DNA of 41,633 bases from a virus, in the IMG/VR virus record IMGVR_UViG_3300036401_000599, positions 1 to 41,633 of that record, one strand, 5' to 3'. A model generated the notes under the pieces. The model had not been told where the DNA came from, made no database searches, and saw nothing but the letters and a program-made list of their open reading frames with translations. Numbering within the stretch: position 1 is the first letter of the stretch; every line of letters starts with the position of its first letter. Made by a program: the position numbers and the translations under genes. Positions 1-41,633 of the stretch are shown one piece after another.

Positions 1-461
1 CGTCCGAGGACTCGCAGATGCTGCTCGAGGCCCAGCAGCGACAGCTCGCGCGGCGGCTCGAGGCGCGCATCCGGGCCCAGCTCGAGGACGAGGGCATCGA
101 CGTCATCCGCACGGGCGGCGACGCGCACGAGGTGGTGAGCGGCGTGGTGACGGACACCATTGAGGCGAAGACGCTCCAGGCCGACGCCGGCGTCGTCGTC
201 ACGAAGGCTTTCAACATGGGCCGCGAGCAGTTCGCCCAAGAGCACGGCGACGCCATCGAGTCGGTGGAACTCTCCGCGCTGCTCGACGACGCGACGTGCA
301 GTTACTGCGAGCAGCACGACGGCGACGAGTTCGACTTCGATTCAGAGCAGCACGACGCGATGACACCGCCGCTGCGCGACTGCGATGGCGGCAACCGCTG
401 CCGCTGTCTGCTCGTCTACAACTTCAAGAAACCGGGCGAGGACGATGGCGAGGACGAATGA
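1..461 (+). CDS. Portal-MuF fusion protein, C-terminal part (continues from 39520-41633)
   Basis: This is the 3' end of the gene that starts at GTG 39520; joined across the circle it encodes 815 residues. The part here is the MuF-like (SPP1 gp7/Mu gpF minor head protein) domain. It opens with a helical, charged stretch and then shows the typical Cys/His cluster CSYCEQHDG followed about 20 residues later by CDGGNRCRC, which probably binds zinc. In most Mu-like phages gpF is a separate protein made just after the portal; here both are one polypeptide. The in-frame ATG at position 18 could give a free MuF fragment, but it has no clear ribosome-binding site. The stop overlaps the next gene, which starts at 445. 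Confidence 0.8.
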   Translation, partial: SEDSQMLLEAQQRQLARRLEARIRAQLEDEGIDVIRTGGDAHEVVSGVVTDTIEAKTLQADAGVVVTKAFNMGREQFAQEHGDAIESVELSALLDDATCSYCEQHDGDEFDFDSEQHDAMTPPLRDCDGGNRCRCLLVYNFKKPGEDDGEDE

Positions 462-630
462 GCAGGACGACGCGATTCACGCGGCGCGCATTCTTGCCCG
501 GGCGCAGGTGCTCACAGCGGTGCTGGCGGCTCGAAACCTCCACCTCGCGATGACGGCAGAGCCCGAGGTGCTTCGGCAACTGCTGGCCGTCGTCGACATC
601 CTCATGAATGAGGTCGTCGAGGTCGACTGA
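445..630 (+). CDS. Small helical protein, 61 aa, unknown
   Basis: The gene starts at ATG 445, inside the last codons of the portal-MuF gene, so the two are probably translationally coupled; GAGG lies just upstream. The predicted protein is almost entirely helical and acidic at its C-terminus (ends NEVVEVD), with no recognised domain. Its position between MuF and the protease suggests a head-assembly accessory protein, but that is inference from context only. Confidence 0.55.
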   Translation: MARTNEQDDAIHAARILARAQVLTAVLAARNLHLAMTAEPEVLRQLLAVVDILMNEVVEVD

Positions 631-634
631 GCGG

Positions 635-651
635 GTGTTGATGCTTCGCCG
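635..651 (+). promoter_or_regulatory. Late control element, copy 1 (17-bp motif)
   Basis: The motif GTGTTGATGCTTCGCCG ends exactly 23 nt before the GTG start of the protease gene at 675. The identical 17 bp occur at 28245 and 39480 with the same 23-nt gap before another GTG start. There is no purine-rich ribosome-binding site in the 23-nt gap here. The fixed spacing suggests a promoter with transcription starting at or near the start codon (leaderless mRNA), or a translation-control element. Confidence 0.7.
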
Positions 652-674
652 GTGCGGATTCGACGCTCTGTTTC

Positions 675-1823
675 GTGCCTGAGCAGACCCGCCGTTTCGG
701 CGCCGCCAAGAGCCAGCAGCTGACGAAGCCGGCCGACGCGAAGCCGGTGTGGAACGTCATCATGCCCGCTGGCACCTGGCACCGCGACGACTTCGGCGAC
801 GACGGCGTGATGCAAATCGACCGCCCTTTCCTCGAGGCGATGATTGCCAACTGGCAGAAGGTCGGCTCACCCGGTCTGCCCATCAACTACCACCACTGGG
901 GTCAGTCCTCGGACAAGTCGGTCCGCAAGGAAGACAAGGTGGCCGCGGGCTTCATCGAGGATCTGCGCATCAACGCGGACGGGGACCTCGAGGGGCTCAC
1001 CAACTGGAACGACGAAGGCCGCGCCGCCATCCAGGCCGACAAGCTCCGCTATTTCTCGCCCGAGTGGCACGAGAACTGGTTCGACAACACCACGGGCGAG
1101 GACCAGGGCCCCACGCTGTTCGGCGGCGCCGTCCTGAATGACCCTTACTTCCAGTCCATGCCGCGGCTCGCGGCGAGCCGCACCGCAAAGAAAGGCAACG
1201 CCATGTTCGACAAGAAGACCCTCTGCTCGCTGTTCGCGATGGCCGACGACACCTCGGACGACGGCCTCATGGCGCGCATGAAGGAGTGCGCCGACGTCTA
1301 CGCGAAGAAGGCGGCGGCCAAGGACGACGGCGACGGGGACGACGACACGAAGAAGGCCGCTCTCACCGCCGCGCGCGATGCCGCCGACAAGTTCGAGAAG
1401 CAGCTCAAGACGGCGCAGGCGCAGATTGACGAGCTGAAGTCGGCGAACGTGAAGGCCGAGGAGGCGCGCGTCGCCGCCGGCACGAAGGCGCTCACCACGC
1501 AGCTCGAGCAGGAAGGCCGCATCACGGCCAACGAGAAGTCCTTCATCGAGGAGGACGTGAAGGCATACGGCCTCGAGAAGGCAACGGAGCGCTGGGCGAA
1601 GCGGCCTGTCGTAGTGCCGCTGGGAGAGCGCGGCGTGGCAGGCAGCACCGGCCTGGAGTCGCCGGAGGCTGCCCTGCAGAAAATCAACGAGCTCGTCGAC
1701 GAGATGGTGAAGAAGGACGCGAGCATCAAGCGCAGCGACGCGCGCATGCGCATCCTGGCCGCAAACCGCGAGCTGGCGAACGCCGCCGAGAAGCTCGAGC
1801 CCCGCGGCGAGAAGCGCAACTGA
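675..1823 (+). CDS. Phage head maturation protease/scaffold (Mu gpI-like)
   Basis: The 382-aa protein begins with a Mu gpI-type protease domain (about residues 25-165). His73/His74 in INYHHWG and Ser128 in RYFSPEW match the catalytic positions of this family. The second half is a charged, coiled-coil scaffold-like region (about 180-380) rich in Lys, Asp, Glu and Ala. The arrangement matches Mu I/Z, where the full-length product is the prohead protease and the C-terminal part is the scaffold. Start GTG 675 is chosen because it lies 23 nt after the conserved 17-bp element; there is no usual Shine-Dalgarno. It precedes the decoration and capsid genes, as in Mu-like head modules. Confidence 0.88.
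   Translation: MPEQTRRFGAAKSQQLTKPADAKPVWNVIMPAGTWHRDDFGDDGVMQIDRPFLEAMIANWQKVGSPGLPINYHHWGQSSDKSVRKEDKVAAGFIEDLRINADGDLEGLTNWNDEGRAAIQADKLRYFSPEWHENWFDNTTGEDQGPTLFGGAVLNDPYFQSMPRLAASRTAKKGNAMFDKKTLCSLFAMADDTSDDGLMARMKECADVYAKKAAAKDDGDGDDDTKKAALTAARDAADKFEKQLKTAQAQIDELKSANVKAEEARVAAGTKALTTQLEQEGRITANEKSFIEEDVKAYGLEKATERWAKRPVVVPLGERGVAGSTGLESPEAALQKINELVDEMVKKDASIKRSDARMRILAANRELANAAEKLEPRGEKRN
1203..1823 (+). CDS. Internal-start scaffold protein (Mu gpZ-like), 206 aa
   Basis: An in-frame ATG at 1203 (Met177 of the protease) is preceded by AGAAAGG at good spacing, directly at the junction between protease domain and coiled-coil region. In phage Mu the scaffold Z is made from just such an internal start in gene I. 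The product would be the acidic/basic, coiled-coil C-terminal region alone. This is inferred from the start signal and the family precedent. Confidence 0.45.
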   Translation: MFDKKTLCSLFAMADDTSDDGLMARMKECADVYAKKAAAKDDGDGDDDTKKAALTAARDAADKFEKQLKTAQAQIDELKSANVKAEEARVAAGTKALTTQLEQEGRITANEKSFIEEDVKAYGLEKATERWAKRPVVVPLGERGVAGSTGLESPEAALQKINELVDEMVKKDASIKRSDARMRILAANRELANAAEKLEPRGEKRN

Positions 1824-1849
1824 ACACGTAGCCCTGAAAGGACACCACC

Positions 1850-2251
1850 ATGGCCGCAGCCCGTCAGAATTTTGAAGGTAGCACTCCGCAGTCGTGGATC
1901 GCCGGCGGCGCCATCACGGCGAACCGGCTCGTGATGTCCGACACCACGGAAGGTCAAGTCATCGCGACCACCGGCATCACCAGTCAGGCGCTGGCGGTGT
2001 CGCTTCATACGCTCGCCAGCGGCGACGTGGGCGACTTCCAGACGTTCGGCGTTGCGAAGCTCGAGGCCGCGGCTGCTATCTCGCTTAATGACGAGGTGAT
2101 GCCCGACTCGGGCGGCGGCGGGAAAATCGCCACCAGCTCCGGCGCCACCGCGCGCAGCGTCGGCATTGCCCTCCAGGCCGCTGGCGGTGGCGGCGAAATC
2201 ATCATGGTCAAGCTCGCCCTGCCGGTCGTGAAGGGCCCCGCCAACTCGTAA
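1850..2251 (+). CDS. Head decoration/capsid cement protein (DUF2190-like)
   Basis: The 133-aa protein resembles the DUF2190 capsid-cement family: a small, Gly/Ala/Thr-rich beta protein with the repeated pattern of short strands (AGGAITANRLV, ITSQALAVSLHT, GATARSVGIALQAAG). It sits directly upstream of the major capsid gene, the usual place for a decoration protein. A strong ribosome-binding site, GAAAGGACACCACC, precedes ATG 1850; closely similar leaders precede the capsid gene and the next gene, as expected for abundantly made virion proteins. Confidence 0.72.
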   Translation: MAAARQNFEGSTPQSWIAGGAITANRLVMSDTTEGQVIATTGITSQALAVSLHTLASGDVGDFQTFGVAKLEAAAAISLNDEVMPDSGGGGKIATSSGATARSVGIALQAAGGGGEIIMVKLALPVVKGPANS

Positions 2252-2284
2252 CCCCGCTTTCGCTTCCGAAAGGACATCACGCCC

Positions 2285-3286
2285 ATGCCGTACGACAGGA
2301 CAACTTTCATCACCCGTACCGCGCTCGAGGGAGTGGCCTTCGACTTCGCGTCCGACCAGGACGTGCAGTACGGCGACGGCGTCACCGGTGGCTTTCTACA
2401 GGACAAGCTCTTCACTCCAAAGCCCGTAGACCGGAGCCTGAAGAAGGCCTACCAAATCGACACGTCGAAGCTCCGGCTGATGAACACGGAGAAGTCGACC
2501 AACGCCGAGCCCGACCTGGTCGACGAGCAGATTTTCTCGACGAACATTACGCTGCAGGAGCACAAGGCAGGCGCCGAGGTGAACCCTCGCGACGAAGAGG
2601 ACGCGGACCTGCCCATCCTCGTCGGCGATGCGCGCAAGACGCAGATTTCGATGCTCGCCATCCTCAACCGCCGCGAGAAGCTGGCGTTTGACGCGGCGAC
2701 CACCTCGGGCAACTACCCGACCGCGCTCACCAGCGCGCTCTCATCCGGCAGTCGCTGGAACGAGGCGGGTGGGGATCCCGAGTCGGACATGATCACCATC
2801 AACCAGGCGGTGATGAACCTGGCCGGCAAGCGGGTGAACGCCATCGCCATGGGTGACAAGACGGCCGACAAGATTCGCCTGTCGCCGGTCTGGCGCGCGC
2901 GCACTCAGTACACCCAGGGCGGGCCGATTCCCTGGGCGCTCATCAAGGCGTTCCTCGGCGTGCAGTACCTCTTCGTCGGCACGGCGCGCCGCGACTCGGC
3001 GAACGAAGGCGCGACGTCGAGCATCGACGGCTTCTGGTCCGACAACGTCATCGCCTACTACTACAACCCGTCGCCCGGCATCTTCGATGTCAGCTACGGC
3101 CACATGTACCTGGAGAAGGCGCCCATTTGGACGCGTATCTGGGTCGACGAGCGCCGCTCCGGCTCGCGCGGGCCGATGCGCCGCGTGACGTGCGGCAGCG
3201 AGTACAAGATGCAGGCTGGCTATGTCGATGCGAGCGGCTCCACGAAGTTCGGCGCCGGCTACCTGCTCCGCACCGCGGTCGCCTGA
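2285..3286 (+). CDS. Major capsid protein (HK97 fold)
   Basis: The 333-aa protein has the length and position of an HK97-fold major capsid protein, after protease and decoration genes. Visible features are an N-terminal extended region, a long spine-helix-like stretch around residues 115-145 (AILNRREKLAFDAATT), a P-domain/A-domain-like centre with AIAMGDKTADKIRLSP, and a C-terminal strand-rich end with VRRVTC-like and GAGYLLRTAVA segments. The ribosome-binding site GAAAGGACATC precedes ATG 2285. No separate scaffold delta domain is present, consistent with the separate Mu-type scaffold at 675-1823. Confidence 0.85.
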   Translation: MPYDRTTFITRTALEGVAFDFASDQDVQYGDGVTGGFLQDKLFTPKPVDRSLKKAYQIDTSKLRLMNTEKSTNAEPDLVDEQIFSTNITLQEHKAGAEVNPRDEEDADLPILVGDARKTQISMLAILNRREKLAFDAATTSGNYPTALTSALSSGSRWNEAGGDPESDMITINQAVMNLAGKRVNAIAMGDKTADKIRLSPVWRARTQYTQGGPIPWALIKAFLGVQYLFVGTARRDSANEGATSSIDGFWSDNVIAYYYNPSPGIFDVSYGHMYLEKAPIWTRIWVDERRSGSRGPMRRVTCGSEYKMQAGYVDASGSTKFGAGYLLRTAVA

Positions 3287-3301
3287 AAGGACGGCACCAT
3301 C

Positions 3302-3658
3302 ATGGCCAAGTTCGTCATCGTTCACGGCAGTTTCAAGCATCCGAGTCACGTCACGGCGGACGGCAAGCCGCTGGATCACCCACACGCCGCGTTCGTCGAC
3401 AACGGCTTCCTGGGCGTGTCGCCGGACCCGTCGAAGCCGCACGTACTCGATGTCTCCGAGAAGGAGGCCGAGAAGCTCGACCCAGGATGCACCAAGACGA
3501 AGCTCGACAAGGACGGCAAGGAGATCGGCCCATGGGGTGGATTCTGCCTGAAGCCGCTCGCGCTGCATGAGGCAGAACTCAAGGGAGCGGCCGCCTCGAA
3601 GGCCGAGCTCGACAAGGCGAAGGCCCCGGTGGTTCCGAAGCCCGGGGGCTCCAAGTGA
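3302..3658 (+). CDS. Conserved-position small structural protein, 118 aa
   Basis: The protein starts MAKFVIVHGSFKHPSH and ends in an Ala/Lys/Pro-rich tail (AKAPVVPKPGGSK). It shares the strong GAAAGGAC leader of the capsid and decoration genes, which suggests high expression. No domain is recognised. Its place right after the capsid gene would suit a head accessory or head-fibre protein. Its stop overlaps the start of the next gene by 4 bp. Confidence 0.65.
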   Translation: MAKFVIVHGSFKHPSHVTADGKPLDHPHAAFVDNGFLGVSPDPSKPHVLDVSEKEAEKLDPGCTKTKLDKDGKEIGPWGGFCLKPLALHEAELKGAAASKAELDKAKAPVVPKPGGSK

Positions 3659-4161
3659 AGCGGCTCGCCTTCACTGGCGCCTTCCTCGGCGCGATGGTCT
3701 TGGCGGCCGTCGCGCTGGGCGCGCCCTACAAGTTCTCCGGCTCGCCTATCGACTTGGTGACGCGCTTCATGAAGGGCGGCTTCTACGCGGGCTCGGGCTC
3801 GGTGGCGTCGACCACCAACGTCGTATCGAGCATGCTCGCCACCACCTGCGACTACGACTTCGCTTCGACTGCCAACGGCTACTGCCAGGTGGCTCGCGAC
3901 AAGACCTGCACGCTCACTGGAGTGAAGCTCGGGGACCCCTGCTTTCTCGGAGTGGGCCAGGCGCTCGGAATCCTCTCCGATGCTGGTCCAGGCGGCGCTG
4001 GCGACGGTGGGGCCGTCTGGTACCTCGGCGGGGAACTCCTCTCTGTTCGGGCCAAGTCGACAGACACGCTCGAGTTGGAACTCTGCAATCGGCTCGGCGA
4101 TGGCGGGGCATTGGACCCACCCGACGCCGGGTACATCGTGCGCTGCATCAGCAACCAGTGA
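3655..4161 (+). CDS. Secreted protein with Sec signal peptide, 168 aa
   Basis: The N-terminus is a textbook Sec signal peptide: MKR, a hydrophobic core (LAFTGAFLGAMVLAAVALG) and a probable cleavage site after ALGA near residue 23. The mature part is small, with six cysteines and Gly/Asp/Ala-rich turns such as DAGPGGAGDGG, and a short C-terminal Cys (VRCISNQ), which points to an oxidised extracytoplasmic protein. No domain is recognised. Signal peptides are unusual for virion proteins, so this gene is odd inside a head module; it is the first of three in a row with a signal peptide. Confidence 0.75.
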   Translation: MKRLAFTGAFLGAMVLAAVALGAPYKFSGSPIDLVTRFMKGGFYAGSGSVASTTNVVSSMLATTCDYDFASTANGYCQVARDKTCTLTGVKLGDPCFLGVGQALGILSDAGPGGAGDGGAVWYLGGELLSVRAKSTDTLELELCNRLGDGGALDPPDAGYIVRCISNQ

Positions 4162-4167
4162 GGGCCC

Positions 4168-4605
4168 ATGAAGCGCGCGCTCTCCCTCATCAGTCTCGTG
4201 GCGGTCGGGGTGCTCTTCGCGGCCGCGAAGCCGCGGCCGGGCTCCGCCCTGGCGCAAGAGCAGATGCTGAACGGCGTGCCTCGGCGCTGGACGCTACCTG
4301 ATGCCGGGCAGTCGATTCTCATAGCCGCCTCGGGACAGGCCTGCGCGGACGTGACGGGCATCTGCACGTCGGTGGTGCTACTCGTCCCCGAGCAGCCCAC
4401 GAACCTATGCGTGCAGCCCGGCACCGGCGCAACCGGGGCGAACGTCTGGGACGGCGGCTGCAACACCATCGACACGGATCCGAACTTCGGCGTGCCGCTG
4501 CAGGCATGGGTGCCGCAATACGTCATACTTGAGACGGGCAACACGCAGATTTGCGCCGCGTCGGACGCCGGCGCGCTCCGAGTGCCGCTGTTCTGCCAGT
4601 ACTGA
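4168..4605 (+). CDS. Secreted protein with Sec signal peptide, 145 aa
   Basis: The N-terminus MKRALSLISLVAVGVLFAAA followed by GSALAQEQ is a clear Sec signal peptide with a probable cleavage after ALA. The mature domain has five cysteines and many Gly/Ala/Thr residues, with strand-like stretches (SILIAAS, TSVVLLVPEQP, QYVILETGNTQIC). It looks like a small disulfide-bonded beta protein. It lies 6 bp after the previous secreted protein and shares its style, so the two may form one surface complex. No family is recognised. Confidence 0.72.
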   Translation: MKRALSLISLVAVGVLFAAAKPRPGSALAQEQMLNGVPRRWTLPDAGQSILIAASGQACADVTGICTSVVLLVPEQPTNLCVQPGTGATGANVWDGGCNTIDTDPNFGVPLQAWVPQYVILETGNTQICAASDAGALRVPLFCQY

Positions 4606-4616
4606 AGGAGTGCCGG

Positions 4617-5384
4617 ATGCGCCGGCTCGCGCCGATCCTCCTGCTGCTCGCCTCCGCCGAAGCTCGAGCCCAATGGGCAGGCGGGGGGTTTCGCGCGTCA
4701 GGCGGCCTTGGTCGCGGCGGCTTCCGACCACTCGCCACCGCCACGGCCACGGTCAAGAGCATTGGGAATGCGCTCCAGTCCGGCGACAAGGTCGGCAACT
4801 GGTGGGCGTTGCAGCAGGACGGAACCATGCTGGCCAGCAGCGCGCTCACCGAGAGCGGCCAGGCCTCTCCAGGCGTGTCGCCGCTGACGTTCAACGGCAC
4901 GACGCAGTACTTCAAGAGCGCGAACGTCGCCTACCCCACTGGCGATTTCTCAGCCGTCGTCTCATTCAAGTTCGCCAGCAACCCGGGCGCGAACGCGTAC
5001 CTCGCGGCGAAATGGGACAGCGGAAGCCTTGGATGGGTGGCGTTTCTCGACACCAGCGGCAAGCTGAACTTCATCGTCGCAGACAGCGCCGGGACCCTGA
5101 AGACCATCACCGCCGCAGGCGCCTCGAGCACGAACACGTGGCTCGCGGTCTGCGTGACGTACACCTCGGCCTCGAAGGCGTTGTCGATGCGCGCGCTCGG
5201 AACCGACACGACAGGCAACGGCACCAACACCGGAGTGCACGCGATTTCGTTCCCACACTCAGTTGGAGCAGGTGGCGCAGGTGGCGCCGGCACGTTCTTC
5301 GCCGGCAACTCGCGCGGCGTCTTCTTCACCGAGACGCCCCTCAGCGACGCGGCTTGTGACCGCATCATGGCGGGTGTCCTGTGA
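4617..5384 (+). CDS. Secreted LamG-like (concanavalin-type lectin) protein, 255 aa
   Basis: ATG 4617 follows the ribosome-binding site AAGGAG; upstream in-frame codons lie inside the preceding gene. Residues 1-20 (MRRLAPILLLLASAEARA) form a signal peptide. The rest resembles the LamG/concanavalin A-like jelly-roll fold: LTFNGTTQYFKS, a run of alternating strands (FSAVVSFKFAS, GWVAFLDTSGKLNFIVAD, TWLAVCVTYTS) and the typical end GVFFTETPLSDAACDRIMAG. Such domains usually bind sugars or act as adhesion modules. It may be exported or displayed on the virion; sequence alone does not decide. Confidence 0.72.
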   Translation: MRRLAPILLLLASAEARAQWAGGGFRASGGLGRGGFRPLATATATVKSIGNALQSGDKVGNWWALQQDGTMLASSALTESGQASPGVSPLTFNGTTQYFKSANVAYPTGDFSAVVSFKFASNPGANAYLAAKWDSGSLGWVAFLDTSGKLNFIVADSAGTLKTITAAGASSTNTWLAVCVTYTSASKALSMRALGTDTTGNGTNTGVHAISFPHSVGAGGAGGAGTFFAGNSRGVFFTETPLSDAACDRIMAGVL

Positions 5385-6151
5385 GCTTGAGCCTTGTCGC
5401 GCCCGTCGCCAGCCCCGTGTTCCAGCTCGACGCATACAACTGCGACGGGGCCAACAATCTCTACCGCGCGAACGGAGCCCAGCTGCGCACGTGGTTCGAC
5501 GGCGGGGCGAGCTCGCCGCCGGTGCTGACGAGCGCGAGCGTCTACGAGCGCCCGCACTTCAAGGCCGACGCAGCGAGCGGCGAGAACTGCGTCGCCTTCG
5601 ATGGCATCGACGACCGACTGACGTTCCCTTCGTCCGACGTGAGCTTCGCCTTCATCCACACGACGGGCATCTTCGACCTGTTCGTTGGGCTGCGCATGCG
5701 CGGCACGGCGACGCGCAGCGTGTTCGGCAACATGACGAACACGGCCACCGACAAGGGGATGTCGCTCAACCTGGACGGAACCGGCAAGCCCACCATCGCC
5801 ATCGGCAACGGTGCGGCCTCCATCATCTTCGTGAACGCCACCTTCGAGCTGCAGTTGCCGAAGTTCACCCCGTCGAAATTGTTGATCCGCGGCGACGGCA
5901 GCAAGCTCTACGTCTCGTCGAATTTCTACGCCGAAGACTTCGAGTCGGCCGCCTTCACCGGCTCACTCGGCAGCGGCAACGCGGCGCGCACCTTCACCAT
6001 CGGCTCCTCGAGCGCCGCGGAAGCCCCGTCGGGCAACACGATGCTGCAGAGCGACCTCTTCTTCGCGTCGCTCTACAACCGGAACCTGAACGCGGCCGAA
6101 CTGCTGACGATGTCGCAGGCCATTCGCAGTCGCGCGGGGCAGCAGGCATGA
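5381..6151 (+). CDS. LamG-like structural protein, 256 aa
   Basis: GTG 5381 overlaps the stop of the previous gene (GTGA). The protein lacks a signal peptide but carries the same type of LamG-like fold: CVAFDGIDDRLTFPS, IFDLFVGLRMRGTATRSVF, and the usual closing helix NAAELLTMSQAIRSRAG. The start region FQLDAYNCDGANN, where residues would hold a sugar or calcium, resembles the beginning of phage appendage domains. It is likely a virion appendage or receptor-binding module, possibly a partner of the preceding LamG protein. Confidence 0.7.
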   Translation: MSLSLVAPVASPVFQLDAYNCDGANNLYRANGAQLRTWFDGGASSPPVLTSASVYERPHFKADAASGENCVAFDGIDDRLTFPSSDVSFAFIHTTGIFDLFVGLRMRGTATRSVFGNMTNTATDKGMSLNLDGTGKPTIAIGNGAASIIFVNATFELQLPKFTPSKLLIRGDGSKLYVSSNFYAEDFESAAFTGSLGSGNAARTFTIGSSSAAEAPSGNTMLQSDLFFASLYNRNLNAAELLTMSQAIRSRAGQQA

Positions 6152-7296
6152 GCGGCCCCGGCCTCACCGTCCCGACGTGGGTGTGCCTGGGTGACTCGCT
6201 GACGCACGAGCCGCCGAGCTCACCGACCACCATCCTCGAGGCCTGGCCCGGCCGCATCGACCAGGCCATCTACCCGGGCCGCGCCGCGGCGAACCACGGC
6301 CACACCGGCACGCAGGTCACGGTCGACAACGTCGACGGCGTGTCGATGCTGAACCACTTCAACAACGACATCGACGGCAAGGGCTACTACGGGATGGTGT
6401 TTTGGGGCGGCATCAACGACTTCCTCTTCGGCGTCACCGCCGCGACCCTGTTTCCTGTCTGGCTCGGCATCGTGAATCGCGCCCTCGCGCAGGGCATGAA
6501 GGTCATCGCCATCATCACGCATTCGCCCGCGGGCTACACGGGCGGCTGGACCGGCACGCAGCAGGGCTACCTCGACAGCTTCAAGGCCTCGGTGCTCGCG
6601 CTGCAGGGCACCAACCCGAACCTTACCATCGTCAACTTCTACCAGGCGGCGCCGGCCGGCCTCGACGACCCAACAGCGCCCACCTTCCTCTACGGCCCCT
6701 ATGCCGGGGTCGCGAACGACGGCCTGCACTACGGCCAGCTCGCGCAGGACCAGGTCATCCTGCCGACGCTCATTCCGCTGATGCAGGCGGCTGCGCCGGC
6801 ACCAACCCCCGAGCCTATTGACGTCTTCGGCGTCGACGCCGACTCGGTGCGGAAGGCGCACTTCCCGAACTGGACGCCGTTCAGCTCGAGCACCAACCCA
6901 ACCGTCGACACCATCGACTCGTTCATTCTCGAGGAGGGGGCGGACCTCGCCGGCGCGCTGCGGGTGAAGTCCATCGACCCGACCAGCATCACCGACAGCA
7001 CGAGCGAGGCCTTCGCGTGGTGCGCGAAGACGTTGAAGCTGATGGTGGCGGTGCGCATCTACCCGGCCGTCACCGCCGGCAACCCCGACGGACTGAAGGC
7101 GCTGCAGGCGCAGCTCGACGCCCGGCTCGCTTGGCTTGAGAAGCACGGGCTCGAACTTGCCGGTGCGCAGACGCTCATCTCTGGCTCCGAGCCAGAGGGC
7201 CCGACGTCGCACATCTCGCAGTACGGTCTCACCACGGCCGACTCGTCGCTCATGTCGTCGACGGAGTCGCCCTTTCACAAGGATGACCAGCTGTGA
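6148..7296 (+). CDS. SGNH/GDSL hydrolase fused to a head-tail connector-like domain
   Basis: Residues 8-215 form an SGNH hydrolase: block I CLGDSLTHE (nucleophile Ser17), block III GGIND (Asn90) and block V DGLHY (Asp191, His194). Such enzymes remove acetyl or acyl esters from sugars, and phages use them to trim surface polysaccharide. A Pro-rich linker (AAPAPTPEP) leads to residues 222-382, whose pattern (SVRKAHFPNWTPFS, then an acidic helix FILEEGADLAGAL and further helices) resembles gp6-type head-tail connectors. The fusion is read directly in one frame; the connector assignment is inference. ATG 6148 overlaps the preceding stop. Confidence 0.75.
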   Translation: MSGPGLTVPTWVCLGDSLTHEPPSSPTTILEAWPGRIDQAIYPGRAAANHGHTGTQVTVDNVDGVSMLNHFNNDIDGKGYYGMVFWGGINDFLFGVTAATLFPVWLGIVNRALAQGMKVIAIITHSPAGYTGGWTGTQQGYLDSFKASVLALQGTNPNLTIVNFYQAAPAGLDDPTAPTFLYGPYAGVANDGLHYGQLAQDQVILPTLIPLMQAAAPAPTPEPIDVFGVDADSVRKAHFPNWTPFSSSTNPTVDTIDSFILEEGADLAGALRVKSIDPTSITDSTSEAFAWCAKTLKLMVAVRIYPAVTAGNPDGLKALQAQLDARLAWLEKHGLELAGAQTLISGSEPEGPTSHISQYGLTTADSSLMSSTESPFHKDDQL

Positions 7297-7541
7297 AGGC
7301 GCTCGCGGAAGACCTTCAGCGTGCAGCCAGTTCCATCGTCGAGGCCGTCGACCAGTTGGCCGACAGGACCGCCGACAACCGCGAAGGCTGGAAGGACTCC
7401 AACGCGCAGCATTCGGTGACACAGCGAGCCATCAGCGCGTTCCGCATCGAGGTGCTTGCGGGCTTCGAGGCGCTGCACCGCCGCCTTGACGCCATCGACA
7501 GACACCTCGGGCTCAATGGAACAGGCGGCGACCATGCCTAG
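7293..7541 (+). CDS. Small coiled-coil protein, 82 aa
   Basis: GTG 7293 overlaps the stop of the hydrolase gene. The protein is helical, with a heptad-like stretch (AFRIEVLAGFEALHRRLDAIDRHLG) near its end. No transmembrane segment or known domain is seen. It may be a small lysis-associated or structural protein. Confidence 0.55.
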   Translation: MKALAEDLQRAASSIVEAVDQLADRTADNREGWKDSNAQHSVTQRAISAFRIEVLAGFEALHRRLDAIDRHLGLNGTGGDHA

Positions 7542-7938
7542 GTGGCGCAGCCCGGACGAAGAGAAGACGCCCACCGACCTCGAGGCGCAGAGCCCTGGCT
7601 TTCCGCACTCGAGCGGTCCGCACCCAGGACCTCGGCCGTCGCCCGACGTGGTGCGCGACACGGCTCCTCCGCGACCCTCTGCATCTCGACCCATGCCGCC
7701 GAAGCCGTCGTGGGTTGAGGCGCCGCCCATGCCGCCGCTCGACGAGCCGAAGTCAGGCGTCTTCCACATGAAGACCGGCCACACGCGCAACATGGTGAAG
7801 TGGGGCGCCATCATCACGGCAGCCAACACGCTGCTGCACCCGCTCCTCCAGGCGGCGGCCGAGCGCATCTCTCCGCCTCCTGAGCGCGAGCTCATTCGCG
7901 CGCTGCTGAAAGAGCAGCGAGAGAAGGAGGGCCGATGA
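7534..7938 (+). CDS. Pro-rich protein with one hydrophobic segment, 134 aa
   Basis: The first two thirds are rich in Pro, Ser and charged residues and are probably disordered; near residues 85-105 is a hydrophobic stretch (VKWGAIITAANTLLHPLL) that could be a membrane helix, followed by a charged C-terminal helix ending LLKEQREKEGR. ATG 7534 overlaps the previous gene by 8 bp; ATG 7516 is an alternative start. The place just before the endolysin suggests a lysis-related role, unproven. Confidence 0.55.
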   Translation: MPRWRSPDEEKTPTDLEAQSPGFPHSSGPHPGPRPSPDVVRDTAPPRPSASRPMPPKPSWVEAPPMPPLDEPKSGVFHMKTGHTRNMVKWGAIITAANTLLHPLLQAAAERISPPPERELIRALLKEQREKEGR

Positions 7939-8243
7939 AGCTCGCAGATCTCGACGCCAAACTCGGCCCGACCCAACTCTCGTTTCGCTGCCCTCAGTGC
8001 ATGCAGCACCGCATCGTCGTGCCCATCGCCGCGGCTGAGGCGGCGGGCAAGTGGCATTGCACGGGTGTCAGCGTCCACGATTGCACCGTCACCCCGAGCA
8101 TCAAGACGACCACCAGCCTGCCCTACCTGGAGATTCCGAAGCCCGGCGAGGCTCAGCGCTGCGTATGGCACGGCTTCGTGACCAGGGGCCGAGTCTCCAC
8201 GCTGGGCGACTCGAAGATTTCCGCCATCACCGAGAGCAACTGA
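7935..8243 (+). CDS. DUF6527-like Cys/His protein, 102 aa
   Basis: The arrangement FRCPQCMQHR, KWHC, then TVTPSIKTTT and CVWHGFVTRGRV follows the DUF6527 pattern (Cys pair, Trp, a TPSI motif, and a terminal C-x-W/F-H-x-(F/W)-(I/V)-x-(R/D)-G-x-(V/I)). These are small phage proteins, presumably zinc-binding, often next to structural or lysis genes; their function is not known. ATGA overlaps on both sides tie it to its neighbours. Confidence 0.6.
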   Translation: MKLADLDAKLGPTQLSFRCPQCMQHRIVVPIAAAEAAGKWHCTGVSVHDCTVTPSIKTTTSLPYLEIPKPGEAQRCVWHGFVTRGRVSTLGDSKISAITESN

Positions 8244-8719
8244 TGGCGCACGTCTTCCACGAGGAGCGCTGCCCGCGAAACGTGTTGCTGCTCGCCTTCA
8301 TCGCACAGTGGAAGGTGACGGGCCCTTTCGACATCGTCATCACCTACGGCGAGCGCACCGACTTGCAGCAGGCGGCGCTCTACATTCTCGGCCGCACGAC
8401 GCCGGGCAGAATCGTGACGCAGGCCCAGTTCGCGAGGGACTCCGCGCACGGCCACCGAGCCGCCATCGACTGTCTGCCGGTGCGCGAAGTCTTCCCGATG
8501 GGCGGCGTGAAGTCCGTCTACCTCGGCGACGAGCTCGAGCTCGACGTTCGCGCTGAAGCCCAGCGACGGCTCGGCATCTACTGCAAGCTCGTGCGCCTGG
8601 CTGGCCTTGAATCGGGCGAGGACTTCCCGGGGCTGCATGACCAGCCTCACGCGCAGGACCCAGCGTGGAGAACGCTGCCGCTCGGTCCCGGCGTCGCCGC
8701 AGGATTCACCCCAGCCTAA
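8243..8719 (+). CDS. Endolysin: M15-type D,D-/L,D-peptidase
   Basis: The 158-aa protein is an M15 (VanY/L-Ala-D-Glu peptidase-like) zinc peptidase that cuts peptidoglycan peptides. It shows the family signature: RTDLQQAALYILGRTTPG, then the SxH...D zinc site as SAHGHRAAID (His69, Asp76), and the third ligand in DQPHAQ (His136). The length matches single-domain phage endolysins. There is no signal peptide, so it needs a holin. ATG 8243 shares a base with the preceding stop (TGATG). Confidence 0.85.
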   Translation: MAHVFHEERCPRNVLLLAFIAQWKVTGPFDIVITYGERTDLQQAALYILGRTTPGRIVTQAQFARDSAHGHRAAIDCLPVREVFPMGGVKSVYLGDELELDVRAEAQRRLGIYCKLVRLAGLESGEDFPGLHDQPHAQDPAWRTLPLGPGVAAGFTPA

Positions 8720-8729
8720 AGGAGAGAAC

Positions 8730-8930
8730 ATGGAATCACCGGAACCCATCCTGCGGTACTTCAAGTACGGCCACCTGCCCGAGGCGCTGCAGATTCGCAG
8801 CAAGCCCTTCGCCGACCTGGCCGAGGCCATCGTGGCGACGCTGCCGCGCAACCCGGAGCGCTCCGTCGCGCTGCGGAAGCTGCTCGAGGCCAAAGAAGCT
8901 GCCGTTCGCGCTGCACTTCCGGAGGACTGA
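8730..8930 (+). CDS. Acb2/Tad1-like small protein (candidate anti-CBASS/anti-Thoeris sponge)
   Basis: This 66-aa protein has a very strong ribosome-binding site (AAAGGAGAGAAC before ATG 8730). Its sequence, ILRYFKYGHLPEALQ, a mid helix SKPFADLAEAIVATLP and NPERSVALRKLLEAKEAAVRA, follows a small phage family that I associate with the Acb2/Tad1 helical-hairpin superfamily. Members of that superfamily sequester cyclic nucleotide signals and so block CBASS or Thoeris immunity. The family link is recalled from sequence pattern, not checked by search; the function is inference. It sits between the endolysin and holin-like genes, a common place for small accessory genes. Confidence 0.5.
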   Translation: MESPEPILRYFKYGHLPEALQIRSKPFADLAEAIVATLPRNPERSVALRKLLEAKEAAVRAALPED

Positions 8931-8932
8931 CC

Positions 8933-9298
8933 ATGCACATGCTCTCGTTCTTGATTCTCGCGCAGGTCACTGCGCCGGCCGCCGACCCGACATGGCTGAA
9001 GCTCGTTCTCGGGCTGGCACCGATTGCCGTTACAGCTTTCCTCGGGTGGCACCTCGTTCGCCACCTCGGAGACTGGCTCAAGGCCGATGGAGCGAAGCGC
9101 GGCGGCGTTCTCGGCGCCGTCGAGAAGGGCCTGGGCGCCGACCTCGATGACCTCGACGACTTCCTGAGCGCCAACGGGCAGAACCTGGGTGACCTCGCCG
9201 ACCCTGCGAAACGGGCCGCCGCCAAAGCCGCGCTCATGGCGCAGGCCGACGCCCAGGCCGAGAAGCTCCTCAACGACGCGCTCAAGGAGGCGCTTTGA
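8933..9298 (+). CDS. Holin-like membrane protein, 121 aa
   Basis: A first hydrophobic stretch (MLSFLILAQVTAPAA) is followed by a clear membrane helix at about residues 20-42 (WLKLVLGLAPIAVTAFLGWHL). The remainder is a soluble, Ala/Asp/Lys-rich helical tail. GGAGG lies 7 nt before ATG 8933. Its place directly after the endolysin and its membrane topology fit a holin or a phage lysis accessory, although the long tail is unusual for a holin. Confidence 0.55.
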   Translation: MHMLSFLILAQVTAPAADPTWLKLVLGLAPIAVTAFLGWHLVRHLGDWLKADGAKRGGVLGAVEKGLGADLDDLDDFLSANGQNLGDLADPAKRAAAKAALMAQADAQAEKLLNDALKEAL

Positions 9299-9299
9299 C

Positions 9300-9539
9300 A
9301 TGGCGCTCCCGACGCCGACCCAGCAGGCCGCCGCGGTGCAAGCGCTCCTCCCGGCGGCGCAGGCGCAGTTGAGCATCCTCGGCTTCAACATCGACGCCTC
9401 GCAGGTGGCGGCGGTCATCGAGGTCGCCGTCGACTCGCTGTGCATGAAGGCGTGGAAGCAGGCGCACGCCGCAGGCCAGGCCGCGGCCGGCGCCATCACG
9501 ACCGAGGACGCCGCCGAGGCGGCTCAGAGGGCGCCATGA
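9300..9539 (+). CDS. Small Ala-rich helical protein, 79 aa
   Basis: ATG 9300 lies one base after the preceding stop. The protein is Ala/Gln-rich with helices LLPAAQAQLSILGF and VAAVIEVAVDSLCMKAWKQAHAAG, and no known domain or sure membrane helix. It is part of the lysis-region operon and its role is unknown. Confidence 0.5.
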   Translation: MALPTPTQQAAAVQALLPAAQAQLSILGFNIDASQVAAVIEVAVDSLCMKAWKQAHAAGQAAAGAITTEDAAEAAQRAP

Positions 9540-9853
9540 GGACCGTCATCGCGCTGCTGCTGTGCAGCTCCGTCGCCCTGGCTGACCCGCCGGGCGACAC
9601 GCCTCTGGCTGACGTCCCTGACACCTCCGTTCGCCTCGTCCTGGGGCAGCCAGCGCCCTTCGCGGGCCGGCTGCTGAGCCCGGAAGAGAACGTGCGGAGG
9701 GCGAAGAAGCTGGCCGACTGCGAAGCGACGCTGGCTGACGCCGAGCAGGGCGTGCTGCTGCCGAAGCCCGCTGTCGCCGTGCTCATCAGCGGCGCGGCGG
9801 CGGCGATCATCGCCTCCGTGGTACTCGGCGTCGCGCTGGCGGCAAAGAAGTAG
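9536..9853 (+). CDS. Exported membrane-tethered protein, spanin-like topology, 105 aa
   Basis: The N-terminus (MRTVIALLLCSSVALADPP) is a Sec signal peptide with cleavage probably after ALA; the lipobox is poor (LLLC). A periplasmic stretch with QPAPFAGRLLSPEENVRR and a coiled part leads to a C-terminal membrane helix (about 80-103, AVAVLISGAAAAIIASVVLG) ending KK. Signal at the N-terminus plus membrane anchor at the C-terminus is the topology of one-piece spanins, which join inner and outer membrane in the last step of Gram-negative lysis. That role is inferred. The 3' end overlaps the convergent gene that ends at 9807. Confidence 0.6.
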   Translation: MRTVIALLLCSSVALADPPGDTPLADVPDTSVRLVLGQPAPFAGRLLSPEENVRRAKKLADCEATLADAEQGVLLPKPAVAVLISGAAAAIIASVVLGVALAAKK

Positions 9854-10115
9854 CGCGTTCCGGACGTCTGGACTGCCGCGGCCGCGCGACCATGCCGGCG
9901 AGCGCGATGACTCGCAGGAACGGCTTGCCGCGCCGGTGAACGAGCTTCAACCGCGTGTCGACGCCTTCGTCAGCCTCCGGCGGCTCCACGTGTTCGCCGA
10001 AGGCGCACGCGCTACAGAGATCCGCCGCCACCCAATAGCAGGCGTGCGCGAAGCCGGCCTGGTCGAACTCGAGGCACGCCTTGTCGTCGACGCAGCCACA
10101 GCCCTTGCACTTCAC
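9807..10115 (-). CDS. Cys-rich small protein, 102 aa, last gene of the leftward operon
   Basis: GTG 10115 overlaps the stop of the gene upstream. Five cysteines lie in the first 40 residues (MKCKGCGCVDDKACLEF, LCSACAFGEH), likely a zinc site of the type seen in many phage early genes. The Arg-rich C-terminus (RRRVPRRR) overlaps the spanin-like gene on the other strand by 47 bp, so the exact C-terminus may be under little constraint. Function unknown. Confidence 0.5.
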   Translation of the reverse strand: MKCKGCGCVDDKACLEFDQAGFAHACYWVAADLCSACAFGEHVEPPEADEGVDTRLKLVHRRGKPFLRVIALAGMVARPRQSRRPERATSLPPARRRVPRRR

Positions 10116-10648
10116 TGCTCAACCTCGACTTCGATGGTGAAGTAGTCGGTGCCCGTGTACTCGCAACGAAACGACGGATCGCCGGCGACGGCCTTCTTCA
10201 GCTCGGCTTCCTCGATCTCGAAGTCCCAGGCGTAGCCGGCGTTCTCGCGCCGCTTGTCTCGATATTTCTTGAAGGCCTTGGCTGCCTTCGTGCACTCCAT
10301 CTCAAACGCCTCGGCTTTCTCGCGCGAGAGAAAACCGCGCACCGGCCAGTCGGTGTGGTCGCTGTACTCGCCGGTTTGTCCGAAGACGATGAAGGCCTTC
10401 ACCGACGCCTCCCCGCCCTGCTCGAGCAGTTGGTCGAGCAGCGGCTGGTACGCCTCGCGCCCTTTACGCTCCGCCTCGAGCTTCGCCGTCAGCTCTGCGA
10501 TGACCTTGCCGTTGTCGGTGCATTCTGGGCACGGCACAGGCCGCCGCACCGCACCGCTCGCGATGTGCTCGACGTGCGTGCGCGGTCTGTTGTCGATGGG
10601 AAACAACATTTCCACCGCGAGTCGGCCTTTGCATGTCGGGCAAGCCAT
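10112..10648 (-). CDS. Zinc-finger protein with C-terminal charged domain, 178 aa
   Basis: ATG 10648 has AGAAGGGA upstream. The N-terminus carries two Cys pairs (ACPTCKG and PCPECTD) spaced as in DnaJ-type zinc ribbons. The middle and C-terminal parts are charged and helical (KAAKAFKKYRDKRRENAGYAWDFEIEEAELKKAV), ending in an acidic strand. It is one of several Cys-pair proteins in this operon; function unknown. Confidence 0.58.
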   Translation of the reverse strand: MACPTCKGRLAVEMLFPIDNRPRTHVEHIASGAVRRPVPCPECTDNGKVIAELTAKLEAERKGREAYQPLLDQLLEQGGEASVKAFIVFGQTGEYSDHTDWPVRGFLSREKAEAFEMECTKAAKAFKKYRDKRRENAGYAWDFEIEEAELKKAVAGDPSFRCEYTGTDYFTIEVEVEQ

Positions 10649-10734
10649 GGTCCCTTCTACGTCACGGAGACTCACTCGCACCACTGCCGGCACCGCTTGC
10701 ACCGCAGCGCGATGGTCTCGGTGCCGAGGCTCGC

Positions 10735-10944
10735 TCACCCCCGCCTCCCTCGCCGCGACGCCGGAAGGGGGCGGCGCCGACGAACCTTGGTGTCGGCGAG
10801 ACAACGCTCACAGAGGTCCCGCTCGTCGGAGAGCAGCCATTCTCGCATCTTGCAAACGTTGAGCGTCCAGACGTCGGCACAGCCATCGCAACGCGCGACA
10901 TCGTGGCGCACGAGGCTGGCGTCGAGGAGGGTCTCGCGGCTCAC
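10735..10944 (-). CDS. Small Cys-pair zinc protein, 69 aa
   Basis: Start GTG 10944 overlaps the previous gene's stop (GTGA). Four cysteines in two C-x2-C pairs (RCDGCADVW and LCERCLADT) frame a short helix, a zinc-ribbon layout, and the tail is very Arg-rich (VRRRRPLPASRRGRRG), suggesting nucleic-acid contact. Function unknown. Confidence 0.5.
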   Translation of the reverse strand: MSRETLLDASLVRHDVARCDGCADVWTLNVCKMREWLLSDERDLCERCLADTKVRRRRPLPASRRGRRG

Positions 10945-11885
10945 TTTCGCCCGCCCCCTCTCGTGCTGCCGCGGCAGTCGGGGCACGGCTCCCACTCGTC
11001 AAGGTCGTCATCGCGCTGGCGAGGGCCGCGAAGCACGACCCCGTCTCCGCCGCAGTCGGGGCACGTCGGCGCAGCGGGCGGCTTCTCCTTCGCTGGTGTG
11101 GAGGCGAGGGCGCGCACCAACTCTGGCACCTCTCGTGCGGTGTCCCACCCCTCGTTCTCAAGCATCAACGCCGCCTCCTCGAGCCCAGCCCGTCGCCCTT
11201 CCTCGCGCGCGCAGTCTCCGCACAGCCGCTCGTCGTCAGACTTGGCGTAGAGCGTCGAGCACTCGCATTCCGTGCATTGCAGCTTCGCCCGCTCCTCCGC
11301 GCGCACCCGGGCGTCGTGCGCGGCCAGCCATTCGTCAGCGAGCACCGTCGACGGAGAGGCGGCGGACGCGAGGGCGGCGACTGCGATGTCTCTCACCGTC
11401 TCCTCGCCCCGGACGTAGGGGTCCTGACCAGCGTCCTGGCAGCCTTGGTCAATGGCGCGCAGCGCTCCCGCCAACCGCTCTCGCACCGCCTCCGATGCCG
11501 CCAGCGCCTCGGCAGTCAACGCGGCGGTGGCCTCAGCGGCGATTGCGCGCTCATGAGAGGCCTCGCCCTGTCGCTCGACCGCTTCCAGTGCCGCCGCGAG
11601 CGCCTCTTTGCCTTCCCATGTGGCGGCGTCTCGGGCTTCGTCCCGCTCCCGTTCGGCCTTCTCCCATCGGGCTTCGAGGATGACGCGGTCTGCTTTCACG
11701 TCGCGCAGCTCTTCCACCACCCGGGCGTACTCGGCTTGGACGGTGGCGAGGGTGGCGTGCAATCTCGAGTTTTCATCGAGCAGGGCGAGCACGCGCTCCA
11801 TGTTTTCGTGTCTGGTGATCGGCATCGTGTTGCCAGTCATCCAGACCGTAAGCTCTTCTCGCGTCAGTGGTTCGTTGCTGCTCAT
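10941..11885 (-). CDS. Coiled-coil protein with C-terminal zinc ribbons, 314 aa
   Basis: ATG 11885 overlaps the stop of the preceding gene (ATGA). Residues 25-175 are a long Ala/Glu/Arg coiled coil (for example VVEELRDVKADRVILEARW). The C-terminal part has a first ribbon (CTECECSTLYAKSDDERLCGDC) and a DnaJ-like pair (CPDCGGDGV, CPDCRG). The longer upstream frame would add a low-complexity, out-of-style region, so the shorter start is chosen. Function unknown; the architecture suggests a scaffold or nucleic-acid adaptor. Confidence 0.55.
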   Translation of the reverse strand: MSSNEPLTREELTVWMTGNTMPITRHENMERVLALLDENSRLHATLATVQAEYARVVEELRDVKADRVILEARWEKAERERDEARDAATWEGKEALAAALEAVERQGEASHERAIAAEATAALTAEALAASEAVRERLAGALRAIDQGCQDAGQDPYVRGEETVRDIAVAALASAASPSTVLADEWLAAHDARVRAEERAKLQCTECECSTLYAKSDDERLCGDCAREEGRRAGLEEAALMLENEGWDTAREVPELVRALASTPAKEKPPAAPTCPDCGGDGVVLRGPRQRDDDLDEWEPCPDCRGSTRGGGRK

Positions 11886-12121
11886 GGTCTCGCTCGCTTG
11901 TAGTGGTGCGCGACGGTGTGGCCGCGCGTAGATGTGCACAGCTCTCCAACTCCCGCATTGCAGTCCGGGCACGCACTCTCGACGACGCACGGATGTACGC
12001 GAACCCAGGCGCCGTGGACGTGCGGGTGCGGGATGAAGGCCACGCCCGGGCCGCGGTAGACGCGCTTCACTTTCCAGAGTGGCTTCTTCAGTTCCACCGC
12101 TTCGACATCGAGCGCGGTCAT
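11882..12121 (-). CDS. Small phage zinc-finger protein, 79 aa
   Basis: ATG 12121 is preceded by GAGGGCGG. The C-terminus ACPDCNAGVGELCTSTRGH followed by VAHHYKR matches the common phage motif of CPxC, G-x-x-C, then H and H/R, a compact zinc finger seen in early genes of many phages. The N-terminal half (ELKKPLWKVKRVYRGPGVAF) is a basic, strand-rich region. Function unknown. Confidence 0.55.
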   Translation of the reverse strand: MTALDVEAVELKKPLWKVKRVYRGPGVAFIPHPHVHGAWVRVHPCVVESACPDCNAGVGELCTSTRGHTVAHHYKRARP

Positions 12122-12549
12122 GGAACCGCCCTCGGGAAGATGCGGACGGGGATGCCGTGACGGCAGCAGGCTTCGATGCAGTTCCACGTGCCGGGAGATG
12201 TGCGGCGGTCTCCAATGGGGAAGGCGAGGCATTCGTCCGCACCAAGCGCCGCCATCTCCTCATTGCGACGGGGGCCGGCCGGGTCTCCCTTGCGCGGCGG
12301 GACGGCCCATGCGGCGGGGTGCGGCTCCTCTTCGACCTTGGTGTCGTAGACGGTGTTTCGCTTGACCTCGTCCACCCAGGCCTTGGCAGCGGCATCGGCT
12401 CGACCGCCCGCTCCGTGGACAACGACGATGCCGCCTTCGCATCGCCCACTGCGAACCGCGGCCAGATAGAGCCGTTCGCGAATGGCGTCAGGATCGTCCC
12501 AGTCGCGCGAGCCCGTGACGATGATGCGGTAGTTCTTCTTGTTGCTCAT
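12118..12549 (-). CDS. DUF2493 (YspA-like SLOG) protein, 143 aa
   Basis: The protein begins YRIIVTGSRDWDDPDAIRE, the Rossmann-like start of the DUF2493/SLOG family, whose members are thought to bind nucleotide or nucleotide-sugar ligands and occur in phages and defence-linked operons. A second signature GDPAGPRRNEEMAALGADEC follows. ATG 12549 has GGAGAAGAC upstream; an alternative in-frame ATG at 12636 overlaps the methyltransferase stop (ATGA) and adds 29 residues with two Cys. The ligand is not known. Confidence 0.72.
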   Translation of the reverse strand: MSNKKNYRIIVTGSRDWDDPDAIRERLYLAAVRSGRCEGGIVVVHGAGGRADAAAKAWVDEVKRNTVYDTKVEEEPHPAAWAVPPRKGDPAGPRRNEEMAALGADECLAFPIGDRRTSPGTWNCIEACCRHGIPVRIFPRAVP

Positions 12550-12632
12550 GTCTTCTCCAGTCGTGTGAATGGGTGCATCGGCGTCGTAGGGGCAGCACAT
12601 GCGCCGTGAGTCGAAGGGGTGGTGGGGGAGGG

Positions 12633-13388
12633 TCATGCGGCCTCCGTCAGCGGCAACCCCAGGGCGACGCGCACGGCACGGGCGACGGCGCGACCCATGG
12701 CGAGCGGTACGCCGTTGCCGATGGCGTGCCGCTTCCCTTCGAGCGTCAACGGACAGTCGTCGAGGAAATCGAGCGGCAGTCCCTGTGCGCGGAGCGACAC
12801 AGCGAGCGGGGCGCGGGGTCCTGCGTGCGGCCCATGGCGAACGCCGTCGGCCGTCTTCTTTCGCTTTCCGCTGCCGCCGATCGCCACGGGCGTGGAACGT
12901 CCACCGCCCCCGGCGAGCACGGCTGCTTCTGCTTGTCCATGAAGCGCGAGTTGCTCCACTGCGAGCTTGCGCGGGTAGCCGCTTGAGCCGAACGAGAAAC
13001 GGCGCAGTCGCGAGGTGAGGCCGCCCACCCAGACGTCGCGAATCAATTGTGGATGGACGTAGTAACCGTCCACCTCGGGCACCGGGGCGCCCTCGACGTT
13101 CTCCATGAGGAACCATTCGGGCGCGGCTTCGCGAACCACGCGCTCGAATTCCGGGATGAGATTGCCGTGCTTCTCTCCGGCCTTCGGATTGAGGCGCTTC
13201 ATCACCGAGAAGAGCTGACAGGGCGGGCCGCCGATAATGCCGTCGAAACGCTCCGCGGGCGGGTGGAACTTATGCACGTCCCCCCCCCAGATGAGATCCG
13301 GCCCCCGGACGACGCAGAACCCTTCGGCCTCAAAAGCCGAATCGAGCAGGCCGATGCCGGGGAATAGCGAGAGCACGAGCGGCGTCAT
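12633..13388 (-). CDS. DNA (cytosine-5-)-methyltransferase
   Basis: The 251-aa protein has the ordered C5 methyltransferase motifs: motif I LSLFPGIGLLD (SAM binding; GIG rather than the usual GxGG), motif IV GGPPCQLFS with catalytic Cys57, motif VI MENVEG (Glu96), motif VIII RLRRFSFG and motif X IGNGVPLAMGRAVARAV. The target-recognition region between VIII and X is short. No restriction enzyme is seen, so it probably methylates phage DNA to evade host restriction or modifies regulatory sites. ATGA couples it to the gene upstream. Confidence 0.88.
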   Translation of the reverse strand: MTPLVLSLFPGIGLLDSAFEAEGFCVVRGPDLIWGGDVHKFHPPAERFDGIIGGPPCQLFSVMKRLNPKAGEKHGNLIPEFERVVREAAPEWFLMENVEGAPVPEVDGYYVHPQLIRDVWVGGLTSRLRRFSFGSSGYPRKLAVEQLALHGQAEAAVLAGGGGRSTPVAIGGSGKRKKTADGVRHGPHAGPRAPLAVSLRAQGLPLDFLDDCPLTLEGKRHAIGNGVPLAMGRAVARAVRVALGLPLTEAA

Positions 13389-13591
13389 TCGTCGTCCTCA
13401 TGTCCGGCATCCCACTCGGCGTCATCGAACGCGTCGCAGCGACAGATAGCGTCGCACGGGGCGCCCTGTTGGCAGCCACCACACGGCACGTCCCAGCACT
13501 TCTGACAGGCACGGCAGGTCTTCGCGATCTCGTCGAGCCATCGCTCTTCGGCCGGGTCCTTCATGTCGTCAATTGTCGCCGCGCTGCTCAT
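13385..13591 (-). CDS. Cys-rich mini-protein, 68 aa
   Basis: ATG 13591 follows AGGAG at good spacing. Ten Cys occur in the second half (CRACQKCWDVPCGGCQQG and PCDAICRCDA), ending with an acidic tail (GHEDDE). The pattern is that of a two-zinc small protein. Function unknown; it may be a regulator or protein-interaction factor of the early operon. Confidence 0.58.
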   Translation of the reverse strand: MSSAATIDDMKDPAEERWLDEIAKTCRACQKCWDVPCGGCQQGAPCDAICRCDAFDDAEWDAGHEDDE

Positions 13592-13623
13592 GTCGCTCCT
13601 GTGGTGAGGCGCGGACGCGGCCC

Positions 13624-13743
13624 TCAGAGGCACTTGCCGCACGTCCAACACATGAAGAATCCGTTGCCCTTGAACGGCCCGTAGGCGACGTGGCGCCACG
13701 CGTGGCCTCTGACGCGGCACCAGAATCGACGGAGCGCCTTCAT
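13624..13743 (-). CDS. Cys/His mini-protein, 39 aa
   Basis: ATG 13743 overlaps the stop of the methyltransferase upstream (ATGA). The peptide contains WCRVRGHAW and MCWTCGKCL, i.e. C-x4-H and C-x2-C-x2-C, as in short phage zinc proteins. The overlap and the metal-site pattern support a real gene despite its size. Function unknown. Confidence 0.5.
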   Translation of the reverse strand: MKALRRFWCRVRGHAWRHVAYGPFKGNGFFMCWTCGKCL

Positions 13744-14693
13744 GCCGCCGTCCCTTCGCACCGCGGGCAGCCGGGGCAGTCGGCGACATGGAGCTTCCGT
13801 TTCTTGGACGGATCTTTGAGCACGGGCGCGTCGAACAGCGACTGTTGAGACCACGCCAAGGCCTCGTTCAGGTTCTTCTCGGCGATGCGGAAATAGCTAG
13901 GCTTCAACTCGGCTCCGACGAAACGCCGACCCATCTGAAGCGCCACGTAGCCCTCGCTGCCGATGCCGGCGAAGGGGCTCCACACCAAGTCGTTGCGGTT
14001 GCTCCACAGGCCGATGCAGCGGCGGATGACCTGTAATTGTAATGGACAAATGTGCCGCTCATCCTCGGAGTCCCGAGCCGTCGTGTACTGGAGGGTGTCG
14101 GATGGATCTATGTCCATCCACACCGGGGAGGCCCACTTCTGCCACTCGGCCACCGGGAATTCCTCCTCGGTGTGCGCGACGGGCGAGGTGTTCTGCCCAG
14201 GCGCCCGCATCGTCACCACGTAGTCGGCGATGCCCTGGCGACTCATGGCGGAGTCTTTCTTGATCTGCTTCCACAACAGCCCCAGCGCTTTCGTGCGCTG
14301 CATGGCCGTTACGGGGTCTTTCCATATGGTGACGGCAGAATGGTACGTGAAGCCGTGCCGCTGGTAGGTGCGGATGATTTCGCCGCGGAAGTCAGTGAGC
14401 CCGATGACGCCATCCCGCTCCTTCGAGGTCGGTAAGTCCATGCAGTGGATGGAGACGTTGCGGCCCGGCTTCATCACGCGCGCCATCTGCTCGATGAGGT
14501 AGCCGTAGTGCTCGAAGAATTCGGCGTGCGTGGCGCTGTTGCCCATGTCCTCGTCGGCGCCGCTGTAAACGTAAAGGCTGGCGAACGGCGGCGAGTGGAC
14601 GCTCATGTCGACGCTGTGCCGCTCCATCTTGGTCGCCACCTTCACGGTGTCGCCCAGCCACAGGTCCCAACCCTCTCCATGCGAGTGTTTCAC
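13740..14693 (-). CDS. Adenine/cytosine-N4/N6 DNA methyltransferase
   Basis: GTG 14693 overlaps the helicase stop (GTGA) and has GGGAGG upstream; an upstream ATG at 14708 is possible. The catalytic motif IV is SPPF (residues 34-37 in HSPPFASLY), and SAM motif I is near the end as FAGIGSEGYVALQMG, the order of beta-class (N4-C or N6-A) enzymes. SPPF/Y is the more usual form in N4-cytosine enzymes. It ends with a Cys/His tail (ADCPGCPRCEG). It pairs with the SNF2-type helicase upstream, as in some phage and island modification cassettes. Confidence 0.85.
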   Translation of the reverse strand: MKHSHGEGWDLWLGDTVKVATKMERHSVDMSVHSPPFASLYVYSGADEDMGNSATHAEFFEHYGYLIEQMARVMKPGRNVSIHCMDLPTSKERDGVIGLTDFRGEIIRTYQRHGFTYHSAVTIWKDPVTAMQRTKALGLLWKQIKKDSAMSRQGIADYVVTMRAPGQNTSPVAHTEEEFPVAEWQKWASPVWMDIDPSDTLQYTTARDSEDERHICPLQLQVIRRCIGLWSNRNDLVWSPFAGIGSEGYVALQMGRRFVGAELKPSYFRIAEKNLNEALAWSQQSLFDAPVLKDPSKKRKLHVADCPGCPRCEGTAA

Positions 14694-16021
14694 TTGAGTG
14701 CCTCCCATGTTGCTGCCGTTAGTTCTGCCGCCATCTCTTCCGCCATGGCGCCCTTGCGTTTGATGTTCGCGACCACCACGCCTTCGAGCTCGCTCGACAC
14801 CACGTGCACGTCGACGGGGTGGCGCTGCCCGAATCGCCAGCACCGACGCACCGCCTGGTAGTAGGACTCGAAGGAGTCAGAGAGGCCGACGAAGGCCATC
14901 TGTCGACAGTGTTGGAAATTGAGTCCCCATCCCGCGATGCTTGCTTTTGTGACGAGGACTCGTGCCTCGCCGGTGGCGAAGGCCTGCAGCGACTGCTCCT
15001 TGTCTTCGATGTCGTCTGACCCGCGGATCTCCAGCGCGCCGTCGATGGCGGAGGCGAGTGCGCCCGACTCTGCATTCAAGTCGCACCACACCACCCACGG
15101 CCCAGGCGTCTCGTTGACGAGCTTCGCCGTTAGCGCCACGCGAGCGTCGATGCTGGACTTGCGCGCTTCTCTCCGTTGCGTCAGCGACAGCGAGCCGTTG
15201 GCGAACAGGTCCCCGGTGAGCGACTGAATGGCCGACTGCTCCGACGGCACAACCTGCTCGATGATGTTGAGCGGCGGCAGTCGGTAGCGCTCGCCGTCCT
15301 CCGCGAAGCCGATGTCCGTCGGGCTCACGACACCCAATGCCCACGAGGCCACCCAGCGCCAGAACGGTAGCCGCGCATGGCCCTTCAACCGCCACAGCGC
15401 CGTGTCGCCGCCGTCGTGAATGAAGTACTCGGCCAGCATCTGGGCGCGGGTGGAGACGCCCAGGAATTCCGCATGCGTCCCGAGTTCCATGAAGTCGTTG
15501 GGGGCCGGCGTGGCGGTGGCGGCCAGTCGGAACCGGAAGCCCGAGAAGGTCTCGGTGAGCTGCGCCGTCGTCTTGGCGCTGTAGTTCTTGATGCAGCTCG
15601 ACTCGTCCAGCACGACACCCACGAAGTCGCTGGGGTTGAAGTGGTGGAGCCGCTCGTAGTTGGTGATGACGATGTTGCCGTCGGCCATCTGCGAGGCGTT
15701 GCGGCAATTGAGGGCGCGGATCAGCCCGAGGCGGTGCGCTTCTTTTTCGGTCTGCTGCGCCACTGCCAGCGGAGCAAGCACGAGGACTCGACCCTTCGAT
15801 TCCGTCGCCACCTCGTCCGCCCATGCCAGTTGCATGCGCGTCTTGCCTAGTCCCGTCGATGCGAAGAGCGCCGAGGAGCCTCGCTCGAGACACTTCGCCA
15901 CCAGCGCGCGCTGGAAGGGCATCAGCCATTCGCGATGCTGGCGCGGAGAGAAGCCGACGGCGCGGTGGGCTCGCCTCTTGGCGGCAAGGAACGTCTCGTA
16001 TGATGTGGCGGCGCTGCTCAA
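14690..16021 (-). CDS. SNF2-type superfamily 2 helicase/ATPase
   Basis: The 443-aa protein has SF2 motifs: I STGLGKT, II VLDESS (DExx), III AATATPAPND and VI QAVRRCWRFGQRHPVDVHVV, a layout typical of SNF2/DEAD-like phage helicases that remodel DNA-protein complexes. TTG 16021 follows GAGGAG at spacing 7 and is preferred; upstream TTG codons would add an unrelated-looking N-terminus. It is directly coupled to the N4/N6 methyltransferase, suggesting that the two act together on the same DNA. Confidence 0.83.
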   Translation of the reverse strand: MSSAATSYETFLAAKRRAHRAVGFSPRQHREWLMPFQRALVAKCLERGSSALFASTGLGKTRMQLAWADEVATESKGRVLVLAPLAVAQQTEKEAHRLGLIRALNCRNASQMADGNIVITNYERLHHFNPSDFVGVVLDESSCIKNYSAKTTAQLTETFSGFRFRLAATATPAPNDFMELGTHAEFLGVSTRAQMLAEYFIHDGGDTALWRLKGHARLPFWRWVASWALGVVSPTDIGFAEDGERYRLPPLNIIEQVVPSEQSAIQSLTGDLFANGSLSLTQRREARKSSIDARVALTAKLVNETPGPWVVWCDLNAESGALASAIDGALEIRGSDDIEDKEQSLQAFATGEARVLVTKASIAGWGLNFQHCRQMAFVGLSDSFESYYQAVRRCWRFGQRHPVDVHVVSSELEGVVVANIKRKGAMAEEMAAELTAATWEALK

Positions 16022-16111
16022 GTCAGTGCTCCTCGTGGACTGCGTAGAAAAACGGGGCCGCGCCAACCGCGGGGGCAGGGCGGCGCGGACCCGTGAGCCG
16101 ATGCTCTGGCG

Positions 16112-16546
16112 TCAGTCGTTGCCTCCGTGCGCGACGCGCTCAATGGCGCGGCGGAGGTCAGGGCTACGGATCTCGGCATTCTCGAGACACCAGCGCAGGT
16201 AGCCCCTTGGGATGTCGGCGAGGTATTCGCCGGAGTACTTCCCGAACGGCATCACGGCGTGCGCCGCGTCCATGCCGTCATCGGCAACAGAGGTGGGCAC
16301 CGGCCGCTCGGGCGCCGGATTCGGGCACTGGTGCCGCACGTACCGCTCGACGTCGCCCGCTGCCTCGACGCGCTTGGCCCGGAAGCCCACCGAGAGCCGG
16401 AGCAGCTCGACATCGCCGCCATAGACCGGGAGCGCATCGAGCCGCACCGCCTGACCGCGGTCGTCGAAGGTGCCAAGGAGCCGGCCTTGGCAGCGCCGGC
16501 AGTCGGTCTCCCATGGCGCGGTCAGTTCGCGTGGAAGCGTTTCCAT
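16112..16546 (-). CDS. DUF3820-like protein, 144 aa
   Basis: The C-terminal 45 residues carry the DUF3820 signature MPFGKYSGEYLADIPRGYL then WCLENAEIRSPDLRRAIE, known from exonuclease-associated domains and small phage proteins. The N-terminal part has a CRRCQG pair and a short beta region. The start ATG 16546 shares one base with the stop of the gene upstream (TGATG). A recombination-linked role is likely because the neighbours are an ssDNA-binding-like protein and a RecE-like nuclease. Confidence 0.7.
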   Translation of the reverse strand: METLPRELTAPWETDCRRCQGRLLGTFDDRGQAVRLDALPVYGGDVELLRLSVGFRAKRVEAAGDVERYVRHQCPNPAPERPVPTSVADDGMDAAHAVMPFGKYSGEYLADIPRGYLRWCLENAEIRSPDLRRAIERVAHGGND

Positions 16547-17091
16547 CAAAACGGCTCGCTCCCCGTGGCCTGCTCGGCAGCCAGCGCGGCGGCCTTGTCT
16601 TCGTCGCTCATCTCTGGCGGAGGGGGCGGGGGCGTCTGAGCGGTGCCCTTTGGCTTCCCGTTGCCGTTCGCCTTCGCGGCGGGCTTTCCTGTTGCCGTCT
16701 TCGTCAGCGGCACCGTGAAAGGCTTCTTGCGCGGAAGCGTGATGGTGACGCTCATGTCCGTCGGCAAATCGGGGGACCCCTTCACGCGAATGCACGTGGT
16801 GTCCTCTCCCGTCGTGTTGTCGTGGAATGGTGCCGCCCACAACGTCACCTTGTGGCCGTGCCAGTCGTTGGTTTCCCGGCCCCACATCGCCTTGAGGCAC
16901 TCAACGACGGTCCGGTTAAGGACCCACTCTTTGGCGATCTCCTGAAACGAGACGATGCCCTTGACCTTCTTTTGGCCGTCGTTGCTTTCGAGCTCTTCGA
17001 TGCGCACCGCCTTGATGGTGAAGGTGGGCTCTCGGCCCGCGAATGACTGCGACTTCAGGAAACGGCTCGGGTTCAACAACGATGCGTCCAT
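16546..17091 (-). CDS. Putative ssDNA-binding (OB-like) recombination partner, 181 aa
   Basis: The protein starts with a conserved phage pattern: FTIKAVRIEELES, KGIVSFQEIAKEWVLNRT, ETNDWHGHKVTLW and TCIRVKGSP, which I recall from phage proteins encoded next to RecE-like nucleases. The tail is Lys/Gly/Pro-rich with a run of prolines and an acidic end, like SSB proteins. ATG 17091 has the near-perfect AGGAGGAGCAC site. The ssDNA-binding role is inference from neighbours and layout. Confidence 0.6.
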   Translation of the reverse strand: MDASLLNPSRFLKSQSFAGREPTFTIKAVRIEELESNDGQKKVKGIVSFQEIAKEWVLNRTVVECLKAMWGRETNDWHGHKVTLWAAPFHDNTTGEDTTCIRVKGSPDLPTDMSVTITLPRKKPFTVPLTKTATGKPAAKANGNGKPKGTAQTPPPPPPEMSDEDKAAALAAEQATGSEPF

Positions 17092-17100
17092 GTGCTCCTC

Positions 17101-17982
17101 CTAGAAACCAACGGCGGGCTGGCCGCCGAACGTGATGCCGAGATCGTTCGCTTCCTCGTCCTCAAACGGCACCGCCCACTTCGGCAGCGTCAGTTCGAGC
17201 GGGCCCTCGGCGTACCCGGGCCACCGGCTCTCGGCGTCGTAGGCCCGCCACGTCCCAAGCAGGTTGCGGTAGCGCTCGCGCCCGAGCTCGAGAATCTCGT
17301 GCGGCACCGTGTAGACCTGCACCACGTACGGAGCGGCCACCTCGACGGCGACGAGTACGTACGGCAGCTCGACGCCCGTCACCGCCTTCACCGCGTCGAC
17401 GTAGAACGCTGCCTGCGCGTGATACTCGAGGTTCCAGCACTGCTTACCAAACGGCCCTGGCGCCGCGCTCGCTGTCGTCTTCAGGTCGACGATGGCGTCG
17501 GTCTTGATGAAGTCGAGCCGGCTCTTGCACTCGATGCTGTAGCCCGGCAGTGCGCCAACCTCGGGCACTCGGTACGTCCACAGCACCGTCTGCTCGCCCT
17601 TCCCGCCCGTCAGCCACTTCCGAGCCTCGACGTCGGCGCGCACCTTCTGGCCGATGGCGAGTGACGTCTCGTGCTGGTCCTTCGTGACGATCTCGGAGTC
17701 GGGGAAGCTGTCTTTGAAAGCCTCCCACTCCTTGCCGCGTCGGACCTTGCCCTCGTACACGGCGACCTCCGCGCGGAACCGCTCGGGCTCGAACGTCGCG
17801 AGCGAGGTGACGCGACCCAGCCGCATAGGGTCGGTGTCGCGCGGCGGCTGCATGAGGTGGTGCCGGAAGTGCTCGCCGCTGCGGCCGAGGTGCTTCGTGT
17901 GGGACCAGTTCAGCCGGGCGATCCGGTCGTACTCGTCGCGGGGGACCTGGCGCCGGTCGTAGATGCCGTCGGAGAGCTTCAC
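17101..17982 (-). CDS. RecE-like PD-(D/E)XK exonuclease
   Basis: The 293-aa protein matches phage PDDEXK nucleases of the RecE/exonuclease VIII type (DUF3799). N-terminal YDRIARLNWSHTKHL is the family's opening helix; Glu130 in GGKGEQTVLW, Asp157 in RLDFI and IVDLKTT (Asp166, Lys168) form the nuclease core, followed by YHAQAAFYVDAV, the typical Gln/Tyr motif. It should make 3' ssDNA for the partner encoded downstream. GTG 17982 overlaps the previous stop (GTGA). Confidence 0.83.
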   Translation of the reverse strand: MKLSDGIYDRRQVPRDEYDRIARLNWSHTKHLGRSGEHFRHHLMQPPRDTDPMRLGRVTSLATFEPERFRAEVAVYEGKVRRGKEWEAFKDSFPDSEIVTKDQHETSLAIGQKVRADVEARKWLTGGKGEQTVLWTYRVPEVGALPGYSIECKSRLDFIKTDAIVDLKTTASAAPGPFGKQCWNLEYHAQAAFYVDAVKAVTGVELPYVLVAVEVAAPYVVQVYTVPHEILELGRERYRNLLGTWRAYDAESRWPGYAEGPLELTLPKWAVPFEDEEANDLGITFGGQPAVGF

Positions 17983-18164
17983 GGTCGCACCTCGGTGGCT
18001 GGCACCTCTTCCGCCAGCAGTCGCCGCGCATCACGCCACGCCGCGCGCCACTGCTCGTAGTCGCTGGCGGTGGCCACCTCGTCGACGAGCGGCTTGAGCC
18101 GCACGAGTTCGCGGAGAATCTCAAGTGCGCGCTGTGGGCGGCGGCGGTCGGGCTCGGGCGTCAT
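17979..18164 (-). CDS. Small helical protein, 61 aa
   Basis: ATG 18164 overlaps the stop upstream (ATGA), and its own stop overlaps the nuclease start. The predicted protein is a pair of charged helices (RALEILRELVRLKPLVDEV and YEQWRAAWRDARRLLAEE). No domain is recognised. Confidence 0.52.
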   Translation of the reverse strand: MTPEPDRRRPQRALEILRELVRLKPLVDEVATASDYEQWRAAWRDARRLLAEEVPATEVRP

Positions 18165-18388
18165 GAGAAAAACTCCCCGTTCGGCCCGTCGACCAGCAGC
18201 CGCAGCGCGTGCTGCACGCGGCGCAGTTCGCCGCCGACGAGAGTGGAATCAGCCAGCGCCTTGTCGATGGACGGCCCGAGGTCGACGAGCGTTGCGAACG
18301 CAGCGCGCAGCCGTCTTCGTCCCTCGCTGTCGATGTTGTAGCGGGCATTGTGGGCGCGGAGCCCGTTGCCGTGGTGGCGCTCGCTCAT
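18161..18388 (-). CDS. Small helical protein, 75 aa
   Basis: ATG 18388 and the stop both overlap neighbouring genes. The protein begins with His/Arg-rich residues (MSERHHGNGLRAHNARYN) and continues as helices (RRLRAAFATLVDLGPSID, LRRVQHALRLLVDG). Function unknown. Confidence 0.52.
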   Translation of the reverse strand: MSERHHGNGLRAHNARYNIDSEGRRRLRAAFATLVDLGPSIDKALADSTLVGGELRRVQHALRLLVDGPNGEFFS

Positions 18389-18609
18389 GGCGCGGTCTCC
18401 TCGAGGCGCGTTTGTGCGGTGCGAGCCGACTCCGGCCGGGCGCCAGTCCAGACCGCTGCCGCATCAACATCGGTGAGCAGGTCTTCGAGCGCGTGGCGCA
18501 GGTTGTCGCGCTCCTCAAAGACAACGCGGAGCATCGTCTCGTCTGCGGCGTCAATGCGGCGCGAGCGACACCACGCGGCAAGTTCCCACGTTCGGAGTGA
18601 GGGTCCCAT
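18385..18609 (-). CDS. Small protein, 74 aa, unknown
   Basis: ATG 18609 immediately follows the stop at 18610-18612 of the gene upstream. The protein shows an acidic helix region (ETMLRVVFEERDNLRHALEDLLTDVD) and no known motif. The tight spacing with its neighbours supports it as a real gene. Confidence 0.5.
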   Translation of the reverse strand: MGPSLRTWELAAWCRSRRIDAADETMLRVVFEERDNLRHALEDLLTDVDAAAVWTGARPESARTAQTRLEETAP

Positions 18610-18807
18610 TTACGGCGTCCCTCCAGCGACCAGCGTGAGCCCTCGCCGCGTCCTGAGCTGCTCCTTCATCGCCTCCACCTCGAGGCAGCGCTTGAGCGCC
18701 ATCGCCATGAGGTTATTGAGCGCGCACTTCTGTACGAGCGACAGCGGCTCTTCGAGCGCGATGCGACACCACTGCTCGATGTCCTTCACATCCTCCGCGG
18801 CGCTCAC
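18610..18807 (-). CDS. Small helical protein, 65 aa, unknown
   Basis: GTG 18807 overlaps the previous stop (GTGA). The protein is predicted helical (DIEQWCRIALEEPLSLVQK, ALNNLMAMALKRCLEVEAM). No domain recognised. Confidence 0.48.
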   Translation of the reverse strand: MSAAEDVKDIEQWCRIALEEPLSLVQKCALNNLMAMALKRCLEVEAMKEQLRTRRGLTLVAGGTP

Positions 18808-18887
18808 TTGCCACCTCGGAGCTTCCAAACCACCATCTGCACGAGCATCCACGCGAGGGCGCGGAGGCTGACGGGGTAGAGGTTCAT
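18804..18887 (-). CDS. Membrane micro-peptide, 27 aa
   Basis: The reading frame MNLYPVSLRALAWMLVQMVV then WKLRGGK is a short hydrophobic helix with a positively charged tail. ATG 18887 overlaps the stop of the upstream gene and its stop overlaps the downstream start, so it exactly fills the operon spacing. It is likely translated as a small membrane protein; function unknown. Confidence 0.45.
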   Translation of the reverse strand: MNLYPVSLRALAWMLVQMVVWKLRGGK

Positions 18888-19096
18888 CGCTCGCCCCGCT
18901 TCTCGGCCCACGTGTAGGGCGGGTCGACGCGCACAACGCACGGGTGCTTGCGGCCGGTGCGCGGGCACAGCTTGCCTTCGTCGTGCTCGTCGCACGGGTA
19001 GGCTCGGCAGTCGTCACAGATGCCCGGTTCACCGTCGTCGTGGAGGGTCTCGGTGTCGTCACCACAGCAGGGACAGAGGGGGCTCAGAACTGGCAT
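18884..19096 (-). CDS. Zinc-ribbon protein, 70 aa
   Basis: Cys pairs CPCCGDD, CDDCRAYPCDEH and CPRTGRKHPC outline a zinc-ribbon protein with an acidic centre. ATG 19096 overlaps the end of the gene upstream by 13 bp. It belongs to the run of Cys-rich early proteins. Function unknown. Confidence 0.55.
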   Translation of the reverse strand: MPVLSPLCPCCGDDTETLHDDGEPGICDDCRAYPCDEHDEGKLCPRTGRKHPCVVRVDPPYTWAEKRGER

Positions 19097-19434
19097 CGCG
19101 CGCCCTCCTCGTTAGCCACCCGCGCTTCGGCATCGAGCACCAGCAGCGCGTCCCACGCCCGAAGCAGCGCTGCCGGCCGGGACTGCCAAATCCGACCCTG
19201 CTCCCCGAAGGCGTGCGCGTTGAGCTTGTGGGCGATGTCGCGCATCAACTCGCCGTCCAGGGCCTCCGCGTCGCCGGGCAGGTCTTCAGTGCCGAGGTCG
19301 GGGAACCACCCCGTGCGACGGGCGGCGCGCACCACGTCGCGGGCGTCGTCGCGGCGTCGCTCGGCATTCACGTCGTCGGGCTCGCGCTCGGGGTTGTGGC
19401 CACCGGGGACGGAGTCGAAAGAGCCGTAGGTCAT
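19084..19434 (-). CDS. Unknown early protein, 116 aa
   Basis: ATG 19434 overlaps the previous stop (ATGA). Residues 1-20 begin MTYGSFDSVPGGHNPEREP, followed by a helical region with DELMRDIAHKLNAHAF-like and ALLRAWDALLVLDAEARVAN segments. No domain is recognised. Confidence 0.5.
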   Translation of the reverse strand: MTYGSFDSVPGGHNPEREPDDVNAERRRDDARDVVRAARRTGWFPDLGTEDLPGDAEALDGELMRDIAHKLNAHAFGEQGRIWQSRPAALLRAWDALLVLDAEARVANEEGARCQF

Positions 19435-19646
19435 CGCGCGCCCCCTGCGAGAACCTTTGCCGTGGCCATGTCGACGGCAATGGATGTCCGCTCGGCGGCG
19501 CTCGGCACCCAGAAGTGCTGGCCGTAGACCTCTACAATTTCCGGATGTGCGGCGGCGCAAACTGCGCAGCACGACACGTCTCGGTGCGGACACGCCAAGT
19601 CGCCGCTGTGTCCCTCTCTGAAGCCCTTAGGAAGTCTCGTCGCCAT
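19431..19646 (-). CDS. First gene of leftward operon: Cys-rich small protein, 71 aa
   Basis: ATG 19646 is preceded by GGAGG at spacing 6, which decides the start over an ATG at 19763 that lies inside the promoter. The protein has a C/H cluster (LACPHRDVSCCAVCAAAHPE) and no known fold. As the first product of the operon it could be an early regulator. Confidence 0.6.
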   Translation of the reverse strand: MATRLPKGFREGHSGDLACPHRDVSCCAVCAAAHPEIVEVYGQHFWVPSAAERTSIAVDMATAKVLAGGAR

Positions 19647-19750
19647 GTCTGCCTCCGCTGTGCTGCGTGTTTCGACGGGGTGCCTCCGACTGCGCACCGC
19701 TAGACCCGCCCTGAACCGGCCCTGCCGCCTCCGCCGTGTTGCTGACTCGT

Positions 19751-19779
19751 AATATGGTACCATTTATGGTCCGTGTCAA
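19751..19779 (-). promoter_or_regulatory. Leftward early promoter
   Basis: On the minus strand a perfect -35 hexamer TTGACA (19774-19779) is followed, 17-19 bp later, by CATATT/TATTAC (19751-19756 region) as the -10. Transcription would start near 19745 and lead into the gene at 19646 after about 100 nt of leader. The -10 lies within the palindrome ATGGTACCAT, as expected for a repressed promoter. Confidence 0.6.
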
Positions 19780-19814
19780 GGGAGCACTTGAAAAGGTACC
19801 GATTTAGAGGTACA
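19754..19814. promoter_or_regulatory. Operator cluster centred on GGTACC
   Basis: ATGGTACCAT (19754-19763) is a perfect 10-bp palindrome; further GGTAC-cored sites are GGTACC at 19795-19800 and GGTACA at 19809-19814. Their position around the divergent promoter region suggests operators for a phage repressor that controls the lysis-lysogeny switch. The repressor is not proved; the flanking gene at 19824 is the nearest candidate. Confidence 0.5.
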
Positions 19815-19823
19815 CAAGATGGT

Positions 19824-20183
19824 ATGGACGTGCGCGGCCATCTACTCCCCAGCTACCCTGCTGAAATGCTCGACCTGCAGCGAGAGCTTGAGGCGGAAGA
19901 GGAGAAGACCGCGCCGGACGACATTCGGCTGCGTGGTCCCATCCCACTCAAGGAGGCAATGGAGAGAATCGCCGAACTTCAGGCGAGGGCCCTTAAGGAC
20001 TTCCTGAAGTACAGGCGAGGCATGAGCGCCAATCGGCTCTGGCTCATGGTTGCGCAGAACTTCCGCGTCGCATTCATCGCCAGGTTTGGCCCGCTCCCTC
20101 CAAGGGGCGACGAGTTGGCGGAGCGTCAGTACGCGGAGCGCGTGGCCTCGGGCATCACGGACGATCAGCGCAAGCGGAAGTAG
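19824..20183 (+). CDS. Candidate immunity/repressor-region protein, 119 aa
   Basis: The gene lies just across the operators from the leftward promoter, where temperate phages usually encode their repressor. The protein is helical with an acidic helix start (EMLDLQRELEAEEEKTAPDD), a middle helix pair (AMERIAELQARALKDFLKYR, NRLWLMVAQNFRVAFIARFG), and a basic end. No helix-turn-helix is certain. ATG 19824 is chosen; an upstream GTG at 19773 would read through two of the operator sites. The AT content is higher than in neighbouring modules. Confidence 0.55.
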   Translation: MDVRGHLLPSYPAEMLDLQRELEAEEEKTAPDDIRLRGPIPLKEAMERIAELQARALKDFLKYRRGMSANRLWLMVAQNFRVAFIARFGPLPPRGDELAERQYAERVASGITDDQRKRK

Positions 20184-20254
20184 GGAGGGGTTTCCTTCAA
20201 CTTCGTCTTAAGTCGCCGAAACCGGTGAATTCTGGACGTGTATGCAATCGACAG

Positions 20255-20270
20255 GTTACGACTCGGTAAC
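20255..20270. promoter_or_regulatory. Inverted repeat before small gene
   Basis: GTTAC and GTAAC form inverted arms separated by 6 bp (GACTCG), ending 5 bp before ATG 20276. It could be a second operator or protein-binding site for the rightward genes. It shares no sequence with the GGTACC sites. Confidence 0.35.
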
Positions 20271-20275
20271 GCACA

Positions 20276-20446
20276 ATGAAAAAGAGCACCAAGATGGGTC
20301 CTCGGGCGGCGGATGGATACTTGGTAGCAACCCAAATTATGGTGGCCATGGTTTGGGACCAGCAGGTGGCCATGGGAATTGCGTGGCCCTGGCGGGCGCA
20401 CTGCCAGCCGGTGGTGTCGACTCGACGGCGCAAGAAGAAGCGCTGA
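20276..20446 (+). CDS. Small basic protein, 56 aa
   Basis: The frame MKKSTKMGPRAADGYLVATQ leads to a hydrophobic, Met-rich centre (IMVAMVWDQQVAMGIAW) and a strongly basic end (STRRRKKKR). No obvious ribosome-binding site is seen. It stands after the inverted repeat at 20255 and before a Cys-rich gene; it may encode a small regulator. Real but uncertain. Confidence 0.4.
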   Translation: MKKSTKMGPRAADGYLVATQIMVAMVWDQQVAMGIAWPWRAHCQPVVSTRRRKKKR

Positions 20447-20468
20447 GGCGCTTTCCACGGAGTGGCTC

Positions 20469-20654
20469 ATGATGGACTCCGAGCGGTGCCCGCGCTTCGA
20501 CGCGGGTGGTTGTCGCTGCCTTCGGCGTCTTGAGCATCGCGGGCCGTGCGACTTCCCGTACACGACGTGGGACGAAGTTCTGCAACGTCGGGCCGAGCGA
20601 CGGCTTCAGGCGATTCGTGACGGCGCGCTCAAGTCCCAGCGGGGCGAGCGATGA
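20469..20654 (+). CDS. Small Cys-rich protein, 61 aa
   Basis: ATG 20469 (or 20472) follows GGAG. The protein contains RCPRFDAGGCRCLRRLEH and GPCDFPYTTWDEV, a Cys/His pattern likely for one zinc, then a basic helix. The stop overlaps the next start (ATGA). Confidence 0.5.
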   Translation: MMDSERCPRFDAGGCRCLRRLEHRGPCDFPYTTWDEVLQRRAERRLQAIRDGALKSQRGER

Positions 20655-20743
20655 CCGCCGCACTCCTTTTTTTGACCCTATGTGACACGTCGTGTCACGC
20701 CGTGCTGTGCCCGCGTTTGGTTACGCGAGGTGCCCCGTGCTGA
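20651..20743 (+). CDS. Micro-ORF, 30 aa
   Basis: ATG 20651 overlaps the preceding stop (ATGA) and its own end overlaps the GTG of the next membrane peptide. It encodes MTAALLFLTLCDTSCHAVLC then PRLVTRGAPC, with a hydrophobic start. An inverted repeat lies inside it. It may merely couple translation between its neighbours. Confidence 0.3.
   Translation: MTAALLFLTLCDTSCHAVLCPRLVTRGAPC
20682..20698. promoter_or_regulatory. Perfect inverted repeat GTGACAC-N3-GTGTCAC
   Basis: Two 7-bp arms (GTGACAC and GTGTCAC) with a 3-bp spacer lie after a T7 run and TTGACC (20672-20677). The symmetry suggests a dimeric DNA-binding protein site, perhaps for the excisionase-like gene at 20835 or another regulator. 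The short spacer makes it a poor transcription terminator. Confidence 0.4.
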
Positions 20744-20838
20744 CGCTTGCGTGGGTGTTTCTCGCCGGGCTCGGTGTCGGCTTCGTCGGTACCTGCGTCG
20801 CTCTTGCAGTGCTGGTGCGGATGGGAGGGCGGACGTGA
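20737..20838 (+). CDS. Membrane micro-protein, 33 aa
   Basis: GTG 20737 lies after GAGG; the peptide MLTLAWVFLAGLGVGFVGTC then VALAVLVRMGGRT is one membrane helix with a positively charged end. Its stop overlaps the GTG of the HTH gene (GTGA). Such small membrane proteins are common in immunity regions, where some block superinfection; the role here is unknown. Confidence 0.45.
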   Translation: MLTLAWVFLAGLGVGFVGTCVALAVLVRMGGRT

Positions 20839-21161
20839 GCGCGGAGATTCTCGCCGAGCTGAGGCGCATCAATGCGCGGCTCGACGCCATCACGACGTCG
20901 GCCGACCTCATCGTCACGCGCGAGGTGGCGGCGAAGCAACTCAAGGTCTCGGTGCGCCAACTCCAGCGCCTCATTGCGGCCGGTCGCCTCGCCTCGCTCC
21001 CGTCTGGAATCGCCCGGGCCGAGCTCGAGCGGTACGCGCGCACGCCCCCGACGCCGCTTCCGAAGATGCTCAACAAGGCCCAGCGCGAGCGCACCGCCTC
21101 CGAAGAGGCCGAGCGGGGCAGGGCGCTGCTCAAGGCACTGCGGAGGCCCCGAGCGCGATGA
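20835..21161 (+). CDS. Excisionase-like helix-turn-helix protein, 108 aa
   Basis: Residues about 25-70 form a MerR/excisionase-type winged helix-turn-helix: LIVTREVAAKQLKVSVRQLQ then RLIAAGRLASLP and a short wing, ending with AELERYART. Proteins of this kind bend DNA and direct excision, or act as regulators. The integrase gene lies 0.7 kb downstream on the other strand, which makes a recombination-directionality role likely. GTG 20835 overlaps the previous stop (GTGA). Confidence 0.68.
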   Translation: MSAEILAELRRINARLDAITTSADLIVTREVAAKQLKVSVRQLQRLIAAGRLASLPSGIARAELERYARTPPTPLPKMLNKAQRERTASEEAERGRALLKALRRPRAR

Positions 21162-21622
21162 AGCCATTTCGTTGCGAGCTATGCAGGAATGCTGGTCGGC
21201 TACATCCCGATCACTGGCTTTGCCTTAGCTGCTTCCAATTTATGTTTCCGTATTCTCCTGGCAACGACTCAGCCATTGTCGTCCGGACTCTTGAGTTTTT
21301 CAGTGCCTTCTTAGTGGGCGATTGGGGCTCAGAGCGGCGCGCCATGAGACTCCGGCGCCTTGATAATCGGCGACGGAAGCCACGCGGTCAGTTTCTTAAC
21401 TTCTATATCTGGCGGTCTCGTACATGCCCGGTGTGCGGTGGTGGCGGAAATCCACACCGCACAAACAAATGGATGTGCCACGCCTGTGCGCTCGTCTTGC
21501 GGGCGGCGCGCGATGTGGCCAAGACCATGCATCTTCGGCTTTCAGACGAGGTTCCCGTAGCCCTGTTGGCGGCCAGGGCTGCGCATCTCAAACTTGGTCG
21601 CCTCATAAGGAAGAACGCATGA
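21158..21622 (+). CDS. Two-zinc-ribbon protein of lower GC, 154 aa
   Basis: The protein starts MKPFRCELCRNAGRLHPDHW and LCLSCFQ, and later shows CPVCGGGG and MCHACAL: two four-Cys zinc ribbons around a central region. Its DNA (21170-21420) is visibly less GC-rich than its surroundings, suggesting recent acquisition. ATG 21158 overlaps the previous stop (ATGA). Function unknown. Confidence 0.6.
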   Translation: MKPFRCELCRNAGRLHPDHWLCLSCFQFMFPYSPGNDSAIVVRTLEFFSAFLVGDWGSERRAMRLRRLDNRRRKPRGQFLNFYIWRSRTCPVCGGGGNPHRTNKWMCHACALVLRAARDVAKTMHLRLSDEVPVALLAARAAHLKLGRLIRKNA

Positions 21623-21864
21623 CGACGAAGAACAAAGCGCAGCTCCGGAAGATCAAAAAGTACAACTCTGGCCGGATTGATACTGTGTCCGCACTCATTG
21701 ACCGCCTGGGCAACGCCTATATTGCTCTGGAGCGCGCCGAAGCCCCGCTTGAGCAGGTGAAGGTGCTTCACGGCACGGCGGCGCAACTATTCAGCGGTGG
21801 ACGATTGCTAATCGAGGCGGCCAAGGCGCGCAAGGAGCGGCCGAATAGTCCATTCCTGAAGTGA
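21619..21864 (+). CDS. Small basic helical protein, 81 aa
   Basis: ATG 21619 overlaps the stop of the zinc-ribbon gene. The protein is helical with a basic start (MTTKNKAQLRKIKKYNSGR) and two helices (DTVSALIDRLGNAYIALERA, QVKVLHGTAAQLFSGG). It is the last gene before the convergent integrase. Function unknown. Confidence 0.5.
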   Translation: MTTKNKAQLRKIKKYNSGRIDTVSALIDRLGNAYIALERAEAPLEQVKVLHGTAAQLFSGGRLLIEAAKARKERPNSPFLK

Positions 21865-21877
21865 GCCGACGATGATG

Positions 21878-22939
21878 CTACTTCAACACACGAGTCTTGA
21901 TGGTGCCGCGCGGCACACTGTGCCGGACGTAGTGCTTGCGCAGCATCTTCTCGGACTCGTGGTTGAAGGCGCGGGCGACTTCGCGAATGTCCTGCCCGTC
22001 CTCGATGGCCCACGTGCCGACGGTGTGCCGCATGTCGCCGAGGTGGAGGCGCTCGTCCTCAGGCACGCCCGCAGCGTCGTTGGCAAGTCGCATCAGCTGT
22101 GCGAGTCGGCCGCGGCTCAGCATCCAACCCTGCTCTCGAATGCGTCGCGCGGCGGCGATGTGTTCGGGGCGGTTGAGGCCCGACACGGCCCACTCCTTCC
22201 GCTTGTGGAAGGTGACGAGTACGACCTTGTGCTTGCGCGTGGGGTCCCTCCGAACCTCCCCGCCGCTGGCGAAGCGAATCGCCTCGGACAAATGCCAGCC
22301 CGTCCCCGCCAAGAGCTGCAGTATGTCGACCACGTCCGCGCGGAGGTGCTTGTAGACGGCGAGCGCCGTCTTGAATGGCACGTCGCGGGGTCCGCTCGTC
22401 TCCTTTGCGGACTTCCGTTGGGGCATGCGCACGTCAGGCATCGGGTCTTCATGATGCTTCAGCACGCCGCGCTCTTTGCGCAGCCAGGTGAAGAAGCCCT
22501 TCAGGGCGGTGATGCGCGCGGGCCGGCTCGTCGTCCAGCGGGCGAGGGTGTCTTTCACGGTGATGGAGTTGACGCGGCGCAGGTCCAGATTCTCGAAGGA
22601 CTCGAGCCAGTCCATGAGCAGGTTGGCCGATGTGTGCGCCCACTCATGCGTGTTGCCCCGCTCCTCGAGTTGCCAAGTGCGGTAGTCGAGAATCAGGTCC
22701 ACGGTCATCTTCAGCCGCTCGACGCCACCGGGGACGTAGGCTCCGGGGTCGGCCTCAAACTTCCGCAGCTCGCGCATCGCGGCGTCTTCGGTGTGGCATC
22801 GCGTGCTCACCTTGAAGAGCGCGCCGCGGATGCGTTTCTCAATGACGTAGACGGGTCGCCCCGCCTTCGTCTTCCGGATGAAGCCGCCCAACCAGTGCGG
22901 CCTAGCAGTCTCCACGGCGTCGACTCGGGCTCTTTCCAC
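21878..22939 (-). CDS. int: Tyrosine recombinase integrase with atypical active site
   Basis: The 353-aa protein has an N-terminal SAM-like core-binding region (about 75-170) and a catalytic domain with box 1 LLAGTGWHLSEAIRF, box 2 HLGDMRHTVGTW and the nucleophile region FNHESEKMLRKHYVRH (Tyr337). Usual integrases read TG-x-R and H-x-x-R; here position 216 is His and position 301 is Gly, while Arg304, His327 and Tyr337 are kept. GTG 22939 has AGGAGA upstream. The tRNA-Sec-like attP lies directly beside its start. Confidence 0.9.
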   Translation of the reverse strand: MERARVDAVETARPHWLGGFIRKTKAGRPVYVIEKRIRGALFKVSTRCHTEDAAMRELRKFEADPGAYVPGGVERLKMTVDLILDYRTWQLEERGNTHEWAHTSANLLMDWLESFENLDLRRVNSITVKDTLARWTTSRPARITALKGFFTWLRKERGVLKHHEDPMPDVRMPQRKSAKETSGPRDVPFKTALAVYKHLRADVVDILQLLAGTGWHLSEAIRFASGGEVRRDPTRKHKVVLVTFHKRKEWAVSGLNRPEHIAAARRIREQGWMLSRGRLAQLMRLANDAAGVPEDERLHLGDMRHTVGTWAIEDGQDIREVARAFNHESEKMLRKHYVRHSVPRGTIKTRVLK

Positions 22940-22953
22940 GGCGAGGTTCTCCT

Positions 22954-23331
22954 ATGACGGACGTTACATTGCACGGGCCTTCAAAACCCGTGTCACCCTT
23001 CGCGAGAAGGGTGGGGAGGGTTCGATTCCCTTGCCCTACCGAGGAAGAGCCGCGACAGCAAGCGACGTCAGAAGACAGTAGCGGTCAACGCCGAGTCGCC
23101 ACGCCGAAGGGTCGTGCGGCCCGTCGCTACTCGCTGAAGCTTGCGCTCGCCGACGTTCGCCGGGCGATGGGCTCCAGCAGCAAAGCCGACATCCGCTACG
23201 GGCGCAACCCCGACGTCGTGCGCTTCATCGAGACCGCGAAGGCGGCGCTGCGGTGCGCCGAGCACGCGCTTCGGATGGCGACTCTGCGCGCGCTCGACAA
23301 GACGGGCCGATCCAGGGCGAGGGCGGCATGA
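22954..23331 (+). CDS. Protein spanning attP, 125 aa, start uncertain
   Basis: From ATG 22954 the frame reads straight through the tRNA-like attP into a clearly helical C-terminus (YSLKLALADVRRAMGSSSKA, DVVRFIETAKAALRCAEHAL). The N-terminal 30 residues are therefore tRNA-derived, and integration would cut the gene. The real start is more likely near 23100-23170 (ATG 23167 is one choice). The stop overlaps the next ATG (ATGA). Function unknown. Confidence 0.45.
   Translation: MTDVTLHGPSKPVSPFARRVGRVRFPCPTEEEPRQQATSEDSSGQRRVATPKGRAARRYSLKLALADVRRAMGSSSKADIRYGRNPDVVRFIETAKAALRCAEHALRMATLRALDKTGRSRARAA
22972..23041 (+). other. attP: 3' part of a selenocysteine tRNA (selC) gene
   Basis: The segment contains the anticodon arm with loop CTTCAAA (anticodon TCA, 22981-22983), a long variable arm (CACCCTT/AAGGGTG), the T arm (GAGGG-TTCGATT-CCCTT), an 8-nt acceptor strand GCCCTACC and discriminator G. 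A TCA anticodon, long extra arm, 8-bp acceptor half and G73 are together the mark of tRNA-Sec. The matching 5' half (GGTAGGGC plus D arm) is absent upstream, so this is not a tRNA gene but the part restored by integration. It sits next to int. Confidence 0.82.
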
Positions 23332-23540
23332 AACCCTGGCACAACTGCCCGAGGTGTCCGCACTGCGGCTCGGCGACAGGCCTCCCCCGCTCCAAGGCCG
23401 ACTGGAACCATCGCGCGAACGACGGTGACAGGCTTGTGTGTCCGGCGTGCGGCAAGGGCTGGGTGGGCACCCTTGCAGAGGTGACGCAGGCCACGGCCGC
23501 GCAGCTCGCGTGGGAAGCGCACGAGCGGGGTGAACTGTGA
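23328..23540 (+). CDS. Zinc-ribbon protein, 70 aa
   Basis: The protein MKPWHNCPRCPHCGSATGLP contains two close Cys pairs, and VCPACGKGW gives another; it is a compact zinc ribbon followed by a helix. ATG 23328 and the stop both overlap neighbours (ATGA, GTGA). Function unknown; DNA-associated by context. Confidence 0.58.
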   Translation: MKPWHNCPRCPHCGSATGLPRSKADWNHRANDGDRLVCPACGKGWVGTLAEVTQATAAQLAWEAHERGEL

Positions 23541-23842
23541 CCGAGTCCGTCCCGCCGTTGCCGCCCATCAGGCCCACATTCACGAACCTCATCACCGAGG
23601 TGGCCATCGACGTCAGGCTGACGAAACTCACGACTCGGCGGGTACTCGAGACATTCTTCGCGCAGCTCGCAGAGGCGACCTGGGCGACTGGCCGCGTGTA
23701 CGTGCCTGGCCTGGGTCTGTTCGCCGTACGGAGCCGCCGGCGGCGTCGCATCACCAACCCACAGACGAACCGCCCGTTGATGCTGCCGGGTCACCGGGCG
23801 GTCTACGCGCGCGTCGCGAAGAGCTGGAGGCGCCAGCCGTGA
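23537..23842 (+). CDS. HU/IHF-family DNA-binding protein, 101 aa
   Basis: The sequence LTKLTTRRVLETFFAQLAEA followed by GRVYVPGLGLFAVRSRRRRR and ITNPQTNRPLMLPGHRAVYA matches the HU fold: a helical body, the PGLGxF turn and a beta-arm with an NPQT-type tip. It should bend DNA, fitting a role in replication initiation or in integration/excision beside attP. GTG 23537 overlaps the preceding stop. Confidence 0.75.
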   Translation: MTESVPPLPPIRPTFTNLITEVAIDVRLTKLTTRRVLETFFAQLAEATWATGRVYVPGLGLFAVRSRRRRRITNPQTNRPLMLPGHRAVYARVAKSWRRQP

Positions 23843-23899
23843 GCTCCACCACTCTCGACGTCATGAGGTTCAACGCGCAGTGAGCCCCGGAGGGGGAAC

Positions 23900-24736
23900 G
23901 TGAGCCATATTGCATTTGAGTTGGACGCCCTGCCGTTGGTGCCGAAGGTGGCTCGGAGCGCCGGCATTCAGGAGGCGGTCGTTGGATGGGGTCTCACGCA
24001 GATGTGGGAGTGGTGCTGGCGCGAGAAGACAGACAAGGTCACCACCAACCACCTGCGCGGCTTCTTCGGCTCCGAGCTCGGAGCCATTCTCGTCGACTTC
24101 GGCTTCCTTGAGGCCATCGGCTCAAGCGTCTGGCGGGTGCGTGGCGCACAGCGTTATCTGCGCATCCAAGAGGGTCGCGAGAGGGGCGGGAAAGCGGCCG
24201 CTGCGGCCGGAAACCTGAAGCGCGGCCGCGCTGCTCCTGCTGGTCCGAATGCTGGGGCATCTCTCCAGCTGCCTTCCAGCACCTCTCCAGCACCTCTCCA
24301 GCTCGACTCCAGGCTTTCAGCGACTAGCGACGAGCGACTAGCGACTAGCGACAAGCGAAATACAGGGCCCGCGCCAAAACCGCGGGCGGTTAACCCTCGA
24401 CTTGGACCGCTCATTGGACGGCTCAAGAAAAGCTACCACGACCTCGTAGGCAAGCCGCTCGACCCGACGGACCAAGACGTCGCCGCGCTGAAAACGCTGC
24501 TCGGAAGGGGCGATGACGACGAGATCGACCGGCGCTGGCGCAAGGGCCTGTCCGCCAGTCAGTTCGAGACGAAGTGTGCAACGTTTCTAAAGCTGCTGCA
24601 GGTCTGGCCGGAACTCGCCATCGAACGCGCGGCATCGACGGGTCCGCCCAGGGGCGCGGCCACCGCCGCTGACACCGACTGGAGCAACTACCGCGAGGGC
24701 GACACCGCGCGCGAACTCTTTGGAGAAAAGCCATGA
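23900..24736 (+). CDS. Replication initiator with embedded iterons, 278 aa
   Basis: GTG 23900 follows GGAGGGGG. The N-terminal 95 residues look like a phage replisome-organiser winged helix (AGIQEAVVGWGLTQMWEWC, VTTNHLRGFFGSELGAIL, GFLEAIGSSVWRVRG). A low-complexity linker encoded by tandem DNA repeats follows, then a C-terminal helical domain (LKKSYHDLVGKPLDPTDQDV) that probably contacts the helicase loader encoded next. The layout copies lambda O, where the origin iterons lie inside the initiator gene. Confidence 0.68.
   Translation: MSHIAFELDALPLVPKVARSAGIQEAVVGWGLTQMWEWCWREKTDKVTTNHLRGFFGSELGAILVDFGFLEAIGSSVWRVRGAQRYLRIQEGRERGGKAAAAAGNLKRGRAAPAGPNAGASLQLPSSTSPAPLQLDSRLSATSDERLATSDKRNTGPAPKPRAVNPRLGPLIGRLKKSYHDLVGKPLDPTDQDVAALKTLLGRGDDDEIDRRWRKGLSASQFETKCATFLKLLQVWPELAIERAASTGPPRGAATAADTDWSNYREGDTARELFGEKP
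24261..24315 (+). repeat. Five 11-bp iterons (origin block 1)
   Basis: Five direct 11-mers follow one another without gaps: CTCTCCAGCTG, CCTTCCAGCAC, CTCTCCAGCAC, CTCTCCAGCTC and GACTCCAGGCT. The core CTCCAGC is kept in most copies. They lie inside the initiator gene and probably are its binding sites. Confidence 0.65.
24319..24360 (+). repeat. Six 7-bp iterons (origin block 2)
   Basis: Six gapless heptamers: AGCGACT, AGCGACG, AGCGACT, AGCGACT, AGCGACA, AGCGAAA. They begin 3 bp after the 11-bp repeats and are followed by an A-rich spot and a GC-rich inverted segment (CCGCG...CGCGG, about 24372-24390). The combination of two iteron types in the initiator gene is the expected form of a theta origin. 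Confidence 0.65.
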
Positions 24737-25440
24737 GCCTGCCACCGCACCTGATTGAGAAGATTCGCCGCATTGCCGAGAAGTCCGAGATGGCGGCGGC
24801 GGGCGGCCCATACAAGCCGGAGCCCACAGTAGACCCCGGCACCGCGATGACGAAGGTGCGCCGGGCCGGCGCCCCGGTCGGCTTGCTACAGTCAGTTCGG
24901 GCACTCGTGATGAAAACGCTCAGGCCGTCGCGAGCTGCTGAGGCAGCGGCCTCGTGGTGGGACGGCATGCGAGGCGAGCGGTCGATGCTGGCGCTGATGG
25001 GACCGACGGGGCTCGGCAAGAGCACCGCGGCGGCATGGGCGGCATACCTCGCCGCGCGCGAGTACCCATGGAATTCCCGCGCTGGCGGTGGCTCAAGCTG
25101 GGAGCCGATTGTCTGGCTCAACGCCGAGGACGTCGCGCTGCTGCAAGGCTGGTTCAATGACGGCAAGCGCCAATACGAGGAGTGTTCGCGCGCATGGTTG
25201 CTTGTCATCGACGACGCGGGACATGAGGCGTCAAGGCCAGCCATCGCGGCGCTGACAGATTTGCTGCAGCGGCGAATGGACGGACGCAAGGCGACGGTGT
25301 TGTCCACCAACCTTCGCGGCGCCGGCTTCGCGACCCGTTACGGGGCACCAGTCGTCGATCGCATGAAGGTCGGCGCATTCATCCCGGAGCTTGGACAGTA
25401 CGAATCGCTGCGTGGGCGCGAGCCGGGGGAGGACGGGTGA
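24733..25440 (+). CDS. DnaC-like helicase loader/AAA+ ATPase
   Basis: The 235-aa protein has Walker A GPTGLGKST (residues 90-98), Walker B LLVIDDAG (Asp160/161) and sensor-like VLSTNLRG, as in DnaC/IstB AAA+ loaders, which place the host replicative helicase on phage origins. It directly follows the initiator with an ATGA overlap. No phage helicase of the DnaB type is seen, so the host DnaB is probably used. Confidence 0.85.
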   Translation: MSLPPHLIEKIRRIAEKSEMAAAGGPYKPEPTVDPGTAMTKVRRAGAPVGLLQSVRALVMKTLRPSRAAEAAASWWDGMRGERSMLALMGPTGLGKSTAAAWAAYLAAREYPWNSRAGGGSSWEPIVWLNAEDVALLQGWFNDGKRQYEECSRAWLLVIDDAGHEASRPAIAALTDLLQRRMDGRKATVLSTNLRGAGFATRYGAPVVDRMKVGAFIPELGQYESLRGREPGEDG

Positions 25441-25661
25441 CCATGGCCAAGAGCGATGCGGTGAACCACCCGGCGCACTACCACCCGGGGACGTACGAGG
25501 CGATCAACGTCATCGAGGCGTGGGGACTCGGCCTTCACCTCGGCAACGCCGTGAAGTACATCTCGCGGGCCGGCCGCAAGGGCGACGTGCTTGAGGACCT
25601 CAAGAAGGCGCGCTGGTACCTCGACCGGCTCATTAAGCAGCTTGAGCAGGTGCAGACGTGA
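25437..25661 (+). CDS. DUF3310 protein, 74 aa
   Basis: The sequence SDAVNHPAHYHPGTYEAINV, then EAWGLGLHLGNAVKYISRAG and DLKKARWYLDRLI match the DUF3310 family of small phage proteins, sometimes annotated as nucleotide-kinase-related although the function is unsettled. GTG 25437 overlaps the loader stop (GTGA); ATG 25443 is an alternative. Confidence 0.83.
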   Translation: MTMAKSDAVNHPAHYHPGTYEAINVIEAWGLGLHLGNAVKYISRAGRKGDVLEDLKKARWYLDRLIKQLEQVQT

Positions 25662-25975
25662 AGCGCTCCCGCTCGTTCCTGCGGTACCGCCGCGGCTCGC
25701 GCGATGCGAACCACGTCGCCATTCGCGACGGCCTGCGCAATCTCGGACACGAGGTCATCGACCTGGCCCCAGTCGGAGATGGCGTGGCAGACCTCGAGGT
25801 ATTCCGGTTCCTCGGCGCCGGCATCTGGAGCCTGAAGCCGACGTTCCTCGAGCTCAAGGTCGGCAAGGGGAAGTTGCGCGAGTCGCAACTGGCATGGCGG
25901 GAGCGCGCGGCTTCGCGCGGGATTCGGGTGCGCACCGTCACAACGCTGGCCGAGGCGCTGGAGGCGCTACTGTGA
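25658..25975 (+). CDS. VRR-NUC-like endonuclease, 105 aa
   Basis: The short protein has the VRR-NUC (PD-(D/E)XK) core: Asp in VADLEVFRFLG, then FLELKVGKGKLRESQLAW with the ExK motif and the family Gln, and a C-terminal helix (LAEALEALL). Such enzymes resolve branched DNA or nick at packaging/recombination steps. ATG 25658 overlaps the previous stop. Confidence 0.7.
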   Translation: MKRSRSFLRYRRGSRDANHVAIRDGLRNLGHEVIDLAPVGDGVADLEVFRFLGAGIWSLKPTFLELKVGKGKLRESQLAWRERAASRGIRVRTVTTLAEALEALL

Positions 25976-26310
25976 CTCGCCCCGAGCTCCTCGACGCCAT
26001 CCGCCGCGCCGCGGACCAGCCCCTCGAGGGATTTCCGCGCCGCCGAAAGGGCATGGACGTCGAGACGGCCGAGCGGATTCTGGCGGTGGTGCTGGACGCC
26101 ATCGCGCCGCCCATCATCAAGCGCGTGGAGCGGGACTGGAGCGGCAACGACGTCGCAGACATGCTCCGGGAGTGGCGCCAGACGCACGACGTTGCCACAG
26201 GACGCGCGAACGGCTCGCATGTGGTGCCGCGGGCCACCTTGCGCACGAAAGGCCTCACCGGCCACGATTATGGCTGCATGTGCGCCGACTGCACTGGAGT
26301 CCTGCTTTGA
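25972..26310 (+). CDS. Unknown early protein, 112 aa
   Basis: GTG 25972 overlaps the nuclease stop. The N-terminal helices (RPELLDAIRRAADQP, ETAERILAVVLDAIAPPI) are followed by an Asp/Trp-rich middle and a C-terminal Cys pair (GCMCADCTG). No domain recognised. Confidence 0.5.
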   Translation: MTRPELLDAIRRAADQPLEGFPRRRKGMDVETAERILAVVLDAIAPPIIKRVERDWSGNDVADMLREWRQTHDVATGRANGSHVVPRATLRTKGLTGHDYGCMCADCTGVLL

Positions 26311-26573
26311 GCCGCGGCGTCGACGGGGAGCGCTCCGAGGACTGGGAGCTGCGGCGCGTCGAGCGGGCGAAGTGCGTGCTGCGCCAACTCCAGGCCGTGC
26401 TGACGTACACGTACGAGCGCGTGCACGTAGCGGAGCAGGCCCGTCGGCTGTCGATGTCAAGGGACCGGGTACGATGGATGCAGCGGGTGCTCGGCCTACG
26501 CAGTGGCCGCATTAAGTCGGGCTGGCTGTCGACGGCTGTCGGCGCCTCGAGCCGGGGCATGGAGGCGGCATGA
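26307..26573 (+). CDS. Small helix-turn-helix protein, 88 aa
   Basis: TTG 26307 overlaps the previous stop (TTGA), and its own stop overlaps the terminase small-subunit start (ATGA). The stretch VHVAEQARRLSMSRDRVRWM followed by QRVLGLRSGRIKSGW is helix-turn-helix-like. A small HTH gene just before the terminase is a common place for late-gene activators; it is a candidate reader of the 17-bp element. Confidence 0.5.
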   Translation: MSRGVDGERSEDWELRRVERAKCVLRQLQAVLTYTYERVHVAEQARRLSMSRDRVRWMQRVLGLRSGRIKSGWLSTAVGASSRGMEAA

Positions 26574-26923
26574 AGGCCCCACAGAAACCTCAGATCAGGC
26601 GCCGCAAGAACGGGACGTTCCCAAAGGGCACGTCGGGCAACCCGGGCGGTCGACCCAAGGAAGAGAAGGAAATTATCGAGGCCCTGCGCCGCCGCGGCGA
26701 CGAGCTTGTAGCTGCGCTGTTCCGCGCCGCGTTGCGGAAGAAGCCGGACGTGCGCGCCATCACGGAGGCCTTCAACCGCGCCTACGGCAAGGCCCGACAA
26801 CTGGTTGAGCTGAGCGGCAAGGACGGCGGGCCCCTCGAAATCGACTACTCGAAGCTCTCCGTCGAGCAGCTCGAGGAACTGAGGTCGATTCTCGAAGATG
26901 CTGCCGCGCCTACGACTCACTGA
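26570..26923 (+). CDS. Terminase small subunit-like (DUF5681-type), 117 aa
   Basis: The protein starts basic and has the signature FPKGTSGNPGGRPKEEKE of the DUF5681 family, often found just before TerL, then a helical region (LRRRGDELVAALFRAALRKK) that may form the oligomer. It overlaps the large-subunit start at 26898 by 26 bp. The DNA-binding/packaging role is inferred from this pairing. Confidence 0.7.
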   Translation: MKAPQKPQIRRRKNGTFPKGTSGNPGGRPKEEKEIIEALRRRGDELVAALFRAALRKKPDVRAITEAFNRAYGKARQLVELSGKDGGPLEIDYSKLSVEQLEELRSILEDAAAPTTH

Positions 26924-28244
26924 CGTCGAGCGCGAGCTCGCTCGGCGCAGCCTGCTGGCCTTCGTCCCCTGGGCGACGCCGGCGTACGGCCAGCCGAAAC
27001 ACCTGCGCGCCGTCGTCGAGCCTTTCGAGCGCGCGGTGAGAGGCGAGGCGCTGCGCATGTGCTTCTGCGCGCCGCCGCAACACGGCAAGTCCGACACCCT
27101 GTCGCACGGCGTCGCATGGGGGCTCTGGCAGGACCCAGCGCTGCGCTTCGGCTACGCGACGTATGGCGACGAGCTCGTGCGCGACAAGTCGAAGCTGGCC
27201 CGCCGCATCGTCGTCGACAGGCTGGGCATGCCGCTCGAGTCCGACAGGTTGGACCAGTGGGACACGCGCGAGGGCGGCGGTTTCATCGGCACGTCGGTGC
27301 GCGGCGCATTGACGGGCAAGCGCGTCAACATCGCCATCGTCGATGACCCGTACAAGAACCGGCCGGAGGCCGAGAGCCCGACGACGCGCCGCACGGTGCG
27401 CGACTTCATGAACGACGTCGTCGAGACGCGCCTCACCCCTAACGGCTCGTGCTTCGTCTTCATGGCGCGGTGGCATCCGGAGGACCTCATCGCCGAGTTG
27501 GTGCGCGACGGCTGGAGCTTTGTCCGCCTGGCTGCCCTCGATGACGAGACGGGCCTGCCGCTCTGGCCGGAGCGCTGGACGCGCGAGGCGCTCGAGGAGA
27601 AGCGCTCCCGCGTCGGTGACTTCACCTGGGAATCGCTGTACCAGGGCCGCCCACGCCCGCGTGGCGCCGTCGTCTTCGGCCCGCCCACGACATATACGGA
27701 GCTGCCGAAGGTGTACCGCAGCGCCGGAGGCCTCGACTTGTCGTACGCCGCGAAGTCGTCGGCGCACTGGAGCATCGCCGTGCGACTGCTGGTCGCCGGC
27801 GGCAAACTCTACGTGGCCGACGTGCTCCGGCGAAAGGTGGCGGTGCCGCAGTTCCGACTGGAGCTACACGCCATTCACAGCCACGCGCCAGCGACGCGCT
27901 GGCGCTGGTACACGTCATCGACAGAGGTGGGCCTCGGGCAGATGTTCAACGAGCCGCCGCACGCGGTGCCGGTAGTGCCGGTGCTGGCCCGGGCCGACAA
28001 GCTGACGCGGGCCCTGCCTTGCGCGGCCGCGTGGAACCGCGGCGACGTGCTGGTGCCGCAGGCGGCGCCCTGGCTCGATGAATTCCTCGCGGTGGTGACC
28101 AACTTCACGGGCACGGGCGGCGAGGACGACGACGTCGACGCGTTGGTGGGTGCGTACGACGAGGCGACAATGGGCAACGGCCGCGTCAGTAGCGAGCCGG
28201 CCGAGCCGACGAGGCTGGGCGCGTGGCACGCAACTGAGCTCTGA
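26898..28244 (+). CDS. terL: Terminase large subunit
   Basis: The 448-aa protein has the ATPase Walker A CAPPQHGKSD (58-66), Walker B IVDDPY (Asp149/150) and coupling-motif region, then the RNase H-like nuclease with GGLDLSYAAKSSAHWSIAVR and a C-terminal acidic site (EDDDVDALVGAYDEA). It is the packaging motor. The frame is complete and ends 4 nt before the control element at 28245-28261. Confidence 0.9.
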   Translation: MLPRLRLTDVERELARRSLLAFVPWATPAYGQPKHLRAVVEPFERAVRGEALRMCFCAPPQHGKSDTLSHGVAWGLWQDPALRFGYATYGDELVRDKSKLARRIVVDRLGMPLESDRLDQWDTREGGGFIGTSVRGALTGKRVNIAIVDDPYKNRPEAESPTTRRTVRDFMNDVVETRLTPNGSCFVFMARWHPEDLIAELVRDGWSFVRLAALDDETGLPLWPERWTREALEEKRSRVGDFTWESLYQGRPRPRGAVVFGPPTTYTELPKVYRSAGGLDLSYAAKSSAHWSIAVRLLVAGGKLYVADVLRRKVAVPQFRLELHAIHSHAPATRWRWYTSSTEVGLGQMFNEPPHAVPVVPVLARADKLTRALPCAAAWNRGDVLVPQAAPWLDEFLAVVTNFTGTGGEDDDVDALVGAYDEATMGNGRVSSEPAEPTRLGAWHATEL

Positions 28245-28261
28245 GTGTTGATGCTTCGCCG
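28245..28261 (+). promoter_or_regulatory. Late control element, copy 2 (17-bp motif)
   Basis: GTGTTGATGCTTCGCCG starts directly after the terL stop and ends 23 nt before GTG 28285. It is identical to the copies at 635 and 39480. It would start the tail-gene unit. Confidence 0.7.
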
Positions 28262-28284
28262 CTCGGGGCCGAAGTCTTGGCCAC

Positions 28285-28392
28285 GTGAGCGCACACGCCA
28301 AGCTGGCCGCCACCGTGCTTGCTGCCCTCGGCCTCAGCGCCCTGGGCACGTGGCTTAACCTGCTCTGGCTGCGCTGGGCGGTGACGCCGTGA
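28285..28392 (+). CDS. Membrane mini-protein, 35 aa
   Basis: The peptide MSAHAKLAATVLAALGLSAL then GTWLNLLWLRWAVTP is a single hydrophobic helix. GTG 28285 lies 23 nt after the 17-bp element and has no Shine-Dalgarno. Its stop overlaps the next gene's GTG. It leads the tail unit; its role is unknown, and it may matter mainly for translational coupling. Confidence 0.5.
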   Translation: MSAHAKLAATVLAALGLSALGTWLNLLWLRWAVTP

Positions 28393-28940
28393 GCGTCGCC
28401 GGCTTCGAGGTGAAGTATCTCGTCCGCGGCCAGGAGGACGAGCTCGCCTTCCAGAAGCTGGCGGTGGCCTTCGAGCGCGCCGGCGACGAGTTGGCTGACT
28501 TCGGCAAGTATGTTTTCCCGCTGTTGGGGCCAGCCTTCGAGGCAGCGCTCGGCGCGCAATTCGCCCAGGAGGGCGGCGGGCCCAACCGCGGTAGTTGGGC
28601 GGCGCTGACGCCGGCCTACGAGGCCTGGAAGTCGCAGCACTACCCGGGACAACCGGTGCTGGTGCGCACCGGAGCGCTCAAGGAAGCGCTGACGAGCTCG
28701 GGCAGCGCGCACGCCGCGCGCGACTACTCGGCGAGCATGTTCAATTTCGGCACGCAGGGGCTGCAGTACGCCAGCTACCACCAGACCGGCACGCGCCGGA
28801 TGGTGGACCGGCCGCCCTTCGACTTCGCGTCGGAGTTCGAGCGCGAGCTCGCGCGGCTCGCCTACCAGGGCGCCCGCGAGGCGATGCAGTCGGCCGAGCT
28901 CGACAAGTACGTCGACATTCCGGCGGAGGCGGACAGCTGA
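28389..28940 (+). CDS. Tail completion/virion morphogenesis protein (Mu gpG/gpS-like)
   Basis: The 183-aa protein follows the tail-completion pattern: LGAQFAQEGGGPNRGSWAAL, then PVLVRTGALKEALTSSG, and SYHQTGTRRMVDRPPFDF near the end (the family's YGxxH/ xR.F- type motif). In Mu and P2 these proteins close the head or tail at the neck. GTG 28389 overlaps the mini-protein stop. Confidence 0.75.
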   Translation: MSVAGFEVKYLVRGQEDELAFQKLAVAFERAGDELADFGKYVFPLLGPAFEAALGAQFAQEGGGPNRGSWAALTPAYEAWKSQHYPGQPVLVRTGALKEALTSSGSAHAARDYSASMFNFGTQGLQYASYHQTGTRRMVDRPPFDFASEFERELARLAYQGAREAMQSAELDKYVDIPAEADS

Positions 28941-29791
28941 TGGCCGTGCGCGCCGAGCAGATTGCCGTCTCCGCACTGCGCGACTGGCTGCTGGCGCAGC
29001 TGCCGGCCCGAGTCGCCACCGTCAACGCTACGCGCGCGCCGGTGCTGAAGTCGCCCTACGTCGAGCCCTTCAACGTGACGTCGGGCATGGCGACGAGCGT
29101 CTCGTCGACGGGCGTCGACACCGGCTTCAGTGCGGTGCCGTTCACCACCGGCTCGGGCCGCACGGCGGTGCAGCTCGCCGCGGACTTCAACGCCGTCGTG
29201 CCCGCACTGGCGTCGGCCGACAGCGACGGTCACGTGCTGCTCACCGGCACCGCCCCGACGTCGGCCGCGCAGTCGGTGGCGCTCGGGCCAGACACGACAG
29301 GCGCCAACGCACTGCTGGGCTTCGACGCCGGCGGCGAGAAGGTGGTGGCGGCCCCGGTGGTGGCGCCCGGCTACAAGGGCGTCGCCGACGGCCTGCCGGT
29401 GCTGCCTGACATGGGTCAGGGCTTTTGGATCATTATCGGCCGCCGCAGCAGCACGCCGGTGCAGCCCGACATCCGCCGCGATGAGTACCTCGTCAGCGTC
29501 GACCTCGGCATCCTTCACCGCGAGACCAACGTCCAGGTCAACCGCAGCCGTGAGCACATTCATTCGGTGGTGCGGTGCGTGCGCGAGACGTTGCTCACCG
29601 ACAGGGGCCGCCGGCTCGGCCGCGAGGGCATCGGCGACATCGTCAAGGTGGGCGAGAAGTCATGCCTCATCGACGGCGTTCCCTTCAGTTTCCGGGGCGG
29701 CGCCGAGGGCCCGCCGCCGCCCAATGGGCTCTTCGACAGGGCCTTCATGCAGCTTGCCATCCGCGTCTTCGAGAGGCCCGACACTACATGA
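28940..29791 (+). CDS. Tail terminator/neck protein with inserted repeat domain, 283 aa
   Basis: ATG 28940 shares a base with the previous stop. The C-terminal half (QPDIRRDEYLVSVDLGILH, EHIHSVVRCVRETLL) looks like a Mu gp37-type or tail-terminator fold. Residues about 70-150 form a Gly/Ala/Thr-rich insert (AADFNAVVPALASADSDGHV, ANALLGFDAGGEKVV) that resembles the small adhesin-like IN domains of phage tail proteins. The combination is inferred from pattern. Confidence 0.5.
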   Translation: MAVRAEQIAVSALRDWLLAQLPARVATVNATRAPVLKSPYVEPFNVTSGMATSVSSTGVDTGFSAVPFTTGSGRTAVQLAADFNAVVPALASADSDGHVLLTGTAPTSAAQSVALGPDTTGANALLGFDAGGEKVVAAPVVAPGYKGVADGLPVLPDMGQGFWIIIGRRSSTPVQPDIRRDEYLVSVDLGILHRETNVQVNRSREHIHSVVRCVRETLLTDRGRRLGREGIGDIVKVGEKSCLIDGVPFSFRGGAEGPPPPNGLFDRAFMQLAIRVFERPDTT

Positions 29792-29892
29792 GCCTCCACC
29801 CTTCGGCGACGCACGCGCTCACAAACGTCGACGCCGACGCGGGCGGCAATCCCGCGCCCGCGCTTTTTCTCCGCAACCTGAAGGAGCACTGA
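29788..29892 (+). CDS. Mini-protein, 34 aa
   Basis: ATG 29788 overlaps the stop of the neck gene and the frame ends just before the tail-tube start. The peptide (MSLHPSATHALTNVDADAGG...) has no motif. The 3' part carries the AAGGAG ribosome-binding site of the tail-tube gene, so translation of this frame may serve coupling. Confidence 0.35.
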   Translation: MSLHPSATHALTNVDADAGGNPAPALFLRNLKEH

Positions 29893-29893
29893 C

Positions 29894-31126
29894 ATGGCCG
29901 CAGAACCGGTAGATGCCTGGGATGCCCGAGTCCTCGCTGCGAGCGAGGCCACCTTCGGCACCGTGCCCAACCCCGCCGCCAACCAGGCCATCGAGTTCAT
30001 CAGCATCGACACCGGCAATGCCGAGCTCGGCGCGGTGCGGCCGAAGAAAGACAGGAACGTCGGCCGTGGCATGACGGACGGCTACGTCATCGGCCGCGTC
30101 GCCCAGATGCCGTGGAGCCTCGAGACGTCGGTGAAATCGCGCGCCACCGTCGACACGGTGCCGCATGAGGCCGTGCTCTACCGCGCTGCCGGACTCAGCG
30201 AGACGGTCAACGGCAGCTCCAACGTCACGTACTCCATCGCGCCGAACCCGCTCAATGACGGATTCGACACGGGCGGCGGCAACAGCTTGCAGTCGATGAG
30301 CCTCTACCGGTGCCTCGGCGTCGGCTCGGGCGCCACGACGTCGCGCTACCTCGCCGAGCAGATGCGTGGCTGCATCGCCAAGACGCTGAGCTGGAGCGGC
30401 GGAGACAAGGAACTGACGCTCAAGGCCAGCGGCGACGCCATCGGCAAGTACACGCTCGCCTACTCGCTGAGCATCACCTTCGCGGACGGCTCAGCCACCA
30501 CCATCACCTTCGGCAGCGCCGAGGAGGCGTACCGCTTCGCGCAAGGCATCGGTTGGTATCAGATTGAGAGCGAAATCGTCAAAATCACCGTCACTCCTAC
30601 GGCTGGCGCCACCACCGGCACCGTCGCGCGGGCGCAGCTCGCCAGCTCCGGCGCGGCGCACGCGGCCAAGCCGCTCGTCCCGTACCTGCCGACGCTGTCG
30701 GCCTACACAGGCTCGCCCATCTCCGAAGTCAACTGCTCGGTGACGCTGGACTCGCAGACCATCCGCTTCCAGAGCTTCACTGTCGAATTCACGTCGGGCA
30801 TCGAGCTCGGGCCGGGCGAGACGGGAAGCAAGTACATCCAGACGCCCATCGTGAAGCGCTGCAGCGCCAAGGTGACGCTCAAGGGCCTGATGCGGCGTGA
30901 GGACCTGGCGCTGCTCGGCAAGGCCAGCGTGCAGGCCACGCCGCTGGCGCTCTCCATCGCCTGCGGCACCGGCACGGGCAGCATCGCCACCTTCTCGCTG
31001 CCGCAGTGCGAGGTGGACGCCTACAAGGTGCCCGACAACGGCAACGACGTCGCCTACCAGTCGCTGACGCTGCGCACCCGCGACAGCACCAGCGGCAACG
31101 ACTTGATGACGCTCACCCTCACCTGA
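29894..31126 (+). CDS. Major tail tube protein, 410 aa
   Basis: A strong AAGGAG precedes ATG 29894. The protein is Thr/Ser/Gly-rich, built of strands, with the tail-tube opening (VDAWDARVLAASEATFGTVP) and late DSQTIRFQSFTVEFTSGIEL and KVTLKGLMRREDLALLG segments of tube proteins. A segment near residues 190-240 (LSITFADGSATTITFGSAEE) looks like an inserted beta domain. Its place before the frameshifted chaperone and tape measure supports the assignment. Confidence 0.78.
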   Translation: MAAEPVDAWDARVLAASEATFGTVPNPAANQAIEFISIDTGNAELGAVRPKKDRNVGRGMTDGYVIGRVAQMPWSLETSVKSRATVDTVPHEAVLYRAAGLSETVNGSSNVTYSIAPNPLNDGFDTGGGNSLQSMSLYRCLGVGSGATTSRYLAEQMRGCIAKTLSWSGGDKELTLKASGDAIGKYTLAYSLSITFADGSATTITFGSAEEAYRFAQGIGWYQIESEIVKITVTPTAGATTGTVARAQLASSGAAHAAKPLVPYLPTLSAYTGSPISEVNCSVTLDSQTIRFQSFTVEFTSGIELGPGETGSKYIQTPIVKRCSAKVTLKGLMRREDLALLGKASVQATPLALSIACGTGTGSIATFSLPQCEVDAYKVPDNGNDVAYQSLTLRTRDSTSGNDLMTLTLT

Positions 31127-31142
31127 AAGTCCCGGAGGACAC

Positions 31143-31445
31143 ATGCCGCGGCTGCACGAGAACACGCCGTTCGACACCGACGCGAAGGCGCATGCCCTGG
31201 TGGAGGAGCTCGAGCACGAGGCCCTCGACGAGGACATGGTCGCGCTGGGCATCGAGAACATCATCACCGTGCTGCGCTCGCGCCAGGAGGTGGCGGTGCA
31301 GAAGGTACAGGAGGAGCGGCACGGCCGTCTGCTCGACAGCCGCCGCGCGATGCTGAAGGCGAAGGTGAAGGGCGTGAAGCCGGTGACGCCAGGCGGCAGC
31401 AAGCTGCAGCTCGTCGACAGCCCCGTCATCGCTTCGAGGCACTGA
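31143..31445 (+). CDS. Small tail-region protein, 100 aa
   Basis: GGAGGAC precedes ATG 31143. The protein is acidic at the start (DTDAKAHALVEELEHEALDED) and basic at the end (KAKVKGVKPVTPGGSK). No domain recognised. Its position between tail tube and chaperone suggests tail assembly. Confidence 0.55.
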   Translation: MPRLHENTPFDTDAKAHALVEELEHEALDEDMVALGIENIITVLRSRQEVAVQKVQEERHGRLLDSRRAMLKAKVKGVKPVTPGGSKLQLVDSPVIASRH

Positions 31446-31447
31446 CC

Positions 31448-31954
31448 ATGGCCAACCTCACCGACACCGTCCGATGGGTGCAGTACGTGCCTGATTTGCT
31501 CGGCAACCGCGCACTCGAGCGCCCCTTCTACTTCGAGCTCAACGGCTCGATGTCGAAGGAACAGATGAAGGCGACGGAGGTCGCGCTGACGACGCCGGGG
31601 CCTGCGTCGGAGCTGTCTGACGACGCGCCGCCCGAGGCCGTGGCCGCGCGCAACGAGGCGTCCCGCGCGGAGGCCGTGACTCGGTACGCGAAGGCGCTCG
31701 AGCCCTACGTGCGCTTCGGCGCCGAGCCGCTCACGGTGGGCGGCCAGCCCGTGACGACGCTGGCGGGCTACTTCGACTTCGCGACGTCGAAGCTGACGGG
31801 GCTGGCCGCCTTCCTCGAGCCCGGGCGGGCGCTCGTCGAGGTCAACACGCTGGACTCGCGCGCCAGTTTTTTCTCAGGGCGGCTCTCTGGTGGATTCACT
31901 TCTACGACGCGGCCGAACGGCGCGAGCGGCAGAAGCCAGACGGCCGCCCGCTGA
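31448..31954 (+). CDS. Tail assembly chaperone, frame-0 product (G-like), 168 aa
   Basis: ATG 31448 begins 2 nt after the previous stop. The protein has an acidic helical middle (ASELSDDAPPEAVAARNEAS) and the typical chaperone position just before the tape measure. After the slip site at 31867 the frame-0 tail (SGRLSGGFTSTTRPNG...) is short and low in complexity. About 5' to the slip site both G and GT products share 141 residues. In siphophages the G:GT ratio sets correct tail assembly. Confidence 0.68.
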   Translation: MANLTDTVRWVQYVPDLLGNRALERPFYFELNGSMSKEQMKATEVALTTPGPASELSDDAPPEAVAARNEASRAEAVTRYAKALEPYVRFGAEPLTVGGQPVTTLAGYFDFATSKLTGLAAFLEPGRALVEVNTLDSRASFFSGRLSGGFTSTTRPNGASGRSQTAAR

Positions 31955-32253
31955 AGTGGGAGTCGGACCAGCAGCTCGGCATCCTCGGGTGGGTGCCGCC
32001 GAAGAAGAAGGGGCAGACGGAGCAGCCACGATGGACCGAGCGCGCGGTGGACATCGACGAGGCCCTCGCCCACTGGCAGGTCGCCGCGGTGCTCGAGCGC
32101 TGGGGGAGCGCGCGCATGCATGAGGCGCCGGCCTACTCGGGTGGCGTCCTCGACGCCTGGCCCGCGGTGATGGTCGACGGCCTGGCGGTGTGCCGCTCGG
32201 AAGAAATGGCCATCGACGACTTCAAGCGGTGGAAGGAGCGGGCCGATGGCTGA
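31448..32253 (+). CDS. Tail assembly chaperone, -1 frameshift product (GT-like), ~268 aa
   Basis: Join 31448-31872 with 31872-32253 by a -1 slip: after codon TTC (31871-31873), reading continues at CTC (31873-31875). The added part, WWIHFYDAAERRERQKPDG then LKWESDQQLGILGWVPPKKK and so on to WKERADG, is a well-formed Trp/Lys-rich T domain and extends to 32253, just past the tape-measure start at 32246. The long, good open frame directly after a canonical slip site is the evidence. An error in the T6 run is the alternative. Confidence 0.72.
31867..31873 (+). promoter_or_regulatory. -1 ribosomal frameshift site T TTT TTC
   Basis: In the frame of the chaperone gene the codons read AGT TTT TTC, so bases 31867-31873 form the heptamer T TTT TTC, a canonical X XXY YYZ slip site. 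It directly precedes a GC-rich stretch that could fold to pause the ribosome. The -1 frame then stays open to 32253. Confidence 0.72.
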
Positions 32254-34072
32254 CCTGGAGCTGCACATCGGCGGCGACTCGGGCGAGGCGAGCGCAGCGT
32301 TGCACGACGCCGGCAGCGCCGCCCACGAGGCGCACGACAGCTTCCACGAACTGAAAGAGAAGGCCGACGAGCTCAAGGAGAGCTTCACCGCTGGCGCTCT
32401 TGCGGCCAACGCCTTCGAGAAGGCCGTCGAGTTCGCGAAGGACTTCGTCAGCGAGTCGGTGCAGGAGTACGCCAAAGCCGAGGCAGCCCAGCGACAACTG
32501 GCGTTTGCTGCCGGAGATCTCACCAAGGAGTTCACGGAGCAGGCTGAGGTCATCGGCCGCAATCTCGCGGTGAAGGCCGAAGACGTCGAGCACATGCAGA
32601 CGATGCTGCTCCGATACGGTGCGGCACCCGAGGTCATCGGCAACGCCATCGTGGCCGTGCAGAACTTCGCGACCGCGACGGGGCAGGACGCGAACAGCGC
32701 GATGATGATGCTGATCCGCGGCGTCGAGAGCGGACACGGCAGCTTGGGCCGCATGGGGGTGAAGTTTGAAGAGACCGGCGATAAGTCCAAGGACTTCGCC
32801 GCCGCCATTGAGGCGCTCAATAAGAAGTTCGGCGGTGCCGCGGCGACTGAGGCCGAGGGACTCAGTGGCCAGATGCGTGCGGCGAGCATCGCCGTCGACG
32901 AGGCGAAGAAGTCGTTCGGCGAGTTCTTAGCGATGCTCGAGACGAAGTCACACGTGCTCGACGTGTGGTCTGGCTTTTGGCGCGGCGGCTTCGGAGGAAT
33001 GCAGGCGGCCGTAGGCCAGGCGATCTTCGGCACGGGAAAAACACAAGAGGCCGTGCCTGGCGTCGAGGGACAGAACCCACTCGCGAAGGACGGCGGAGTC
33101 GACCTCGACATCGGCCAGGTCGAGCTGTCGCCGTCCAAGAAGCAGCTCGACAAGGCCGAGAAGAACGAGGAGGCGTACCTCGAGAAGTACAACAAGTGGC
33201 TCGACGAGCAGTGGGTCGCCGCGCGCAAGGCCGAGGACGACGACGAGAAGGCCTTCGATGACTACCACGACAAACGGAACAAGGCCTTGATGCAGGCGCA
33301 GGACGAAGAGTTCAAAATCAAGGACGAGGCCGCGAAGGCTTGGCTCGAGCAGCAGAAGAAGCTCGACGAGCAAGAGCTCTCAGAGATGAAGGAGCAGGCC
33401 CGGCTCGCGCAGGAGCAGCTCAAGAGCCAGGAGAAGATGTGGACCTCCGCGGGCGAGCGCATCGGCACGGTGCTGGTCGAAGGAATGATCAGCATGATTC
33501 AGGGCAAGGGCGGCAAGGGCGGCGGCCCCGACTTCGCCGCCCAGCTCGCTGGCGCCATCATGGGCATCGTCGGCGCGGCGATTCCGCTCTTCGGCGGGCT
33601 CGTCAGCTTCATCCAGAAGGGCTTCGGCGGCGACTTCAGCGGCGCGACAGGACTGGGTAACCAGGCCAAAGGCTTCTTCACCGCGGGCAGCGGGCCAACG
33701 CCGCCTCCGGGCTATGTGGCGCCGACCAACTACGGCGCCTCGGACCCGAGCGAGTGGGAGAATCCTTTCCCGACACAGCACGCCGGCGGCTGGGTCCGCT
33801 ACCACACGGGCGGCTGGGTCGGCGAAGTCCCGATGATTGGCCTCGCCGGAGAGCGCGTGCTCTCCCAGGGCGAAGTGTCGCGCATGGGCGGCCGCGACGC
33901 CGTCGACTCGGCGGCGCGCGGAGGCGGCACGACGATGAACGTCTATGCGTTTGACGCACAGAGCCTCCTCGACGTGTTCGGCGGCGGCTCTCGCGGCGTC
34001 GCCAGCCGCGCCATGTTGAACGCGGTGCGGACCAACAAGGGCGCGCTGCGCGAGATGTTCGGAGGGAGCTGA
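32246..34072 (+). CDS. Tail tape measure protein, 608 aa
   Basis: ATG 32246 overlaps the end of the frameshift product. The protein has long helical parts (AFEKAVEFAKDFVSESVQEY, a Lys/Glu-rich coiled coil at about 280-410) and a hydrophobic Gly/Ala stretch (LAGAIMGIVGAAIPLFGGLV) as in tape measures, with a Gly-rich C-terminus. The first 150 residues (LRYGAAPEVIGNAIVAVQNF) match the tape-measure N-terminal pattern. At 608 aa it predicts a fairly short tail. Confidence 0.85.
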   Translation: MADLELHIGGDSGEASAALHDAGSAAHEAHDSFHELKEKADELKESFTAGALAANAFEKAVEFAKDFVSESVQEYAKAEAAQRQLAFAAGDLTKEFTEQAEVIGRNLAVKAEDVEHMQTMLLRYGAAPEVIGNAIVAVQNFATATGQDANSAMMMLIRGVESGHGSLGRMGVKFEETGDKSKDFAAAIEALNKKFGGAAATEAEGLSGQMRAASIAVDEAKKSFGEFLAMLETKSHVLDVWSGFWRGGFGGMQAAVGQAIFGTGKTQEAVPGVEGQNPLAKDGGVDLDIGQVELSPSKKQLDKAEKNEEAYLEKYNKWLDEQWVAARKAEDDDEKAFDDYHDKRNKALMQAQDEEFKIKDEAAKAWLEQQKKLDEQELSEMKEQARLAQEQLKSQEKMWTSAGERIGTVLVEGMISMIQGKGGKGGGPDFAAQLAGAIMGIVGAAIPLFGGLVSFIQKGFGGDFSGATGLGNQAKGFFTAGSGPTPPPGYVAPTNYGASDPSEWENPFPTQHAGGWVRYHTGGWVGEVPMIGLAGERVLSQGEVSRMGGRDAVDSAARGGGTTMNVYAFDAQSLLDVFGGGSRGVASRAMLNAVRTNKGALREMFGGS

Positions 34073-34073
34073 C

Positions 34074-34922
34074 GTGGGGCAGCATGGCTACGTCGTCACC
34101 AACGCGCTTGCCGGCCTCGCCGCCGGCTCCTTCACGTGGAACACCGGCTCGACCACTGACAGAGACAAGCTCAACGACGGCCGCATGGATGTGCGCGCGC
34201 TGGCAGGCACCCACACGTCACCCATCACGCTCGTTGTCGACATGGGTGCAGCAACGTCGCTCGTCGGCTGGGGAGCGCTGAACAGCAACTTCGCGGGCGC
34301 GCTGTCGGCCCACACGCCGCAGCTGAAGATTGAGGGCGCCGACGACGCGAGTATCACCGTCAACGTCGTCACGGCGAAGGCGGCCTCGACGCTCTACACA
34401 GCGACGTCACCGCGCAACAAAGACCACGTCCTGCAGTTCCCTGCGGTGTCGAAGCGCTACTGGCGGCTCACCTGGTCATGGAGTGGCGGCGGTAGCTCAG
34501 GCGCCATCTACGTCGGCGAGCTCTTCGCGTACTCAGCCATCAACATGCTCTCGCGACGCAGTGTCTACGGCAGCGGTGAGCAGCAGGACTGGATTACCGC
34601 GCCGCTGCAGATGATGTACGGAGAGACGCGCTCGGCCTACCTCGCCGGGCCCGTTCGCCAGTTGAACTACGACTGGGCGGACCTCACCTCGAGCCAGCGC
34701 GACGAGTTGCAGGCGATGTACGCCAGCACGAACGGCGGCACGGTGCCGCTGCTCTGGGTCATGAGTTATGAGACGCAGTCCGGTGCGGCCGCGGTGTCCG
34801 AGCAGGAGTGCATCTACGGACGTCTGGCCAAGCCGTCCTTCGGCTGGAAAGAGAGCGACTTCTCGCTGTTCCAGCCCGATGGCATGAGCCTGCGCAGCCT
34901 TGGCCGTGAGGCGGGTGCCTGA
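34074..34922 (+). CDS. Distal tail/minor tail protein, 282 aa
   Basis: GTG 34074 follows the tape-measure stop by one base. Residues 1-160 resemble a discoidin-like galactose-binding beta sandwich (KLNDGRMDVRALAGTHTSPI, HVLQFPAVSKRYWRLTWSWS); the C-terminal half contains QQDWITAPLQMMYGETRSAY. Such modules occur in distal tail proteins and side appendages. Role inferred from position after the tape measure. Confidence 0.6.
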   Translation: MGQHGYVVTNALAGLAAGSFTWNTGSTTDRDKLNDGRMDVRALAGTHTSPITLVVDMGAATSLVGWGALNSNFAGALSAHTPQLKIEGADDASITVNVVTAKAASTLYTATSPRNKDHVLQFPAVSKRYWRLTWSWSGGGSSGAIYVGELFAYSAINMLSRRSVYGSGEQQDWITAPLQMMYGETRSAYLAGPVRQLNYDWADLTSSQRDELQAMYASTNGGTVPLLWVMSYETQSGAAAVSEQECIYGRLAKPSFGWKESDFSLFQPDGMSLRSLGREAGA

Positions 34923-37357
34923 TGGCCTTCGCGGATCTACTCACCCAGGACGGCATCGGCTTCGTGTGGCTGCTCGAGGTGAGCAGCGACAACTTCAGCA
35001 CCGTCGCGCACCGCTGGGCGACGCACGCCTGCCACGTTGACAGCGACAGGTACGACCCGCGCATCGTCAAGCTCGGCAAGCTCTCGAAGGCGTTCGGGCT
35101 CGACGGCTTCCCCAGCGTCGGCACGGTGTCGCTGGTGCTCGACAACACCGCCTTCGACATGGACTGGCTAGTCGACGTCAGCCAGGGCGCAATCGAGTTC
35201 ACCTACCGCTTCCGGCTCTCGCTGGGCCTCTACTCATTGCCCATCTCCAGCGTCGGCGTCGACGCGGACATTCCCTCGGCGCAGGTACAGGTGATGGGCA
35301 CCTTCGGCATGCTGGACTCGCCCCAGCGCGACAACGTCAGCGTGACGCTGCAGCTCGCCGACGACAGCATGGGGCGCTTCAACGAGTTCGCCTCAAGCCC
35401 CACCATCAACGAGTGGCGCACCGACGTCAGCACAGACGCCAACAACAACCTGCTCGTGTCTTCGCCAAACCAGCTCGACCCGCTGGTGAGTTGGGACCAG
35501 CCGCTGCCGCTCGTCTTCGCTCCATCGGCAGCTGGCATGCTCGCGTCGCTCCAGGGCGGTGACAATGGAGGCACGCTCGCGGCCAGCGGCTACACGCACG
35601 CCATCGTCGTGTGCGTGACGACCTCGGTTGATGACGTCACCGCCGACGACGTGAGCGCACTGAGCGCCACATTTCGCAGCGATGCGCTCTGTGGCGACAG
35701 CGGCGGCAACAGCGGCCCTTTCCTTGGGGCCGGCCAGTCGTTCGCCATTCCACAAACCGTCACCGTTGCCGCGGATGACCAAGGGGTGAAGCTCGGGAAG
35801 GCCACGGCCGGCACCTACAACATCTGGGCAGCACAGAAGTGCCCGGCCATATCGAAGGACGGGCATGCCTGGCGGATTCTATGGTTGGCCCTCAACATCG
35901 AAGGCTACGCCCAGTGGGCCGTCCGCAACCTCCCGGGCGCAGGCTTTGTCGGCGGAGTTGCGCTGCCGAATAGCAACATTCCGCCAGCCTCGCTTTCCAT
36001 TCCGTACGTGAACGCCAACCCGGGCTTCTATTCGCCAGATTCATTGCGGGCCATCGACCATTTCACATGCACCGGATTCCCGTTCAGCGCAGTGACGAAC
36101 AAGACGGCGCAGTACCAAGCGGGGGTCGACGTCCTGCAGGACTTCATCGGCCACTACTCGGCCGGCTCAACGTCGGACCTCGACTCGGCAGCGTTCACCG
36201 CGGCGGCCACTCAGAATCAGTGCCTCGTGCAGGGCGTGATTCAGCCGCTCCAGCTCGCCAATCAGGGCCCCAGCGTACGTTACCTCTCGCCCATCGCGGC
36301 CAGCATCGCGCCCGGCCAACTGCGACAGGCCATCGGCGAGGTCGCCCAGAGCATCGGCGTCGACGTCTTCTTCACCTGGGGCGGGCTCTTCTCGGTGTCG
36401 GCGGGCTGGTTCAACTTCAACAACATCACATCAGCGAAGCCCACCATCGACGAGACGCGCCTCCTCAACATCAAGGAGCGCAAGCCAAGCCAGGGCGAGC
36501 GCTGGGCATTCTTCAACCGACTCTACGTCGTAGGACCGGACGGCAAGCCCCAGGGGCCATTCGACAACGCCGCGTCCATTGCGCTGCTGGGCGTGAAGAT
36601 TCCCCGAACCATTCAGGGGAAGTGGCTGCTCCAGTTGACCGTCGACGACTTTCTGGCGCTCACGACCCCATGGCAAATCCACCCGCGCCTCGAAGCGAAG
36701 CAGCGCAACCTCATCACCTTCACCACGGACCGCGAGGCCCTCGCGCTCGACCAGGGAAGTTTCTTCCTTCTTTCGTGGACGCGCGGTGGCAGCGCTCCCG
36801 TCTACTCAAACACGCTGTTTCACATTGAGCAGATCAGCGTCGACCCGGAGACGCTCGCCGTCGACATCGAGGCCGTGTGGGTCGACGACGTCCAGACCAC
36901 CAACGCTTACCTGCTCGACGACGAGTCGCTGACGGTGCGGTGGAACGGCACTGGCGGCGGCACGCTCACTGTTACAGACGGCGACAGTCACATCATACTC
37001 AGCGTTGGTGGCTTCCTTGGAAACGGGGTGGTGCCGGGCGACATCCTCCTCATGCTCGACACCACCATCGCGCTCACCGCCTTCACGCGCTACCGCACCA
37101 TCCGCATCGCGAACATAGTCTCGGACACCGTCGCGCAGGTGGTCGCCGACCTAACCGGGGACCTGAACTTCGACGCTCCATCGGGCGTCGCCATCGCGGC
37201 CGGCCACTGGCTCATCTACAAAGGCGCGACGACGTACCCGAGCGCCATCTCGGACCCGACGAACTATCCACAGGGCGGCGCGATGTACGGCAAGGTGACG
37301 GATGCCGGCGGTCTCTTTTCCGACTCGAGCCCTGGCAACCAACTGCTCGACGGGTGA
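34922..37357 (+). CDS. Tail tip/hub protein, 811 aa
   Basis: The stop of the previous gene overlaps ATG 34922. The N-terminal part (FADLLTQDGIGFVWLLEVSS; DSDRYDPRIVKLGKLSKAFG) and a middle region with strands and RAIDHFTCTGFPF, VLQDFIGHYSAGS, RQAIGEVAQSIGVDVFFTWG look like the tail hub (gp27/gpJ-like base). The C-terminal 150 residues end with TAFTRYRTIRIANIVS and are likely receptor-facing. Length and position after the distal tail gene support the assignment; no enzyme motif is seen. Confidence 0.68.
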   Translation: MAFADLLTQDGIGFVWLLEVSSDNFSTVAHRWATHACHVDSDRYDPRIVKLGKLSKAFGLDGFPSVGTVSLVLDNTAFDMDWLVDVSQGAIEFTYRFRLSLGLYSLPISSVGVDADIPSAQVQVMGTFGMLDSPQRDNVSVTLQLADDSMGRFNEFASSPTINEWRTDVSTDANNNLLVSSPNQLDPLVSWDQPLPLVFAPSAAGMLASLQGGDNGGTLAASGYTHAIVVCVTTSVDDVTADDVSALSATFRSDALCGDSGGNSGPFLGAGQSFAIPQTVTVAADDQGVKLGKATAGTYNIWAAQKCPAISKDGHAWRILWLALNIEGYAQWAVRNLPGAGFVGGVALPNSNIPPASLSIPYVNANPGFYSPDSLRAIDHFTCTGFPFSAVTNKTAQYQAGVDVLQDFIGHYSAGSTSDLDSAAFTAAATQNQCLVQGVIQPLQLANQGPSVRYLSPIAASIAPGQLRQAIGEVAQSIGVDVFFTWGGLFSVSAGWFNFNNITSAKPTIDETRLLNIKERKPSQGERWAFFNRLYVVGPDGKPQGPFDNAASIALLGVKIPRTIQGKWLLQLTVDDFLALTTPWQIHPRLEAKQRNLITFTTDREALALDQGSFFLLSWTRGGSAPVYSNTLFHIEQISVDPETLAVDIEAVWVDDVQTTNAYLLDDESLTVRWNGTGGGTLTVTDGDSHIILSVGGFLGNGVVPGDILLMLDTTIALTAFTRYRTIRIANIVSDTVAQVVADLTGDLNFDAPSGVAIAAGHWLIYKGATTYPSAISDPTNYPQGGAMYGKVTDAGGLFSDSSPGNQLLDG

Positions 37358-37360
37358 ACC

Positions 37361-38329
37361 ATGGACATCTACCCCTACTTCATTCTGGCGACGAAGAACC
37401 GAAAGGACCCGCTCGGGCCCGGCTTTCTCACGAACCTCACGCAGAACCTCGTCTACCAGCGCGCATTTCAGCAGCGCGAGCACATGGTGTCTGGCGAGCA
37501 CAACACGATGAACGTGCCGCGCGTCTGCCGCGAAATCAACTGGAGCGGCAGCGCGTACAGCGCCAGTCCGAGCGCGAGCGACATCAGCAGCATCAGCAAC
37601 CCCGCGGTGGGCACCGTCACGCTGACGCTCGCGAGCGGCCGCTTCTCGACGAGCATGCGGCCACAGATCAACTTCAAGGGCACGGGCGTGGCGACGAAGC
37701 CGTGGATGGTCGGGTGGAACGTCACTTCGGCCACTTCGCTCACCATCTACCTGGCGCAGCTCTCTAGCGCCCTCGGTGCTGGCAATAGCTGGGCGGCGAC
37801 GGACGGCTCCTTTGACCTCGCGATTCACTCCGACCCGCTCGACATCGGCACTTGGAGCGCGACGCCTCCGCTCCACCAGCGCGGCGACACGCTGACCAAC
37901 GCCGCGACCGACTGGAACGCGATGGCCCAGGCCCAAATCGACATGTACTCGGCCTTCGGCAGCGGGCACTCGACAGCCAACGGCACGCACGCCGTGCGCG
38001 AGGCAGCGAAGGCCTATGCCAGCGTGCAGGACACCGGCGGCGCCTACGCGTTGGCGAGCGGTGCCGGCCACAGCAGCAACGTTTCGAGCGTCTCGCGTAC
38101 GGGCACCGGCATCTGCGTCGTGACGTACAGCGCGATGACGACGCCGACGCAGGCGTTCCCGTGTCCGGACTATCAGCGCACGCTGGCGGGCGACCCGGCT
38201 CTGTACGTCGTACAGGCGGCGCAGACGTCTTCGACGCAGTCGACCGTCTACATCTACAAGTACGACACCGGAGCGAAGACGTGGAGCCTTGCCGATGCCG
38301 ACTTCTTCATTGCTGTGCACGGGGGCTGA
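37361..38329 (+). CDS. Tail fibre/appendage protein, 322 aa
   Basis: ATG 37361 lies 3 nt after the hub gene. The protein is Ser/Thr/Gly-rich (AVGTVTLTLASGRFSTSMRP, HSSNVSSVSRTGTGICVVTY) and resembles a fibre-type beta protein. The C-terminal 80 residues share with the next gene a pattern of strands ending in KYDTGAKTWSLADADFF, as if the two carry a common receptor-binding domain. Host recognition is the likely job. Confidence 0.6.
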   Translation: MDIYPYFILATKNRKDPLGPGFLTNLTQNLVYQRAFQQREHMVSGEHNTMNVPRVCREINWSGSAYSASPSASDISSISNPAVGTVTLTLASGRFSTSMRPQINFKGTGVATKPWMVGWNVTSATSLTIYLAQLSSALGAGNSWAATDGSFDLAIHSDPLDIGTWSATPPLHQRGDTLTNAATDWNAMAQAQIDMYSAFGSGHSTANGTHAVREAAKAYASVQDTGGAYALASGAGHSSNVSSVSRTGTGICVVTYSAMTTPTQAFPCPDYQRTLAGDPALYVVQAAQTSSTQSTVYIYKYDTGAKTWSLADADFFIAVHGG

Positions 38330-38332
38330 GCG

Positions 38333-38857
38333 GTGGCCTTCCTAAAAATCTGGAAGGTCTGCAAGGACTACGGGATGGGCATCCTCTCGGCGAACGTCGC
38401 AGCCGCGAACCTCGATTACGTGAAGGCGGGCTGGCTCGTCGAGCACGGCAGCACGCAGCCTGCAGTCGGATCTCCACTCTCGACAGGCAATCCGTACACC
38501 GCCTTCGGCACCCACAACACGCCGAAGATTCCCCGTGCGATGGTGCGCGTGCAGCCGACGTCGGTGGGCGGCTTCGCCGCGAATTCTGCCTTCGAGGGAT
38601 TCGGCGGGGTGGTGAAAAGCGTTTCTCAGGTTTCGACCGGAACGTGGGTCATCGCGCTCGACAACCGGCTGACGCTCTTCTTCGCCGACCCGAAGCCCGT
38701 GCAGACCACCAATACGGTGAAGCGCTTCTGTCAGTCGTACGGCGCGACCGTGGTGGGCGCATCGAATGGCGTCGTCATCAAGTGCTACGACCTGCAGGCC
38801 GGAGACTTTGTGCTCACCGACTATGAATTCAGCTGCGGCATCTACTCATACTCGTAG
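38333..38857 (+). CDS. Tail fibre-like protein with shared C-terminal domain, 174 aa
   Basis: GTG 38333 lies a few bases after the previous stop. The C-terminal part (VKSVSQVSTGTWVIALDNRL, VVIKCYDLQAGDFVLTDYEF) follows the pattern at the end of the preceding gene, pointing to duplicated fibre domains. The end overlaps the convergent lipoprotein gene by 16 bp. Confidence 0.58.
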   Translation: MAFLKIWKVCKDYGMGILSANVAAANLDYVKAGWLVEHGSTQPAVGSPLSTGNPYTAFGTHNTPKIPRAMVRVQPTSVGGFAANSAFEGFGGVVKSVSQVSTGTWVIALDNRLTLFFADPKPVQTTNTVKRFCQSYGATVVGASNGVVIKCYDLQAGDFVLTDYEFSCGIYSYS

Positions 38858-39201
38858 CGGCCATCGGGAAAGACGCGCACGGTGATGCCATGCTCCGGCA
38901 CGGTCGTCTGGCCCATCGCCGTCGTCGCTGAGCAGTTGAATGGGTCAGGGCTCACCGGCGCGCAGGCATCCAACCAACTCACGATCGCCCCAATGCGCAC
39001 GTTCTGCTCGTGCCCATCACCCGCTACCCACAGGGCGCCGCCATCTGGAAGTCCGCCCGCGAACAAGCCGCCGCCATCGGCCTCGGTGCCGATGCGCTCA
39101 TTCGCGGCCATAGAGAGCATGTGCCCGGGCGGCGCGTGCACCACCACCGGCGCGAAGGCGGGCCCACACGCCGCAAAGGCCAGCAAGAAACTGGCCCTCA
39201 C
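38842..39201 (-). CDS. Lipoprotein-like exported protein (moron), 119 aa
   Basis: GTG 39201 overlaps the stop of the upstream gene. The start MRASFLLAFAACGPAFAP contains a lipobox-like FAAC, suggesting a lipid-anchored outer-membrane or periplasmic protein. The mature part has Gly/Asp-rich loops (EADGGGLFAGGLPDGG) and a C-terminal strand (ITVRVFPDGRYEYE). Being opposite to the late genes, it is probably expressed from the prophage, as in lysogenic conversion or superinfection exclusion. Confidence 0.55.
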   Translation of the reverse strand: MRASFLLAFAACGPAFAPVVVHAPPGHMLSMAANERIGTEADGGGLFAGGLPDGGALWVAGDGHEQNVRIGAIVSWLDACAPVSPDPFNCSATTAMGQTTVPEHGITVRVFPDGRYEYE

Positions 39202-39434
39202 CTTGGCTCCAAGAAATGGTCTGGCAGCCTCTGGTCTGGCAGCCTCTGCTTCTCGGCGAAGTCAGCGGCCACGTGCTTGTCGATGTTGCGAAGGACTGCC
39301 TGTATGTCCTTCAACAGGGAAAGAGCCTCGTTGATCTTCCAGTACCAGCACCACACCTCGCGGAGCACCAGGAAGAGAACGACGACGCCGAACGCGACGA
39401 ATATCGAGACTACGAAGGGATTGGCCACATTCAT
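39198..39434 (-). CDS. Single-pass membrane protein (moron), 78 aa
   Basis: ATG 39434 (an upstream ATG at 39476 is possible) begins a protein with a membrane helix (PFVVSIFVAFGVVVLFLVLR), a coiled segment (INEALSLLKDIQAVLRNIDK) and a C-terminal repeat RLPDQRLPD. It is coupled to the lipoprotein gene by a GTGA overlap. The pair resembles an inner-membrane protein plus lipoprotein, as in exclusion or spanin-like systems; the function is not known. Confidence 0.55.
   Translation of the reverse strand: MNVANPFVVSIFVAFGVVVLFLVLREVWCWYWKINEALSLLKDIQAVLRNIDKHVAADFAEKQRLPDQRLPDHFLEPR
39218..39247. repeat. 15-bp tandem duplication inside the membrane-protein gene
   Basis: GGTCTGGCAGCCTCT is present twice without a gap, giving the repeated residues RLPDQ/RLPDH near the end of the membrane protein. 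The exact copy suggests a recent slippage event. Confidence 0.8.
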
Positions 39435-39479
39435 GGCGACACACCGTACCGACGCACCCCGGCGCCGTCTATTCATCGA

Positions 39480-39496
39480 GTGTTGATGCTTCGCCG
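39480..39496 (+). promoter_or_regulatory. Late control element, copy 3 (17-bp motif)
   Basis: Identical to copies at 635 and 28245 and ending 23 nt before the portal GTG at 39520. Here the motif also sits just 3-45 bp from the divergent membrane-protein start (39476 or 39434), so the two directions may share control. Confidence 0.7.
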
Positions 39497-39519
39497 TGCT
39501 GCCTCTCACCCTGTAGGGC

Positions 39520-41633
39520 GTGGGCGCTCTCGACTGGTTCTGGCGGTTCGGCACGAGGCCTGCCCCGACTCCGCCAGCGCTGCCCGCCGGCGACTCACCC
39601 GAGCTGACGCAGCTGAGGGCGGCCATCGACAGCAACAAGCTCCCGCCGTCGGCGCCGATGACGCTGCTGGCGCCGTCGACCTCCGAGAAGGGCATCACGG
39701 GCACCGCCAACTTCTACGGCGACCTGCTCACCGAGTCGAACGCCAAGCTGATTCACGAGCAGGCCTTCGGCGCGCCCGGCGCGCGCACCTGGGGCGAGTG
39801 GGAAAAGATTCTCATGACGGACCCCGCCGTGCACATGGGTGTGGAATTCGTCGTGGCCCAACTGCGCGACGCGCTGGTGCAGGTCGAGCCGGCCGACGAA
39901 GAGTTCATGCCGGACCAGGACCTGGCCCAGCGCCAGGCCGACTTTGTCCGGTGGAACCTCTTCGAGGCGCTCGAGCCCGGATGGAGCGACCTCATCCAGC
40001 AGTGCGTGCGCGGCACGCTCTCTGCCGGCTTCTGCCTGCACGAGCTCGTCGCGAAGCAGGTGAAGCATCCGTTGCTACAGAACGGCACGGGCTATCGGCT
40101 CGCAAAGATGTCCGAGCGCCTGCCGGTGTCGATTCACCCGTTAGGCTGGCTCGAGAAGGACGGGGACCTCGACCGCGTCCGCCAGCAGGGCTACGACAAC
40201 AGCGGCGCCTCGAAGTGGCAGACGCCCGAGCTGCCGGCCGACGTGCTGCAGCTCATCAGCTGGAACCGCACGGGCAACAACTACCTGGGACACAGCGCGT
40301 TCCGCTCTGTCTGGTACCTCTGCAAAATCCGCGAGCAGCTCGCGAAGCTCGTCGGCATCACTCTGACGCGCGAGGGTGCCGGCGTGCCCGTCGCGGTGAC
40401 GACGGACCCGAACAAGGAGCTTTCACCGGAGCAACGCAAGGACACCGAGACGCTGCTCGCCAACCTCGTGTTCCATGAAAACGCCAGCGTCGTGATGCCG
40501 GCGGCCTGGGACCTGAAGTGGGTGTACTCGCCGGGCGCCAACAAGGGCCACGTCGTCGACGCCTACAACAACCTCGGGCTCGTCATCCTCCAGCAGGTGC
40601 AGGCGCAGCAGCTCGGCCTCGGCGTGCACAACACTGGCTCGCGCGCGGTGGGCCAGACGCACGACACGTCGAGCGACAACTTTGTCTTAGGGGTCGCGGC
40701 CACGCTCGAGGGTGCCTTCAACGGCGTCGGAGACAGGCGCTACCAGGGCACCATTCCAAAGCTGGTGCGGTGGGATTTCGGCGAGCAGGCGGCATACCCG
40801 AAACTCACCATTGGCCTGAAGCAGGCGAAGCTTCAGCCCGACTTATTGGCCACGGCGCTGGCCGCGATGCGCACGGCGAAGTGCATCACGGTGTGGCGCT
40901 GCACCGACGAGAACACGCTTCGGGAAAAGCTCGGCTTCGAGCGCATCGATGATGACGAGTTCGACGCCCAGCAGGAGAAGGCCGACAAGCTCACCGAGCA
41001 GCTGACGAAGCTCCCGCCGCCAGGTGCGCCGCCTCTCCCGCCTGGCGCACCGCCGCACCAGTTACCGCCAGGCGCACCGAAATCGCCGGCACCGCCCGAC
41101 GAGAAGAAGGCGCGACGGGCGTCGGGCCAGGCCTTCGAGCCGCGGCGACCGCTGCGTCCGGCCGAGATGCATTGCGCATGGCAGGAGATGGACGACTTCC
41201 TCGACAAGTCGAAGGAGTCGTTCGAGCGCGGCGCGAAGCCCATCGTCGTCGCGATGCTGACTCGCGCGCTGCCCGACGTGAAGTCGGCGCTCGCCGACAG
41301 GGACCCGGGTGAGCTCGCCGACGTCCCGCTGGACACGAAGCCGCTCGAGGACTTCATCGGCACGTGGCTCAAGGGCGTCAGTGCCGAGGGCTACCGCCAG
41401 GTGGCCAGCGAGTTTCGCAAGCAGGCGGCAGCCGCGCGTCCGCACATGGGCGCCTCGTCCGACGAGGAGAAGGACACCGAGCCGTCGCCCAGCGACGAGC
41501 CGTCGTCGTCCGAGGACTCGCAGATGCTGCTCGAGGCCCAGCAGCGACAGCTCGCGCGGCGGCTCGAGGCGCGCATCCGGGCCCAGCTCGAGGACGAGGG
41601 CATCGACGTCATCCGCACGGGCGGCGACGCGCA
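39520..41633 (+). CDS. Portal protein (DUF935/Mu gp29-like) fused to MuF; runs off window end
   Basis: GTG 39520 follows the 17-bp element by 23 nt. The N-terminal 490 residues match DUF935 portals: ELTQLRAAIDSNKLPPSAPM, EWEKILMTDPAVHMGVEFVV, IQQCVRGTLSAGFCLHELVA, FNGVGDRRYQGTIPKLV. A proline-rich hinge (PPGAP repeated, about residues 499-525) leads to a helical region and then the MuF domain that continues at 1-461. No stop occurs in the frame up to the window end. The total of 815 residues makes it an unusually large portal. Confidence 0.85.
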   Translation, partial: MGALDWFWRFGTRPAPTPPALPAGDSPELTQLRAAIDSNKLPPSAPMTLLAPSTSEKGITGTANFYGDLLTESNAKLIHEQAFGAPGARTWGEWEKILMTDPAVHMGVEFVVAQLRDALVQVEPADEEFMPDQDLAQRQADFVRWNLFEALEPGWSDLIQQCVRGTLSAGFCLHELVAKQVKHPLLQNGTGYRLAKMSERLPVSIHPLGWLEKDGDLDRVRQQGYDNSGASKWQTPELPADVLQLISWNRTGNNYLGHSAFRSVWYLCKIREQLAKLVGITLTREGAGVPVAVTTDPNKELSPEQRKDTETLLANLVFHENASVVMPAAWDLKWVYSPGANKGHVVDAYNNLGLVILQQVQAQQLGLGVHNTGSRAVGQTHDTSSDNFVLGVAATLEGAFNGVGDRRYQGTIPKLVRWDFGEQAAYPKLTIGLKQAKLQPDLLATALAAMRTAKCITVWRCTDENTLREKLGFERIDDDEFDAQQEKADKLTEQLTKLPPPGAPPLPPGAPPHQLPPGAPKSPAPPDEKKARRASGQAFEPRRPLRPAEMHCAWQEMDDFLDKSKESFERGAKPIVVAMLTRALPDVKSALADRDPGELADVPLDTKPLEDFIGTWLKGVSAEGYRQVASEFRKQAAAARPHMGASSDEEKDTEPSPSDEPSSSEDSQMLLEAQQRQLARRLEARIRAQLEDEGIDVIRTGGDA
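41507..41633 (+). repeat. 127-bp terminal overlap (equals 1-127)
   Basis: Bases 41507-41633 are identical to 1-127. The overlap lies inside the portal-MuF coding frame and keeps the frame open. Its exact 127-bp length is what an assembler leaves when closing a circle with a 127-base k-mer, so the unique genome is 41,506 bp. Confidence 0.85.

Follow-up and report, generated by a model that had tools for sequence, protein, structure and literature searches.

Three copies of a 17-bp element at a fixed distance from GTG starts point to candidate leaderless late promoters in an uncultivated temperate phage

The genome of an uncultivated, temperate phage carries three identical copies of a 17-bp element, GTGTTGATGCTTCGCCG, each located 23 nt upstream of a GTG codon that opens a unit of virion genes. 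Shine-Dalgarno pairing is weak at all three start codons, and the intervals between element and start contain an A/T pair in the register of a -10 hexamer together with a pyrimidine-purine (Y-R) initiator step at the GTG. The three copies are probably phage-specific leaderless late promoters, at which an activator would assist the host RNA polymerase; promoter function, a transcription start at the GTG, late timing and the activator itself are what we infer from sequence. The analysis covered the whole virus record, a stretch of 41,633 nt hereafter referred to as the window.

Results

The repeated element and its spacing

The element is present in the window as three exact copies, all of them on the plus strand, and the sequence TTGATG within each provides a -35-like core.

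635..651, plus strand: 17-bp element, copy 1, exact match; -35-like core TTGATG at 638-643
28245..28261, plus strand: 17-bp element, copy 2, exact match, its first base adjoining the TerL stop codon (28242-28244); TTGATG at 28248-28253
39480..39496, plus strand: 17-bp element, copy 3, exact match; TTGATG at 39483-39488

Allowing up to three mismatches did not yield a fourth copy in the window, in agreement with the original prediction, which had reported three identical 17-mers and no further copy. The element is real and non-random. None of 100 dinucleotide shuffles produced three matches, even with up to three mismatches allowed, and GTGTTGATGCTTCGCCG is the only k-mer of at least 14 nt with three copies in the genome. 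In 60 genomes generated with an order-5 Markov model, the longest three-copy k-mer measured 12-14 nt in 58 cases, 15 nt once and 16 nt once, and never reached 17 nt. The distance from the element to the GTG is 23 nt at all three copies (GTG at 675, 28285 and 39520), and the gaps retain as invariant columns C(-1), T(-8), C(-9) and A(-12), both as first described; taken alone, these four columns are not significant, being matched by about 15% of random triples. Copy 2 follows the upstream stop codon at 0 nt, and four bases separate copy 1 from the stop codon that precedes it.

Genome layout and the three virion units

The first and last 127 nt of the window are identical (1-127 and 41507-41633), indicating a circular or circularly permuted genome of 41,506 bp. 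All three GTGs head virion structural units, and their first genes are the following.

675..1823, plus strand: Mu I-like capsid maturation protease, GTG start (Pfam Mu-like_Pro 9e-19, phrog_328 2e-23)
28285..28392, plus strand: 35-aa hydrophobic ORF with a GTG start and an overlap with the neck/tail-completion gene (28389)
39520..41633 and on to 461 over the circular junction, plus strand: portal-MuF fusion of 815 aa, GTG start (Portal_Mu 2e-15; Phage_Mu_F 1.5e-5, below its curated cut-off)

The protease is followed by a decoration-like protein (1850) and the MCP (2285). The neck/tail unit headed by the 35-aa ORF, in which the gene at 28389 matches phrog_26, extends to about 38857. In the third unit (39520 to 630), which also includes a 61-aa ORF, the portal and MuF-like protein form a single 815-aa ORF (39520-41506 plus 1-461). 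The labels originally attached to the units (tail, portal and head/lysis) were partly wrong, as the GTG at 675 leads into capsid protease and MCP genes, that at 28285 into neck/tail genes and that at 39520 into the portal-MuF gene.

Elsewhere in the genome, leftward genes at 12633-16066 encode a C5-cytosine methylase, an N4/N6 DNA methylase and a helicase. The palindrome ATGGTACCAT and related GTACC repeats at 19735-19830, upstream of a small plus-strand ORF (19773), possibly constitute a repressor operator region. An integrase gene occupies 21878-22939 on the minus strand, and the adjoining segment (22957-23032) resembles the 3' half of a selenocysteine tRNA, with a CTTCAAA anticodon loop, a long variable arm, a T arm and a GCCCTACC-G end; this segment is a probable attP in selC. 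ARAGORN found no tRNA, and the tRNA-Sec-like attP has no exact match in GTDB genomes, so the host was not identified by this route. An HU/IHF-like DNA-binding protein is encoded at 23537-23842 (Pfam Bac_DNA_binding 2e-13).

Start codons and Shine-Dalgarno pairing

A TGA within the 17-mer is in frame with the GTG at each of the three sites, making each GTG the first usable start in its frame, and at site 3 an additional in-frame TAG 6 nt upstream closes an in-frame GTG that lies within the gap. Anti-Shine-Dalgarno pairing at the three GTGs amounts to -5.2, -3.3 and +0.8 kcal/mol, the three weakest values in a hand-picked set of 30 gene starts, for which the chance is 1 in 4060. When ORFs were listed mechanically, the two long GTG genes again ranked toward the weak end, there beside mostly non-genic overlapping ORFs, and neighbouring genes in these units have clear GAAAGGA or GGAGG sites. 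The earlier observation that the three starts have no good ribosome-binding site is borne out by this comparison, and the lack of a Shine-Dalgarno sequence at the start codon, a feature expected of leaderless sigma70-type promoters, is seen at each of them.

Register of a putative promoter

Taking the G of the GTG as +1, the 17-bp block spans -40 to -24 and TTGATG lies at -37 to -32. An nAnnCT hexamer is found 18 nt later, at -13 to -8, and is followed by 7 nt and the GTG.

662..667, plus strand: GACGCT, -10-like hexamer of copy 1, with A at position 2 and T at position 6, 7 nt before the GTG
28272..28277, plus strand: AAGTCT, -10-like hexamer of copy 2, from sequence and the register test
39507..39512, plus strand: CACCCT, -10-like hexamer of copy 3, from sequence and the register test

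For a transcription start at the GTG, A(-12) and T(-8) would fall in the register of A-11 and T-7, the two strongest bases of the -10 element, and the C(-1)/G(+1) step present at all three sites is a Y-R initiator. In random GTG-preceding triples, an A...T pair at -10-hexamer spacing arises with a frequency of 2.5e-4 over 7 registers, and of 2.8e-5 when an invariant pyrimidine at -1 is added; since the registers were defined post hoc, these values are support and not proof. A scan of both strands of the genome for TTGA-N20-nAnnnT-N6-8-RTG returns the three sites only. The hexamers match the -10 consensus poorly (2-3/6), and the sites lack the TTGACA/TATAAT match of housekeeping sigma70 promoters: a consensus sigma70 scan of 23000-41600 gave no promoter at sites 2 and 3, and by inspection the -10 of site 1 reads GACGCT. 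A leaderless sigma70-type arrangement, nAnnCT-N7-GTG with C at -1, is present at all three sites, in a register chosen post hoc. The suggestion of TTGA as a -35-like core unaccompanied by TATAAT fits these results.

Candidate readers of the element

Searches of the genome for known regulators gave no match to sigma region 2 or 4 (PF04542, PF08281), to the Mor/C activator (PF08765), to MotA (MotCF) or to ArpU-type activators (TIGR01637), and Ogr/Delta returned below-cut-off matches only. In a search for a T7-type RNA polymerase, PF00940 matched neither this genome nor the control genomes. Two small genes have been considered as regulators.

23328..23540, plus strand: zinc-ribbon protein of 70 aa, alternative candidate regulator (Zn_Ribbon_YjdM 2e-6, Ogr_Delta E 0.05, both below cut-off)
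26307..26573, plus strand: 88-aa ORF just before TerS, candidate late regulator of the original prediction, unsupported

The product of the gene at 26307 has no Pfam or PHROG family match, and its weak single-sequence AlphaFold2 model (pLDDT 71, pTM 0.39) has no PDB match; neither families, nor structure, nor relatives lent support to its proposed role as activator. The zinc-ribbon gene is located in the early/middle region. The reader may be one of the small DNA-binding or zinc-ribbon proteins encoded at 20835-21161, 23328 and 26307 (20-26.6 kb), the support for which consists of position or fold type.

Distribution

One other IMG/VR contig carries the element, and its 99.99% identity identifies it as the same phage, so that it offers no independent conservation. 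Scans of IMG/VR with the protease, portal, terminase and 26307 proteins recovered the same phage only, and the search for related phages with the 17-mer and a GTG at 23 nt, proposed as a check on the original prediction, likewise led back to this phage. Other IMG/VR matches to the 17-mer, or to a 14-mer plus RTG, were dismissed as chance; those inspected fall inside open reading frames, none of them standing ahead of a gene start. Profile searches identified about 50 loci with terminases mostly 30-43% identical, which have almost no other protein in common with the window; a recognisable MCP is present in one of these loci only (L018), and the element or a comparable repeat in none. Across all phage loci retrieved, which total 1.97 Mb, the window alone contains a k-mer of at least 11 nt with three copies at a constant spacing from a downstream ATG/GTG; since many of these loci are partial, this result says more about how specific the test is than about whether related phages lack such repeats. 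Within the collections searched, the element is unique to this phage.

Discussion

In the leaderless promoter model, the three 17-bp copies would serve as the recognition block, upstream at -40 to -24, of a single, coordinately controlled class of late promoters. A phage-coded DNA-binding activator would contact this block, which overlaps the -35 region, and aid the host RNA polymerase, unless the polymerase carries a special sigma factor instead. The polymerase would then open the weak -10 (nAnnCT, 18 nt past TTGATG) and initiate at the G of the GTG, so that the capsid-protease, neck/tail and portal-MuF mRNAs would begin at the start codon or within 1-2 bases of it and be translated without a Shine-Dalgarno sequence. 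A transcription start that coincides with the start codon makes a fixed 23-nt gap the expected outcome across three unrelated genes, and the combination of a poor -10 and a long identical block suggests a phage activator working with the host polymerase. All three element-linked starts are GTG, and for leaderless initiation in mycobacteria an ATG or GTG at the 5' end of the mRNA is both required and enough (PMC4633059). The original proposal of a leaderless late promoter hence gains partial support, from the weak Shine-Dalgarno pairing, the A/T register, the GTG initiator and the lack of a consensus sigma70 promoter at both sites covered by the scan, within an evidence base of three sites in one phage, whose host may or may not tolerate leaderless mRNA. 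As to an activator or special sigma factor as the reader, the poor -10 and the long block favour it, and the failure to detect a phage sigma factor or known late activator counts against it.

The same failure, together with the poor housekeeping promoter match, would be accounted for if a host alternative sigma factor and the host RNA polymerase read the leaderless promoter without a phage activator, which is a variant of the preferred explanation and not an exclusive rival. We consider this variant unlikely, as the -10 is weak, the identical 17 bp reach -24 and are longer than sigma contact at -35 alone predicts, and the timing of late gene expression generally depends on a phage factor. It is distinctly unlikely that the mRNAs are instead leadered, starting upstream, with the 17-mer acting as a 5'-leader RNA element required 23 nt before the start codon. 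A protein-binding site, a ribosome-recruiting signal or a translational-control signal of this kind would likewise keep its distance from the start codon constant and go with weak Shine-Dalgarno pairing, and the asymmetry of the 17-mer sequence is in keeping with it. RNA folding, however, is not unusual (z -0.55, +1.24 and -0.61), complementarity to E. coli 16S rRNA does not exceed that of shuffles (60 of 100 match the longest run and 23 of 100 the energy), at two sites the copy begins 0-4 nt past the preceding stop codon, and the A/T and Y-R promoter register is left unexplained. That register, the constant 23 nt to the GTG and the single orientation are equally unaccounted for if the copies are an operator or other DNA-protein site near promoters and not themselves a promoter element, be it bound by a repressor or a nucleoid protein or serving as a packaging or recombination/module-boundary sequence. 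Phages do carry repeated operator or boundary sequences, and the copies are located at module boundaries, but the 17-mer lacks dyad symmetry and we hold this alternative to be very unlikely. Lastly, the 17-mer could be written as coding for a conserved leader peptide (V/M-L-M-L-R-R), a reading that is dismissed because third codon positions are identical too and the constraint hence acts on nucleic acid.

Several known systems share features with the leaderless promoters proposed here. In Mu (Mor/C) and P2 (Ogr), late transcription of several virion operons relies on one phage activator and the host RNA polymerase, as we propose for this phage. The head proteins of this phage are Mu-like, yet Mor has no match in its genome. 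The P2 late-activator site lies far upstream, whereas the element described here lacks a dyad and occupies -40 to -24, and Ogr matches remain below cut-off. In T4 middle promoters, MotA occupies a -30 box that replaces the -35, located 12+/-1 bp before the -10 (PMC2988021). Here too a phage-specific block near -30 would take the place of the -35, with a sigma -10 downstream, and T4 middle promoters are the functionally closest system. As a curiosity, TGCTT at -33 to -29 lies at the right distance, 13 bp before the -10-like hexamer, but its flanks match the MotA box only in part, in a comparison made post hoc. T4 middle promoters, however, need an excellent -10 and about 10 conserved bp, whereas the -10 is poor and 17 bp are conserved in this phage, which is unrelated to T4; with no MotA encoded and a poor -10, the three sites do not belong to the MotA class.

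Short asymmetric repeats tied to gene starts have also been described in cluster K mycobacteriophages as SAS/ESAS (PMC3203893). The SAS, GGGATAGGAGCCC, resembles this element in being a short asymmetric repeat at gene starts of a phage genome, but it occurs in 11-19 copies, whereas the present element has a different sequence, three copies and a distance of 23 nt; by our own reading of the two sequences, the SAS contains a Shine-Dalgarno-like AGGAG and GTGTTGATGCTTCGCCG does not. In the leaderless promoters of mycobacteria and of Thermus phages, the -10 sets the transcription start at ATG/GTG and the Shine-Dalgarno sequence is dispensable, as proposed here. To our knowledge, these promoters lack an identical 17-bp upstream block. 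The middle/late promoters of P23-45 are of the extended -10 class (PMC7403470).

Late promoters that depend on a dedicated activator have already been described in phages. It is conceivable, if somewhat doubtful, that the three sites represent a distinct late-promoter class, in which a putative phage factor reads the 17-bp block, overlapping the -35, and starts each of the virion operons as a leaderless mRNA beginning with GTG. Were this the case, the late switch would be coupled to Shine-Dalgarno-independent translation, and a phage in which every virion operon starts leaderless at GTG would provide a compact case of a joint switch in transcription and Shine-Dalgarno-free translation. The 40-nt block would offer a sharp bait for finding the activator, and the rule of a repeat at a fixed distance from start codons may provide a simple route to late promoters in uncultivated phages.
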